A stretch of 41,206 nt of DNA. Origin: Spirochaetales bacterium (GTDB taxonomy: Bacteria > Spirochaetota > Spirochaetia > JAFGXN01). How positions within the stretch are numbered: position 1 is the first letter of the stretch; the number at the start of each line of letters is the position of its first letter. The notes beneath the pieces are model-generated. The model searched no databases. It was not told the DNA's origin and saw nothing but the letters and a program-made list of their open reading frames with translations. The stretch is from assembly GCA_016936615.1 (NCBI GenBank), contig JAFGXN010000115.1:1-41206 (forward strand), written 5' to 3'. Below are positions 1 through 41,206 of the stretch, piece after piece. Made by a program: the position numbers and the translations under genes.

Positions 1-10
1 AGGAGAATTT

Positions 11-649
11 ATGAAAAAAATTATTTTAGCAGCAATTGTGCCATTTGTATTTAGTTGCCTAAATTTGGAAGAGATGCAGGGGAACATGATGAATATGGCT
101 GAGAAGCAACAAAAAGACTTTAGCTCTTCCATGGAACAAAAACAAGAAAATGCAAAAGAGGAATCAGGAGATGCCGCGAGATACATGTTACCTGAAGATT
201 CACAGACTTTGTATAAAGTTGTTACTGTAAATGCAGATGCAAAATCTATATTTGAAAAAACGAAATTTTTTTTAGAATCATCAATAAAACCTCAAGAGAT
301 TACTGTGGAAGATGACCAATATAAAATGTCTGGAAAAGGATGCATACTTTTAAATATATCATTAAATGTGTTTTCGACATTTGCGACTGCACAAGAGGTC
401 TTTTTTGATTTTACATTTGAAGCACGTGAAAATAGATTCAAGTTCACAATGAAAAACATCTACGTGATGACAGAAAATATTAGCAAAGACTCAGATGGGC
501 ATATTATTTCAAGAGAACCAGCAAAGGTCTTCTTTGCAGAAGAAACACTTGCCCCACTTTGGAAAGTATCAGCGGGTATGCACAAAAAACAGTTTTTTGA
601 AAATATCGTAAAGCAAATTGAAAGCAGTGGGAATAATTCAGACTGGTAA
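11..649 (+). CDS. Putative lipoprotein, unknown function
   Basis: The 212-residue product begins with a short charged N-terminus and a hydrophobic stretch ending in a lipobox (VFSC, Cys16), so it is probably exported and lipidated. A strong AGGAG site lies at 1-5, right at the window edge. Residues 20-60 are Gln/Glu/Lys/Met-rich, probably helical and linker-like. The rest is a mixed alpha/beta domain I do not recognise, with no catalytic motif. It ends in a clean intrinsic terminator (654-695), so it is not cotranscribed with the downstream Cys-rich gene. Upstream context is cut off. The lipoprotein call is firm; the function is unknown. Confidence 0.75.
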   Translation: MKKIILAAIVPFVFSCLNLEEMQGNMMNMAEKQQKDFSSSMEQKQENAKEESGDAARYMLPEDSQTLYKVVTVNADAKSIFEKTKFFLESSIKPQEITVEDDQYKMSGKGCILLNISLNVFSTFATAQEVFFDFTFEARENRFKFTMKNIYVMTENISKDSDGHIISREPAKVFFAEETLAPLWKVSAGMHKKQFFENIVKQIESSGNNSDW

Positions 650-653
650 AGCA

Positions 654-695
654 AAAGAGGTTGACTTTGAACAAGATCAACCTCTTTACTTTTTT
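654..695 (+). terminator. Intrinsic terminator after lipoprotein gene
   Basis: Perfect 11-bp stem AAAGAGGTTGA (654-664) / TCAACCTCTTT (677-687) with a 12-base loop, followed by a T-run at 690-695. It starts right after the lipoprotein stop codon. It also shows that the open frame beginning at 661 is not a real start for the next gene. Confidence 0.9.
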
Positions 696-747
696 ACACA
701 AAAAAAGTAATATATGGCTATCTAATCTTCTTCGTAGAGGCATAAAC

Positions 748-1092
748 ATGGTAGATACAGCAAAAAATTTTTTCTTAGGTAAAAACGGGTTTCCCCGCAA
801 GAATTGTGCAGAATCAGTAAAGGGAGCTTTTGAGACTAAAAAGGGAGAGACTCAGCTTAATCTAGGTGATTGTGGTAGCGGAAGAGCGCCAGAAGGGCTT
901 TGCGGTGCATGCTATGCAACATATGCAATTATAAATTCATCTGACAGGAACCAAGCAGCAGCCTTCCTAGATCACTTTAGGCGTCAAGCAGGCTCTGTAA
1001 AGTGTTCTGATATTCGAAGCGCTAGAATAACATCATGTATTCGATGTGTAGAAATTGCTACAGAATTTCTTGAAGAGAAGATTGACGCTTAA
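748..1092 (+). CDS. C_GCAxxG_C_C-type small redox protein
   Basis: A 114-residue Cys-rich protein. The start at 748 is chosen because GTAGAGG precedes it by about 7 bases; the open frame reaches back to 661, but that start lies inside the upstream terminator. Motifs match the C_GCAxxG_C_C family (putative redox-active proteins): an N-terminal NCAESV, a central GLCGACYA, then a Cys and a closing CIRCVEIATEFLE helix. Members are thought to bind metal or run thiol redox chemistry, and no reaction is established that I can name. It sits between a lipoprotein gene and the nickel/cobalt transporter. A weak A/T stem (1092-1099 with 1120-1127) follows it and overlaps the transporter promoter. A link to metal handling is inference only. 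Confidence 0.7.
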   Translation: MVDTAKNFFLGKNGFPRKNCAESVKGAFETKKGETQLNLGDCGSGRAPEGLCGACYATYAIINSSDRNQAAAFLDHFRRQAGSVKCSDIRSARITSCIRCVEIATEFLEEKIDA

Positions 1093-1108
1093 AAATAGAC
1101 TAAACATA

Positions 1109-1137
1109 TTGTACTAATCTCTATTTTGATATAAAAT
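1109..1137 (+). promoter_or_regulatory. Predicted promoter of nikMN-cbiQO
   Basis: -35 TTGTAC (1109-1114), 17-bp spacer, -10 TAAAAT (1132-1137). The expected start at about 1144 is some 15 bases before the nikM ATG, leaving just room for the GGGGG ribosome site at 1148-1152. The -10 lies exactly in the centre of the palindrome at 1121-1148, so a bound repressor would block it. Confidence 0.6.
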
Positions 1138-1148
1138 TATCAATATAG
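1121..1148. promoter_or_regulatory. 28-bp palindromic operator over the -10
   Basis: Half-sites CTATTTTGATA (1121-1131) and TATCAATATAG (1138-1148) are inverted repeats matching at 10 of 11 positions, separated by the -10 hexamer TAAAAT. Placement is typical of a repressor site. The core GATA-N6-TATC recurs in the hypB promoter region (7679-7692). The cognate regulator is not in the window; a nickel-sensing repressor is an inference. Confidence 0.6.
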
Positions 1149-1158
1149 GGGGATAGAA

Positions 1159-1839
1159 ATGCATATACCAGATGGATATCTTGGTCTAGAGACATGCGCT
1201 GTAGGCTATGCAGCCATGATTCCAATATGGGGAATTGCCTCATACAAAGTAAAAAAAAATCTTAAAGCTAAGCAGGTTCCGCTTCTCGCAATTGGTGCAG
1301 CATTCAGCTTTGTAATCATGATGTTTAATATTCCAATTCCAGGAGGAACCACAGGACACGCTGTGGGAGCAGTCCTTGTAGCAATTTTACTAGGTCCTTG
1401 GGCATCAACTATCGCAATAAGCGTTGCACTTATAATTCAATCACTGCTTTTTGGAGACGGAGGAATCCTCGCTATTGGAGCAAACTGCTTTAATATCGCA
1501 TTTGTCATGTCTTTTTCTGGATATGGAATATACAAGCTTATTAGTGGCAAATCAAGTGCAACATCATTAAGGCGCCTTGTTGCAGCAGGAATTGCTGCAT
1601 TTCTAGGGCTAACGCTAGCAGCCTTCACAACAAGCATAATGTTTGGAATACAACCACTGCTGCATCAAACAGAGAGTGGCCAATTTCTCTACAGTCCATA
1701 CGGACTAAAAATTGCTATTCCTGCGATGGTTGGAGAACATCTGCTAATTTTTGGATGGGTAGAACTTATTGTTACAGTTCTTGTCGTAAAATTTCTACAG
1801 AAGCAGGAGCCAGAGATGATCCTGCCAGCCGGAGAATAG
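1159..1839 (+). CDS. nikM: Nickel/cobalt ECF transporter substrate-binding membrane protein (NikM/CbiM)
   Basis: The 226-residue product starts with MHIPDGYL, the hallmark N-terminus of CbiM/NikM proteins, where the amino group and His2 take part in metal coordination. It has about six hydrophobic helices, including the conserved PGGTTGHAVGA segment around residues 60-70, where a second conserved His lies. It forms the S component of an ECF-type importer with the N, Q and O proteins encoded next. Sequence alone does not separate cobalt from nickel. The adjacent hypA and hypB genes, and the absence of any cobalamin biosynthesis gene here, favour nickel. The start is fixed by the MHIPDGYL motif and a GGGGG site. 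Confidence 0.88.
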   Translation: MHIPDGYLGLETCAVGYAAMIPIWGIASYKVKKNLKAKQVPLLAIGAAFSFVIMMFNIPIPGGTTGHAVGAVLVAILLGPWASTIAISVALIIQSLLFGDGGILAIGANCFNIAFVMSFSGYGIYKLISGKSSATSLRRLVAAGIAAFLGLTLAAFTTSIMFGIQPLLHQTESGQFLYSPYGLKIAIPAMVGEHLLIFGWVELIVTVLVVKFLQKQEPEMILPAGE

Positions 1840-1842
1840 CCT

Positions 1843-2193
1843 ATGACAACTATAAAAAAACTGAGCATTGGATTGATTGTACTTGCTATTCTGACACCGA
1901 TTGGATTATGGCTTCCAACACAATTCAAGGCTGGAGATGCCTGGGGCGAATGGGGAACGGAATATTTTGAAGAAGAGCTAGGATATATTCCTGAAAAGAT
2001 GCAGGAGACTGCTGAATTATGGAATGCGCCAATGCCAGACTATGCTTTTGCGACAGAAGATGAAGCCTCAACGACTATGACAGTTTTCTCATATATTTTG
2101 TCTGCTATAATTGGAATTATAATCTGTTTTGGGTTAGTCTTCTTTTTAGGATGGATTCTATCAAAAAAGAAAAGAACCAAGAGCGATGTTTAA
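1843..2193 (+). CDS. nikN: PDGLE-domain NikN/CbiN-like transporter subunit
   Basis: A 116-residue protein with an N-terminal membrane helix (residues 5-25), an extracytoplasmic loop and a second helix (about 85-107) followed by a basic tail. The loop carries GDAWGEWG, GYIPEKM and a WNAPMPDYAF segment, as in the small PDGLE subunit found with, or fused to, CbiM-type transporters. In ECF nickel/cobalt importers the small subunit helps load or gate the metal site of the M protein. It begins 3 bases after nikM, with its ribosome site inside the nikM 3' end, so the two are translationally coupled. Confidence 0.75.
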   Translation: MTTIKKLSIGLIVLAILTPIGLWLPTQFKAGDAWGEWGTEYFEEELGYIPEKMQETAELWNAPMPDYAFATEDEASTTMTVFSYILSAIIGIIICFGLVFFLGWILSKKKRTKSDV

Positions 2194-3038
2194 GTTTGAG
2201 AAGAGCTAATACTTTTCTTGGAAAAACCTTGTTAGACATTGTAAAGATGCTCCAAGCATCAGTGTCTAGCGAGGCTACCGCCGCAAAGGCTGGGGTTCTC
2301 CAGAGATGTGACCCTAGATTTAAGCTAATTTCATGCCTCATCATGCTAGTTGCAGTTGTTCTAACAAGAGAAATAATCGTCCTTTTAGCTTTCTACAGCA
2401 TCATACTTCTTGCAGCAATTGTCTCAAAGGTTAAATTAGGTTTTTTCTTAAAAAGAACACTTCTATTTATTCCTCTATTTTCGCTATTCATTGTTTTACC
2501 AGCAATCTTTGAAGCTGTAACCCCTGGAGATATTGTCGTTAGATTAAATTTTTTCACAAAAGAAATAGGAATAACCCGACAAGGGTTGCTCTCCGCAGCA
2601 ATTCTTCTTACTAGAATTATCGATTGTGTCTCGCTCTCAGTACTTCTGATGCTAACAACTAGGCATAATGTGTTGCTAAAAACTCTGAGAATATTCAAGC
2701 TTCCTTCTGTCTTTGTCATGACGCTTGGAATGGCTCACCGCTATATCTATCTACTGCTTGAAATGGTCTACAATTCCTTTACTGCGATAAAAAGCCGTGT
2801 TGGTATTGTAAAATCAGCTAGAACAGGGAGACGAATAATCGGACTCCACATGGGGCATCTCTGGCTAAAATCCTACAAGATGCAAAATCAGGTCTACGAC
2901 GCGATGGTTTCTCGAGGATACACTGGAGAGCCAAAGACTCTCGACGATTTTAAATCTCATCCGCGCGACTTTTTTTTACTTGTTTTTTCTATTATAATAC
3001 TGGCAGGAGTGATATGTCTGAACCAATTTTTAAACTAA
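2151..3038 (+). CDS. cbiQ: ECF transporter transmembrane (T) component CbiQ/NikQ
   Basis: A CbiQ-family membrane protein of up to 295 residues. From about residue 50 it shows the usual DPRFKL entry into a cluster of hydrophobic helices, the cytoplasmic helical region around residues 185-250, and the MVSRGY segment that couples to the ATPase (the SRG motif of T components). It links NikM to the ATPase. The start is uncertain. The longest frame overlaps nikN by 43 bases without a good ribosome site. A TTG at 2196 and an ATG at 2247 are alternatives, and none has a strong Shine-Dalgarno. The N-terminal 45 residues look unlike the family and may not be translated. Confidence 0.85.
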   Translation: MDSIKKEKNQERCLSLRRANTFLGKTLLDIVKMLQASVSSEATAAKAGVLQRCDPRFKLISCLIMLVAVVLTREIIVLLAFYSIILLAAIVSKVKLGFFLKRTLLFIPLFSLFIVLPAIFEAVTPGDIVVRLNFFTKEIGITRQGLLSAAILLTRIIDCVSLSVLLMLTTRHNVLLKTLRIFKLPSVFVMTLGMAHRYIYLLLEMVYNSFTAIKSRVGIVKSARTGRRIIGLHMGHLWLKSYKMQNQVYDAMVSRGYTGEPKTLDDFKSHPRDFFLLVFSIIILAGVICLNQFLN

Positions 3039-3790
3039 CCAATATAAACTACTCATACCCTGGGAATTTCCCTGCACTGAAAGATATAAATCTAGAGATT
3101 TTTAAGCAGGAAAAAGTCGCACTTATCGGAGCAAATGGAACTGGAAAATCCACGCTGCTAACCTTGCTTGACGCTCTGATATTTGCTCAAAGCGGTGAGT
3201 TCTCTGCTTTCGGCAAGACAATAACCGAAAAGGCTCTAGACAAGGCTGTAAATCAACTTGAATTCAGGAAAAGGGTCGGTTTTGTCTTCCAAAATCCTGA
3301 TGTCCAGCTTTTTTGTCAAACTGTGAAAGAAGATATACTTTTTGGGCCATTACAGCTTGGAATAGAAAAAAAAATTATGCTTGAACGTTTTGAGACTATT
3401 GCAGAAAAGCTAAGAATTAAACACTTGATTGATCGCTCTCCTAACAGGCTGAGCATTGGTGAAAAGAAAAAAGTTGCAATTGCGTCTGTGCTAATTATTG
3501 AGCCGGAGGTTCTGATTCTGGACGAACCTACAGCTGGGTTAGACCCGCAGACAACACGAGATATTATAGACGCACTAGAACGCGAGAATCAAGCAGGCAA
3601 AACAATTATCATGGCAACACATGACTTGCACATTGTCGAGGAGATTGCAGACCTAGTTCATGTCTTCGGCGGTGAGAAGAGTATCATTCGAAGCGGGGAT
3701 GTTGCTGAAATTATGAAAGATCACGACTTTTTACAAAAAAACAATCTAATGCATGTACATGTCCACCGACACATTCATAAAGATAATTAA
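3014..3790 (+). CDS. cbiO: ECF transporter ATPase CbiO/NikO with His-rich tail
   Basis: A 258-residue ABC ATPase energising metal uptake. It shows Walker A GANGTGKS (residues 39-46), a Q-loop in FVFQNPD, the family-typical signature LSIGEKK, Walker B VLILDEPTAGLD and a switch-region MATHDLH. Length and motif set match CbiO/NikO. It overlaps cbiQ by 25 bases, with AGGAG ahead of the ATG. The last residues are His-rich (HVHVHRHIH), a plausible metal-binding tail; the HypB here lacks the poly-His stretch seen in some homologues. The stop codon interlocks with that of hypA on the other strand through a shared TTAA. Confidence 0.9.
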   Translation: MSEPIFKLTNINYSYPGNFPALKDINLEIFKQEKVALIGANGTGKSTLLTLLDALIFAQSGEFSAFGKTITEKALDKAVNQLEFRKRVGFVFQNPDVQLFCQTVKEDILFGPLQLGIEKKIMLERFETIAEKLRIKHLIDRSPNRLSIGEKKKVAIASVLIIEPEVLILDEPTAGLDPQTTRDIIDALERENQAGKTIIMATHDLHIVEEIADLVHVFGGEKSIIRSGDVAEIMKDHDFLQKNNLMHVHVHRHIHKDN

Positions 3791-4128
3791 CAAGCAATAA
3801 CCTCTTTTATCATAAACTCGTGTCCGCTTATAACTTCAAATTTTCTACTTTTACAGTGAGTACACTTCCCTTTTCCTTCTATAATATTAAAAACCTTGTT
3901 GCATTTTTGACAGATACCATTCCCTGGAAGAATATCGACCCGAAGATTTGTTCCATCTAGCATTGTACCATCAACTGCTGCGGGATAACACTCTTTAATA
4001 TACTGAGGAACAATCTCAGATAACTCTCCAATCTGCAAGACCAAGGTATCAATTTTTTCTAAATTATTCTTTCTTGCAAAATCCTCAACAGTTTTAACTA
4101 CTTCAACTAGAATTCCTAACTCATGCAT
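3787..4128 (-). CDS. hypA: HypA nickel metallochaperone
   Basis: A 113-residue HypA/HybF-family protein. It begins MHELGI, where the N-terminal Met-His-Glu provides the nickel site, and carries a structural zinc site built from two CxxC motifs (Cys73/Cys76 and Cys89/Cys92). HypA delivers nickel, with the GTPase HypB, to NiFe hydrogenase or in some organisms to urease. GAGGAG precedes the ATG. The gene lies downstream of the Fe-S oxidoreductase, but a strong terminator (4153-4179) separates them, so hypA may depend on read-through or its own promoter. No hydrogenase structural gene is in the window. Confidence 0.92.
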   Translation of the reverse strand: MHELGILVEVVKTVEDFARKNNLEKIDTLVLQIGELSEIVPQYIKECYPAAVDGTMLDGTNLRVDILPGNGICQKCNKVFNIIEGKGKCTHCKSRKFEVISGHEFMIKEVIAC

Positions 4129-4152
4129 ACTCTCTCCTCTCTAACAAAGTTT

Positions 4153-4179
4153 AAAAAACCGGGGAAAGCTCCCCGGTTT
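4153..4179 (-). terminator. Intrinsic terminator between the Fe-S oxidoreductase gene and hypA
   Basis: A 9-bp GC-rich stem (4156-4164 AAACCGGGG / 4171-4179 CCCCGGTTT) with a 6-base loop. On the minus strand it is followed by a T6 run (plus A-run 4153-4158). It lies in the 60-base gap between the oxidoreductase stop and the hypA start. Confidence 0.88.
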
Positions 4180-4188
4180 CAGAATCAA

Positions 4189-6879
4189 TTAAGCTCTAGT
4201 AAAAGCAGCTTTTACCTTTTTAAAAGGTTTCAACATCGCTAATCTTAGCTTTCGCTTAATCATATACTTAACAACAGCAGGTTTCATCTGACTTAACTCA
4301 GCCCCTGCAGAATCATATTTTCTAACAAGCTTGATAGCATCAAACTTACATTTTGTTGTACAAGAACCACAACCTAAACACATAAACTCATCAACAACAA
4401 CAGCTCCACAACCAAGACATCTCTCTGTCTCTTTCTTAACCTGCTCTTCTGTCAATGTTCCTCTTAGGTCGTGGAAAGTCTCTTTAGATTTCTCGCCAGG
4501 AACATGCTCAGTTCGCTGTCTTGGAGTAGTATCATAACCTTCGATAAGAATATTCTCCTTGTCAAAAGCCTTATAATCTCTCTTAATTCTTCCAAAGACA
4601 AGACTCTGTCCGTTCTGAACAAATCTGTGGATAGAGATTGCGCCCTCTTTTCCTAATGCAATTGCATCAATTGCAAACTTAGGACCGATAACAGCATCAC
4701 CACCAGCAAAGATATCAGCTTCATCTGTCTGAAATGTTGTCATATCTGCAATAATTGTATTATTTGGATTTAGCTTAACTTTACTTCCTTCAAGAAGCTT
4801 ACCCCAATCCATAGCCTGTCCGACAGAGATCAAAACATTATCTGTCTCAACAATCTTTGTCTGAGCCTCATCGAATTTAGGACTAAATCTTCCGTTCTCA
4901 TCAAATACTGATAGACACTTCTTGAATTCAACGCCAACAACCTTGCCATTCTCAACAACTACTCGTTTAGGTCCCCAAGAATTATCAATAACAATTCCCT
5001 CTTCAAGAGCTTCATCAATCTCTTCCTGAAGTGCAGGCATCTGCTCTCGAGACTCAAGACAGAACATCGAAACTTCTGAAGAACCAACTCTAACAGCAGT
5101 TCTTGCTACATCGATTGCTACATTTCCACCACCGATAACGATTGTTCGACCGTCAAGCTTAGTCTTATCTCCAAGATTTACATCTCTCAAGAAATCAACA
5201 CCAGTGATAACACCTTCAGCATCCTCACCTTCGATGTTAAGTTTTCTTCCAGCCTGAGCTCCAATTGCTAGATAAAAGGCTTTAAACCCTTGTTCTCTCA
5301 ATTCTTTAAGAGTTACATCTTTTCCAACTTCCACGCCAGTCTTAAATTCAACACCAAGATCTCGCAATACATCAATTTCAGCATTAACAACATCTTTTTC
5401 CAATCTATAAGAAGGAATTCCAAGTGTCATCATACCACCAAGCGCTTTCTGCTTCTCAAATACTGTTACCTTGTATCCATCAATAGCTAGGTAAAAAGCA
5501 CATGAAAGACCTGCAGGTCCAGCACCTACGATAGCAATTGGCTTGCCATAATCATGGCGTTTCTTAGGAACATATCTAGTCTCGGCATTTAAATCTTGCT
5601 CAGCAATAAATTTCTTAATATCATCAATCGCGATTGGATCATCAATATCACCACGAGTACAAGCTGACTCACATTTTCGAGGACAAATTCTACCACAAAT
5701 CGCAGGAAATGGGTTCTCGTGCTTAATCAGCTCAAGAGCCTCTTTATATTTTCCTTGAGATGCAAGCTTGATATAACCTTGGATTCCAATGTGGGCAGGA
5801 CACTCAGCCTTACAAGGGCTTGTTCCGGAATCAAGAACAACCTTTTTGTTTGTTCTATATTCATAGTTCCATTTATCTGGACCCCATTCGTTGTTATAAG
5901 GAGTCTCTCTTTTTTTCTTCTTCTCTGGAGTAGTTGAGCAGAGTTTCTGACCAAGTTTAAGAGCATTTGGTGGACAAGTCTCAACACACTCACCACAAGC
6001 GACACACTTCTCAGTGTCAACTGTAGCCACGTAATTAGATCTCATCATATCAGGATTATTCCACATACCAGCTAATCGATAAGCAAAACATCCACAGCCA
6101 CAGCAGTTACAGATTGCGTGGGTCTTGCCAGGTCCGTCAGTATTTGGGATAGAGTGAACAAGTCCATTCTCTTCAGCCTTCTTAATAATCTCAAAGGCTT
6201 CTTCACGAGTAATCTCTCGACCTCGACCTGTTCTGATATAGTATTCTGCAGCATGATCCATCTGAATACACATATCTTCTTTCAAGTGACCACAACCTTC
6301 ACCCATTGCCTCTCTTGATGTTCGACAAGAACAATCAGAGACTGAGAATCTGTGCGCCGCGTTCAAATACCCAGAAACCTCTTCATACGAAGCCTTCTTT
6401 GTCGCACCGTCAATTGCAGTTTCAATTGGAATAACACGCATAGGACCAAATCCAACAGGGAAATTTCCAGCTGTCAAAGGACCACGTCTTTTTCCATAAG
6501 CATCAAAAGCTTCCGCAAGCTGAGGATACTTCTTAACATTTTCTTTATTGTTGACAATCATCTCCATATGCCCAGGAACCCAGATCTCAAGCCAATACTT
6601 ATCAACACCATCAATCTCCTGCACTAGAGAAGCCCCGGCAACAGCCAACTCCCAAAGCAATTTTGCAGTCTCTTCTACAGATTTACCACATTTAACTGCA
6701 ACTTCAGCAGCACTCTGTGGTTGCCTTAGCTCAAGGCACATCGCAACATCAGCCATGTCATCTGTAACAATCGGCTCAAGGATCTTATACTCAGGATACT
6801 CTGGTTTAATCTCCATCTTTGAACCACGCTTAACCCGGCTAATCTTATTTGCCAAGTCTAAAATCTTTTCATTCGCCAT
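4189..6879 (-). CDS. Large Fe-S/FAD NAD(P)H oxidoreductase, GltD-like
   Basis: An 896-residue cytoplasmic electron-transfer protein. The start at 6879 (MANEKIL) is chosen for its GGGAG site 8 bases upstream. Domain order: an N-terminal winged-helix-like segment (about 40-110); a Cys-rich Fe-S region with CSCR near 183 and CNCCGCGC near 258; a ferredoxin motif CVACGECVETCP (292-303); a GltD-type Fe-S linker domain (about 345-425); an FAD-binding GAGPAGL (452-458); an NAD(P)-binding GGGNVAIDVA (about 583); and a C-terminal ferredoxin-like CLGCGSC (about 834). The core resembles the glutamate synthase small subunit, but no GltB is present and the Fe-S additions differ, so this is probably an NAD(P)H:ferredoxin-type enzyme. 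The partner is unknown. Its place between hypB and hypA is notable. Confidence 0.8.
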   Translation of the reverse strand: MANEKILDLANKISRVKRGSKMEIKPEYPEYKILEPIVTDDMADVAMCLELRQPQSAAEVAVKCGKSVEETAKLLWELAVAGASLVQEIDGVDKYWLEIWVPGHMEMIVNNKENVKKYPQLAEAFDAYGKRRGPLTAGNFPVGFGPMRVIPIETAIDGATKKASYEEVSGYLNAAHRFSVSDCSCRTSREAMGEGCGHLKEDMCIQMDHAAEYYIRTGRGREITREEAFEIIKKAEENGLVHSIPNTDGPGKTHAICNCCGCGCFAYRLAGMWNNPDMMRSNYVATVDTEKCVACGECVETCPPNALKLGQKLCSTTPEKKKKRETPYNNEWGPDKWNYEYRTNKKVVLDSGTSPCKAECPAHIGIQGYIKLASQGKYKEALELIKHENPFPAICGRICPRKCESACTRGDIDDPIAIDDIKKFIAEQDLNAETRYVPKKRHDYGKPIAIVGAGPAGLSCAFYLAIDGYKVTVFEKQKALGGMMTLGIPSYRLEKDVVNAEIDVLRDLGVEFKTGVEVGKDVTLKELREQGFKAFYLAIGAQAGRKLNIEGEDAEGVITGVDFLRDVNLGDKTKLDGRTIVIGGGNVAIDVARTAVRVGSSEVSMFCLESREQMPALQEEIDEALEEGIVIDNSWGPKRVVVENGKVVGVEFKKCLSVFDENGRFSPKFDEAQTKIVETDNVLISVGQAMDWGKLLEGSKVKLNPNNTIIADMTTFQTDEADIFAGGDAVIGPKFAIDAIALGKEGAISIHRFVQNGQSLVFGRIKRDYKAFDKENILIEGYDTTPRQRTEHVPGEKSKETFHDLRGTLTEEQVKKETERCLGCGAVVVDEFMCLGCGSCTTKCKFDAIKLVRKYDSAGAELSQMKPAVVKYMIKRKLRLAMLKPFKKVKAAFTRA

Positions 6880-6912
6880 AAACATCTCCCATTCTAGCAA
6901 TTTCTGCCAATA

Positions 6913-7581
6913 TTATTTGTTCCAAATCTTTATCTCTTCTCGTAACCAATCAGCCCAGGCCTCAACTCCCTCTCCTGTCTTTGCAGAAATAGGAAAAACC
7001 TTGATATTAGGATTCAATTTCTTCGCTCGCTGAGTAGCTGCCTCTAAATCAAAATCAAAATATTCTGCAGCATCAATTTTATTGATAATCAAAACATCAA
7101 CAGCTCTAAAGATTCCTGGATATTTCAGAGGCTTGTCATCTCCTTCAGGAACACTAAGAATCATAGCATTCTTCGCCGCACCAGTATCAAACTCAGCAGG
7201 ACAAATCAAATTCCCAACATTTTCTAAAACTACAAAATCCAGCCCATCTGTCTCAATCTCCTCAAGACCCTGTCTTGTCATATCTGCATTCAAATGACAC
7301 ATCCCACCAGTATGAAGCTGGATAACCTTAACCCCTGTCTTAGAGATAGTTGTCGCATCAACATCAGAATCAATGTCTGCCTCAATTATTCCAATACTGA
7401 ATTCATCCTTTAAGGCCTCTATAGTTTTAACAAGCGTCGTGGTCTTACCAGAGCCAGGCGACGACATCAGATTAAGTAAAAAAACTTTATCTTCTTTAAG
7501 CTTAGTTCTCAATAAACTAGCCTGAGCATCATTATTCTCATACACACTCTTTTTAATCTCAAAGACCTTAAAACTATCCAT
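6913..7581 (-). CDS. hypB: HypB nickel-insertion GTPase
   Basis: A 222-residue SIMIBI-class GTPase. It has the P-loop SSPGSGKTT (residues 40-48), the metal-site Cys95-His96 in GGMCHL, an NKID base-recognition motif, and EADIDSD near residue 68. It lacks an N-terminal poly-His region. The start at 7581 is preferred because AGGAGG lies 9 bases upstream; the ATG at 7590 touches the ribosome site. It hydrolyses GTP while passing nickel with HypA to a target enzyme. The Fe-S oxidoreductase gene starts 33 bases downstream, in the same operon. The promoter and structured leader upstream are listed separately. Confidence 0.93.
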   Translation of the reverse strand: MDSFKVFEIKKSVYENNDAQASLLRTKLKEDKVFLLNLMSSPGSGKTTTLVKTIEALKDEFSIGIIEADIDSDVDATTISKTGVKVIQLHTGGMCHLNADMTRQGLEEIETDGLDFVVLENVGNLICPAEFDTGAAKNAMILSVPEGDDKPLKYPGIFRAVDVLIINKIDAAEYFDFDLEAATQRAKKLNPNIKVFPISAKTGEGVEAWADWLREEIKIWNK

Positions 7582-7602
7582 AAATGACATCCTCCTAAAA
7601 AA

Positions 7603-7628
7603 AAGCTACATAAATATGTAGTTTTTAT
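7603..7628 (-). promoter_or_regulatory. Terminator-like hairpin in hypB leader
   Basis: On the minus strand CTACATA-TT-TATGTAG (7605-7620 region) forms a hairpin flanked by AAAA, followed by C and a run of about eight T, ending at the AGGAGG site of hypB. A weak AT-rich stem plus U-tract directly before the ribosome site resembles an attenuator, or a stem masking the site. Confidence 0.45.
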
Positions 7629-7640
7629 CATTATACACTC

Positions 7641-7669
7641 AAAAATTGCTATATGAAAAGGCAATTTTT
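7641..7669. repeat. 9-bp perfect inverted repeat upstream of hypB
   Basis: AAAAATTGC (7641-7649) and GCAATTTTT (7661-7669), with an 11-bp spacer. It could be a leader stem-loop if transcription starts near 7672. It could be an operator if the alternative -10 TATAAT (minus strand, 7635-7630) is used. Confidence 0.5.
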
Positions 7670-7678
7670 CTAGAAATC

Positions 7679-7708
7679 GATATTTAATTATCTTTTTTTA
7701 CTGTACAA
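7679..7708 (-). promoter_or_regulatory. Predicted hypB promoter with GATA-N6-TATC operator
   Basis: On the minus strand TTGTAC (7708-7703) is followed after 10 bases by GATAATTAAATATC (7692-7679), a near-palindrome covering a weak -10 (TAAATA, 7686-7681, spacer 16). Read on the plus strand the 14-mer GATATTTAATTATC differs at only two positions from GATATAAAATTATC over the nikM -10 (1128-1141). A second -10, TATAAT at 7635-7630, may also serve. Confidence 0.5.
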
Positions 7709-7813
7709 CTAATATAACACATTTTCATTTCAAATTCAAATTTCTAGTTGATTAACCTTTTAAAACATATTCTTATTATTATTCATAATTGGTCTGACCA
7801 AGATAATTCTAAT

Positions 7814-7850
7814 AAAAAACTATCTTTTTCTCATAAAAAAAGATAGTTTA
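7814..7850 (-). terminator. Intrinsic terminator after phosphodiesterase-like gene
   Basis: A long AT-rich stem AAACTATCTTTTT (7818-7830) / AAAAAGATAGTTT (7838-7850) with T-rich sequence following on the minus strand. It lies about 20 bases past the stop of the lipoprotein gene at 7871. Confidence 0.8.
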
Positions 7851-7870
7851 AACTATTTCAATAGAGCAGA

Positions 7871-8788
7871 CTACTGCTCAAAATATAGATACTTTTTCTG
7901 ATTGACAACCAGCCAGGTATTTCTCTCCTGCTGAGTCTGACCACCATGTGTAAACTTGTTCCCTCCATGATCTGTAGTAAGGATAATCAACCAATCCTCA
8001 TTGGCATAGTTTTCTCTCGACTCTACACTTTTAATCAAATCAAAGGCATATTTATCAACTTCTGTAATCTTCTGGGTATACTCAGGAATAAATGGACTAA
8101 AACCATATTTATGACCCATCTTATCAGTCTCCAAAAATACAGAAAAAATTACATCAGCATTTTTCTCAAGAATAGCAGATCTAGTATTCTCAAACAAATC
8201 CTTATCATCTTTTGAATTATACATAATGTCAATTATATCTTTTTCATTCCTTAAGACGTTATCATTTAACGGAGCCCAGTGAACTAGAGAAGCAATTATA
8301 AATTCAGGAAAGAGAGCCTTAGCTCTAGCCAAAAAGCTAGGAGTCTCATCAGATTTCGATAAGACAAAATTGTGAACAACCTTGTGTTTATCAGCCCACT
8401 GCCCGGTTAAAATCGTAGTCCAACCTGGCGCACTATAGGTCTTTTGAAGATTGCCTTTAATCCCACCGACAAAGGTATGATAAATACCACTATGCTCTTG
8501 TGCGACTAGATAAGGAACTGCAACTAACGAGGTATTTGCTAATGCATCTGTCCTCACACCATCATAACCGATAAGAAGAACCTTTTTATCCTTCTCTCCA
8601 TCGCCATTTTTAAGAAAATTCTCAATTGTTGCTGAAACTATCGTCTGAGGAATCATTGTAGAGTATGAATTCTCAAAATCCAGCCACCCCTCCACAAAAT
8701 CACGCTGAACATCGACACTTTTCATCCCAACACAAGAGAGATTGGATAAAAAAACCATAAATAATAATATTTTTACATTTTTAAACAT
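7871..8788 (-). CDS. Type I phosphodiesterase/nucleotide pyrophosphatase-family lipoprotein
   Basis: A 305-residue protein of the alkaline phosphatase superfamily. It has a signal peptide with lipobox NLSC (Cys19). The core shows metal-ligand motif GYDGVRTDAL (about residue 74), the region with the nucleophilic Thr APGWTTILTG (about 120), FLETDKMGHKYG with the Asp/His metal ligands (about 220), and TTDHGG near the C-terminus. This set matches PF01663-type phosphodiesterases/pyrophosphatases acting on nucleotides, phospholipids or phosphonates. The substrate cannot be told from sequence. It is predicted to be membrane-anchored outside the cytoplasm. GGAGG precedes the ATG. It is followed by its own terminator. 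Confidence 0.83.
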   Translation of the reverse strand: MFKNVKILLFMVFLSNLSCVGMKSVDVQRDFVEGWLDFENSYSTMIPQTIVSATIENFLKNGDGEKDKKVLLIGYDGVRTDALANTSLVAVPYLVAQEHSGIYHTFVGGIKGNLQKTYSAPGWTTILTGQWADKHKVVHNFVLSKSDETPSFLARAKALFPEFIIASLVHWAPLNDNVLRNEKDIIDIMYNSKDDKDLFENTRSAILEKNADVIFSVFLETDKMGHKYGFSPFIPEYTQKITEVDKYAFDLIKSVESRENYANEDWLIILTTDHGGNKFTHGGQTQQERNTWLVVNQKKYLYFEQ

Positions 8789-8895
8789 AAGACCTCCATG
8801 TCATTTAATTTTAACACAGAGGTATTTTTTGATTAGTTAAAAAGTTGTTAAAAAATCTAAACGCATTCTTCAGAAGAACTCAACAGATTCTTAAT

Positions 8896-9432
8896 CTATC
8901 CTAAGAATCCAGCTGTCCACAAGAATGGATCTAATATCACAGTCTGAAAGATAAAGAGTAAGAAAAATGGGATACAAGCCCAGTACCAGATTGCTGCCTT
9001 GCGTGGCTTTAGCCCTAGAAAGAAGAGGAACAGCATCAAGGTGCCAAGACCCACGAAGAGAAGATCCATCTGAATCAGAACCCACAACCACGATGAAGGG
9101 CTTCGCATGTAAGCCAACGTCAGAGGCATCCAAAACACAGAGAAGATTAAGATTATCAAGAACGGCAAGTAAAAAGCCCGGTACGACAATCTCGACCACA
9201 TTCTGCTATTACTCGAATCTACCATAAAAATCAAGTAAGGGCTAAAGACAAGATAACTTATCATAGCAAGAAACATAAAGACAGTGTAGATTGGAATCAA
9301 GGATTCAGAGGTCTGCCCCCAGAAATCCATCCCCGAGCCCTCGTGCAGAAGAATCGAGACAACATAACTACCCAGAACAAATGCTCCCCCGACGAGATTT
9401 ATTATCAACAAAATTAAATTATCTTTTTTCAT
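8896..9432 (-). CDS. Polytopic membrane protein, unknown
   Basis: A 178-residue hydrophobic protein with about five membrane helices (roughly residues 8-28, 45-72, 88-110, 117-140 and 150-170), rich in Trp and Phe. No family motif is recognised. An AGGAG site precedes the ATG, and the gene begins 15 bases after the GH130 stop, so it is very likely the last gene of the GT4-GH130 operon. It might assist polysaccharide or lipid-linked sugar handling in the membrane. That is context-based inference only. Confidence 0.6.
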   Translation of the reverse strand: MKKDNLILLIINLVGGAFVLGSYVVSILLHEGSGMDFWGQTSESLIPIYTVFMFLAMISYLVFSPYLIFMVDSSNSRMWSRLSYRAFYLPFLIILIFSVFWMPLTLAYMRSPSSWLWVLIQMDLLFVGLGTLMLFLFFLGLKPRKAAIWYWACIPFFLLFIFQTVILDPFLWTAGFLG

Positions 9433-9447
9433 TAGAACTCCTTCTAT

Positions 9448-10380
9448 CTAAAGTGCGGGTCGTCCTCGCTTCAAACACATATCAACTAGCGTCTGAATAT
9501 CAGCCTCACCAACACACATAACCTTATCTGACCCGCCCCAATAAATCTTCACTGTCCCATCTTCTTCATCTACTGCACCACAGGTAAAGACAACATTATC
9601 AACGTAACCACTTAACTCCCAAGGATCTTCTGGCTGAAGAATAAAGTCATCCCCGACACCAAGAATAACCGAAGGATCATCTAGCTTGTGCAATGCAACC
9701 CCAAGACGATAGACTGCTCCCGACATTGTAGGAAAGACTCCGTGATAGATATTTAACCACCCTTCTTTTGTCTTGAATGGTGTCGCACCAGGTCCAATCT
9801 TCATCTCATCCCAATGATAGGTCACTGGCTTCATCACAATCTTTGAATTCCCCCAGTAGACAAGATCTGGAGAATAAGAGATCCACACCGACCAAGGCGA
9901 GATTTCTGAATGGGGGCGATCAAGCCGAACATACTGACCATCTATCTTCTCAGGAAATATTACTACATTTCGCATATCAGCCTGGCTAATTGGTGCAATC
10001 TTCTCGACAGTCTGAAAATCATAAGTCCTAGCAAGCATAATTCTCACACCATGCTTCGAATATGCACTATATGTCAACAAATACTCACCGCTATCCATAT
10101 GACAAATTCGCAAATCCTCGACGCCATACTCTTCATACTCTCCGAAGATTCCATCACTACTCGGCTCGATAAATGGCTTATCCCGAGGAATAAATTTATA
10201 GCCATCATCACTCTCTGCAATCCCAATAATTGAACGACCATTTGTCTTGTGTGACCTAAAAAGCATTATATATTTGCCATTATACTTTGTAACACCAGCA
10301 TTATGAACTGTCACAACTTCGTATGGAATATCTGATGCTGTCAAGATTGGGTTATTTTTATATCTTCTTACAACTGACAT
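9448..10380 (-). CDS. GH130-family mannoside phosphorylase-like protein (short form)
   Basis: A 310-residue five-bladed beta-propeller protein of glycoside hydrolase family 130 (formerly DUF377). Visible features: N-terminal RYKNNPIL, VHNAGV, the hallmark GVEDLR (Asp89 as candidate proton donor), the substrate region HSEISPWSVWISYSPDL, HWDEMKIGPGATP and YHGV. Family members phosphorolyse beta-1,2- or beta-1,4-mannosides to mannose-1-phosphate, and some act in reverse. There is no signal peptide, so it is cytoplasmic. AGGAGG lies 4 bases before the ATG. It is cotranscribed with the upstream GT4 gene (56-base gap). A second, longer GH130 protein is encoded at 13844. The exact linkage is not determinable here. 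Confidence 0.85.
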   Translation of the reverse strand: MSVVRRYKNNPILTASDIPYEVVTVHNAGVTKYNGKYIMLFRSHKTNGRSIIGIAESDDGYKFIPRDKPFIEPSSDGIFGEYEEYGVEDLRICHMDSGEYLLTYSAYSKHGVRIMLARTYDFQTVEKIAPISQADMRNVVIFPEKIDGQYVRLDRPHSEISPWSVWISYSPDLVYWGNSKIVMKPVTYHWDEMKIGPGATPFKTKEGWLNIYHGVFPTMSGAVYRLGVALHKLDDPSVILGVGDDFILQPEDPWELSGYVDNVVFTCGAVDEEDGTVKIYWGGSDKVMCVGEADIQTLVDMCLKRGRPAL

Positions 10381-10436
10381 AAATCCTCCTACTTAACTAA
10401 GTATAAAGTCAAAACACCCAAAAGCAAGAACTTAAC

Positions 10437-11447
10437 CTACCTGCTCAAGATTTTCTCATAAACTTTGATATAGTTCTCTACCATTATATTTACTGAAAAT
10501 CGTTGCTCTACTATCCTACGGGAGGTTGCTCGATCTAGAGAATCTAGATTTTTTATTGCATCTACTGCATCATCTACATTATCGACTAGATACCCATTTT
10601 GACCTGGCTGAATAAGTTCTAGCATGCTTCCCTTTGCAAAAGCAATTACTGGAGTACCGCAGGCCATAGCCTCCACGACGGAGAATCCAAACGGCTCGCT
10701 GAAATTTATCGGATGGAGAAGGGCATATGCATCGCCAAGTATCTTATTCCGGGCTTCAGGACCGACACTTCCGACATATTCTATCTGTTCACCAAGGAAA
10801 GGAGCAACAGTTGTATCAAAATAGTCTTGATCCTGAATTATTCCAGCCATTTTCATCTTCATTCCAGACTTCAAGGCTATCTGAACCGCCTCGGCTGCCC
10901 CCTTGTCATGGTGGAATCGTCCAAAGAAGAGTAGATATTCTTTTTTTATTTCTGGCTGCAAATCAAAATATTTCAAATCGATTCCATGATAAACAGTATC
11001 AATGTAATCAAGCGACTTAGCCCGATCTGCATTGCTAATCGAGACATAGTAACCATCGCGATTATACTTCTCATATACTGGGAGAATCTTCGAAGAGGAA
11101 AAACCATGAATTGTCGTAACCATTGGCGTCGAGACAAGTCGACTATATGATAGAGGTAAAAAGTCAAAACTATTGTGTAGGAGATCGTATTTCTGCGCAT
11201 TCTCAAAAAAATTAGAGATATGTAGAGCCTCCCCCACCTTCGGCTCCAACAATCTATCCTCCTCATACCCAGAAGCAACAGCTGAGCAGAGGGTTGCAGT
11301 TGTAACCGAATCCCCAGTAGCGTACAAATCAACATCAAGACCTCGGCTCACAAGCCCCTCAGTCAATAAAGAGACAAACTGCTCCCACGGCCCATAGTGA
11401 CGTGGCGGTGTTCGCCATGCAATTGGAGACAATATCCCGACCTTCAT
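10437..11447 (-). CDS. GT4-family glycosyltransferase
   Basis: A 336-residue retaining glycosyltransferase of the GT-B fold. The N-terminal acceptor domain starts MKVGILSPIAWRTPPRHYGPWE. The C-terminal nucleotide-sugar domain includes LLFFGRFHHDKG (about 172-183) and the donor-binding EPFGFSVVEAMACGTPVIA (251-269), with its EX7E motif. There are no membrane helices. GAGGAG precedes the ATG. It heads the minus-strand operon with GH130 and a membrane protein, and is divergent from the GT4-fusion gene, sharing a 102-base promoter region. The donor is likely a GDP- or UDP-sugar; the GH130 partners suggest mannose. Donor and acceptor remain inference. Confidence 0.85.
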   Translation of the reverse strand: MKVGILSPIAWRTPPRHYGPWEQFVSLLTEGLVSRGLDVDLYATGDSVTTATLCSAVASGYEEDRLLEPKVGEALHISNFFENAQKYDLLHNSFDFLPLSYSRLVSTPMVTTIHGFSSSKILPVYEKYNRDGYYVSISNADRAKSLDYIDTVYHGIDLKYFDLQPEIKKEYLLFFGRFHHDKGAAEAVQIALKSGMKMKMAGIIQDQDYFDTTVAPFLGEQIEYVGSVGPEARNKILGDAYALLHPINFSEPFGFSVVEAMACGTPVIAFAKGSMLELIQPGQNGYLVDNVDDAVDAIKNLDSLDRATSRRIVEQRFSVNIMVENYIKVYEKILSR

Positions 11448-11471
11448 AAATTACTCCTCACAAAAAATTAC

Positions 11472-11526
11472 TTGCTATATATTTTTTAATTACTTATATT
11501 ATAAATAGAATATCACAAAATTTAAA
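11472..11526. promoter_or_regulatory. Overlapping divergent promoters of the GT4/GH130 locus
   Basis: Plus strand: TTGCTA (11472-11477), 17 bp, TATATT (11495-11500), driving the GT4-fusion gene. Minus strand: -10 TATAAT (11503-11498), with a weak TTTAAA 17 bp upstream, driving the GT4 gene. The two -10 boxes overlap by three bases, so the operons probably compete for polymerase or are regulated together. Confidence 0.5.
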
Positions 11527-11549
11527 AAAATCAAGAAAGAGGTCAATTT

Positions 11550-13847
11550 ATGCTAGTTAATGAGAAAACAAAAATGAAAATTGCGTTTGTGGGGAATTAT
11601 TTGCCCAAAAAATGTGGAATTGCTACATTTACACACGATCTTAGAAAATCGGTGAGTAACTTTATTCCACACACAGAGTGCCAAATCTTTGCGATGAATG
11701 ATAAAAAAGAAAAAATATCCTATCCCCCCGAGGTTGTAGAGACTATAGAGAAGAATCAGATCTCTGATTATATTAAAAAGGCTGAACTTATAAATAAATC
11801 TAATTTTGACATTGTATCACTTCAACACGAATATGGGATTTTTGGGGGAAAAGAGGGGATTTACATAATTGAGTTTATTAAGCATCTCAAAGTCCCTATA
11901 GTTCCAACCTTCCATACGATTTTAAAGACTCCGACAGCAACGCAGAAATCTGTACTTAAAGAGATTATAGCCCTTTCTAGCAAGATTATTGTAATGTCAA
12001 ATACTGGAAAAGAGATTCTACGCGAAATATACGGAACCCCTGAAGAGAAGATTGCGATAATCCCTCACGGCATTCCAAATTCAAAACAGTTCTTTGATGG
12101 AAAAATTGAGGGGATTCCAGAAAATAAGACTAAGATCTTAACATTTGGACTTCTTTCTCCTAACAAGGGGATAGAATTTGCCATCAAGGCTATGGCTGAG
12201 GTAAAAAAGCAGCGAGATGATTTTATCTATATAATTGCTGGTCAAACCCATCCCAATTTGGTTATAAATGGAAAAGACAAATATCGAGAATATCTAACAA
12301 GCCTTGTAAAGGATAACAACCTTCAAGACAATGTAATTTTTATAAATAAATTCTTAGAAGAAAAAGACTTAGTCGACTACATAACATCAGCAGAAATATA
12401 TATAACCCCATACCTAAACGAGGCTCAGATCACTTCCGGGACGCTAGCTTTTGCCTACGGCTGTGGAAAAGCTGTTATATCTACTCCATATTGGCACGCA
12501 AGCGAACTACTTGCAAATGGCAAGGGGATCCTAGTTCCATTTAAGAATCAATCTGCTATTGCAGATTCAGTGATACAACTACTTGAATCTCCAGAAAGAA
12601 GAAAAGAGATTCAGACTAGAGCCTTCATGGACGGAAGATCTATGCTTTGGCAGAATACTGGGGGCAAATATACATACGAATATCTAAAAAGCTGCAGGAG
12701 TGAGACTTTTTCTACGAAAAAAAATAAAAACGAGAGTTTCCCTTCTATAAATTTAACTCATTTCATGGAGCTAAATGATTCAACTGGGATGTTACAACAT
12801 GGACAATTCAGCTTCAAAGATTACAACCACGGATACTGTATAGATGATAATGCTAGAGCCTTGATTCTCAACCTTGAGCTTATCAACAAATATGGAGAAT
12901 CGCATCCGGAGATTACCAAGAGACTAATTGATGTATCTAAGAACTATGCATCTTTTATAAATTATGCCTTCAACAAAGAGAACAACCATTTCAGAAACTT
13001 CATGAACTTCTCTAGACAATGGCTCGAAGATGAGGGCTCTCAAGACAGCGAAGGTCGAACAATCTGGGCTCTTGGGGTGGCTGCGAAATTACCGATTGAC
13101 AACAATATGTCAGAGTGGAGCAAGCAACTTATTCGACAGGTCTATAAAAATGTCAAGTCATATAATTTTTTACGATCTAACGCCTTTGCAATTTTGGGTC
13201 TGTGCGACTATCTATCTGTATTCAAAGATCCTGAAGCTAAGAAAATACTGAAATTGAGTAGCAAGAAGCTACACGAAGCTTACATCTCAAATCGGCAAGA
13301 AGGGTGGAATTGGTTTGATAATGAGTTAACATATGACAACGCAGCACTATGCCAAGCATTAATAAAGGCTGGAAATTTCTTAGAAGAAGAGAACTATATC
13401 AAAGATGGCATAGAGGCATTAAGCTGGTTGTACAAGACTACTATGAGAAAAGGGATTTTTTCTCCACCAGGTTGTAAAGGTTTTTATAAAAAAGGTGGAG
13501 AGTACCCTATCTTTGATCAACAACCACTTGAGGCCTGCTCGACAATAAGTGCCTGCATCGAGGCGTGGAAGAGTACCGAGGACAAGTTATGGACTAGCCG
13601 CGCGATGAATGTTTTTTCATGGTTCACAGGCAACAACATAATCGAATGTCCAGTTTTTGACATGACAAATGGTGGCTGTCATGATGGAATAACTGAGACG
13701 GGACTGAACAGGAATATTGGTGCCGAGTCTACCCTCTCGTTCCTAATCTCTCAAGTAAAGATTAGCGAGGCATTAACCCAGCAGGGTGAAAATATAGCAG
13801 CGCAGGCAAGCTGTAATGAAAAATCCCTTTCAAGGAGCTCTAAATGA
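11550..13847 (+). CDS. GT4 glycosyltransferase fused to (alpha/alpha)-barrel glycosidase-like domain
   Basis: A 765-residue two-domain protein. Residues 8-375 are a GT-B/GT4 glycosyltransferase: KCGIATFTHDL (21-31), LQHEYGIFGG (91-100), IIPHGIP, LLSPNKG, and a C-terminal donor site with EAQITSGTLAFAYGCGKAVIS (291-311). Residues about 400-740 form a helical, probably six-hairpin barrel with conserved acidic and aromatic motifs: YCIDDNAR (429-436), WNWFDNELTYDNA (586-598), FDQQPLEA (655-662), GGCHDGI (708-714) and NIGAESTLSFL (722-732). The second domain looks enzymatic, but I cannot name its activity. The ATG has AGAGG 7 bases upstream and the gene overlaps the next GH130 start by 4 bases. Together this suggests coupled synthesis and trimming of a mannose-containing glycan. 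Confidence 0.82.
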   Translation: MLVNEKTKMKIAFVGNYLPKKCGIATFTHDLRKSVSNFIPHTECQIFAMNDKKEKISYPPEVVETIEKNQISDYIKKAELINKSNFDIVSLQHEYGIFGGKEGIYIIEFIKHLKVPIVPTFHTILKTPTATQKSVLKEIIALSSKIIVMSNTGKEILREIYGTPEEKIAIIPHGIPNSKQFFDGKIEGIPENKTKILTFGLLSPNKGIEFAIKAMAEVKKQRDDFIYIIAGQTHPNLVINGKDKYREYLTSLVKDNNLQDNVIFINKFLEEKDLVDYITSAEIYITPYLNEAQITSGTLAFAYGCGKAVISTPYWHASELLANGKGILVPFKNQSAIADSVIQLLESPERRKEIQTRAFMDGRSMLWQNTGGKYTYEYLKSCRSETFSTKKNKNESFPSINLTHFMELNDSTGMLQHGQFSFKDYNHGYCIDDNARALILNLELINKYGESHPEITKRLIDVSKNYASFINYAFNKENNHFRNFMNFSRQWLEDEGSQDSEGRTIWALGVAAKLPIDNNMSEWSKQLIRQVYKNVKSYNFLRSNAFAILGLCDYLSVFKDPEAKKILKLSSKKLHEAYISNRQEGWNWFDNELTYDNAALCQALIKAGNFLEEENYIKDGIEALSWLYKTTMRKGIFSPPGCKGFYKKGGEYPIFDQQPLEACSTISACIEAWKSTEDKLWTSRAMNVFSWFTGNNIIECPVFDMTNGGCHDGITETGLNRNIGAESTLSFLISQVKISEALTQQGENIAAQASCNEKSLSRSSK

Positions 13848-15301
13848 AAGTAAAAAGATACGATATCGAACTCAGACCAGATAGTACGAGGGTCTTATAC
13901 CGGCCATTTATCGGAATGAGTGGCGAGCGAATGCTTAGAATTATAGCCAGGGTTCAATCGCTTAGCGAAGAAGAGGTACAACTTGAGTATAAAAAAGTTA
14001 TGGAGGATTTTCATAATCGCCATCTCGAGTTGCATGATTTTCTACTAAAAAATTACAAGCTAATCCATCCAATGCTAATTAAAGACCAGGTCATGTCTGA
14101 AGAGAGAAAACTACTTCTCGGAGCCTTTTTTACCCAAGAATACTCTCTTGAATCTGCCGCACTTTTTAACCCGTCAATGATATGGCATCCAGATCAGAGC
14201 GAGCTTCCAGAAGGGGCAAAGAGATTCATAATAAGTTTGAGAGCTACAGGCGAAGGTCATATCTCTTCTATAAGCTTCAGATCAGGAATTGTAACCGCTA
14301 ATGGGGCGATAAAAATGGATGCTCCTTCACAATTTGTTACACTTCCAAAGCCGAAGCCAGATATTGAATACAACAAAAAGCTTTTTACCCTTAAGCTAGG
14401 TGAGCTCGGTCTGTACAACGAGGTCTCAACAATGGTTATGGATAAATTAGATAATAATTTTACATTAAAAAGGCTAAACGAGGTTATCAACTTTTACAAA
14501 AGGCAAGACCATTTTAACTCTGGGAAATTTTATACAGTAACAAATGGAATGATAACGCTAGCCCAATCAAACTACAAGGTAAAATTCTTAGAATCACAGG
14601 ATATTTCACAGCGCACGATATTCCCATATGCACCAGCCGAGGTCAATGGTATTGAAGATGCGAGATTTGTTGAATTTACTGATGACGATGGGGAGAAAAC
14701 CTTCTATGCAATGTATACAGCATATGATGGAAAGGTAATTCTTCCACAAATGCTTGAAACAAGAGATTTCCTCGAGTTTGACATAAGCACACTGAATGGA
14801 CCAGCAATAGAGAACAAGGGGTTAGCTCTTTTTCCAAGAAAAATCAATGGAAAATATATGATGATTTCACGACAGGATAATGAAAGCATGTTCATAATGG
14901 AATCTGATAATATTCATTTCTGGTACAACAAGGAGATTCTCGTGAAACCAGCCTATCCGTGGGAATTTGTTCAGATAGGTAACTGCGGATCTCCAATCGA
15001 AACTGACGAGGGATGGATATTGCTGACTCACGGAGTAGGGCCGATGAGAGAGTATGCGATTGGAGCAGTATTGTTGGACTTGAAAGACCCGAAAAAGGTG
15101 ATAGGTCGTCTAGCAGAGCCACTTCTCGCACCGAATGAAAATGAAAGAGAGGGGTATGTCCCTAATGTTGTCTATAGTTGTGGAGGGCAAATTCACAATG
15201 ACAGACTATACATCCCATATGCGATGTCAGACTATGCTAGTACCTTTGCCTCTGTTAGTGTAAAAGAACTTCTAAAAGAGCTGAAAAAAAATAAAATATA
15301 A
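13844..15301 (+). CDS. GH130-family phosphorylase-like protein (long form)
   Basis: A 485-residue GH130-type protein with about 170 extra N-terminal residues before the propeller, largely helical (residues 35-100), which may drive oligomerisation. The hallmark motif NGIEDARFV gives Glu271-Asp272 and Arg274. Other family features are FPRKINGKYMMISRQD, HFWYN and an ETDEGWILLTHGVG segment. The start codon overlaps the GT4-fusion stop (ATGA), with AAGGAG upstream, showing translational coupling. It is cytoplasmic. The difference in length from the GH130 at 9448 suggests distinct substrates, for example chain versus disaccharide, as known for paired beta-1,2-mannoside phosphorylases; that assignment is inference. 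A strong terminator follows. Confidence 0.83.
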   Translation: MKVKRYDIELRPDSTRVLYRPFIGMSGERMLRIIARVQSLSEEEVQLEYKKVMEDFHNRHLELHDFLLKNYKLIHPMLIKDQVMSEERKLLLGAFFTQEYSLESAALFNPSMIWHPDQSELPEGAKRFIISLRATGEGHISSISFRSGIVTANGAIKMDAPSQFVTLPKPKPDIEYNKKLFTLKLGELGLYNEVSTMVMDKLDNNFTLKRLNEVINFYKRQDHFNSGKFYTVTNGMITLAQSNYKVKFLESQDISQRTIFPYAPAEVNGIEDARFVEFTDDDGEKTFYAMYTAYDGKVILPQMLETRDFLEFDISTLNGPAIENKGLALFPRKINGKYMMISRQDNESMFIMESDNIHFWYNKEILVKPAYPWEFVQIGNCGSPIETDEGWILLTHGVGPMREYAIGAVLLDLKDPKKVIGRLAEPLLAPNENEREGYVPNVVYSCGGQIHNDRLYIPYAMSDYASTFASVSVKELLKELKKNKI

Positions 15302-15307
15302 AATATT

Positions 15308-15336
15308 AAGGCTGCCTCTCTCGGGGCAGCCTTTTT
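15308..15336 (+). terminator. Intrinsic terminator after GH130 gene
   Basis: GC-rich 9-bp stem AAGGCTGCC (15308-15316) / GGCAGCCTT (15325-15333), with T-run to 15336, right after the GH130 stop. Confidence 0.92.
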
Positions 15337-15353
15337 AATGCGAAGAGAATAAA

Positions 15354-16970
15354 TTAAAACGAAAAGTATAATTTAATTAATTCTTCAACCTTCTTACTTG
15401 ACTCAGCTATAATCTCTGCAGATTGATCTGCTGCCATTTGAGATTTATCCTTTAGTTGAGGATCTGCATCTGAATGTTCAGGGTTATCTAAATTCCTCTT
15501 CATCTGACTATACTTATCTTCAACATCGTTAAAAAAGTCATATGCATCATTTATAGATGAGGCTAAATTACTCCAAGCTCCGTTAGTAACCTTTGCGTAA
15601 GTATACTCATCCTTTGTGTTTATATCAACTTTCTTAGACTTTTGCTTGAATCTGCTCTTGTTATCAAAATATGCCAAAGTAACATTCACATCGGTTCGAA
15701 GCTTCGCAGTCAAGTAAGTAGTCTCAAGAGAGCCTGCATATCTAGCTGAAAGATACTGAGTCTTAACAATACTTTTTGCCATATTCTCAACTAAATCAAG
15801 ATATTTTCTTCGATAATACATCTGTTGCTGAGAAGAAAGTTGATCAAAGGAATTATACATAGACCCATTTTGATTAGCCTGATCTACACAATACTCTTTA
15901 GCAGCCTCAAGCTCTTTCTTATGAAGTTGCTCAAGATCAGCTACAAGCTTACGATAAGTTCTCTTTGCATATGAAGCAGCCTCAGCAGCAGTTAAATCTT
16001 TTCCACTCTTTAGATCTTTCCAGATATAGAAACTATCAGAAAGCTTCAAAGGTCGTAGAACCTTGTAATCACCAGAAATATTATCAACAACAGCCATAAT
16101 ATCTAATTCATTTGTAGTTAGATAGTCTTGATAACCCAAACTCTGACCAATTCCATCCGCATTTAATTTTACATCAAAATATCCAGGAAAAGATCCCTTC
16201 ATCTGCTTAAACAGAGCATCAACAGTAAGCGAGCTATACTCAGATTCTGAATTAGCAACTCCACCAAAAACGAATTTCAACATTGTAGTCTCTTTGACCT
16301 TTGCTAACAGAGCCTCTGCATCCTTATATCCAGGAACAAATTCTAAGGCCTTCTCGAAATCTCCGATTGCCTTAAATCTATTTTTTCTAAGAAGCTTATC
16401 AGAATTCCTAACAGCTACAACATAGTGGCTCTCTGCACACTTCTCATTAGTCTCTGCAAGTTTCTGATCATAATCAACATCGATTGATAACTGAAACAAC
16501 TCATTTGTCTCAGGATCTATTACAGCTAGCTCCTCAAGCTTCTTGTTAATATCAACCAAGCCAGCCTTATACTTGATCATATATTTGTAGAAAGCAGGAA
16601 TATTATCATACTTATAGAGATTTGCCTGATTCGTTAAAGTCATTGCTGTAATATTTATATTATTCCAAATTGCAAGCTCTGTGTGATCAACCATTCTCTT
16701 CAAATGAAATTTCATAAAATTCACAGCCTCTTTATAACCTGGATCAATCTCTAATGCCTTTAGACATTGATTCAAGACATAGAGATCTGGGTCTTTCCCA
16801 GCTTTAACATCTTTAGTGATAGAATAACTCATACCATAGATATGATCATTCATCCCTTGAATAAACTGATACTTCTCGCTCTTCTCTCCTTTGTAACTAA
16901 GAATAAGCTCAGTAGTAGCACATCCAGAAAGAAAAATTAACGTTGTAAAAATTGCTAATAATTTTTTCAT
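15354..16970 (-). CDS. Large lipoprotein with TPR-like repeats
   Basis: A 538-residue exported protein. The start at 16970 is chosen over the longer frame because AGGAG sits 5 bases upstream and the product then begins with a classical signal peptide and lipobox LSGC (Cys17). Two helical segments resemble TPR units: CLKALEIDPGYKEAVNF near residue 70 and FEKALEFVPGYKDAEALL near 210. The C-terminal part is Lys/Glu/Ser-rich and helical, with no catalytic motif. It is likely a periplasm- or surface-facing scaffold lipoprotein. The function is unknown and I do not recognise a named family. Confidence 0.72.
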   Translation of the reverse strand: MKKLLAIFTTLIFLSGCATTELILSYKGEKSEKYQFIQGMNDHIYGMSYSITKDVKAGKDPDLYVLNQCLKALEIDPGYKEAVNFMKFHLKRMVDHTELAIWNNINITAMTLTNQANLYKYDNIPAFYKYMIKYKAGLVDINKKLEELAVIDPETNELFQLSIDVDYDQKLAETNEKCAESHYVVAVRNSDKLLRKNRFKAIGDFEKALEFVPGYKDAEALLAKVKETTMLKFVFGGVANSESEYSSLTVDALFKQMKGSFPGYFDVKLNADGIGQSLGYQDYLTTNELDIMAVVDNISGDYKVLRPLKLSDSFYIWKDLKSGKDLTAAEAASYAKRTYRKLVADLEQLHKKELEAAKEYCVDQANQNGSMYNSFDQLSSQQQMYYRRKYLDLVENMAKSIVKTQYLSARYAGSLETTYLTAKLRTDVNVTLAYFDNKSRFKQKSKKVDINTKDEYTYAKVTNGAWSNLASSINDAYDFFNDVEDKYSQMKRNLDNPEHSDADPQLKDKSQMAADQSAEIIAESSKKVEELIKLYFSF

Positions 16971-17000
16971 ATCGACTCCTTTATTTTGATATACGAAGAA

Positions 17001-17006
17001 ATTATA
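17001..17006 (-). promoter_or_regulatory. -10 box for the TPR-like lipoprotein gene
   Basis: Minus-strand TGCTATAAT, a consensus -10 with a TG one base upstream, lies about 30 bases before the start codon at 16970. No good -35 is visible. Confidence 0.4.
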
Positions 17007-17045
17007 GCATTTCAACCTTAAATAAACATTAAATACGAGAAAAAA

Positions 17046-17978
17046 TTATTTAGCTGTCTTAACCGACCAGACCCGCCCCTTATTCTGAAGAACAACATAT
17101 CCACGCTTCTCCGCATCCAGGGCAAGCTTCTTAAACTTAGAATAACCCAGCTCCTTGTATGGAACCTTCTTCGCAATATCTGTAAAATGAACCCAATCCT
17201 TCTCACGCTTTAAGATCTCCAGCAACTTCTGGAAAACCTGAGGGATCTCCTGAGCAATATTCTGTCTGGCTATCAATATATTTTTATTCTCATCAGCATA
17301 ATCAACCTCAGAATGGGCAATCGCATCATTAACAAAGGCTCTCCACGACCTGTAATCTAACTTTTTCTCATCAAAAGCATCATTAAGCAGCTTCATCTTA
17401 ATCTTCACAGAACCAAGTGAAGGCTTCTTCTTCTCTTTCAGCATCAGAACAACAGCTTCTTGGAAAAGTTCATACGCCTGCGGTCTAGAAAGAAAATCCT
17501 TCGAATCAGAGTCCTCATCTTTTTCATCATCATCCGAATCAGCCTCAATAATTCGCCGGTAATCAAAATATTGGTCAGCCATCTTGAGCAAATCCTCAGA
17601 AGCATTATTCTTAACATCACAAATTATCCAAGTCTCTTTACCATACTTTTTGAAGGAAGTCAGAAGAGGCCTAAAATCACTATCACCAGTAATCAAAATA
17701 AATCGCTCAATATGAGGATACTGGAAAATCAACTCCACACCACGAGTAATCAACGATATATCAGCACTATTCTTCTTCGATTGCGGAATATGAACCAGCT
17801 CAAAACTATGTGCAGCAATCTCCCCAGCAATATTCTTTATATTCCCCTTATTCCAATCAGCAAAAGCAAGTGCATATGACACCTTGCAATCCTTAGCAAT
17901 CCACTCAACAATCGAATGAACATAACTATCCGACGGCGTTACATTCTCAACATCCCATAAAATCGCAGTCTGTTTCAT
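17046..17978 (-). CDS. NYN-domain ribonuclease with LOTUS/OST-HTH domains
   Basis: A 310-residue cytoplasmic protein. Residues 1-145 are a NYN (PIN-like, LabA/DUF88) nuclease domain with its acidic metal site: Asp9 in WDVEN, Asp73 in SADISLI, and Asp99/Asp101 in TGDSDF. Residues about 165-235 and 240-310 look like two winged-helix modules of the LOTUS/OST-HTH type, which bind RNA. An acidic linker (about 147-160, rich in Asp/Glu) separates them. Bacterial NYN-LOTUS proteins are presumed RNA-processing nucleases. AGGAG precedes the ATG. It stands alone between a lipoprotein gene and the lipoprotein array. Confidence 0.82.
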   Translation of the reverse strand: MKQTAILWDVENVTPSDSYVHSIVEWIAKDCKVSYALAFADWNKGNIKNIAGEIAAHSFELVHIPQSKKNSADISLITRGVELIFQYPHIERFILITGDSDFRPLLTSFKKYGKETWIICDVKNNASEDLLKMADQYFDYRRIIEADSDDDEKDEDSDSKDFLSRPQAYELFQEAVVLMLKEKKKPSLGSVKIKMKLLNDAFDEKKLDYRSWRAFVNDAIAHSEVDYADENKNILIARQNIAQEIPQVFQKLLEILKREKDWVHFTDIAKKVPYKELGYSKFKKLALDAEKRGYVVLQNKGRVWSVKTAK

Positions 17979-18074
17979 TTAAACTCCTATACTATATAAT
18001 TTCATGTTTTGAGCAAAAGAGCAAGAGGGATTTTTCAGGAAGAGATTTTGAAGAATGAGGAAAGAAGTTTCAGA

Positions 18075-18120
18075 AAAAAAAACAAACAAAGTAGTAGAAA
18101 AAAAACAAACAAAGTAGTAG
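18075..18120. repeat. Two exact 23-bp tandem repeats
   Basis: A unit of A8, then CAAACAAA and GTAGTAG, is repeated head-to-tail at 18075-18097 and 18098-18120, with a decayed A-rich third unit after it. It lies in the gap between the NYN gene and the terminator of the lipoprotein array. It is probably a slippage product and is a candidate variable-number tract. Confidence 0.8.
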
Positions 18121-18136
18121 AAAAAAATACAAAAAA

Positions 18137-18167
18137 AACTGACTGGGAAATTTTCTCAGCCAGTTTT
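18137..18167 (-). terminator. Terminator of the three-lipoprotein array
   Basis: An imperfect stem built from AACTGGCTGAGAAAA and its complement (18137-18165) with a T8 run on the minus strand, about 40 bases after the stop at 18208. The plus strand also shows a T6 run, so it may be bidirectional. Confidence 0.78.
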
Positions 18168-18207
18168 TTACCCAACAAAAGGTGCTGATCTCTCAGCCAC
18201 CTCGTGT

Positions 18208-20100
18208 TTATTTATTTGCTCGGTAGACTTGAATCTTATCAATCTGCAGATCTGTGTTGAATTGTTCGAATTCTAGAGTATTAAGATCTATAGAGCCACC
18301 GATAATTTCATAGAAATTCTTCACTCCAGTAAAATATAAGTAATCATCCGAAGCTGAAAAATTTACAATTGTCAAACGGTCAGCATCTGGAACATTCTTT
18401 AATACATCTATGAAATCGTTTGAACTTTCATCCAACATACTACACATCAATATTTTACTCGAACCAGGATCATCACCGTCTATACAAAAGAAAAGATTAT
18501 TAGAAGAGCTAACACATTTTGAAGGAAAGAAAGGATCTAAATTCTCATTTTCCAAAATTTTCAAGACTGAATTATATATAGAGATGCTCTTAACACCATC
18601 AGAATCAAACAACTTAACAGGAATGCTAGCTATATCAAGAGACCATAAAGAACCTGAACTATCGTAAACAAATGAATATTTATCTCGGTCAAGAAGTGCA
18701 ACCCCTTTAGATGAAAAATAATTCTTCGTTCTCATTTTTTCGATAGAATCAAAAACTTCTTCATATTCCTTAATAGAACCTTCAAACCATCGACTTTGAG
18801 AAACAGCATCCAAGGCTTTTTGCCCACTCTTCCCATCAAAAGATATATCAGAATAATCCAGATTATTCTTAAACTGCAGATTCAAAATCTTATAGATTTC
18901 ATATGAACTCTTTTCTTCTATCGCATAACTCATGTCAAAGCCGTATTTTTCAAAACTTTCAATAAAAGCAATCGAATCAGATCCAGCTATATCAACTAAA
19001 GGTTCGTCACCAGAAGTTGAAAAAACAACTCTAACCCTGTTAGCTCTTGCTGCTTCAACGATATCTTCGTGAGATATAGTGATCCCACTTTCACCACTCC
19101 CTCTTAGCTTCCCAGAAGACTCATGTAAAGAATACCTGAAATAAGCCTGCGAGCCCTCTACTGTTACAAAAAGAGTCTTTTGCAAATATTCAACATCTAC
19201 AAAATGTTTTTTCGCTATTGAAAGATTCGACTGTGCAAGAAAAGGCTGTCGATCCAACGACCAATCATCATTAATAAAAATCTGTTCAGCCCCCATAAAG
19301 ATGGAATTACTGTCTTTTGAAAATAAATATGGATAGACTTCAAATTTTCCATAATTTATTACAGACTTATAACCGCTGCTAATAGTCTTTGTATCATACA
19401 AATAAATAAACTTCTCGCTATTTGCACCAGCATCGCCAACTTTCCCAGATAGAATCATTTTTTGAGAATCAGGCGAAATAGCAAATTCGTCTAAGAACAA
19501 GTTTTCTAACTCTGGAGTTAAGCGAGAGATTTGACCAGTCTCTATAGAATACTTTCCTAGTCCAGAATGATATTTCTCACCACGATATGTATACAAAAAA
19601 TACAAATCTCCACTGGCATCGAACTGAATATAACTTTCAATTCTAGCTTCCGGACTTACAAATGCAGAGAAATCATATAAGCACTCTAAAAATCCTCCTG
19701 AAGGACTAGACTCAAATGGAAAAACCGACACAACATCGCCATTGCCTCTAATTCTGACAAATCTAGAAAATCGGACATCTCCAATAGCAACAATTCCAGA
19801 TTGGTCAAAAATAACAAATAAATCATCAGTGACCGGAGACATAATTACTGCACTAATCTTTGCTTTTTGATACTCAGGAGAGATCTCAAGAAAAGGCTCT
19901 AACTTACCACTTTCCATTATCTTTGCAAGCGCTACTGAATCTTGAGATCCTCTAGAATTCTCAGAGCTACCATAAGTAGCAACAGCTCTAACACCTGCAA
20001 GATCTACATGCTTTTCAAGAAGAGGATACCCCTCCACAGTCTTAGCAAAACACCCCAACAAAAAAAGCACACATATAAACAAAACAAAATTTCTTTTCAT
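18208..20100 (-). CDS. Tandem paralogous lipoprotein 3 (propeller-like)
   Basis: A 630-residue lipoprotein. The start at 20100 is favoured by AGGAG 5 bases upstream and a signal peptide with lipobox LLGC; the longer frame adds seven residues without a ribosome site. The N-terminal half has repeated beta segments such as DDLFVIFDQSG, GDLYFLYTY and SPDSQKMILSGK, typical of a beta-propeller. A central helical part contains DISFDGKSGQKALDAVSQSRWF. The C-terminus repeats the propeller style with FSASDDYLYFTG and ends IQVYRANK. It shares these blocks with the two genes upstream. It is last of the trio and is followed by a terminator. The ligand is unknown. Confidence 0.78.
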   Translation of the reverse strand: MKRNFVLFICVLFLLGCFAKTVEGYPLLEKHVDLAGVRAVATYGSSENSRGSQDSVALAKIMESGKLEPFLEISPEYQKAKISAVIMSPVTDDLFVIFDQSGIVAIGDVRFSRFVRIRGNGDVVSVFPFESSPSGGFLECLYDFSAFVSPEARIESYIQFDASGDLYFLYTYRGEKYHSGLGKYSIETGQISRLTPELENLFLDEFAISPDSQKMILSGKVGDAGANSEKFIYLYDTKTISSGYKSVINYGKFEVYPYLFSKDSNSIFMGAEQIFINDDWSLDRQPFLAQSNLSIAKKHFVDVEYLQKTLFVTVEGSQAYFRYSLHESSGKLRGSGESGITISHEDIVEAARANRVRVVFSTSGDEPLVDIAGSDSIAFIESFEKYGFDMSYAIEEKSSYEIYKILNLQFKNNLDYSDISFDGKSGQKALDAVSQSRWFEGSIKEYEEVFDSIEKMRTKNYFSSKGVALLDRDKYSFVYDSSGSLWSLDIASIPVKLFDSDGVKSISIYNSVLKILENENLDPFFPSKCVSSSNNLFFCIDGDDPGSSKILMCSMLDESSNDFIDVLKNVPDADRLTIVNFSASDDYLYFTGVKNFYEIIGGSIDLNTLEFEQFNTDLQIDKIQVYRANK

Positions 20101-20125
20101 ATTAACTCCTATAAAACTCATACAA

Positions 20126-22021
20126 CTACATTTTCTTCTTAGGATTATAAACCTGGATGCTTTTTAATTTACAAGCAGTCTCAAATGGCTTAAACTCTAG
20201 CGTATCAATATTCACAGATCCACTAACGACTGTAGAAAAATTAACCAACCCTGTAAAGTACAAATTGCCATCTGATACTGAGAAATCAACAATTTGAAGA
20301 TTCTCAGAGCTTGGAACATTTTTCAAAACATCTACATAAGAAGAGGAGTTTTGATCGACCATGCTGCACATCAAGATTTTATGTGTTCCTAAAGCTGAAT
20401 CTTCGCCACTTACTTTAAAGAAAATATTATTCCCAGAAATTTTATAAGGAATAGCCTCTGTCCGATTTGGTTGAGTTTCGATGGCATTTTTTATAGAATC
20501 AAAGACCTTAACATCTTTAACTCCAGCGGAAGTAAAGATTCTAACAGGATACCCATAATAATTAGCCCACAAAGCTCCAGATTCATCATAAAAATAAGAA
20601 TATGTTTCAACAGAATAATTGTGACTTTTAATATTTTTTTCCTCTAAATATGTTATCACCTGAGCAATATCTTCAACACCAAGAAATTCTCTCATGGTCT
20701 TAGAACCGGCAAACCATGTTCTTTCGGAAAATGCTTTCAATGCAGCCTCTCCAGTAAGACCATCAAAAGAGATCTCAGAATAATCGATGTCACGAACTAA
20801 GCCTCCATTTATAATGTCATAAACTTTATCTGCAGAATACGAATCAACAAAAAAAGACAAATCATAGCCATGAACTTCAAACATATCAAGAAATTCTATC
20901 AATTTATCACCGTCAAAAGATACATCTATTCCTGTACGAGAAGAATTTGCATCAGTTAAATCAAAAGTAATTTTGGCTCTTTTTTCACGTATTGCGTTAA
21001 CTATATCTTCCGAAGAAATATCTGCTCCCGTAACCTCTAATTTTTTATTAGATAAAGAACTTCTATCTAATTGGTATTCTGCATACTCTGTTGAATCTGC
21101 CCCTTTTATAGATATCTTGTAAGCTGAAGATTTAGCAAAAGCTCCAAAATAATATTCAGAAGGTAAACTTGATGGTATAATTATAGAAGAATTAGTTGTC
21201 CATTCATCCGTTGTCTCATCTATAAAAATCTGCTTATCATTCATATAAACTGCTTTACTATCCTTGGAAAACAGAAAAGGCATTTTATTGCTAGACTCCT
21301 CATAATATAGAGAGACTTGATATCCATACCTCATATCATTAGTATCATATAGATGGATAAAAGAGGCCTTATAATCAATCTGACCAGACAATATAAGCTT
21401 CGAAGAATCAGCAGAAATAGCAAAAGAATCCAAAGATAGCTTTGAAAGTCGCGGAGTTAATATCTCAATGGAATCTTCATCTAATGAATACTTAACAAGT
21501 CCAGATAAATGAGAATTCTTTCCAGGGATACTTGCAATAAAATACATATCTCCATACTCGTCAAATTGAACAAAATCAGTAGGATAGTTATATAAAGAAT
21601 AGTTACAATATAATCTCCCTGTCGAATCAGAGTCTAATGGAAAAACAGAAAGAATATCTCCACTTCCTGTAACTCTTACAAAATTGGGAAAATTAACACC
21701 ACCTAAAACAAGACTATTGGAATCAAAAACTAAAAACAAATCATCGGTAGAAGGTGAAACAATTACAGAAGAGATAGGAGGAACATTATCCCCATCAGAA
21801 AGATTCTCAAACAAATCAATCAAACGTCCATCTTCCATTATTTTCCCAAAACCTGAAGCTGCCTCAGAGCTTCTCGAAGAATCACTAACCTCGTAAGTAG
21901 TAACCAACTTCGCTCCAGACAAGTCTACAAAGTTATCTAACTTAACGTAAACAGATGTCTCTGGTTTTATACAAGCTGAAAACAATAAACAACATAATAA
22001 AAAAATCATATTTTTCTTCAT
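20126..22021 (-). CDS. Tandem paralogous lipoprotein 2 (propeller-like)
   Basis: A 631-residue lipoprotein with signal peptide and lipobox FSAC (Cys17). The same architecture as its neighbours is evident: LVDLSGAKLVTTYE-like opening, DDLFLVFDSNS, AISADSSKLILSG, the central ISFDGLTGEAALKAFSERTWFAGS block, HKILMCSMVDQ and the closing LYFTGLVNFSTVVSGSVNIDTLEFKPFE. GGAG is 5 bases upstream of the ATG. It starts 9 bases after the previous gene and ends 25 bases before the next, so it is operonic. Divergence between copies is greatest in the middle of the propeller-like N-terminal region, consistent with altered ligand or surface exposure. Confidence 0.78.
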   Translation of the reverse strand: MKKNMIFLLCCLLFSACIKPETSVYVKLDNFVDLSGAKLVTTYEVSDSSRSSEAASGFGKIMEDGRLIDLFENLSDGDNVPPISSVIVSPSTDDLFLVFDSNSLVLGGVNFPNFVRVTGSGDILSVFPLDSDSTGRLYCNYSLYNYPTDFVQFDEYGDMYFIASIPGKNSHLSGLVKYSLDEDSIEILTPRLSKLSLDSFAISADSSKLILSGQIDYKASFIHLYDTNDMRYGYQVSLYYEESSNKMPFLFSKDSKAVYMNDKQIFIDETTDEWTTNSSIIIPSSLPSEYYFGAFAKSSAYKISIKGADSTEYAEYQLDRSSLSNKKLEVTGADISSEDIVNAIREKRAKITFDLTDANSSRTGIDVSFDGDKLIEFLDMFEVHGYDLSFFVDSYSADKVYDIINGGLVRDIDYSEISFDGLTGEAALKAFSERTWFAGSKTMREFLGVEDIAQVITYLEEKNIKSHNYSVETYSYFYDESGALWANYYGYPVRIFTSAGVKDVKVFDSIKNAIETQPNRTEAIPYKISGNNIFFKVSGEDSALGTHKILMCSMVDQNSSSYVDVLKNVPSSENLQIVDFSVSDGNLYFTGLVNFSTVVSGSVNIDTLEFKPFETACKLKSIQVYNPKKKM

Positions 22022-22029
22022 AATAACTC

Positions 22030-23880
22030 CTAATGCCTATAAACCTGAATACTCGAAAGTTCTAAATCTGTTTCAAACGGCTTAAACTCGCCTGTCTTTA
22101 AATCAACAGAACCACTAATAACATAGAAAAAGTTAACTAGGCCAGTAAAATAGAAATAATCATCTGATGCAGAGAAGTCGAGAACCTGGATTCGGCTACC
22201 CCTCGGAACATTTTTGAACAGATCAACATAGTTCGCAGTTTCATCAGTCAGACTACACATTAAAATTTTATGAGTTCCAGGAGCTTCTCCTTTTTCCTTA
22301 AAAAAGATATTATCTCCATAAATATTATACTCAAGATTTCCAAAACCAAAAGAAGATCGATAATCGGAAACAAAATTGGCAAAAGATTCAAAAACTTTTA
22401 CATTCCTTCTTCCTTCTTTATCGTAGAGTCTGAAGATACTGTAATTAGAGCAAGTCCATAGAGCCCCTGTGCTGTCATAAAAAAAACTTTTTCTCCAGAA
22501 ATATCCTTTAGCACCTCGAGAACTAATATAATTATTAACAGATTGAACATCGATATTTAAAACCTTACAATAATTCAACCGCTCAGGACTACCAAACCAC
22601 CTGATTTTTGAGACCGAATCTAAAGCATCCCTTCCAGTCTTTCCGTCAAAAGAAATATCTCTATATTCTAAATCCCGAACTAGCCCAGAATTTGCCATGT
22701 CATAAATTTCATCTGGGGTGTATCTTTTAGCTGTAAAATACAAATCATTTCCATATTCTTCAAATTTCTGCAAGAACTCGACTAACTCATCACCTTCAAA
22801 AGAAAAACGAGAGGAAGACACGTAATAACTAGTACTATATAAAACGAGTTGAGCTTTCCCGCTTTCAATTAACTCAGAGATTGAACTATAATCAAGGTTG
22901 CCTTCGGAACCAGAGGCCTGGAGAGATTTGTCGTTGACTGTCAATTCATAATCAACAAAATCAGTCGAAGAGCTATGTTTTACCCTAAAGATTTTCTTCA
23001 TATCATCAAATAAAATAAAGGAATCATAGTAGTTAACCAGCTCTGACTTTACTGTAAGCGTCCAATCATCGTTAATATAGTAACGGGAACCTAAAGCAAA
23101 AAAAGTTCTATTATCTTCTAAAAAAACAGCATTACTAACAGAGACGCCACCATTTCCATAATAGACTACACTCTTATACCCACTCATATCATTTGTATCA
23201 TACAAGAAAACAAAACCCTTTTTTTCGCCAATCTTTCCGCTTAAAAGAAGCTTAGAAGAATCAGAAGAAAGAGAAAAACCATCAATAGATATTCCCCTCA
23301 AATTAGGTGTTATTACAGAAGTCAGTCCTGAATCAATAGAATACTTTACGAGAACAGAACTAGGAAGTAACGCAATGAAATAAATATTTCCTGCATTATC
23401 AAATTTCAATCTATCCTCTATACGGAAATCTGAAAATCCTGCAAAAAACCCATAAGGTTCCGTACTGCTACGATCCTCAGGCATAGGCAAAACAGTCATC
23501 AAATCCCCATCGGGATTTATCCTCACGATATTTGAAAAATTCATTCCTCCTAAATTTACCACATTGCTAGAGAAAACTAAAAATAAATCATTAGTCACAG
23601 GGGACTGAATTATAGCAGTTATTTCTGGCAAATAATTCCCAGCTGCCTCTGCAGATCTAAAAAGAGATTCAATCCTCCCATCTTCCATAACCTTAACCAG
23701 ACCAAAAACATTTTCTGTGTTTCTAGAATTAGAATCACCGTTACTTACCCCGACCGCTGTTGCTCCCGAAAGATCAAAATGGCTTCTTATGACAGGATAA
23801 TTAAGTTTATTACTAAAACTATTCGGATCGCACCCAAAGAGCATCAACAATAATGCGATAAAGATAAAATTTTTCTTCAT
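22030..23880 (-). CDS. Tandem paralogous lipoprotein 1 (propeller-like)
   Basis: A 616-residue lipoprotein, first in the operon, with signal peptide and lipobox LFGC (Cys17). Shared blocks with its two paralogues: HFDLSGATAVGVSNGDSNSR near the N-terminus, NDLFLVFSSN, SLSSDSSKLLLSGK, DISFDGKTGRDALDSVSKIRWFGS and HKILMCSLTDE near residue 550, then FSASDDYFYFTGLVNFFYVISGSVDLKTGEFKPFETDL. AGGAG lies 5 bases before the ATG. A good promoter is visible at 23902-23930. It faces away from the fucosidase gene. No named family is recognised; repeated Ser-rich beta strands suggest a propeller domain. Function unknown. Confidence 0.78.
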   Translation of the reverse strand: MKKNFIFIALLLMLFGCDPNSFSNKLNYPVIRSHFDLSGATAVGVSNGDSNSRNTENVFGLVKVMEDGRIESLFRSAEAAGNYLPEITAIIQSPVTNDLFLVFSSNVVNLGGMNFSNIVRINPDGDLMTVLPMPEDRSSTEPYGFFAGFSDFRIEDRLKFDNAGNIYFIALLPSSVLVKYSIDSGLTSVITPNLRGISIDGFSLSSDSSKLLLSGKIGEKKGFVFLYDTNDMSGYKSVVYYGNGGVSVSNAVFLEDNRTFFALGSRYYINDDWTLTVKSELVNYYDSFILFDDMKKIFRVKHSSSTDFVDYELTVNDKSLQASGSEGNLDYSSISELIESGKAQLVLYSTSYYVSSSRFSFEGDELVEFLQKFEEYGNDLYFTAKRYTPDEIYDMANSGLVRDLEYRDISFDGKTGRDALDSVSKIRWFGSPERLNYCKVLNIDVQSVNNYISSRGAKGYFWRKSFFYDSTGALWTCSNYSIFRLYDKEGRRNVKVFESFANFVSDYRSSFGFGNLEYNIYGDNIFFKEKGEAPGTHKILMCSLTDETANYVDLFKNVPRGSRIQVLDFSASDDYFYFTGLVNFFYVISGSVDLKTGEFKPFETDLELSSIQVYRH

Positions 23881-23901
23881 ATTTTCTCCTAATTTTCATA
23901 A

Positions 23902-23930
23902 AATATATCATTAAAATCAAAAGTTGTAAA
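23902..23930 (-). promoter_or_regulatory. Promoter of the lipoprotein array
   Basis: Minus strand: -35 TTTACA (23930-23925), 17-bp spacer, -10 TATATT (23907-23902), each one mismatch from consensus and about 25 bases upstream of the first lipoprotein ATG. Confidence 0.65.
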
Positions 23931-24012
23931 TTATTAAAATATATCAAATAAAAAACAAACTGATTTTTTTCTTTAACGCTCAAATTTATTTTAATTTCAG
24001 AGTTTCCCATGT

Positions 24013-24018
24013 TATAAT
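24013..24018 (+). promoter_or_regulatory. -10 box for the fucosidase gene
   Basis: A perfect TATAAT, with only a weak TTTAAT 17 bp upstream (23990-23995). It is 28 bases before the ATG at 24046, which has its own AGGAG site. Confidence 0.5.
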
Positions 24019-24045
24019 TCTGTAACAAATTATTAGGAGACTTAA

Positions 24046-26268
24046 ATGAAACGTTTATTTTTGTCAATATTGCTGTGTTACATGTTTAATTCAACATTTG
24101 CACAGGTTGAATTTTCAAATTTAGTTGAAATTGAACCAACAGACAGTGATCAGCAGATTATTGAGAAGGCAGCTCACATAATCCCAACAAAGATCCAGAT
24201 GGATTATCTTAGAAATGAATATATTGCTTTTATCCACTTTGGTGTGAATACGTTCAACAGCGTAGAATGGGGTACAGGATTCGAGGATCCTGCTGTCTTT
24301 GCACCTACCGCTCTTGATACAGATCAGTGGTGCAGAATTATGAAAGAGGCTGGCATGACACTGGTTGTCCTAACTGTCAAACACCACGATGGTTTCTGCC
24401 TCTGGCCAACCCGCTACACCGACCACAGCGTTGCTTCCTCGCCAAACTTCCAGAATGGACAAGGCGATGTACTGCGCGAGTTGTCCAAATCTGCTCAGAA
24501 GTATGGGCTCAAACTCGGAGTCTACCTTTCACCAGCAGATCTTTACCAGATTGAGAACCCAAAAGGGCTCTACGGCAATGGCAGTTCATACAGCGACAGA
24601 GTAATCCCCCGCCCAGTTGAAGGTAGACCTTTTTCCAACAAAAAAACATTCAATTTCAATGTTGACGACTATAACGAGTACTTTTTAAATCAGTTGTTCG
24701 AGCTTTTAACCGAGTATGGTCCTGTTCACGAGGTCTGGTTCGACGGTGCTCATCCAAAACAGAAAGGCAATCAAACATACACCTACAATGCATGGTATAC
24801 CTTGATCCGAGAGCTAGCCCCTGAAGCAGCAATCTTTGGCAAAGGTCCAGATGTGAGATGGTGTGGCAACGAAGGTGGCCAGACACGACAATCTGAATGG
24901 AATGTCATCCCTCTTAACACACACCCAGAGAAGAACTCATGGAACGACCTCGATTGGGATGATCTAGGCAGCCTCGAACAACTTCGCAAAGGCAAATTTC
25001 TCTATTATCTCCCAGCCGAGACCAACACCTCAATCCGCCACGGCTGGTTCTACCGCGATGACACCACCCAACAAGTGCGATCCGCAGCTGACATTCTCGA
25101 CATATACGAGCGCTCAGTCGGCGGCAACTCTGTCTTCATGCTCAACATCCCACCCAACCGGCAGGGAAGATTTTCCCCACGTGATGAAGAGGCGCTAATC
25201 GAATCAGGCCGCAGAATCCGCGAGATATACGCAAACAACCTAGTAGATCTTTCACTTTTGGAAAAAAATTTAATTGACTCAGATCTAACAACTTTTTCCC
25301 AAGAAAAAGAGATTATAATCCCAATTCAGGCAGGAGAAAAAGTCAACCGACTAGTCATTCAAGAGGCGACCCCAGTCAGAGGACAGAGAGTCGCAGCCTT
25401 CGAGATTGACTTCGACGACAACGGACAATGGAAGAACATCTACACAGGAACAACTATCGGCTACAAGAAGATTTCCCGATTCGCGACTGTAGAGACAACT
25501 AGATTCAGAGTTAGAATCACAGATTCAAGACTAGAGCCATCAGTCGCCGAAGTGGGCGCATTCTTTGCACCAGAATATCCACCAGCACTCTCGATAAGCA
25601 GAAATAGCTTTGGAAAAGTTACAATTACCCCAGTCTCATCATCTTTTTCATGGAAAGGAGAAGGAGTCAACGACAACCTCGCAGGCGTAGAAATCTACTA
25701 CACACTCGATGGAAGCGACCCAAGCCCCACAAACGGGCAAAGATACACAGGAGCGATAAAACTAGAAGATGGCGGAAGGTTAAAAGCAGCCGCCTACAAG
25801 AATGGCAATCCTGGTGCCTTGAGCGAGAAGATCTACGGTCTAGCAAAGAAAAACTTCTCGGTGCGGCTACTACGATCTGCAAAATCACGGATCGGCTTTC
25901 TTTTTTTTAAAATGCTAGACAGCAATCCGCAGACAGCATGGCTTAGCCGAGATCCAATGCCAAGCCCAGTTGTCTTTGATTTGAAAAAAGCACGGGAGAT
26001 CACAGGTTTTGCATGGATGCCACCACAAGGAGTTGCTGGCAATGCTGGAATGGTCAGCGAAGGCTACTTTGAAATTAGCGATAACCTCAAAGATTGGACA
26101 AAGATTGACTCATACCAGTTTGGCAACATCATCAATGATCCAAGCCAGAGATTTTTCTACTTTAGCAAACCAGTAACTGCACGCTACCTCAAATGGGTTG
26201 CAACAACTGGCGCAGCTGAGAACAAGATCTCAGGTGCAGCCCTGTTTGAAATTCTTGTAACAAAATAG
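24046..26268 (+). CDS. Secreted GH29 alpha-L-fucosidase with C-terminal accessory domains
   Basis: A 740-residue enzyme that releases alpha-L-fucose from glycans. A signal peptide (residues 1-19 or 20, ending STFA-Q) has no lipobox Cys, so the product is periplasmic or secreted. The GH29 barrel (about 45-390) carries IAFIHFGVNTF, the substrate motif KHHDGFCLWPT (112-122), and VWFDGA with the predicted nucleophile Asp233. An F5/8-like region (about 400-505) is followed by a chitobiase C-like module (YYTLDGSDPSP, about 555) and a second discoidin-like domain at the end (about 620-738). Subtype B (alpha-1,3/1,4) looks likely from overall shape. It points to host or plant glycan use. Confidence 0.9.
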   Translation: MKRLFLSILLCYMFNSTFAQVEFSNLVEIEPTDSDQQIIEKAAHIIPTKIQMDYLRNEYIAFIHFGVNTFNSVEWGTGFEDPAVFAPTALDTDQWCRIMKEAGMTLVVLTVKHHDGFCLWPTRYTDHSVASSPNFQNGQGDVLRELSKSAQKYGLKLGVYLSPADLYQIENPKGLYGNGSSYSDRVIPRPVEGRPFSNKKTFNFNVDDYNEYFLNQLFELLTEYGPVHEVWFDGAHPKQKGNQTYTYNAWYTLIRELAPEAAIFGKGPDVRWCGNEGGQTRQSEWNVIPLNTHPEKNSWNDLDWDDLGSLEQLRKGKFLYYLPAETNTSIRHGWFYRDDTTQQVRSAADILDIYERSVGGNSVFMLNIPPNRQGRFSPRDEEALIESGRRIREIYANNLVDLSLLEKNLIDSDLTTFSQEKEIIIPIQAGEKVNRLVIQEATPVRGQRVAAFEIDFDDNGQWKNIYTGTTIGYKKISRFATVETTRFRVRITDSRLEPSVAEVGAFFAPEYPPALSISRNSFGKVTITPVSSSFSWKGEGVNDNLAGVEIYYTLDGSDPSPTNGQRYTGAIKLEDGGRLKAAAYKNGNPGALSEKIYGLAKKNFSVRLLRSAKSRIGFLFFKMLDSNPQTAWLSRDPMPSPVVFDLKKAREITGFAWMPPQGVAGNAGMVSEGYFEISDNLKDWTKIDSYQFGNIINDPSQRFFYFSKPVTARYLKWVATTGAAENKISGAALFEILVTK

Positions 26269-26286
26269 ACTAACATACGAAGGTTG

Positions 26287-26318
26287 GAGGCTACACGCGC
26301 GGTAGCCTCTTTTTTTTT
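26287..26318 (+). terminator. Intrinsic terminator after fucosidase gene
   Basis: GAGGCTAC (26287-26294) / GTAGCCTC (26302-26309) with a 7-base loop and a T9 run. Confidence 0.93.
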
Positions 26319-26350
26319 AAGGAAAAATCTCATATTAACCAAATATAGGC

Positions 26351-26356
26351 TATAAT
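26351..26356 (+). promoter_or_regulatory. -10 box for the GPx-like gene
   Basis: Consensus TATAAT 19 bases before the ATG of the peroxidase gene, which has a GGGAGG site. The -35 is not convincing. Confidence 0.45.
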
Positions 26357-26375
26357 ATAGAAGAGGGAGGAAAAA

Positions 26376-26867
26376 ATGTCATTTTACAATCTAGAATTCA
26401 AGACCACGAGGGGAGAGACAATCCCGTTGAGTAACTTCAAGGGCAAAGTCGTGCTTGTTGTCAATACAGCCACAAAATGTGGACTGGCTGGTCAGTTCGA
26501 AGAACTTGAGATGCTCCACCAGAAGTACAAAGACAAAGGGCTGGCAGTAATTGGCTTCCCGTGCGCACAATTCCTCGGGCAGGAACCCGAAACTGACCAG
26601 ACAGTCGAATCTGCGTGCAAGATTAACTTCGGAGTAACCTTCCAGTTGTCGCAGAAGATAGAAGTCAACGGGCGGCGAACCCACCCGGTTTTTGCCTATC
26701 TCAAACAGCAACTACCCGCAGGTCTCTTCGGCAAGCGGATAAAATGGAACTTCACAAAATTCCTCATCGACGCAGAAGGAAAGCCGTTTAAGAGATACGC
26801 ACCGACTGTAAAGCCTAGCCAGATGGAAGGGGAGATTGTTGAACTATTAAAAACATCCCGGAGCTGA
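26376..26867 (+). CDS. Glutathione peroxidase-family thiol peroxidase
   Basis: A 163-residue cytoplasmic protein of the GPx/BtuE family that reduces peroxides. The peroxidatic residue is Cys35 in NTATKCGLAGQ, a normal Cys codon rather than Sec. Other conserved parts are GFPCAQFLGQEP, with the tetrad Gln, and KWNFTKFLID, with the Trp-Asn pair. Bacterial members usually take electrons from thioredoxin rather than glutathione. GGGAGG precedes the ATG. It converges with a peroxiredoxin gene, and the two stops are 20 bases apart, with the peroxiredoxin terminator folded into this gene's 3' end. Confidence 0.9.
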   Translation: MSFYNLEFKTTRGETIPLSNFKGKVVLVVNTATKCGLAGQFEELEMLHQKYKDKGLAVIGFPCAQFLGQEPETDQTVESACKINFGVTFQLSQKIEVNGRRTHPVFAYLKQQLPAGLFGKRIKWNFTKFLIDAEGKPFKRYAPTVKPSQMEGEIVELLKTSRS

Positions 26868-26878
26868 GTCCGGGATGT
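26849..26878 (-). terminator. Terminator of peroxiredoxin inside the gpx 3' end
   Basis: Perfect 10-bp stem ACATCCCGGA (26853-26862) / TCCGGGATGT (26869-26878), followed on the minus strand by T5 (plus A-run 26849-26853). The stem covers the last GPx codons and its stop, so both genes share this DNA. Only the minus direction has the T-run. Confidence 0.82.
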
Positions 26879-26887
26879 CGGTGAATG

Positions 26888-27610
26888 CTACTTTTTCTTA
26901 AGAACCTTACTGAGAACGACATCTTTAGCAATCTTCTTTGTGCAGAAGAACCAGTCTTTGCACTCGAGGCCTTCTTCTTTGCCGTCCATTCGGTCTTTAG
27001 CTGTGCCGCAAGAACCTGCTGGAGAGATTATAACATCATCACCTGGGCGCCAATCTGCGGGGGTTGCGATTCCGAACTCGTCCGCAGTCTTGAGTGCGAT
27101 CAAGGCTCGATACAACTCATCAAAATTACGACCAAGGCTTAGCGGATAGTAGATGATTGTTCTGATAATACCCTTAGGGTCGATGATAAAAACTGCACGA
27201 ACCGCCTTGGTATTGCTCTCGCCAGGCTGAATCATACCGTATTTTTTCGCAACCTCCATAGTAATATCTTCGATCAATGGAAATTTGACCTCAACATCCT
27301 TCATACCGCGATACTCAATTTTTTCCTTAATCGTGCGCAGCCAGGCAATGTGACTATACAATCCATCGACTGAAAGCCCGACCAACTTACAATTCGCCTC
27401 AGCAAACTGCCCCTCAAGCGTCGCAAATGTCATAAACTCAGAAGTACAAACCGGCGTAAAATCCGCAGGATGGCTAAACAAAATCACCCAACTCCCCTTG
27501 TACTGCTCAGGAAAATTTATCTCCCCCTGCGTAGTAACCGCCTTAAAACAAGGCGCCTTCTCGCCAATGCGAGGCATCGAAAACCCAACTTCTTGATTTG
27601 ATAGTTCCAT
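26888..27610 (-). CDS. Peroxiredoxin (AhpC/TSA, Prx6-like)
   Basis: A 240-residue cytoplasmic peroxidase. The peroxidatic site is HPADFTPVCTSEF with Cys55. The long C-terminal half, with RAVFIIDPKGIIRTIIYYP and DWRPGDDVIISP, matches the Prx6-type archaeal/bacterial group, which may use C-terminal Cys residues for resolution (CKDWFFC is present near residue 216). It reduces hydrogen peroxide and organic or nitrite-derived peroxides. AGGAGG lies 7 bases before the ATG. It is next to the GPx-like gene on the opposite strand, which makes a small peroxide-defence pair, common in oxygen-sensitive bacteria. Confidence 0.92.
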   Translation of the reverse strand: MELSNQEVGFSMPRIGEKAPCFKAVTTQGEINFPEQYKGSWVILFSHPADFTPVCTSEFMTFATLEGQFAEANCKLVGLSVDGLYSHIAWLRTIKEKIEYRGMKDVEVKFPLIEDITMEVAKKYGMIQPGESNTKAVRAVFIIDPKGIIRTIIYYPLSLGRNFDELYRALIALKTADEFGIATPADWRPGDDVIISPAGSCGTAKDRMDGKEEGLECKDWFFCTKKIAKDVVLSKVLKKK

Positions 27611-27675
27611 TCCAGAACCTCCTTACTTTGCCATCAAGTATAGTTGATTTTTTGGGGGAAGCAAGGGGAGGAAGG

Positions 27676-28935
27676 TTAAACAGCCCTAACTTTCTCAATT
27701 GCTAGCGTTTCTTGCTGAGCTTGATAATATTCATTTAAAAACCTAACAACTGAATGACCCACTGCTGTAGCTAAATTTACCGGAACAGCATTTCCAATCT
27801 GCTTATATTGTTGAGACATTGAGCCCTCGAAGATCCAATCATCGGGAAATGTTTGAATACGAGCATATTCTCGAACAGTAAAGGGGCGGGTTTCTTCAGG
27901 ATGGCAACGTTCTGTCTGTTTTTGCGCTGGAGCGCAGGTCAAAGTCAAACTAGGTTCATCCCAGCTAATTCGCCGAGCCATTCCAGTTTTACCACCACCT
28001 AAATAAAAACTTTTCAACATGTATTCTTTCTGAATTTCAAGAGGTAAATCTCTCCAATATCCTCCTGGAGGAACTAGATCTAAAATTTCCTTCTTCCTTT
28101 TTGGATATTTCTGACCATCTGACTCAGGAACATCAGAGTCATACAACTCACCAGCTTTCAATGCATCTCGCAATGTAAAAATACGACCTTCCGCTTTTGG
28201 GTATGTAAAATCTATTGAAATGTCATTTCTGATAGCAACAAGAACTAACCGCTCCCTCTTCTGAGGAACTCTATAATATATTGCTTTTAACACCTGATAA
28301 GGCAGGACTCGATAACCTAATTCTTCCAAGACATCAATCATACCATTTAAAGTTTTGCCATTTTCATGACTCAAAAGACCTCGAACATTTTCTGCAATAC
28401 AAATTTTAGGTTTTATCTCTTTTATTGCCCTTGCATATTCAAAAAATAGAGTTCCCCTAGCATCATCAAATCCCAATTTTTTCCCAGCATAACTAAATGC
28501 CTGACAGGGAAAACCACCAGTAACAACATCGATTTTTCCGAAATATGGCCTAAAATCTAAATTACGAATATCACCTTCTACAACATTCCACTCAGGACGA
28601 TTGCGTCTAAGAGTACTACATGCCCACTTATCAAACTCATTCAACAAGACATGATGAAGCCCTGCCTGCTCCAAACCCAAAGCAAGACCACCAGCCCCAG
28701 CAAATAATTCAATTGTGGAATAGTCTCCAAAAGGCTTTTCTAGCTCAGGCTCTGAATCATCTGGGAAATATAGATTCAATTGCTCACAAACCCTCAAATG
28801 TTCATCGGTATAAAATCTATATCCATTTATTTTATTCCGCTCAGCAGACAAATGACCAGAATTATCCCACCTTCGCAAAGTCTCTTTAGATACTGAAATT
28901 TTTTGAGCAAATTCTTCAATTGAGTATGTTTTCAC
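27676..28935 (-). CDS. C5 cytosine DNA methyltransferase with N-terminal MerR-like HTH
   Basis: A 419-residue modification enzyme. I prefer the GTG start at 28935: an AGGATGG site lies upstream and the product then starts like a MerR HTH (MKTYSIEEFAQKI). The open frame reaches 28956. Residues 1-65 are the HTH. The methyltransferase follows with motif I FAGAGGLALGL (about 78), catalytic GGFPCQAFS (Cys144), ENVRGL, QKRERLVLVA, and the C-terminal YKQIGNAVPV. It protects sites from the Eco47II-type nuclease encoded just upstream (81-base gap). The HTH suggests self-repression at the inverted repeat 28937-28969. Confidence 0.93.
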   Translation of the reverse strand: MKTYSIEEFAQKISVSKETLRRWDNSGHLSAERNKINGYRFYTDEHLRVCEQLNLYFPDDSEPELEKPFGDYSTIELFAGAGGLALGLEQAGLHHVLLNEFDKWACSTLRRNRPEWNVVEGDIRNLDFRPYFGKIDVVTGGFPCQAFSYAGKKLGFDDARGTLFFEYARAIKEIKPKICIAENVRGLLSHENGKTLNGMIDVLEELGYRVLPYQVLKAIYYRVPQKRERLVLVAIRNDISIDFTYPKAEGRIFTLRDALKAGELYDSDVPESDGQKYPKRKKEILDLVPPGGYWRDLPLEIQKEYMLKSFYLGGGKTGMARRISWDEPSLTLTCAPAQKQTERCHPEETRPFTVREYARIQTFPDDWIFEGSMSQQYKQIGNAVPVNLATAVGHSVVRFLNEYYQAQQETLAIEKVRAV

Positions 28936-28936
28936 G

Positions 28937-28969
28937 ATAACCATCCTACACAACATTAGTCATGGTTAT
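28937..28969. promoter_or_regulatory. Inverted repeat just upstream of methyltransferase start
   Basis: ATAACCAT (28937-28944) and ATGGTTAT (28962-28969) with 17-bp spacing. It brackets the ribosome site of the methyltransferase gene and is a candidate operator for its own MerR-like HTH. Confidence 0.5.
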
Positions 28970-29016
28970 TATTTTACTCTAAATTCTTTTTTTTTACTAT
29001 ATTTTTCTTGAAAAAT

Positions 29017-29757
29017 CTAACCAATTTCAAAGTTATCAAACCCCTCGTATCTTGAAAAAGAGAGCAAGAACAAACTTTTCAAAATACTTGGAGAAATAAC
29101 CTCGAGCTCATCATAAACTGTATTTATGATTTTACCACCCCCAAACTCAACAAGAACATCATCCAGAATAATTGGCAATTTCTCACACAATAGCCTAAAA
29201 GAATTTGGAACACCTGTAACAATATCATAAAATTTATCAATAGATATTCGTCTAATTTTTTCATGAGAAAATTGACTACCATTTAAAGAGGTTACCCAAA
29301 CAATATCCTGAGATTTTTTTGCAATAACTTCAACAAGATAACAAGTCGCTTTATCATTTCTAAGAATAGTATTTTGCATTGTCATGTATGTTTTTTGTGC
29401 AGATGAAGAGTTCATGGTATTATGCTTATTCTTTAACTCAACAAATATATTTTTTTCAAGATTCACAACATCATAGCCAGACTTTGGAACTGACCAACCA
29501 TTACCAAAGTATTTAAAGATGTTCTGATGAAAATATCCAATTTTATTTGAATTTGTCTTATCTATTTGGCGAATACATTCACTTTCAATGATCTCATTAA
29601 AATTTTTTCCATAAATTTTGGAATCAAAAGTCAATTTTATTGGGTCTACAATATTTTGACAAAACTCTGATAACGAAATAGAGTATCGATACTGCTCTAC
29701 AGTCTCTTTTACATGTTTATAAATATCTTTATCTGAAATAAAACCTAAATTATACAC
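29017..29757 (-). CDS. Type II restriction endonuclease, Eco47II family
   Basis: A nuclease of about 246 residues. The GTG at 29757 is preferred: GGGGGGAG stands just upstream and the product starts at the conserved LGFISD. In-frame ATG (29772) and TTG (29781) lack a good site. Recognisable family blocks are LGFISDKDIYKHVKETVEQYR, DPIKLTFDSKIYGK and IGYHFQN-like IGYFHQNIFKYFGNGW, then the PD-(D/E)xK-like core SGYDVV...FVELKNKHNTMNSSS and CYLVEVIAKKSQDIVW. The family (Eco47II/Sau96I type) is associated with GGNCC. It pairs with the C5 methyltransferase downstream. The low GC of the pair fits acquired DNA. Confidence 0.87.
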   Translation of the reverse strand: MYNLGFISDKDIYKHVKETVEQYRYSISLSEFCQNIVDPIKLTFDSKIYGKNFNEIIESECIRQIDKTNSNKIGYFHQNIFKYFGNGWSVPKSGYDVVNLEKNIFVELKNKHNTMNSSSAQKTYMTMQNTILRNDKATCYLVEVIAKKSQDIVWVTSLNGSQFSHEKIRRISIDKFYDIVTGVPNSFRLLCEKLPIILDDVLVEFGGGKIINTVYDELEVISPSILKSLFLLSFSRYEGFDNFEIG

Positions 29758-29809
29758 TTTCTCCCCCCTCATTCCAACCAATTCTACAACTAAAATTCAG
29801 CTTAGTCAA

Positions 29810-30775
29810 TTACACCCGCCAGCAAGCAACCTCACGCCCATCGCTGACCTTCTTCAGCTGAGGCTTCTCGGTTCGACACTTGTTGTCAGCGTAAGGGCAG
29901 CGGTTGAAGTATGGACAGCTGTGCAATTTCTCGAGCTGGGAGAGTCCCTGATTGGACGTCTCAGTGAAAAGCGGAGTCCTGCCTGGCATGGAGGAGTAGA
30001 GGAACTGTGTGTAGGGATGCAGTGGCTTAGTTGAAATCTGCTCGGAAGAGCCTAGCTCGAGGATGATTCCGCCGTACATGACTGCGATTGTGTCGCAGAT
30101 GTAGGAGACAACGCTGAGGTCGTGGCTGATGAATAGCAGGGTCAGGCTGAGTTCCTGTTTGAGGTCGGCGATGAGGTTGAGGATTTGGCTCTGGATTGAG
30201 AGGTCTAACGCAGAGACAATTTCGTCGCAGATCAGGATTTCAGGGTCAAACATCAGGGCCCGCGCGATGGAGATTCGCTGCCGCTGCCCCCCGGAGAAGT
30301 CTGACGGCCGCTTATCAAAGATATTCGACGCCATACCGATGAGGCTAAAGATTTTTTCCGCCTTTTTCCTTGCCTCCTCCCGGCCTTTCCACTGTCCAGA
30401 ATATTTATATCCGGAAAAAAGGATCTCTTCAATCGACATTCGCGGGTTCAGCGATGATGCAGGGTCTTGAAAAATATACTTTACCCGATTGCCAGACTCT
30501 TTTCTAAATTTTGATAACCGAGTTTCACTGTCAAAAAGAAAATTTTTCTCGGTAAGGTTAAATTCCAAGCGACCGCTGTCAATTTTATAGGCACCAGCAA
30601 TCAAGCGGGCTAGAGTCGATTTGCCGCTGCCAGACTCACCCACAATCCCGAATGATTCGCCTTTTTTCACAGAAAGCGAGACATCATCAACCGCGTAGAC
30701 TCGCGACTTCCCCGACGTGAAGAGTCCAGCCTTTAATTTGAAACTTTTCGAGAGATTTTCAACACGAATAATCAT
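29810..30775 (-). CDS. oppF: Oligopeptide-type ABC transporter ATPase OppF
   Basis: A 321-residue ATPase, last gene of the opp operon. The start at 30775 has AGGAGG 5 bases upstream and overlaps the oppD stop by 4 bases (ATGA), so the longer frame is rejected. Motifs: Walker A GESGSGKST, FQDPASSLNPRMS, signature SGGQRQR, Walker B ILICDEIVSALD and the OppF-type C-terminal HPYTQFLYSSMPG with a Cys cluster (CPYFNRCPYADNKC), a likely Fe-S site as in other OppD/F proteins. Its ATP hydrolysis powers substrate uptake with OppD. Confidence 0.93.
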   Translation of the reverse strand: MIIRVENLSKSFKLKAGLFTSGKSRVYAVDDVSLSVKKGESFGIVGESGSGKSTLARLIAGAYKIDSGRLEFNLTEKNFLFDSETRLSKFRKESGNRVKYIFQDPASSLNPRMSIEEILFSGYKYSGQWKGREEARKKAEKIFSLIGMASNIFDKRPSDFSGGQRQRISIARALMFDPEILICDEIVSALDLSIQSQILNLIADLKQELSLTLLFISHDLSVVSYICDTIAVMYGGIILELGSSEQISTKPLHPYTQFLYSSMPGRTPLFTETSNQGLSQLEKLHSCPYFNRCPYADNKCRTEKPQLKKVSDGREVACWRV

Positions 30776-31755
30776 TGATGCCTCCTGAGTACACACCTGT
30801 AGTAGTGGCTAGAATCGCCAGCCTGCACAAATTCCGGGATTTTCTGGCTGCAAACTGCCTCGGCAAACTTGCACCGTGGCGAGTAAGGACAACCCGACGG
30901 CGGATTCTGCGGATCAGGAACAGCCCCCTTGATAGTGTAGAGCCTCTCCTGCTTATAATTCTGCCCATCCTTCGGCATCGCAAGAAGCAAATCCTCAGTG
31001 TAGGGCGATAAGGTTTTTCCAAGAACCTCATCCTTAGGCCCCTGCTCAAGGACAATCCCGCCATACATCACGACAATCATATCAGAAACATCTGCAACCA
31101 GATTTATATCATGCGAAATGAAGATCATCGCCAACTTCCGCTTCGACTGAAGCCCCTTCAGTAGCGCAATAATCTTGCTCTGCGTCGTAACATCCAGCGC
31201 AGTCGTCGGCTCATCAGCCACAAGAATCTCCGGATTATTCGCCAGCGACAAGGCAATCATAATCCGCTGCAACATCCCCCCGGAGAACTGGTGCGGAAAA
31301 TTCCTAAGCCGCTGTTCCGGGTTGCTAATCTCAACCATCTCAAGCAGTTTTACCGCCCGGTCAGTCACCTCCTGCTTCGAAATCTTCGGCTCAACTAGCC
31401 TGAAGGTCTCCTCAAAGCACTTATATATAGAAAAAATCGGATCAAACGACAGCGACGGCTCCTGCGACACAAGCCCCAGCGCCTTCCTGCGATATTCAAC
31501 CCTCCGCTTCGCAGACAATCCAGCCAGATCCTCCCCGCGGTAAAGCACCTGCCCGCTCACGCGTTTATTCGGCTCATCGAGGGCAAACAAACTCGAAGAG
31601 GTTACGCTCTTGCCGCACCCACTCTCCCCGACAATCCCAATCACCTGCCCCGACTCAAGCCTCAAATCCACCCCGCGCACAGCATAGACTGGCTTGGCAA
31701 GATGGCCAAAGGTAACATGCAATTTTTTTATCTCGACAAGAACATTATTTTCCAT
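30772..31755 (-). CDS. oppD: Oligopeptide-type ABC transporter ATPase OppD
   Basis: A 327-residue ATPase. Walker A is GESGCGKS, signature SGGMLQR, Walker B ILVADEPTTALD, and the switch is ISHDINLV. The C-terminal CPYSPRCKFAEAVC is the OppD-type Cys cluster. It overlaps oppC by 11 bases and oppF by 4, so translation is coupled through the operon. It acts with OppF on the cytoplasmic face of OppBC. The substrate is unknown; the operon resembles peptide importers, although nickel and sugar importers share the fold. Confidence 0.93.
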   Translation of the reverse strand: MENNVLVEIKKLHVTFGHLAKPVYAVRGVDLRLESGQVIGIVGESGCGKSVTSSSLFALDEPNKRVSGQVLYRGEDLAGLSAKRRVEYRRKALGLVSQEPSLSFDPIFSIYKCFEETFRLVEPKISKQEVTDRAVKLLEMVEISNPEQRLRNFPHQFSGGMLQRIMIALSLANNPEILVADEPTTALDVTTQSKIIALLKGLQSKRKLAMIFISHDINLVADVSDMIVVMYGGIVLEQGPKDEVLGKTLSPYTEDLLLAMPKDGQNYKQERLYTIKGAVPDPQNPPSGCPYSPRCKFAEAVCSQKIPEFVQAGDSSHYYRCVLRRHQ

Positions 31756-32905
31756 CTACAACACCTTTTTTCCCTTTAAAAAAACCAACAACCCTTGCCA
31801 CAAGCCACTTCACTCCGCGAAGAATCCTGGATTCTGGTCGCTTAGGCTGAATATAGTAGGGATCTGACAAATCACGGATTAAATCCCCGATAAAATTGAA
31901 CGAAAGTGTCGTAATCATCAGCAGGATCAGCGGAATTATCAGCCACGGAAAATCCAGCAGATTATGAACCGATACAGCCTCACGGTTGATAAGCGATCCC
32001 CAGCTAACAGCAGGGTCAACAATACCAAGCCCAAGATACGACAAGGTTGTCTCACCAAGGATAAAACCCGGAATCCCTAGGGTCAAAAGCACGACCAGAA
32101 GCGAAGTAGTCTGCGGAATAATAAATCTTACAATAACAGCAATAGTTGGAACACCCTCAAGCCGTGCATTTGTAACAAAATCCTCCCGCTTGATACTGTG
32201 AACCATTCCACGAATCATTCTCGCAAGACCTGGCCACCCGACAAAAGAGAGAATCACAGTAATAATCATAAACGAAAGCCCTGAATCCATCTTTGACGAG
32301 AAAATTGTCCTGAGCAGAAGAATCAAATACAAACCGGGAATCAAAATAAAAAGTTCAGCAAGACGCATAAGCAGCCAGTCGATAGTCCCGCCAAAATAAC
32401 CGGCAATTCCACCAATAAGGATTGCAAGAGCCATCGAGATAGCAATAGCGACAAGCCCTATCGTCAGAGAAATTCTCGAGCCATAGACAACACGAGAGAA
32501 GATATCACGCCCAAGGCTATCAGTTCCAAATAAGAAAACCGGGATAAACTCCCCGCTAGGGGTCTGCGTCGTGAACAAATGAACATTTCCTGGAATAAAT
32601 CCCCACATTTTATACTTTTCACCACGTGCAAAAAGCCTAATCTTCTGATGCTCTCCCACAATACGCACATACTCGCGGCTGATAGGATCTGCTAACTCAC
32701 AATTCTGAACTTGCAAGCCGAATCCCAGCTCCTTCGAATAGAGCCTAACTAACGGCGGATGGTTCGAATAATCCTCAAACTTCCGTGTAGGTGAATATGG
32801 CGCGATAAATTCTGCAAAGATCATGCAAAAATATAAGACAGAGAGGCTGATCACCGAGAGCAGAGCCATAGGTCTTTTTTTCAAACTTTTAATAAATCTT
32901 CTCAT
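31745..32905 (-). CDS. oppC: Oligopeptide-type ABC transporter permease OppC
   Basis: A 386-residue inner-membrane permease. An N-terminal helix (about 15-32) is followed by an unusually long extracytoplasmic insert (about 35-115), then five helices with the permease-ATPase coupling loop in ARLEGVPTIAVIVRFIIPQ (EAA-like) around residue 245. The IFGTDSLGRDIFSRVVYG motif before helix 2 is typical of OppC/DppC. It forms the channel with OppB. It overlaps oppB by 4 bases (ATGA) and oppD by 11. The long insert is the only uncommon part. Confidence 0.9.
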   Translation of the reverse strand: MRRFIKSLKKRPMALLSVISLSVLYFCMIFAEFIAPYSPTRKFEDYSNHPPLVRLYSKELGFGLQVQNCELADPISREYVRIVGEHQKIRLFARGEKYKMWGFIPGNVHLFTTQTPSGEFIPVFLFGTDSLGRDIFSRVVYGSRISLTIGLVAIAISMALAILIGGIAGYFGGTIDWLLMRLAELFILIPGLYLILLLRTIFSSKMDSGLSFMIITVILSFVGWPGLARMIRGMVHSIKREDFVTNARLEGVPTIAVIVRFIIPQTTSLLVVLLTLGIPGFILGETTLSYLGLGIVDPAVSWGSLINREAVSVHNLLDFPWLIIPLILLMITTLSFNFIGDLIRDLSDPYYIQPKRPESRILRGVKWLVARVVGFFKGKKGVVDGK

Positions 32906-33999
32906 TCTTTACCATACCTTATTCGCGGATCTATGAGGGCTAGAACAATATCAGAGACTATCATTCCCAACATGACAAGAAAGCTGATAAACATCAGATT
33001 CGCCATCACAATATTGTAATCCTCCTGCTTTACCGCCTCAAATGTAAGATTACCAACACCAGGATATGAAAAAATTATCTCCATCAACAGTGAGCCTGAG
33101 AACAAGTCCGCAAAGAGATTAGCACTCGAAGTAACATAGGGATTCAGGGTATTGCGAAAGGCGTGAGAAAAGACAATTCGCTTCTGACTCACACCCCTTG
33201 CCCGAAGTAGCCGTGTATATGGCTTGTTCAGCTGATCTAACATTGTCGAGCGGATCATCCTCATTGTCCCACCAACACCAAGCAGAAATGCTGCAAACAA
33301 AGGCCCTGAAATATGGTGAAGATAATCAAAGATATACAGAAAACCTCGCTCAGAAAATGTATAATCAGGAATAGCCTTACTAGGAAAAATCCCAGTCTTA
33401 AACCCGATAAACTGTATCAGAATCAACATAAATAATCCTGGAAACGAGTGAAGAATCAGAGCCCCCGTAGTAGCGTATCCATCGATACGACTCCCAGCCT
33501 TTGAAGAAAAGTAAATACCAATAACAAAAGAGAGAATAGTAACCACGAACAAGGCAATAATATTGAAAGTAACGGAGAATCTCATAGCAGGACCAAGAAG
33601 CTCAGCAACAGACTCACCAGTTGTAATTTTTCTTCCAAGATCTCTGCGAAGAATAACATCACCCAGCCACTTCATATACCTGACAAAGAAATTATCATTC
33701 AAGTGAAATTCATCCTTTAAGTCCTCAATCTGCTTTTCTGTCAACACATTATCAGTTCCAGCCTGCCCGCCCTGAGAAAAAGAAAGCTTAGCAGCATAAT
33801 CATCAACCGCATCCCCCGGAGTCAAGGCCATTAACCCGAAGACAAGCAAGCCCAGCAGAAACATCATCAGAATCATGGTGGAAATTCTAGAAGCAAGAAA
33901 GAAGGCAAAAGGATGCCTCACTGAAAAAGGCTCTTTTCCACCAGAAGAGACTGCAAATCTTATTTTTTTTAAAAATTTACTATTTTTCACCTTTTGCAT
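32902..33999 (-). CDS. oppB: Oligopeptide-type ABC transporter permease OppB
   Basis: A permease of up to 365 residues with six membrane helices. It shows the N-terminal helix near residue 40, the LTPGDAVDD segment, and the EAA-like loop RARGVSQKRIVFSHAFRNTLNP near 275. The first 30 residues are basic. Its start is uncertain: ATG 33999 sits right behind AAAGG, while GTG 33990 gives better spacing. It overlaps oppA by 20 bases, and its ribosome site lies inside oppA. It pairs with OppC. Confidence 0.9.
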   Translation of the reverse strand: MQKVKNSKFLKKIRFAVSSGGKEPFSVRHPFAFFLASRISTMILMMFLLGLLVFGLMALTPGDAVDDYAAKLSFSQGGQAGTDNVLTEKQIEDLKDEFHLNDNFFVRYMKWLGDVILRRDLGRKITTGESVAELLGPAMRFSVTFNIIALFVVTILSFVIGIYFSSKAGSRIDGYATTGALILHSFPGLFMLILIQFIGFKTGIFPSKAIPDYTFSERGFLYIFDYLHHISGPLFAAFLLGVGGTMRMIRSTMLDQLNKPYTRLLRARGVSQKRIVFSHAFRNTLNPYVTSSANLFADLFSGSLLMEIIFSYPGVGNLTFEAVKQEDYNIVMANLMFISFLVMLGMIVSDIVLALIDPRIRYGKE

Positions 34000-35911
34000 C
34001 CTTTAAATAAAGGTATTTAACCTCAGAAAAGAACCACTCGCCCTCGTTAAATGCATCAAATCTTACATTCCCAACCTTAGTATTGAAAATCCTGAATCGA
34101 CCCGGATAGACAAGATAAAATAGAGGTAACTCTTCAAGAATTATCTGCTGATACTCATCCCAGATAACCTTAGCCTTATCCTTATCAAGGGTCTTTGAAC
34201 CTTTGTGATAGAGATAATCTATCCGCTTCTCCCAATCTGTAGCAGGGGACTCCTGCAATGGATACCAGAGATGGAGATTTCCACTAGACTGCCAGATATT
34301 TGAACCACTTATAGGCCAGAAATTAGATCCACCAAAGCTAAGCAGACAGGCTTCCCACTTGTAAGTTGAAGTCAAAGAATCTATAAGTGTGTAAAAATCA
34401 ACAGGCCGTAGAACAATCGTAATCCCAACCTTCTTAGCCTCATCGACAAAGATATTCAACATATTAGTAACCATCTCATTCCCCTCACCATAGGCAAGAT
34501 CAAATTTCACTTGATTACCATTTTTATCATACATCAAACCATCCTTGCCTTGAGTTATTCCAATAGAGGCAAGTAACTCGACAGCACGGGAAAGGTCATA
34601 GAGATACTCAAGCTGAATATCAGGATTATACATATAATTTGCAGGCGCAAAGAAATCCTTTGCTGGCTCGCCAAGACCTCTATAGATAGTATCAACAACA
34701 CGTTCTCTATTAAAAATACAAGACATTGCCTGTCTGAACTGCTTCTTTGTAAACCAGTGATAAAAAGGCTCATCCTTATTCACAGGATTCTGATTAAAGC
34801 TGATAAAAGGAGAGTTCATAGCTGCCCCACCTGAATAGATAACATATTTATCAGGATACCCCTCCTGCAAATCTAAAAAATAGTCAAATCTATGTGGCGG
34901 AACCCCTACCGTGAATATTTTACCTTTTTCAAACTCATCAATAATTGCATCCTCAGATGACATAAATCTAATATCTATCTCATCAAGATATGGCAATGCA
35001 TTACCCCACTCATCCTTCTGATAGAAGTAAGGATTGCGCTTCAATGTCATTCGCCTGTTTGAAATATACTCTTCTATATAGAAAGGACCAGCCGAAGGTA
35101 ACTGCTTCGTATCTGAACCAATCCCAAAAAGAGCCTTGACCGCCTTAATATCCTCATTCGCAGCAATCTGCTCCTGCGTAAATCCAGATTTAGCCGCCTT
35201 ATAGATAAATGCAGGCGCAAAATTCATATTAGTCGATAGCATAGGATTTTCCACAACCTGAGGAAAGATAAAAATAAAAGATTTCTCATCAAGGACATAC
35301 CCCTCAATCTTTGACATAGAGCCATCAGGCATCTGCATAAAATTCCCTGCATAACCGATATTCTGAAATCTCGGATCCCCGACAATCTCATTATACCAGA
35401 AGATAGCATCCTCAGCCACAACAGGCCTAGTCTCTCCGCTCTCAGGAAGATACCACACTGCATCATCCCGAATAGTATAGACAATACCAAGACCATCAGA
35501 AGGAATAGAGTTTATAATCTTTCTCTGGACAGAATCATAATTTTTACCAGACAAGAACTTATTCTTATCGTCAACAATCTCATAACTGGCAATATCATCA
35601 CTCCACGAGCGAAGATTAGGGTCATATCCAAGTAAATATGGATAAAGCAATGTGAGAATATTACTAGTAGTAGCATCTGAAGGATTAGCCATATTCAGAG
35701 TCTTAGGCGCAGGATCTAGAATCATACGATAACGCCCGCCATAGAGACCCTCTTCATATGCAACAGAAGTCGGAACACTCAAAGTACCTTCCAGAAATCT
35801 CTGCGTATTTGCAGCTCGTTCAGCATCAAGCTGATCCCTGTCAACCTGCTTCTTAGGACCCGAACAGCCTACAAGCAAAGAAAAAACAATTAAACAATAG
35901 ACAATTTTCAT
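33980..35911 (-). CDS. oppA: Extracytoplasmic solute-binding lipoprotein OppA-type
   Basis: A 643-residue solute-binding protein of the SBP_bac_5 family. It has a short signal peptide and lipobox LVGC (Cys16). Blocks of the family include the RMILDPAPKTLNMANPSDATT opening, AGPFYIEEYISNRRMTLKRNPYFY near 280, and the C-terminal ELPLFYLVYPGRFRIFN. It captures substrate (probably peptide) outside and delivers it to OppBC. No ribosome site precedes its ATG, and a strong promoter places the transcript start at or next to the ATG, so the mRNA looks leaderless. It heads the opp operon. Confidence 0.9.
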   Translation of the reverse strand: MKIVYCLIVFSLLVGCSGPKKQVDRDQLDAERAANTQRFLEGTLSVPTSVAYEEGLYGGRYRMILDPAPKTLNMANPSDATTSNILTLLYPYLLGYDPNLRSWSDDIASYEIVDDKNKFLSGKNYDSVQRKIINSIPSDGLGIVYTIRDDAVWYLPESGETRPVVAEDAIFWYNEIVGDPRFQNIGYAGNFMQMPDGSMSKIEGYVLDEKSFIFIFPQVVENPMLSTNMNFAPAFIYKAAKSGFTQEQIAANEDIKAVKALFGIGSDTKQLPSAGPFYIEEYISNRRMTLKRNPYFYQKDEWGNALPYLDEIDIRFMSSEDAIIDEFEKGKIFTVGVPPHRFDYFLDLQEGYPDKYVIYSGGAAMNSPFISFNQNPVNKDEPFYHWFTKKQFRQAMSCIFNRERVVDTIYRGLGEPAKDFFAPANYMYNPDIQLEYLYDLSRAVELLASIGITQGKDGLMYDKNGNQVKFDLAYGEGNEMVTNMLNIFVDEAKKVGITIVLRPVDFYTLIDSLTSTYKWEACLLSFGGSNFWPISGSNIWQSSGNLHLWYPLQESPATDWEKRIDYLYHKGSKTLDKDKAKVIWDEYQQIILEELPLFYLVYPGRFRIFNTKVGNVRFDAFNEGEWFFSEVKYLYLKDAKGEK

Positions 35912-35916
35912 AGCTA

Positions 35917-35945
35917 ATTTTACAACGCATATTTAATTATTTCAA
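35917..35945 (-). promoter_or_regulatory. Strong promoter abutting oppA start (leaderless)
   Basis: Minus strand: -35 TTGAAA (35945-35940), 17-bp spacer, -10 TAAAAT (35922-35917). Only five bases separate the -10 from the ATG at 35911, so the predicted start is the ATG itself. Confidence 0.65.
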
Positions 35946-35961
35946 TATAAAAAATCCATGA

Positions 35962-35967
35962 TATAAT
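35962..35967 (+). promoter_or_regulatory. -10 box for the sdhABE operon
   Basis: Consensus TATAAT 17 bases before the sdhA ATG. Its -35 is weak. The AGGGAG ribosome site lies between them. Confidence 0.45.
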
Positions 35968-35984
35968 TATGCAGGGAGATGTAG

Positions 35985-37826
35985 ATGGATTTTGATCTTA
36001 TTATAATTGGCGCTGGGCTTGCTGGATGCTGTGCAGGAATTACTGCCGCACAGAACAATCTCAGGACAGCAGTCATCTCAAAGGTTCATCCCCTGCGCAG
36101 CCACTCAGTTGCAGCCCAGGGCGGAATAAACATTCCAATTGACGAACAAGACATAGAGCTCCATATCAGAGAGACACTTGCATCAGGCAGCGGAATTGCT
36201 GACGCAGATGCAGTAAGTTTTATAGTAAAAAATGCCCAACAATCTGTGGAGTTTCTCCAGAAGTGCGGAAGTCTGCTCCAGATTGAGCAATCAGGCGAAC
36301 TTGCCCGACGCAATTTCGGCGGACAGAAGGTGGCTCGAACCTGCTACTACAAAGATAGAACCGGCCTCAGCCTCCTCAACACCGCATACGAACAGGCGCT
36401 GCGAGCCGGCGTGCAATTCTTCGACGAGTGCGAAGTCTTTGACATACAGCTCAAATCTGCTGAGAACAATCTCCACACAATCAAGACGTGGAAGAAAGAT
36501 AAAGGAAAAATTTTAAACTTCACAAGCGAATTTCTGCTTATCGCTAACGGTGGCTATGCTGGAATCTACCCCCGCAACTCCAACTGCCTCGGCAATATCG
36601 GAAATATCCAATCGATACTCTTTCAGAAAGGCATCCCACTGATAGATCTGGAATTTGTCCAATTTCACCCGACAGGACTCACCCGAAGCGGAATACTCCT
36701 CTCCGAGGCTGCCCGCGGCGAAGGTGGCTACCTGCTCAACAGCCAAGGCAGACGATTCATGACAGATTATGATGAGCGGGCAGAATTAGCACCGCGCGAC
36801 ATTGTTGCCAGAGCAATCTTTACCGAGATAGAGCAAGGCCGAGGTGTCGACTCAGGCGATGGAAGAAAGACAGCAGTCCACCTGGATCTGCGCCACATAA
36901 GCAGAGATAAAATTCTGGAGAAACTCCCCGAGATATACGACCTGGTTCTCAACTTCACCGGCAAGGATTTGTCGCAAGAACTAATCGAAGTTGCCCCGAC
37001 TGCACATTACTCGATGGGCGGGCTCCCAGTCAACGCCAACGGGCAGGTTCTCGGGCCAAGCCTCACCCCCGTCGATGGATTATTCGCAGCTGGAGAGGCC
37101 GCGTGCATGAGCCTTCACGGCGCAAACCGCCTCGGCGGCAACTCACTGCTAGAGACCATCGTCGGTGGATTCCTTGCCGGTAGCTCAATCTGCCTTTCCA
37201 AGAAAAAAGCAGATCTCACGACACCGCTACTCCCCTCGCTCACGCTAGATAGATTTCTTGCCGAAGCAGAGAAAACCCGCCCCGAGGGCAATGGAATTTT
37301 TTCTCAGAAGGAGAACTGCAATCTCACCCTGCCTCAGCTCACCACAATTCTAACACAGTTCCCGGCGCAAGAGTTCGCGCAAATTGCTCCAAACTTTTCA
37401 TTTATTATAGAAGAAATCAAGCAAAGTCTCGCCAACGGCGCTGGGATATTCCGCGACCAAAGCCGACTTGCAGACTCAGCTTCGAAGCTGGAGAGAATAA
37501 ACGCCAGCATAAATCAAATTTTTTCCCAGCTAGAAGAGAGAGCTACCGCAAAAGCATCAACAGACACAACAAGCAGGCAATCCACCGACAGCCTGCTCGC
37601 GCAACCCTACCTTCCAGCGGCACAAGAGCTGCTTGACCTACGCTGCCACCTGATCCTCTCACAGCTGATAATCGAGAGTGCTGACGCACGCAAAGAGTCG
37701 CGGGCAGCCCACCAGCGCAGCGATTTCCCGACAACCGACACGAATTTTCAAGCCCACTCGCTGATCTACCTCGAGGGCTCGAAACTCATGATAAAATACA
37801 CCGGGGTGAACAATGGACAAGAATAA
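35985..37826 (+). CDS. sdhA: Succinate dehydrogenase/fumarate reductase flavoprotein
   Basis: A 613-residue FAD subunit interconverting succinate and fumarate. It starts directly with the dinucleotide motif DFDLIIIGAGLAG (no Tat signal, so cytoplasmic), has RSHSVAAQGG with His40 as the covalent-FAD residue, HPTGL (228-232), ARGEGG (243-248), catalytic Arg271 in LAPRDIVAR, and NRLGGNSLL near the C-terminus. The C-terminal region (about 430-600) is more variable, with a Thr/Ser-rich loop. The coding sequence is richer in GC than the neighbours to its left. It overlaps sdhB by 14 bases. Fumarate reduction is the likelier direction in an anaerobe. Confidence 0.93.
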   Translation: MDFDLIIIGAGLAGCCAGITAAQNNLRTAVISKVHPLRSHSVAAQGGINIPIDEQDIELHIRETLASGSGIADADAVSFIVKNAQQSVEFLQKCGSLLQIEQSGELARRNFGGQKVARTCYYKDRTGLSLLNTAYEQALRAGVQFFDECEVFDIQLKSAENNLHTIKTWKKDKGKILNFTSEFLLIANGGYAGIYPRNSNCLGNIGNIQSILFQKGIPLIDLEFVQFHPTGLTRSGILLSEAARGEGGYLLNSQGRRFMTDYDERAELAPRDIVARAIFTEIEQGRGVDSGDGRKTAVHLDLRHISRDKILEKLPEIYDLVLNFTGKDLSQELIEVAPTAHYSMGGLPVNANGQVLGPSLTPVDGLFAAGEAACMSLHGANRLGGNSLLETIVGGFLAGSSICLSKKKADLTTPLLPSLTLDRFLAEAEKTRPEGNGIFSQKENCNLTLPQLTTILTQFPAQEFAQIAPNFSFIIEEIKQSLANGAGIFRDQSRLADSASKLERINASINQIFSQLEERATAKASTDTTSRQSTDSLLAQPYLPAAQELLDLRCHLILSQLIIESADARKESRAAHQRSDFPTTDTNFQAHSLIYLEGSKLMIKYTGVNNGQE

Positions 37827-38904
37827 CAAGACAATGCCAACTACCACACAGTCAACAATCAATACACCACAGGCTGTCAGCCATACACAAGAATCAGCAA
37901 CACGCGAAATAGTCCTGCAAATCTACCGCTTCGACGGCAGAAACTCGAGATACTCGCTAGTCAAGGTTACCGCCGCCCCCAACGACTCACTACTAGACAT
38001 TTTCCACAAGGTCAAAGCCACAACTCTCCCCGACTTTGCCTACCGCTACTCATGCCGCCACGGAATCTGCGGCAGCTGTGCAATCCGAATCGACAACATC
38101 CCAGTCCTCGCCTGCAAGGCACGCCTGCGCGACTACCTGCGCCCCGGCACAACCCATCTACGCATCGACCCACTCGCACCGCAGCAAGTCCTTCGCGACC
38201 TGATCTGCGACGAAAGCTCATACCGCAAATCGATAGAGACCATTATCAAGCCATATATAATTAATTTTTTAGGAAAAAACCTTTGTCCACCAGCTGCCAC
38301 TCCACCGACGAAGCAGCCCCACCGACAAATTGAACAATCCATCTACGCGGCTGCAAGTCTCCAGGAAATTCTCCCCGACCCTGATCTTCTCAAGAACACA
38401 GAGGGCTGCATCAACTGTGGAATCTGCTACTACACCTGCCCCGCAGTTGTCGAAGGTGAGTTCCCAGGACCAGCCGCTGCAGCAAAACTTTTCAGGTTCA
38501 CAGTAGATTCTCGCGACAACTGCTACTCAGAACGGCTGAAATTAGCAGACCAGCTACTATGGAACTGCGTAAAATGCATGAAATGTGTCGAACTCTGCCC
38601 GCGCGGGCTAAAACCCTACTATAGAATTCAGGATTTACTCAATTCAGCCTACTCGAACAGGCTGAATGAACATTCAAGCGACCTCTCCCACGCAAAAGGA
38701 GTCGAAGAGTCTATATTCCTGACTGGTCAGCTCAACGACATCTACGTCGGTGCACGAACATCGATTTTTACATTTATAAAAATGCTCCCCACCGGAATAA
38801 AATCCGTGCTCAAGGGGAATTATAATTTTTTTGCAATATACAAGGTAAAAAACAAGCGATCAATCCGCAGACTTCTGAAGCGAGGTAGCAAAAATGAGCA
38901 ATAA
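37813..38904 (+). CDS. sdhB: Succinate dehydrogenase/fumarate reductase iron-sulfur subunit (8Fe type)
   Basis: A 363-residue electron-transfer subunit. A Thr/Gln-rich N-terminal 30 residues precede a [2Fe-2S] domain with Cys81, 86, 89 and 101. The C-terminal domain has two complete CxxCxxCxxxC motifs: Cys199-209 and Cys252-262. In classical enzymes the second motif lacks one Cys and builds a [3Fe-4S] centre; here both predict [4Fe-4S], as in the TfrB/CCG-linked group. A C-terminal extension (about 275-363) has a basic end. It overlaps sdhA by 14 bases and sdhE by 11. Confidence 0.9.
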   Translation: MDKNNKTMPTTTQSTINTPQAVSHTQESATREIVLQIYRFDGRNSRYSLVKVTAAPNDSLLDIFHKVKATTLPDFAYRYSCRHGICGSCAIRIDNIPVLACKARLRDYLRPGTTHLRIDPLAPQQVLRDLICDESSYRKSIETIIKPYIINFLGKNLCPPAATPPTKQPHRQIEQSIYAAASLQEILPDPDLLKNTEGCINCGICYYTCPAVVEGEFPGPAAAAKLFRFTVDSRDNCYSERLKLADQLLWNCVKCMKCVELCPRGLKPYYRIQDLLNSAYSNRLNEHSSDLSHAKGVEESIFLTGQLNDIYVGARTSIFTFIKMLPTGIKSVLKGNYNFFAIYKVKNKRSIRRLLKRGSKNEQ

Positions 38905-39739
38905 AAAACCAACTAGCACGGCAAGCAGCGCAGCAATCTCTCCACGATATGTGATTTTCCCAGGGTGCGTACCTTCGGTAGCTGAACGCAAAGTGCTGCG
39001 CGACTTTTTCCGCGTAGCAAAGCGGCTAGCAATCCCCATCATCCAGGAAAAAGCCTTCTCCTGCTGCGGCGGCGCTCACCTTCAGGACATAAGCGTCGAG
39101 AAATCGCTGCTGCTCAACGCCCGCAATCTCGCACTAGCCGAACAGTCAGGCGACATCCTCATCACAATCTGCAATACCTGCCAGTTAAGCCTGCTAGAAT
39201 CCAAGACCTACCTCGACAAACACCCGCAGCAGCTGAAAGAGATAAACAACATCCTAGCCGCCGAGGGGCTCCCTCCCTACACAGGAAAGATCCAGATAAG
39301 ACATTTTCTCTACATTCTCTATGATTTTATCGTAGCAAATCCAAGCCCTGCCATACTAGAAAAAATCCAGCAGGCGCCGCAGCAGAAAATCTACCCATAT
39401 TACGGCTGCCACCTGCTGCGACCATCCTGCATGAACCAATCACAGCAAGACGCAGAGGAGACCTGGTCGCCGCAGATCTTCACCCAGCTGATAGAAGCCT
39501 GCGGAAGTGAAGCTGTAACCGGGAGACTAAACCTCGACTGCTGCGGCTTCCACCGCGTCCTAACCACCCCCCGCACCAGCACCAGCCTCGCCCAAGCCAT
39601 CACCGACGAGGCAATTGCCCTCGAAGCCAGCACGCTCCTGACCACCTGCCCATTGTGCAAATTCTCACTGTCGCTAGTCAAACAATCGAAGGTGAAGATC
39701 CTCCACGTCGAAGAGTGGCTAGCACGGATGCTCAAATGA
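38894..39739 (+). CDS. sdhE: CCG-domain (HdrB/SdhE-type) subunit of fumarate reductase
   Basis: A 281-residue protein with two CCG cysteine-rich domains. First: PGCVP (Cys25), SCCGG (Cys57-58), CNTC (Cys93, 96). Second: YGCHL (Cys172), DCCGF (Cys216-217), CPLC (Cys252, 255). Such domains bind unusual [4Fe-4S] clusters in heterodisulfide reductase HdrB and in the E subunit of non-classical succinate:quinone reductases, where they replace the transmembrane cytochrome b. No hydrophobic anchor gene follows. GAGG precedes the ATG, which overlaps sdhB. Its 3' end borders the repeated DNA described separately. Confidence 0.88.
   Translation: MSNKKPTSTASSAAISPRYVIFPGCVPSVAERKVLRDFFRVAKRLAIPIIQEKAFSCCGGAHLQDISVEKSLLLNARNLALAEQSGDILITICNTCQLSLLESKTYLDKHPQQLKEINNILAAEGLPPYTGKIQIRHFLYILYDFIVANPSPAILEKIQQAPQQKIYPYYGCHLLRPSCMNQSQQDAEETWSPQIFTQLIEACGSEAVTGRLNLDCCGFHRVLTTPRTSTSLAQAITDEAIALEASTLLTTCPLCKFSLSLVKQSKVKILHVEEWLARMLK
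39680..39694 (+). repeat. 15-bp direct repeat, copy in sdhE
   Basis: AAACAATCGAAGGTG, 45 bases before the sdhE stop; the identical 15-mer ends the window at 41192-41206, right behind the hepT stop. Confidence 0.75.
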
Positions 39740-39754
39740 AACTATGTGGATAGA
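39727..39754 (+). repeat. Repeat junction: sdhE 3' end joined to hepT-start-like sequence
   Basis: 39727-39741 (GATGCTCAAATGAAA) recurs with one mismatch at 40501-40515, and 39738-39754 (GAAACTATGTGGATAGA) recurs with one mismatch at 40844-40860, where it holds the hepT start. Here the two are fused through the shared GAAA. Confidence 0.6.
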
Positions 39755-39771
39755 TTTTTTTAAAAATTTCT

Positions 39772-40384
39772 TTACTCGTCTGCTAGCTCAATTCTTTTAA
39801 ACTCTTGCTCAAATTCCTCTACTGTGGGTAAAGAGTCTTTAAACTCACGTGGAAGTTTTTCTATTACCTGATATTCACTAACACCAATAGGATTGCCAAT
39901 TTTCTTTAATGAGTATTCTGCAGTGATTTTGTCTTTAGATGTGATGAAGTAAGACATTTCTACTCCATCCATTTTCCAAAACGTTCTTTACGTAAAAAGT
40001 AGCTTCTTTCGTTTCTTTACATTGTGAAATAATTACAATATTACTACCCCAAGGGATTTGCACTAATTGGGCAACAACTTGTTGCCCAATTTCATCTTTA
40101 CTCCAAAACAAGAACCATTGTCTTACATATTTAAGATTTCTTTCAGAAAAACCACTTACCTCAGGAAATGCTTTTTTTAAATCTTTGCTCAAATTCTTCA
40201 AGAAATTGCTTCCCCATTTATACTTTGTCTGCATATCCACAATATCGTTCCCAAGCCCCCAATAGAAATTTAAAAGCTCTCTATTTACAGAAATACTTGC
40301 CTTAATTTGCGAATTTCTAAACTTTAACTTTAAATCAGCAATCCAATCTCTGTACGCTGCATTATCAATAAAACTTTCAATAAT
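39772..40384 (-). pseudogene. Decayed DUF1016/YhcG-family nuclease gene
   Basis: Two out-of-step fragments of one gene. The N-terminal fragment (from about 40384 to 39935) reads ESFIDNAAYRDWIADLK, then ISVNRELLNFYWGLG, then FSERNLKYVRQW and LENGWSRNVLL, the typical DUF1016 N-domain. The C-terminal fragment (39972 to 39772) reads TSKDKITAEYSLKKIGNPIGVSEY, then LPREFKDSLP, the end of the PDDEXK nuclease domain. About 170-190 residues between them, including the nuclease core, are missing and the frame changes at about 39937. The start also looks lost: a GGAGG at 40390-40386 is followed by ATT codons rather than ATG. A TATAAT (minus, 40408-40403) remains upstream. Confidence 0.8.
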
Positions 40385-40500
40385 ACCTCCGCACCTTCAA
40401 AAATTATACCATGAAGATATTATTTCAGCCTTCTCGACAATTCAGAATTTAAATATTTTTGAATTTTTCTGAAATGCCCAACAGCTAGACGTGAGGCGAA

Positions 40501-40515
40501 GATGCTTAAATGAAA
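40501..40515 (+). repeat. Degenerate copy of sdhE 3' end
   Basis: GATGCTTAAATGAAA, 14 of 15 bases identical to the sdhE stop region (39727-39741), located just ahead of mntA. Confidence 0.55.
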
Positions 40516-40556
40516 ATCATTTGCTATATCTAAAATTTTCAGATATACTAAAAGCG

Positions 40557-40859
40557 ATGAACAAACTTTTATTGTCAAACAAAACAGAATTACTCTCCTT
40601 ATGCAAACAATTCAAAGTAAAGAGCCTCTATGTCTTTGGCTCCATACTTACTGAAAATTTTTCACAGGAAAGCGACATAGACTTCATTGTATCGTTCGAA
40701 GAGATTCCAGAGATTGAATATTCAGATTTTTACTTCGGACTCAAAGAAAACCTGGAGAAAATACTCAAACGCCCCGTCGACCTCATAATCGAAGAGACAA
40801 TAACAAATCCCTACCTCTTTTCAGAATACCAGGAAACACGAGAGAAACTATATGGATAG
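40557..40859 (+). CDS. mntA: MntA-type antitoxin nucleotidyltransferase
   Basis: A 100-residue minimal nucleotidyltransferase from the ATG at 40557. The open frame reaches a GTG at 40491, but that part covers the sdhE-tail repeat and looks non-coding. The catalytic signature is GS (28-29) followed by DID (Asp40, Asp42), with a later KRPVDLIIEE strand giving the third acidic residue. MntA antitoxins inactivate HepT by adding AMP to a Tyr near its active site. The gene overlaps hepT by 8 bases. The ribosome site is weak. Confidence 0.85.
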   Translation: MNKLLLSNKTELLSLCKQFKVKSLYVFGSILTENFSQESDIDFIVSFEEIPEIEYSDFYFGLKENLEKILKRPVDLIIEETITNPYLFSEYQETREKLYG

Positions 40860-41193
40860 AAAAGTTTTGAAATTACTTTATGATATCAAACTATCTATCG
40901 AATCAATAAATGACTTCACGAAAACTACTGTATCATTTGAAGAATACACCAGTAACAAGCTTTTAAAACGAGCAGTTGAAAGAGAGTTTGAAATAATAGG
41001 TGAAGCCCTCAATAATTCAATCAAAATTGATAAAAATCTGAAGATAAACAACTATCAAAAAATAATCAGTTTCAGAAACTACCTAATACACGGCTACTCA
41101 GATATTTCAGACAAAGTCGTCTACAGTATCATACTCAAGGATCTCAAACTTCTCGAAGATGAAGTTACGAACCTGCTAGGCACGAACAAATAA
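40852..41193 (+). CDS. hepT: HepT-type HEPN toxin ribonuclease
   Basis: A 113-residue HEPN (DUF86) protein. The RNase motif RNYLIHGY (residues 75-82) supplies catalytic Arg75 and His80 and the modifiable Tyr82. Length and motif match HepT toxins of type VII toxin-antitoxin systems, which cut RNA (tRNA in some) unless AMPylated by MntA. It overlaps mntA and so is translated in a coupled way. The stop is followed directly by the 15-bp sdhE repeat at the window edge. The gene looks intact. Confidence 0.9.
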   Translation: MDRKVLKLLYDIKLSIESINDFTKTTVSFEEYTSNKLLKRAVEREFEIIGEALNNSIKIDKNLKINNYQKIISFRNYLIHGYSDISDKVVYSIILKDLKLLEDEVTNLLGTNK

Positions 41194-41206
41194 ACAATCG
41201 AAGGTG
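41192..41206 (+). repeat. 15-bp direct repeat, copy at window end
   Basis: AAACAATCGAAGGTG, identical to 39680-39694 within sdhE, and cut by the window edge, so its true length is unknown. Confidence 0.75.

Follow-up and report, generated by a model that had tools for sequence, protein, structure and literature searches.

A widespread gene pair encoding a GT4-barrel fusion and a GH130 protein, and its possible part in cytoplasmic mannoside turnover

The window analysed here is the whole 41,206 nt stretch of contig JAFGXN010000115.1, from the genome assembly GCA_016936615.1 of a Spirochaetales bacterium. The five open reading frames called by the initial annotation all exist between positions 8896 and 15301, where they form two divergent transcription units:

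8896-9432, minus strand: membrane protein of 178 aa, an orphan without a Pfam match, judged to lie outside the module
9448-10380, minus strand: GH130S, a short GH130 protein of 310 aa, identified by PF04041 and by its pairing with GTshort
10437-11447, minus strand: GTshort, a second GT4 protein of 336 aa, identified by Pfam and by phmmer matches to 7fg9/8x3q
11448-11549: spacer of 102 bp between the two divergent units, with promoter-like sites near the chance number
11550-13847, plus strand: GT4-barrel fusion of 765 aa, with GT4-type Pfam domains over cut-off, a barrel model and 80 named relatives
13844-15301, plus strand: GH130L, a long GH130 protein of 485 aa and probable beta-1,2-type mannoside phosphorylase, identified by PF04041, its kept residues and its own deep clade

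The start of GH130L overlaps the end of the fusion gene by 4 nt; on the other strand, 56 nt separate GTshort from GH130S and 15 nt separate GH130S from the membrane protein gene. The enzyme families assigned from the bare sequence held up well: GH130S and GH130L match PF04041 at 178.8 and 114.9 bits respectively, against a cut-off of 26, and both glycosyltransferases exceed the Pfam cut-offs for the GT4-type domains PF00534/PF13692. The four enzymes, read by eye, also have no visible signal peptide, as had been noted. The membrane protein had been counted as a member of the set; a search of 59 relatives gave no match to it and nothing corresponds to it in the other loci, so the five-gene unit was rejected. 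Nor is there much to set the proposed overlapping divergent promoters apart from chance, the spacer containing three promoter-like sites against 1.4 +/- 1.2 in shuffled sequences.

The remainder of the window has features of its own. Three tandem proteins of 616-637 aa without a Pfam match are encoded at 18208-23880 on the minus strand. At 17046-17978, on the same strand, an NYN nuclease-domain protein also matches LOTUS (OST-HTH) weakly; the two domains are more familiar together in proteins that regulate RNA. An alpha-L-fucosidase with F5/8-type and Fn3-associated domains, unlinked to the module, is found at 24046-26268 on the plus strand. A complete-looking type II restriction-modification system at 27676-29781 on the minus strand comprises an Eco47II restriction endonuclease and a C5 cytosine methylase whose N-terminus bears a MerR-type domain, an unusual fusion.

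Searching genome contigs with the window fusion alone found nothing, while a profile built from 13 fusions recovered at least 586 candidate stretches, of which the best 80 were kept, all encoding both domains. These best 80 of at least 586 are distributed over the Bacteroidota, Ignavibacteriota, Verrucomicrobiota, Pseudomonadota, Planctomycetota, Chloroflexota, Acidobacteriota, Myxococcota, Spirochaetota, Kiritimatiellota, Fibrobacterota and KSB1, and plasmid loci add the Fusobacteriota and Deinococcota; the count of at least 12 phyla is taken from submitter titles. A GH130 gene adjoins the fusion in 74 of the 80 named loci, and in 73 of the 77 that have at least 1 kb of sequence downstream; L056, L086, L102 and L105 have this much sequence but no GH130 nearby. 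When plasmid loci are included, the two genes share a strand in 71 of 74 adjacent pairs, and in 64 of the 74 they share a strand and either overlap or lie no more than 60 nt apart; the fusion and GH130 genes can be regarded as usually forming one operon. The association extends to the level of whole genomes: among 60 from the Spirochaetia, a match to GH130L was present in all 16 with the fusion, against six of the 44 without it (Fisher test, 5e-10). The suggestion that all five genes might stay together across phyla therefore gives way to a core of fusion and GH130, with GTshort and GH130S as a second pair.

Other arrangements of the same parts were also detected. L128 and L129 have a GH130L-GT4-GH130 order without the barrel, and L136 has three GH130s with a GT4. 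The Spirochaetia loci L130 (7325-11967) and L131 (7037-11577) contain GH130L, a PIG-L-like deacetylase, a GT4 and a GH100/MGH1-like barrel glycosidase; L130, with its separate barrel, looks like a split version of the GT4-barrel-GH130 trio, and both sets are possible split relatives of the fusion module that mix in features of mycothiol-type synthesis. In L134 (38-6000) and L135, GH130L is followed by a 764 aa protein without a Pfam or NCBIfam match and a GH65, possibly representing a different phosphorylase cluster.

Orthologues of GH130S, at 50% identity or more, were found in nine loci, the window among them, and each of the nine has the gene directly behind GTshort on the same strand. GTshort itself was found in seven of the 60 Spirochaetia genomes, all of them bearing the fusion (Fisher test, 3e-5). 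On the Ilyobacter plasmid pILYOP02 the four genes stand in a single row. Among the loci compared, it is an Ilyobacter plasmid that carries the closest relatives of GH130S (72% identity) and GTshort (63%). This, and the absence of the fusion from the two genomes of the same family as the window, make gain by transfer possible; in the tree of fusions, the window copy forms a long branch of unreliable placement.

The nearest solved relative of GTshort is the glucosylsucrose synthase TeGSS, to which it aligns from end to end (phmmer to 7fg9/8x3q, E around 1e-70). TeGSS uses UDP-glucose (PMC9909042), hence one of the two glycosyltransferases may not use mannose. A sucrose-phosphate phosphatase in the same genome would have hinted at the acceptor of GTshort; the search returned a weak generic HAD match only, as it did in most control genomes.

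The GH130 proteins were compared through a FastTree phylogeny of 123 sequences, with local support values only, including seven solved references taken from printed alignments. GH130L falls in a deep clade of 87 rows that contains no solved reference. A short GH130 clade of 15 provides an alternative partner for the fusion, and in four loci, from Planctomycetota and one unplaced bacterium, the partner groups with Lin0857 and Uhgb_MS. The partner is thus always a GH130 protein, yet is drawn from several clades of the family, so GH130 activity itself seems to be required.

What this activity might be is suggested by individual residues. GH130L keeps the acid Asp272 along with Lys325, Arg343 and His396, and the catalytic Asp, the Lys/Arg, Arg, His and Tyr are kept in nearly every row of all the GH130 clades. 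In GH130 mannosidases the phosphate-binding basic residues are replaced by Glu, and their loss marks hydrolases (PMC4599007); by this rule, the retention of the basic residues indicates that the GH130 proteins of the module are of the phosphorylase type. The beta-1,2 enzymes of the family are marked by a specificity determinant, Lys199 of BT3780 (PMC4599007). The discriminating column of our alignment, occupied by Lys in the four references of beta-1,2 type and by Arg in those of beta-1,4 type, is likely to correspond to this position, BT3780 being outside the alignment. The beta-1,2-type Lys is present in 86 of 86 GH130L sequences, 16 of 16 short partners and all four Lin0857-like partners. 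GH130S, conversely, has Arg in this column in nine of nine orthologues, as do the beta-1,4-type references, with Arg-Asn in place of the Lys-Asp of beta-1,2-type enzymes. Against the NCBIfam equivalog models for beta-1,2-mannobiose phosphorylase (NF050092/NF052550), GH130L and GH130S score 152-232 bits where 550 is needed and 148-187 where 450 is needed. Both being far below these cut-offs, the linkage assigned to either is a prediction.

The fusion protein consists of a GT-B glycosyltransferase with GT4-type domains (approximately residues 1-380), a loose linker (385-395) and an (alpha/alpha)6 barrel (approximately 395-745). The helical barrel recognised by the initial annotation is predicted with high confidence by AlphaFold2, with a mean pLDDT of 93.9 and a pTM of 0.93. 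The full-length protein was modelled to ask whether the glycosyltransferase and barrel active sites face each other; this model has a pLDDT of 88.4 and a pTM of 0.55, with the linker below 50, and does not fix the mutual placement of the domains. Foldseek searches with it returned GT4 structures at the top, the matches to the glycosyltransferase part including MshA, BshA, PimB', PimA and ManT, and among the 50 matches listed there was no chain spanning both domains.

The four motifs originally quoted for the barrel are present and conserved beyond chance. The residues D432, D433, N434, R436, W586, W588, Y595, N597, D656, Q657, Q658, N722, G724, E726 and S727 do not vary across 76 barrels, 97% of which also keep E661; the invariant acids are D432, D433, D499, D656, D712 and E726. 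No convincing identity for the barrel emerged from Pfam, searched with the window barrel and its 76 relatives, or from NCBIfam, so the 'glycosidase' label it had been given was a guess. Its best structural match is 7tem (YPO2471), with a Z score of 40.5 over 332 residues at 22% identity, followed by cellobiose 2-epimerases and mannose isomerase (Z 30-31), GH76 alpha-mannanases (Z around 28, with no Pfam GH76 match) and MmpH (Z 25.8); families absent from this listing are not taken as excluded.

The matches behind 7tem raise the alternative of a sugar 2-epimerase or isomerase activity for the barrel, which might, for example, turn a glucosyl into a mannosyl end in the manner of cellobiose 2-epimerase; the fusion would then couple transfer to epimerisation. 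The predicted fold is indeed the (alpha/alpha)6 barrel of the AGE, or sugar 2-epimerase, superfamily (Z around 31), and two Rhizobium plasmids have an AGE-family gene right after the fusion-GH130 pair. However, known AGE-superfamily enzymes use two histidines in the barrel helices, and no column with at least 90% His was found within these helices in the 76 barrels: the only columns above 90% are residues 404 and 417, both ahead of the first barrel helix. Profile comparison of the barrel with an AGE protein also shows no similarity. We consider an epimerase distinctly improbable, and favour, as a supposition, a glycosidase or transglycosidase role for the barrel.

The supply of mannose was approached through an unbiased census of neighbouring genes, covering 777 ORFs in 100 loci. 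The only outside family often recurring directly beside the module is a ManA-like protein, present in 11 loci and adjacent in 10. The gene is directly upstream in 10 loci, mostly alphaproteobacterial, and includes a Sinorhizobium gene annotated as a class I mannose-6-phosphate isomerase; these neighbours score below the TIGR00218 cut-off. In sphingomonad plasmids a gene for mannose-1-phosphate guanylyltransferase (GMP) is immediately upstream of the fusion; the single copy scanned scores 403 bits against an NCBIfam cut-off of 373. The neighbouring GMP and ManA-like genes are an indirect hint that the fusion may use GDP-mannose. The genome of the window itself encodes a ManA over the cut-off, a GMP-like protein below it, and PGM/PMM proteins, all away from the locus.

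Such a combination of genes might serve to recover imported beta-mannosides as GDP-mannose, the salvage role proposed for Thermoanaerobacter Teth514_1788/1789. That cluster holds a mannose-1-phosphate guanylyltransferase and a GT4 together with two GH130 beta-1,2-mannoside phosphorylases (PMC4264767). However, the ABC sugar transporter and GH5 of that cluster are not found beside the window genes; across the 100 loci, no family of transporters turns up repeatedly within 300 bp of the module, and one ABC ATPase family is present within 5 kb in six of them; and salvage leaves unexplained why the fused GT-barrel should be the most constant partner. It is accordingly a highly unlikely reading. Gene clusters for envelope glycans commonly include GT4 enzymes, with GDP-mannose as a usual donor, hence the glycosyltransferases could alternatively build a surface or secreted glycan that the GH130 proteins edit or recycle. 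Against this, the census of 100 loci shows no recurrent flippase, polymerase, exporter or lipid-carrier transferase, and the enzymes are those already described as free of visible signal peptides; we regard a surface role as improbable. The initial annotation had held that action of the GH130 proteins on imported plant mannan products only, or a relative's locus tied to an exported polysaccharide, would count against an internal polymer. The census found neither a transporter nor an export gene recurring directly beside the module.

A rival less easily set aside is that the product is a small protective oligosaccharide, a compatible solute made by the same enzymes under heat, salt or desiccation and removed by the GH130 proteins after the stress. 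In three sphingomonad plasmids (L115, L139 and L141) a GMP-fusion-GH130 cassette is found in an integrase-bounded region with genes for GrpE, DnaK, DnaJ and a universal stress protein; these islands also carry a HAD-IIB phosphatase, and Dps in two of the three. For these plasmid copies, a protectant fits better than a reserve. A chaperonin gene is found within 5 kb in five named loci, and glucosylsucrose, the product of TeGSS, rises in salt-stressed cyanobacteria (PMC9909042). On the other hand, the three islands look like one mobile-element lineage, WP_007406228.1 being common to two of them, the HAD-IIB protein reaches no specific sugar-phosphatase model, and in most loci, including the window, no stress genes recur beside the module. 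For the module as a whole we therefore judge a protectant somewhat unlikely, albeit credible. The genome of the window also has two GT5-type genes, of the glycogen-synthase family, such that a second reserve is not obviously needed; together with the stress islands, this makes storage one option among several.

The gene set probably makes an internal mannose compound and recycles it. Our preferred reading, held tentatively, is that it forms a cytoplasmic mannoside-turnover module most likely to keep an internal mannose-containing reserve, and the cycle formed by the fusion and GH130L is best read as one of cytoplasmic mannoside synthesis and phosphorolysis. In such a cycle the GT4 domain of the fusion would move mannose from GDP-mannose to an acceptor or growing chain, forming an alpha bond, and the fused barrel may then trim or remodel the product, by analogy with MmpH and ManT in mycobacteria. 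GH130L, judging by its residues, would reversibly add or remove beta-1,2-mannose with alpha-mannose 1-phosphate and phosphate, the sugar being recovered by phosphorolysis as mannose 1-phosphate at no cost in ATP. ManA, phosphomannomutase and mannose-1-phosphate guanylyltransferase would tie this pool to fructose 6-phosphate and GDP-mannose. An accessory pair, GTshort and GH130S, would probably start or decorate the molecule, perhaps with glucose.

The chemistry sets a limit to the mannogen-like storage system originally proposed for this locus. GT4 is a retaining family, and alpha-mannosides are expected from GDP-alpha-mannose. GH130 enzymes act on beta-mannosides (PMC4264767, PMC4599007), so a mannogen of one linkage does not fit: the two activities concern different bonds, and either at least one step is missing or the product is of mixed linkage. 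Either the GT4 enzyme lays down an alpha primer or backbone on which beta-1,2 units are attached and released by the GH130 proteins, or one of the enzymes departs from its family. Hence the proposal survives as a cytoplasmic mannose-linked set, given the GH130 residues, the beta-1,2-type Lys, the GDP-mannose genes and the pairing across phyla, but not as a single-linkage polymer. A more specific version, in which a mixed alpha/beta-1,2-mannoside serves as a bacterial reserve in a dozen phyla, extended and trimmed by the bifunctional GT4-barrel and yielding mannose 1-phosphate through GH130, we put forward as an unlikely but definite proposal.

The conservation of the pair in at least 12 phyla, with a barrel that has no Pfam family, suggests a common piece of bacterial carbohydrate physiology. 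Were its product a mannose reserve or protectant, the mannogen idea, so far tied to one group of parasites, would take in many bacteria, and a deep GH130 clade, into which none of the solved structures compared here falls, would gain a function. The enzymes look soluble and of ordinary size, and the cultured hosts include Spirosoma, Bosea, Bradyrhizobium, Geothrix and Ilyobacter.

The system appears to be undescribed, although every part resembles something known; no description of the gene unit was found in the open-access literature, a scope that makes this weak evidence. Leishmania mannogen, as summarised in PMC8950772 and PMC3290622, is similar in being an intracellular beta-1,2-mannan, turned over by dual-activity GT108 enzymes with a GH130-like fold, but it is eukaryotic, involves another CAZy family and is not known to involve a GT4-barrel fusion; the module described here is known from gene content and pairing, from conserved residues and from a predicted fold. 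The Thermoanaerobacter cluster Teth514_1786-1789 likewise combines a GT4, two GH130s of different type and a GDP-mannose supply, but includes a sugar transporter and a GH5, and no barrel is described in the available text of PMC4264767. Its GH130 proteins share the beta-1,2 Lys with GH130L but fall in another clade. TeGSS differs from GTshort in context, being encoded beside sucrose-phosphate synthase rather than GH130 genes. YPO2471 (PDB 7tem), a putative exported protein, has the same barrel fold and an N..GAEST motif in common with the fusion, but is predicted to stand alone, the solved chain having no glycosyltransferase domain. ManT (a GT4) and MmpH (an alpha-1,4-endomannosidase), of the mycobacterial methylmannose polysaccharide pathway, differ in being encoded by two separate genes, accompanied by methyltransferases and without a GH130 (PMC9883506). 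The acid Asp47/Asp50 and base Glu262 of MmpH have been assigned (PMC9883506), whereas the catalytic residues of the barrel described here are candidates. Nevertheless, this pair also combines a GT4 mannosyltransferase with a helical-barrel enzyme in the metabolism of an intracellular mannose polymer (PMC9883506), and both ManT (7qsg) and MmpH (7qsj) are among the structural matches of the fusion.

Follow-up and report, generated by a model that had tools for sequence, protein, structure and literature searches.

The window analysed here, 41,206 nucleotides long, is the entire contig C60 of an uncultured spirochaete's draft genome (3.26 Mb in 168 contigs, 93.9% complete), and its end is the contig end. 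Close to this end lies an sdhA-sdhB-sdhE operon, followed by a decayed YhcG gene, an MntA/HepT pair and several partial copies of the sdhE 3' end (Table 1). The best NCBIfam model for the last gene of the operon is NF042965 (MFR_anch_SdhE), at 133.7 bits against a cut-off of 500; because the protein carries a cysteine-rich CCG domain and its best model, below cut-off, is that of the SdhE/MfrE membrane-anchor family, 'sdhE-like' is a fair label. The relatives that we compared, G001 and G002 of the same family, have 40% identical SdhE orthologues behind an sdhB homologue, and in both a hemerythrin-like ORF adjoins sdhE; at 40% amino acid identity they are too distant to serve as empty-site comparators. 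The G+C content of sdhE is 54%, compared with a mean of 40% over positions 1-38000 of the window, and given this excess the sdh operon may itself have been imported. Elsewhere in the window, at 27676-29781, an ORF resembling cytosine-5 methyltransferases, with an HTH-like stretch at its N-terminus, adjoins a restriction-enzyme-like ORF, both as read from translation only.

Table 1 Features at the sdhE end of the window, with the three copies of the sdhE tail labelled T1 to T3
Feature	Position	Strand	Evidence or remark
sdhA-sdhB-sdhE operon	35985-39739		sdhE is the last gene
sdhE, SdhE/MfrE-like CCG-domain subunit	38894-39739	+	PF02754, E 6.9e-18
T1, functional sdhE 3' end (..KQSKVKILHVEEWLARMLK, then stop), left direct-repeat copy	39680-39739	+	52/53 to C132:1-53
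J, putative relic junction at GAAA between an sdhE-tail end and hepT-start-like sequence, mntA apparently lost	39738-39774	+	
YhcG/DUF1016 remnant	39772-40395	-	DUF1016_N, E 2.3e-27; YhcG_C profile positions 117-157 only
T2, probable third copy, decayed, of the sdhE stop region	40501-40515	+	14/15 to 39727-39741
mntA-like adenylyltransferase antitoxin	40560-40859	+	PF18765/PF01909; GSX10DXD intact
hepT-like HEPN RNase toxin	40852-41193	+	PF01934, E 1.7e-16; RX4HXY intact
T3, start (15 bases) of the second sdhE 3' end	41192-41206	+	Continues as C132 (L008) 1-57

The 15-mer AAACAATCGAAGGTG, which lies within sdhE at 39680-39694, recurs exactly behind hepT, as the first-pass annotation had noticed; this second copy overlaps the hepT stop and reaches the window end. 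The whole 3.26-Mb genome holds three copies, the third being C132:1-15, and from there the resemblance continues: C132:1-53 is identical to window 39680-39732 at 52 of 53 positions (98%, E 8.5e-19). This second sdhE tail is in frame, spans the last 18 sdhE codons and has its own stop, TGA at 55-57. Exact end overlaps of at least 14 bases, with runs of N set aside, were found for ten contig-end pairs among 233 ends, the C60 end and C132 start (15 bases) included; the chance expectation of a 15-base overlap is ~2.5e-5 (about 27,000 pairs/4^15, by our own arithmetic). From the end overlap and the tail match together, the bases past 41206 are those of C132; the expectation that the next ~45 bases would resemble 39695-39739 was thus borne out, within the limits of a draft assembly. 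Further units might be concealed by the contig break at T3. The tail does not form a repeat family in the genome, which rules out a dispersed repeat.

When the flanks are joined by script (39680-41191 removed, sdhE read into C132), the product is a full-length SdhE that ends in ..KQSKVKILHVEEWLARML and a stop, the reading frame running on to EEWLARML-stop, and the present gene ends in ARMLK-stop. The sdhE end is therefore restored, as had been proposed, and the DNA between the copies is a removable insert; with a second sdhE tail behind it, this block could be lost again without harm to sdhE. T1 ends in MLK-stop and T3 in ML-stop, and the DNA that follows T3, the downstream copy, is unrelated.

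The block between the tails measures 1,459 bp and is AT-rich, with 32-33% G+C against 54% in sdhE (the contrast as fractions being 0.32-0.33 against 0.54/0.48). Profile matches and an alignment to the intact copy on contig C137 agree with the earlier view that its YhcG is a remnant: the N-domain and the extreme C-terminus are kept in two frames, and the nuclease core is deleted. A near-perfect palindrome (AATTGGGCAACAA-C-TTGTTGCCCAATT) lies within the YhcG coding region, at window 40065-40091, and a similar palindrome is present in the intact C137 yhcG, around 3424-3448 of locus L009.

The mntA and hepT genes overlap by 8 bases, antitoxin first. Their translations contain GSILTENFSQESDID (GSX10DXD, MntA) and RNYLIHGY (RX4HXY, HepT), the two motifs that define the type VII class (PMC7641770). 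In NCBIfam, MntA reaches 44.7 bits (NF047752) and HepT 41.4 bits (NF047751), both under the cut-off of 60; being below these equivalog cut-offs, they are divergent members of the wider HEPN/MNT class. The pair is most likely an ordinary type VII toxin-antitoxin, in which the HepT RNase would be silenced by MntA AMPylation. The genome's other HepT, on contig C112, has no such repeat around it in our survey.

Signs of an older layer lie within the block. Ahead of mntA, the sdhE stop region (GATGCTYAAATGAAA) recurs at 14 of 15 positions (T2), as first reported; the match is only 15 bases long, is reached once when the 181-base stretch upstream of mntA is shuffled 1000 times, and belongs to a motif that, at two mismatches or fewer, occurs eight times genome-wide, the two local copies counted. 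The similarity between the sequence after sdhE and the hepT start, initially given as 16 of 17 positions, extends to a 37-bp match (J against 40844-40880) that 2 of 1000 shuffles reach. Aligned as a single deletion junction, T2 and J together have a spliced score of 42, which is reached in 0 of 600 dinucleotide shuffles (best 39) and 0 of 67 control windows (best 31), the p-values being optimistic in that motif and windows were picked after the reader had seen them. Because no shuffle or control window attains the junction score, an older tail-mntA-hepT copy is supported, and the suggestion that it collapsed at a GAAA microhomology holds up; on this alignment, an earlier copy that would have lost mntA is well supported.

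T2 has AAATGAAA in common with T1, past the point at which T1 and T3 diverge. As it agrees there with T1 and not with T3, the MLK-stop end goes with the old block, and T3, with its ML-stop, is a different sdhE end, which favours two alleles in series over one duplicated site. T1 and T3 are nearly identical (98%), and T2, in the middle, is decayed; we infer from these sequences that the ML-stop end became adjacent recently.

We found two tyrosine recombinases in the genome, both XerC/XerD-like (147 and 119 bits against the integron-integrase model TIGR02249, whose cut-off is 265). The 1,459-bp insert contains no recombinase or integrase, the draft genome no integrase beyond the XerC/XerD-like proteins, and the serine resolvase family has no match genome-wide. 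Ku (PF02735) likewise has no match in the genome, and the positive control from Bacillus subtilis was found; on this absence we rejected Ku-dependent (NHEJ) capture at a staggered break. Terminal inverted repeats are missing at the sdhE insert, its best end-to-end score being 9, compared with 22 on contig C102 and 16 on C81. With only Xer-like recombinases, no resolvase, no Ku and no terminal inverted repeats, no dedicated machinery is evident; such enzyme absences are no proof, since the assembly is only 93.9% complete, and an integrase could lie in an assembly gap. One IS1634-family transposase is encoded on contig C110 (NF033559, 392 bits).

Two mobile-looking features were seen elsewhere. 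The IS1634-family transposase, at L145 (C110) 1170-2864, is the sole DDE_Tnp_1 transposase found in the genome and has possible inverted ends (TCTTTAACAGTTGC). A small dispersed element, at L137 (C102) 1569-1882 and L116 (C81) 8663-9210, has inverted ends that are imperfect (TGTCAAGCG..) and target duplications that, at 26-28 bp, are unusually long; related pieces occur on C30, C80, C82, C96, C105, C122 and other contigs.

Repeats at gene edges are not confined to sdhE. In a survey of 1.92 of the 3.26 Mb of this one genome, 27 repeat pairs, on 15 contigs, are direct and 0 inverted, pairs being counted when 250-8000 bp apart, non-dispersed and not both inside ORFs; several touch gene ends, and gene tandem duplication contributes to the excess. 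The closest parallel is on C56 (L092, 17778-19738, minus strand), where the C-terminal tail of HigA (about 41-82 bp) occurs three times, on both sides of a DUF4160-DUF2442 pair; the stop codon of DUF2442 directly abuts a HigA tail copy, just as that of hepT meets T3. At L009 (C137 26000-33000), positions 2400-6100, a type I restriction locus has rhuM and the intact yhcG between hsdS and hsdR; the leader of hsdR and its first codons recur as a 124-bp copy (85%) ahead of rhuM-yhcG, and a related leader stands ahead of yhcG.

Further loci of this general kind were recorded. L121 (C86) 3200-8900 is an array of RhuM, Bro-N, Fic and a RhuM-Fic fusion, with many direct gene-edge repeats between the genes. 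Gene tails or heads recur as direct repeats around a solute-binding-like ORF at L159 (C124) 117-148/1185-1216, NAGLU and GH38 glycosidases at L055 (C19) 11857-11918/17503-17564, and lipoprotein/Memo-like ORFs at L105 (C70) 1871-2033/7339-7499. As cargo such as the C19 glycosidases and the C70 lipoprotein-like ORFs is not toxin-like, the process does not look specific to toxin-antitoxin (TA) genes. The broadest reading, which we consider improbable, would be that this lineage has a general, enzyme-light means of stacking defence and toxin genes behind housekeeping ones, each cargo arriving with a gene-end copy that its stop codon abuts, reversibly, at many unrelated genes and free of integrases and attachment sites.

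At the sdhE locus itself, two near-identical sdhE tails stand in series, each with an in-frame stop, and remnants of an older tail-mntA-hepT copy lie inside the block. The account that we favour, to which we give about an even chance, is that the low-G+C block was prebuilt by TA accretion and inserted at the sdhE 3' end through tail-anchored recombination. The YhcG remnant and the MntA/HepT pair would first have been assembled by such accretion, and the incoming DNA would have brought its own sdhE end (T1, MLK-stop). Homology within sdhE would then have guided the junction on one side, and the junction on the other, immediately upstream of the resident tail, would have formed illegitimately or through micro-homology; alternatively, a circle carrying tail and block might have entered by a single crossover. 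Either route would displace the resident end (T3, ML-stop) to its place behind hepT. Given the direct repeat of T1 and T3, the block is now deletable in one step. That such segments can arrive by homology-facilitated illegitimate recombination has been described (PMC2884548); the homologous-anchor step of this route leaves no signature of its own in one genome.

Several other histories have to be weighed against this one. Local tandem duplication, in which unequal exchange between tails amplified a unit of tail and cargo that was later trimmed by deletions, gains from the second tail-mntA-hepT copy revealed by J and T2 and correctly predicts direct rather than inverted repeat pairs in the 1.92 Mb surveyed; we nevertheless think it unlikely, as the DNA behind T3 is unrelated, the T3 end differs from that of T1, and exchange should also yield T2, whose decay contrasts with the 98% identity of T1 and T3. 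Simple tandem exchange thus fits less well than an imported sdhE tail plus block, because T2 would be as young as T3. Of the first-pass proposal that a unit of sdhE tail, mntA and hepT was repeatedly inserted or tandemly duplicated, the older copy survives, but simple tandem duplication leaves the tail ends, the flanks and the decay of T2 unexplained. Site-specific integration, by which the block would be a remnant of, or have been trans-mobilised by, an element that attaches at the 3' end of sdhE and restores it, in the manner of islands at tRNA genes and other gene 3' ends, is doubtful in our estimation: the layout is the classic one, with a ~53-bp direct repeat at the 3' end of a gene that is itself restored, yet the insert has no recombinase, the genome offers only XerC-/XerD-like tyrosine recombinases and no serine resolvase match, and its other gene-edge repeats are unrelated in sequence, so that there is no shared attachment core.

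Long and variable target-site duplications have been reported for IS1549 and other IS1634-family elements, and transposition of this type could draw on the transposase on C110 and on the precedent of the C102/C81 small repeats, with their imperfect inverted ends and 26-28-bp duplications. It is largely refuted already by the missing terminal inverted repeats, and the similarity at T2 runs beyond the supposed duplication; we regard it as very improbable. More generally, target-site duplication fits less well than an imported sdhE tail plus block because it duplicates one sequence. Hardly credible, finally, is an assembly artefact in which the end of C60 was mis-extended into an unrelated short repeat: the repeat does fall exactly at a contig end, in a draft of 168 contigs, but C132 independently has 57 in-frame sdhE-tail bases with nothing else of sdhE nearby, and the C60/C132 overlap is among only ten such pairs in 233 ends.

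How TA and defence genes reach the chromosome when no vehicle is obvious is an open question. Here the steps of such an event can be put in order, because the locus keeps both sdhE ends, the cargo and traces of an older copy, and the favoured account, import of a prebuilt block with its own sdhE tail, predicts a precise empty site. Independent tests are offered by the further gene-edge repeats that surround unrelated cargo in this genome. The literature that we searched (open-licence papers) holds no report of this arrangement.

Genomic islands integrate at the 3' ends of genes, among them tRNA genes, icd, guaA and dusA. The sdhE locus shares with them the direct repeat of the target gene end and the restored target, but its insert is only 1.46 kb, there is no integrase beyond XerC/D, and the T1 and T3 ends differ. 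With chromosomal integron cassette arrays it has in common small TA genes between repeats and a cargo stop codon abutting a repeat; in contrast to those arrays, no integron integrase is found here, and the sdhE repeat is a real coding tail that forms the SdhE C-terminus. Checked for an attC-type hairpin, the tail repeat folds weakly (about -10 kcal/mol, a value taken without a shuffle control), and we rejected an integron array, both recombinases being XerC/XerD-like. The toxin-antitoxin genes match type VII MntA/HepT systems in the adjacent PF01909/PF01934 pair, the antitoxin-first order and the GSX10DXD and RX4HXY motifs (PMC7641770), and differ in that the spirochaete pair scores below the NCBIfam cut-offs and is bracketed by copies of its neighbour's 3' end. 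With homology-facilitated illegitimate recombination (PMC2884548), the locus shares a foreign segment set next to a homologous stretch and the lack of dedicated enzymes.
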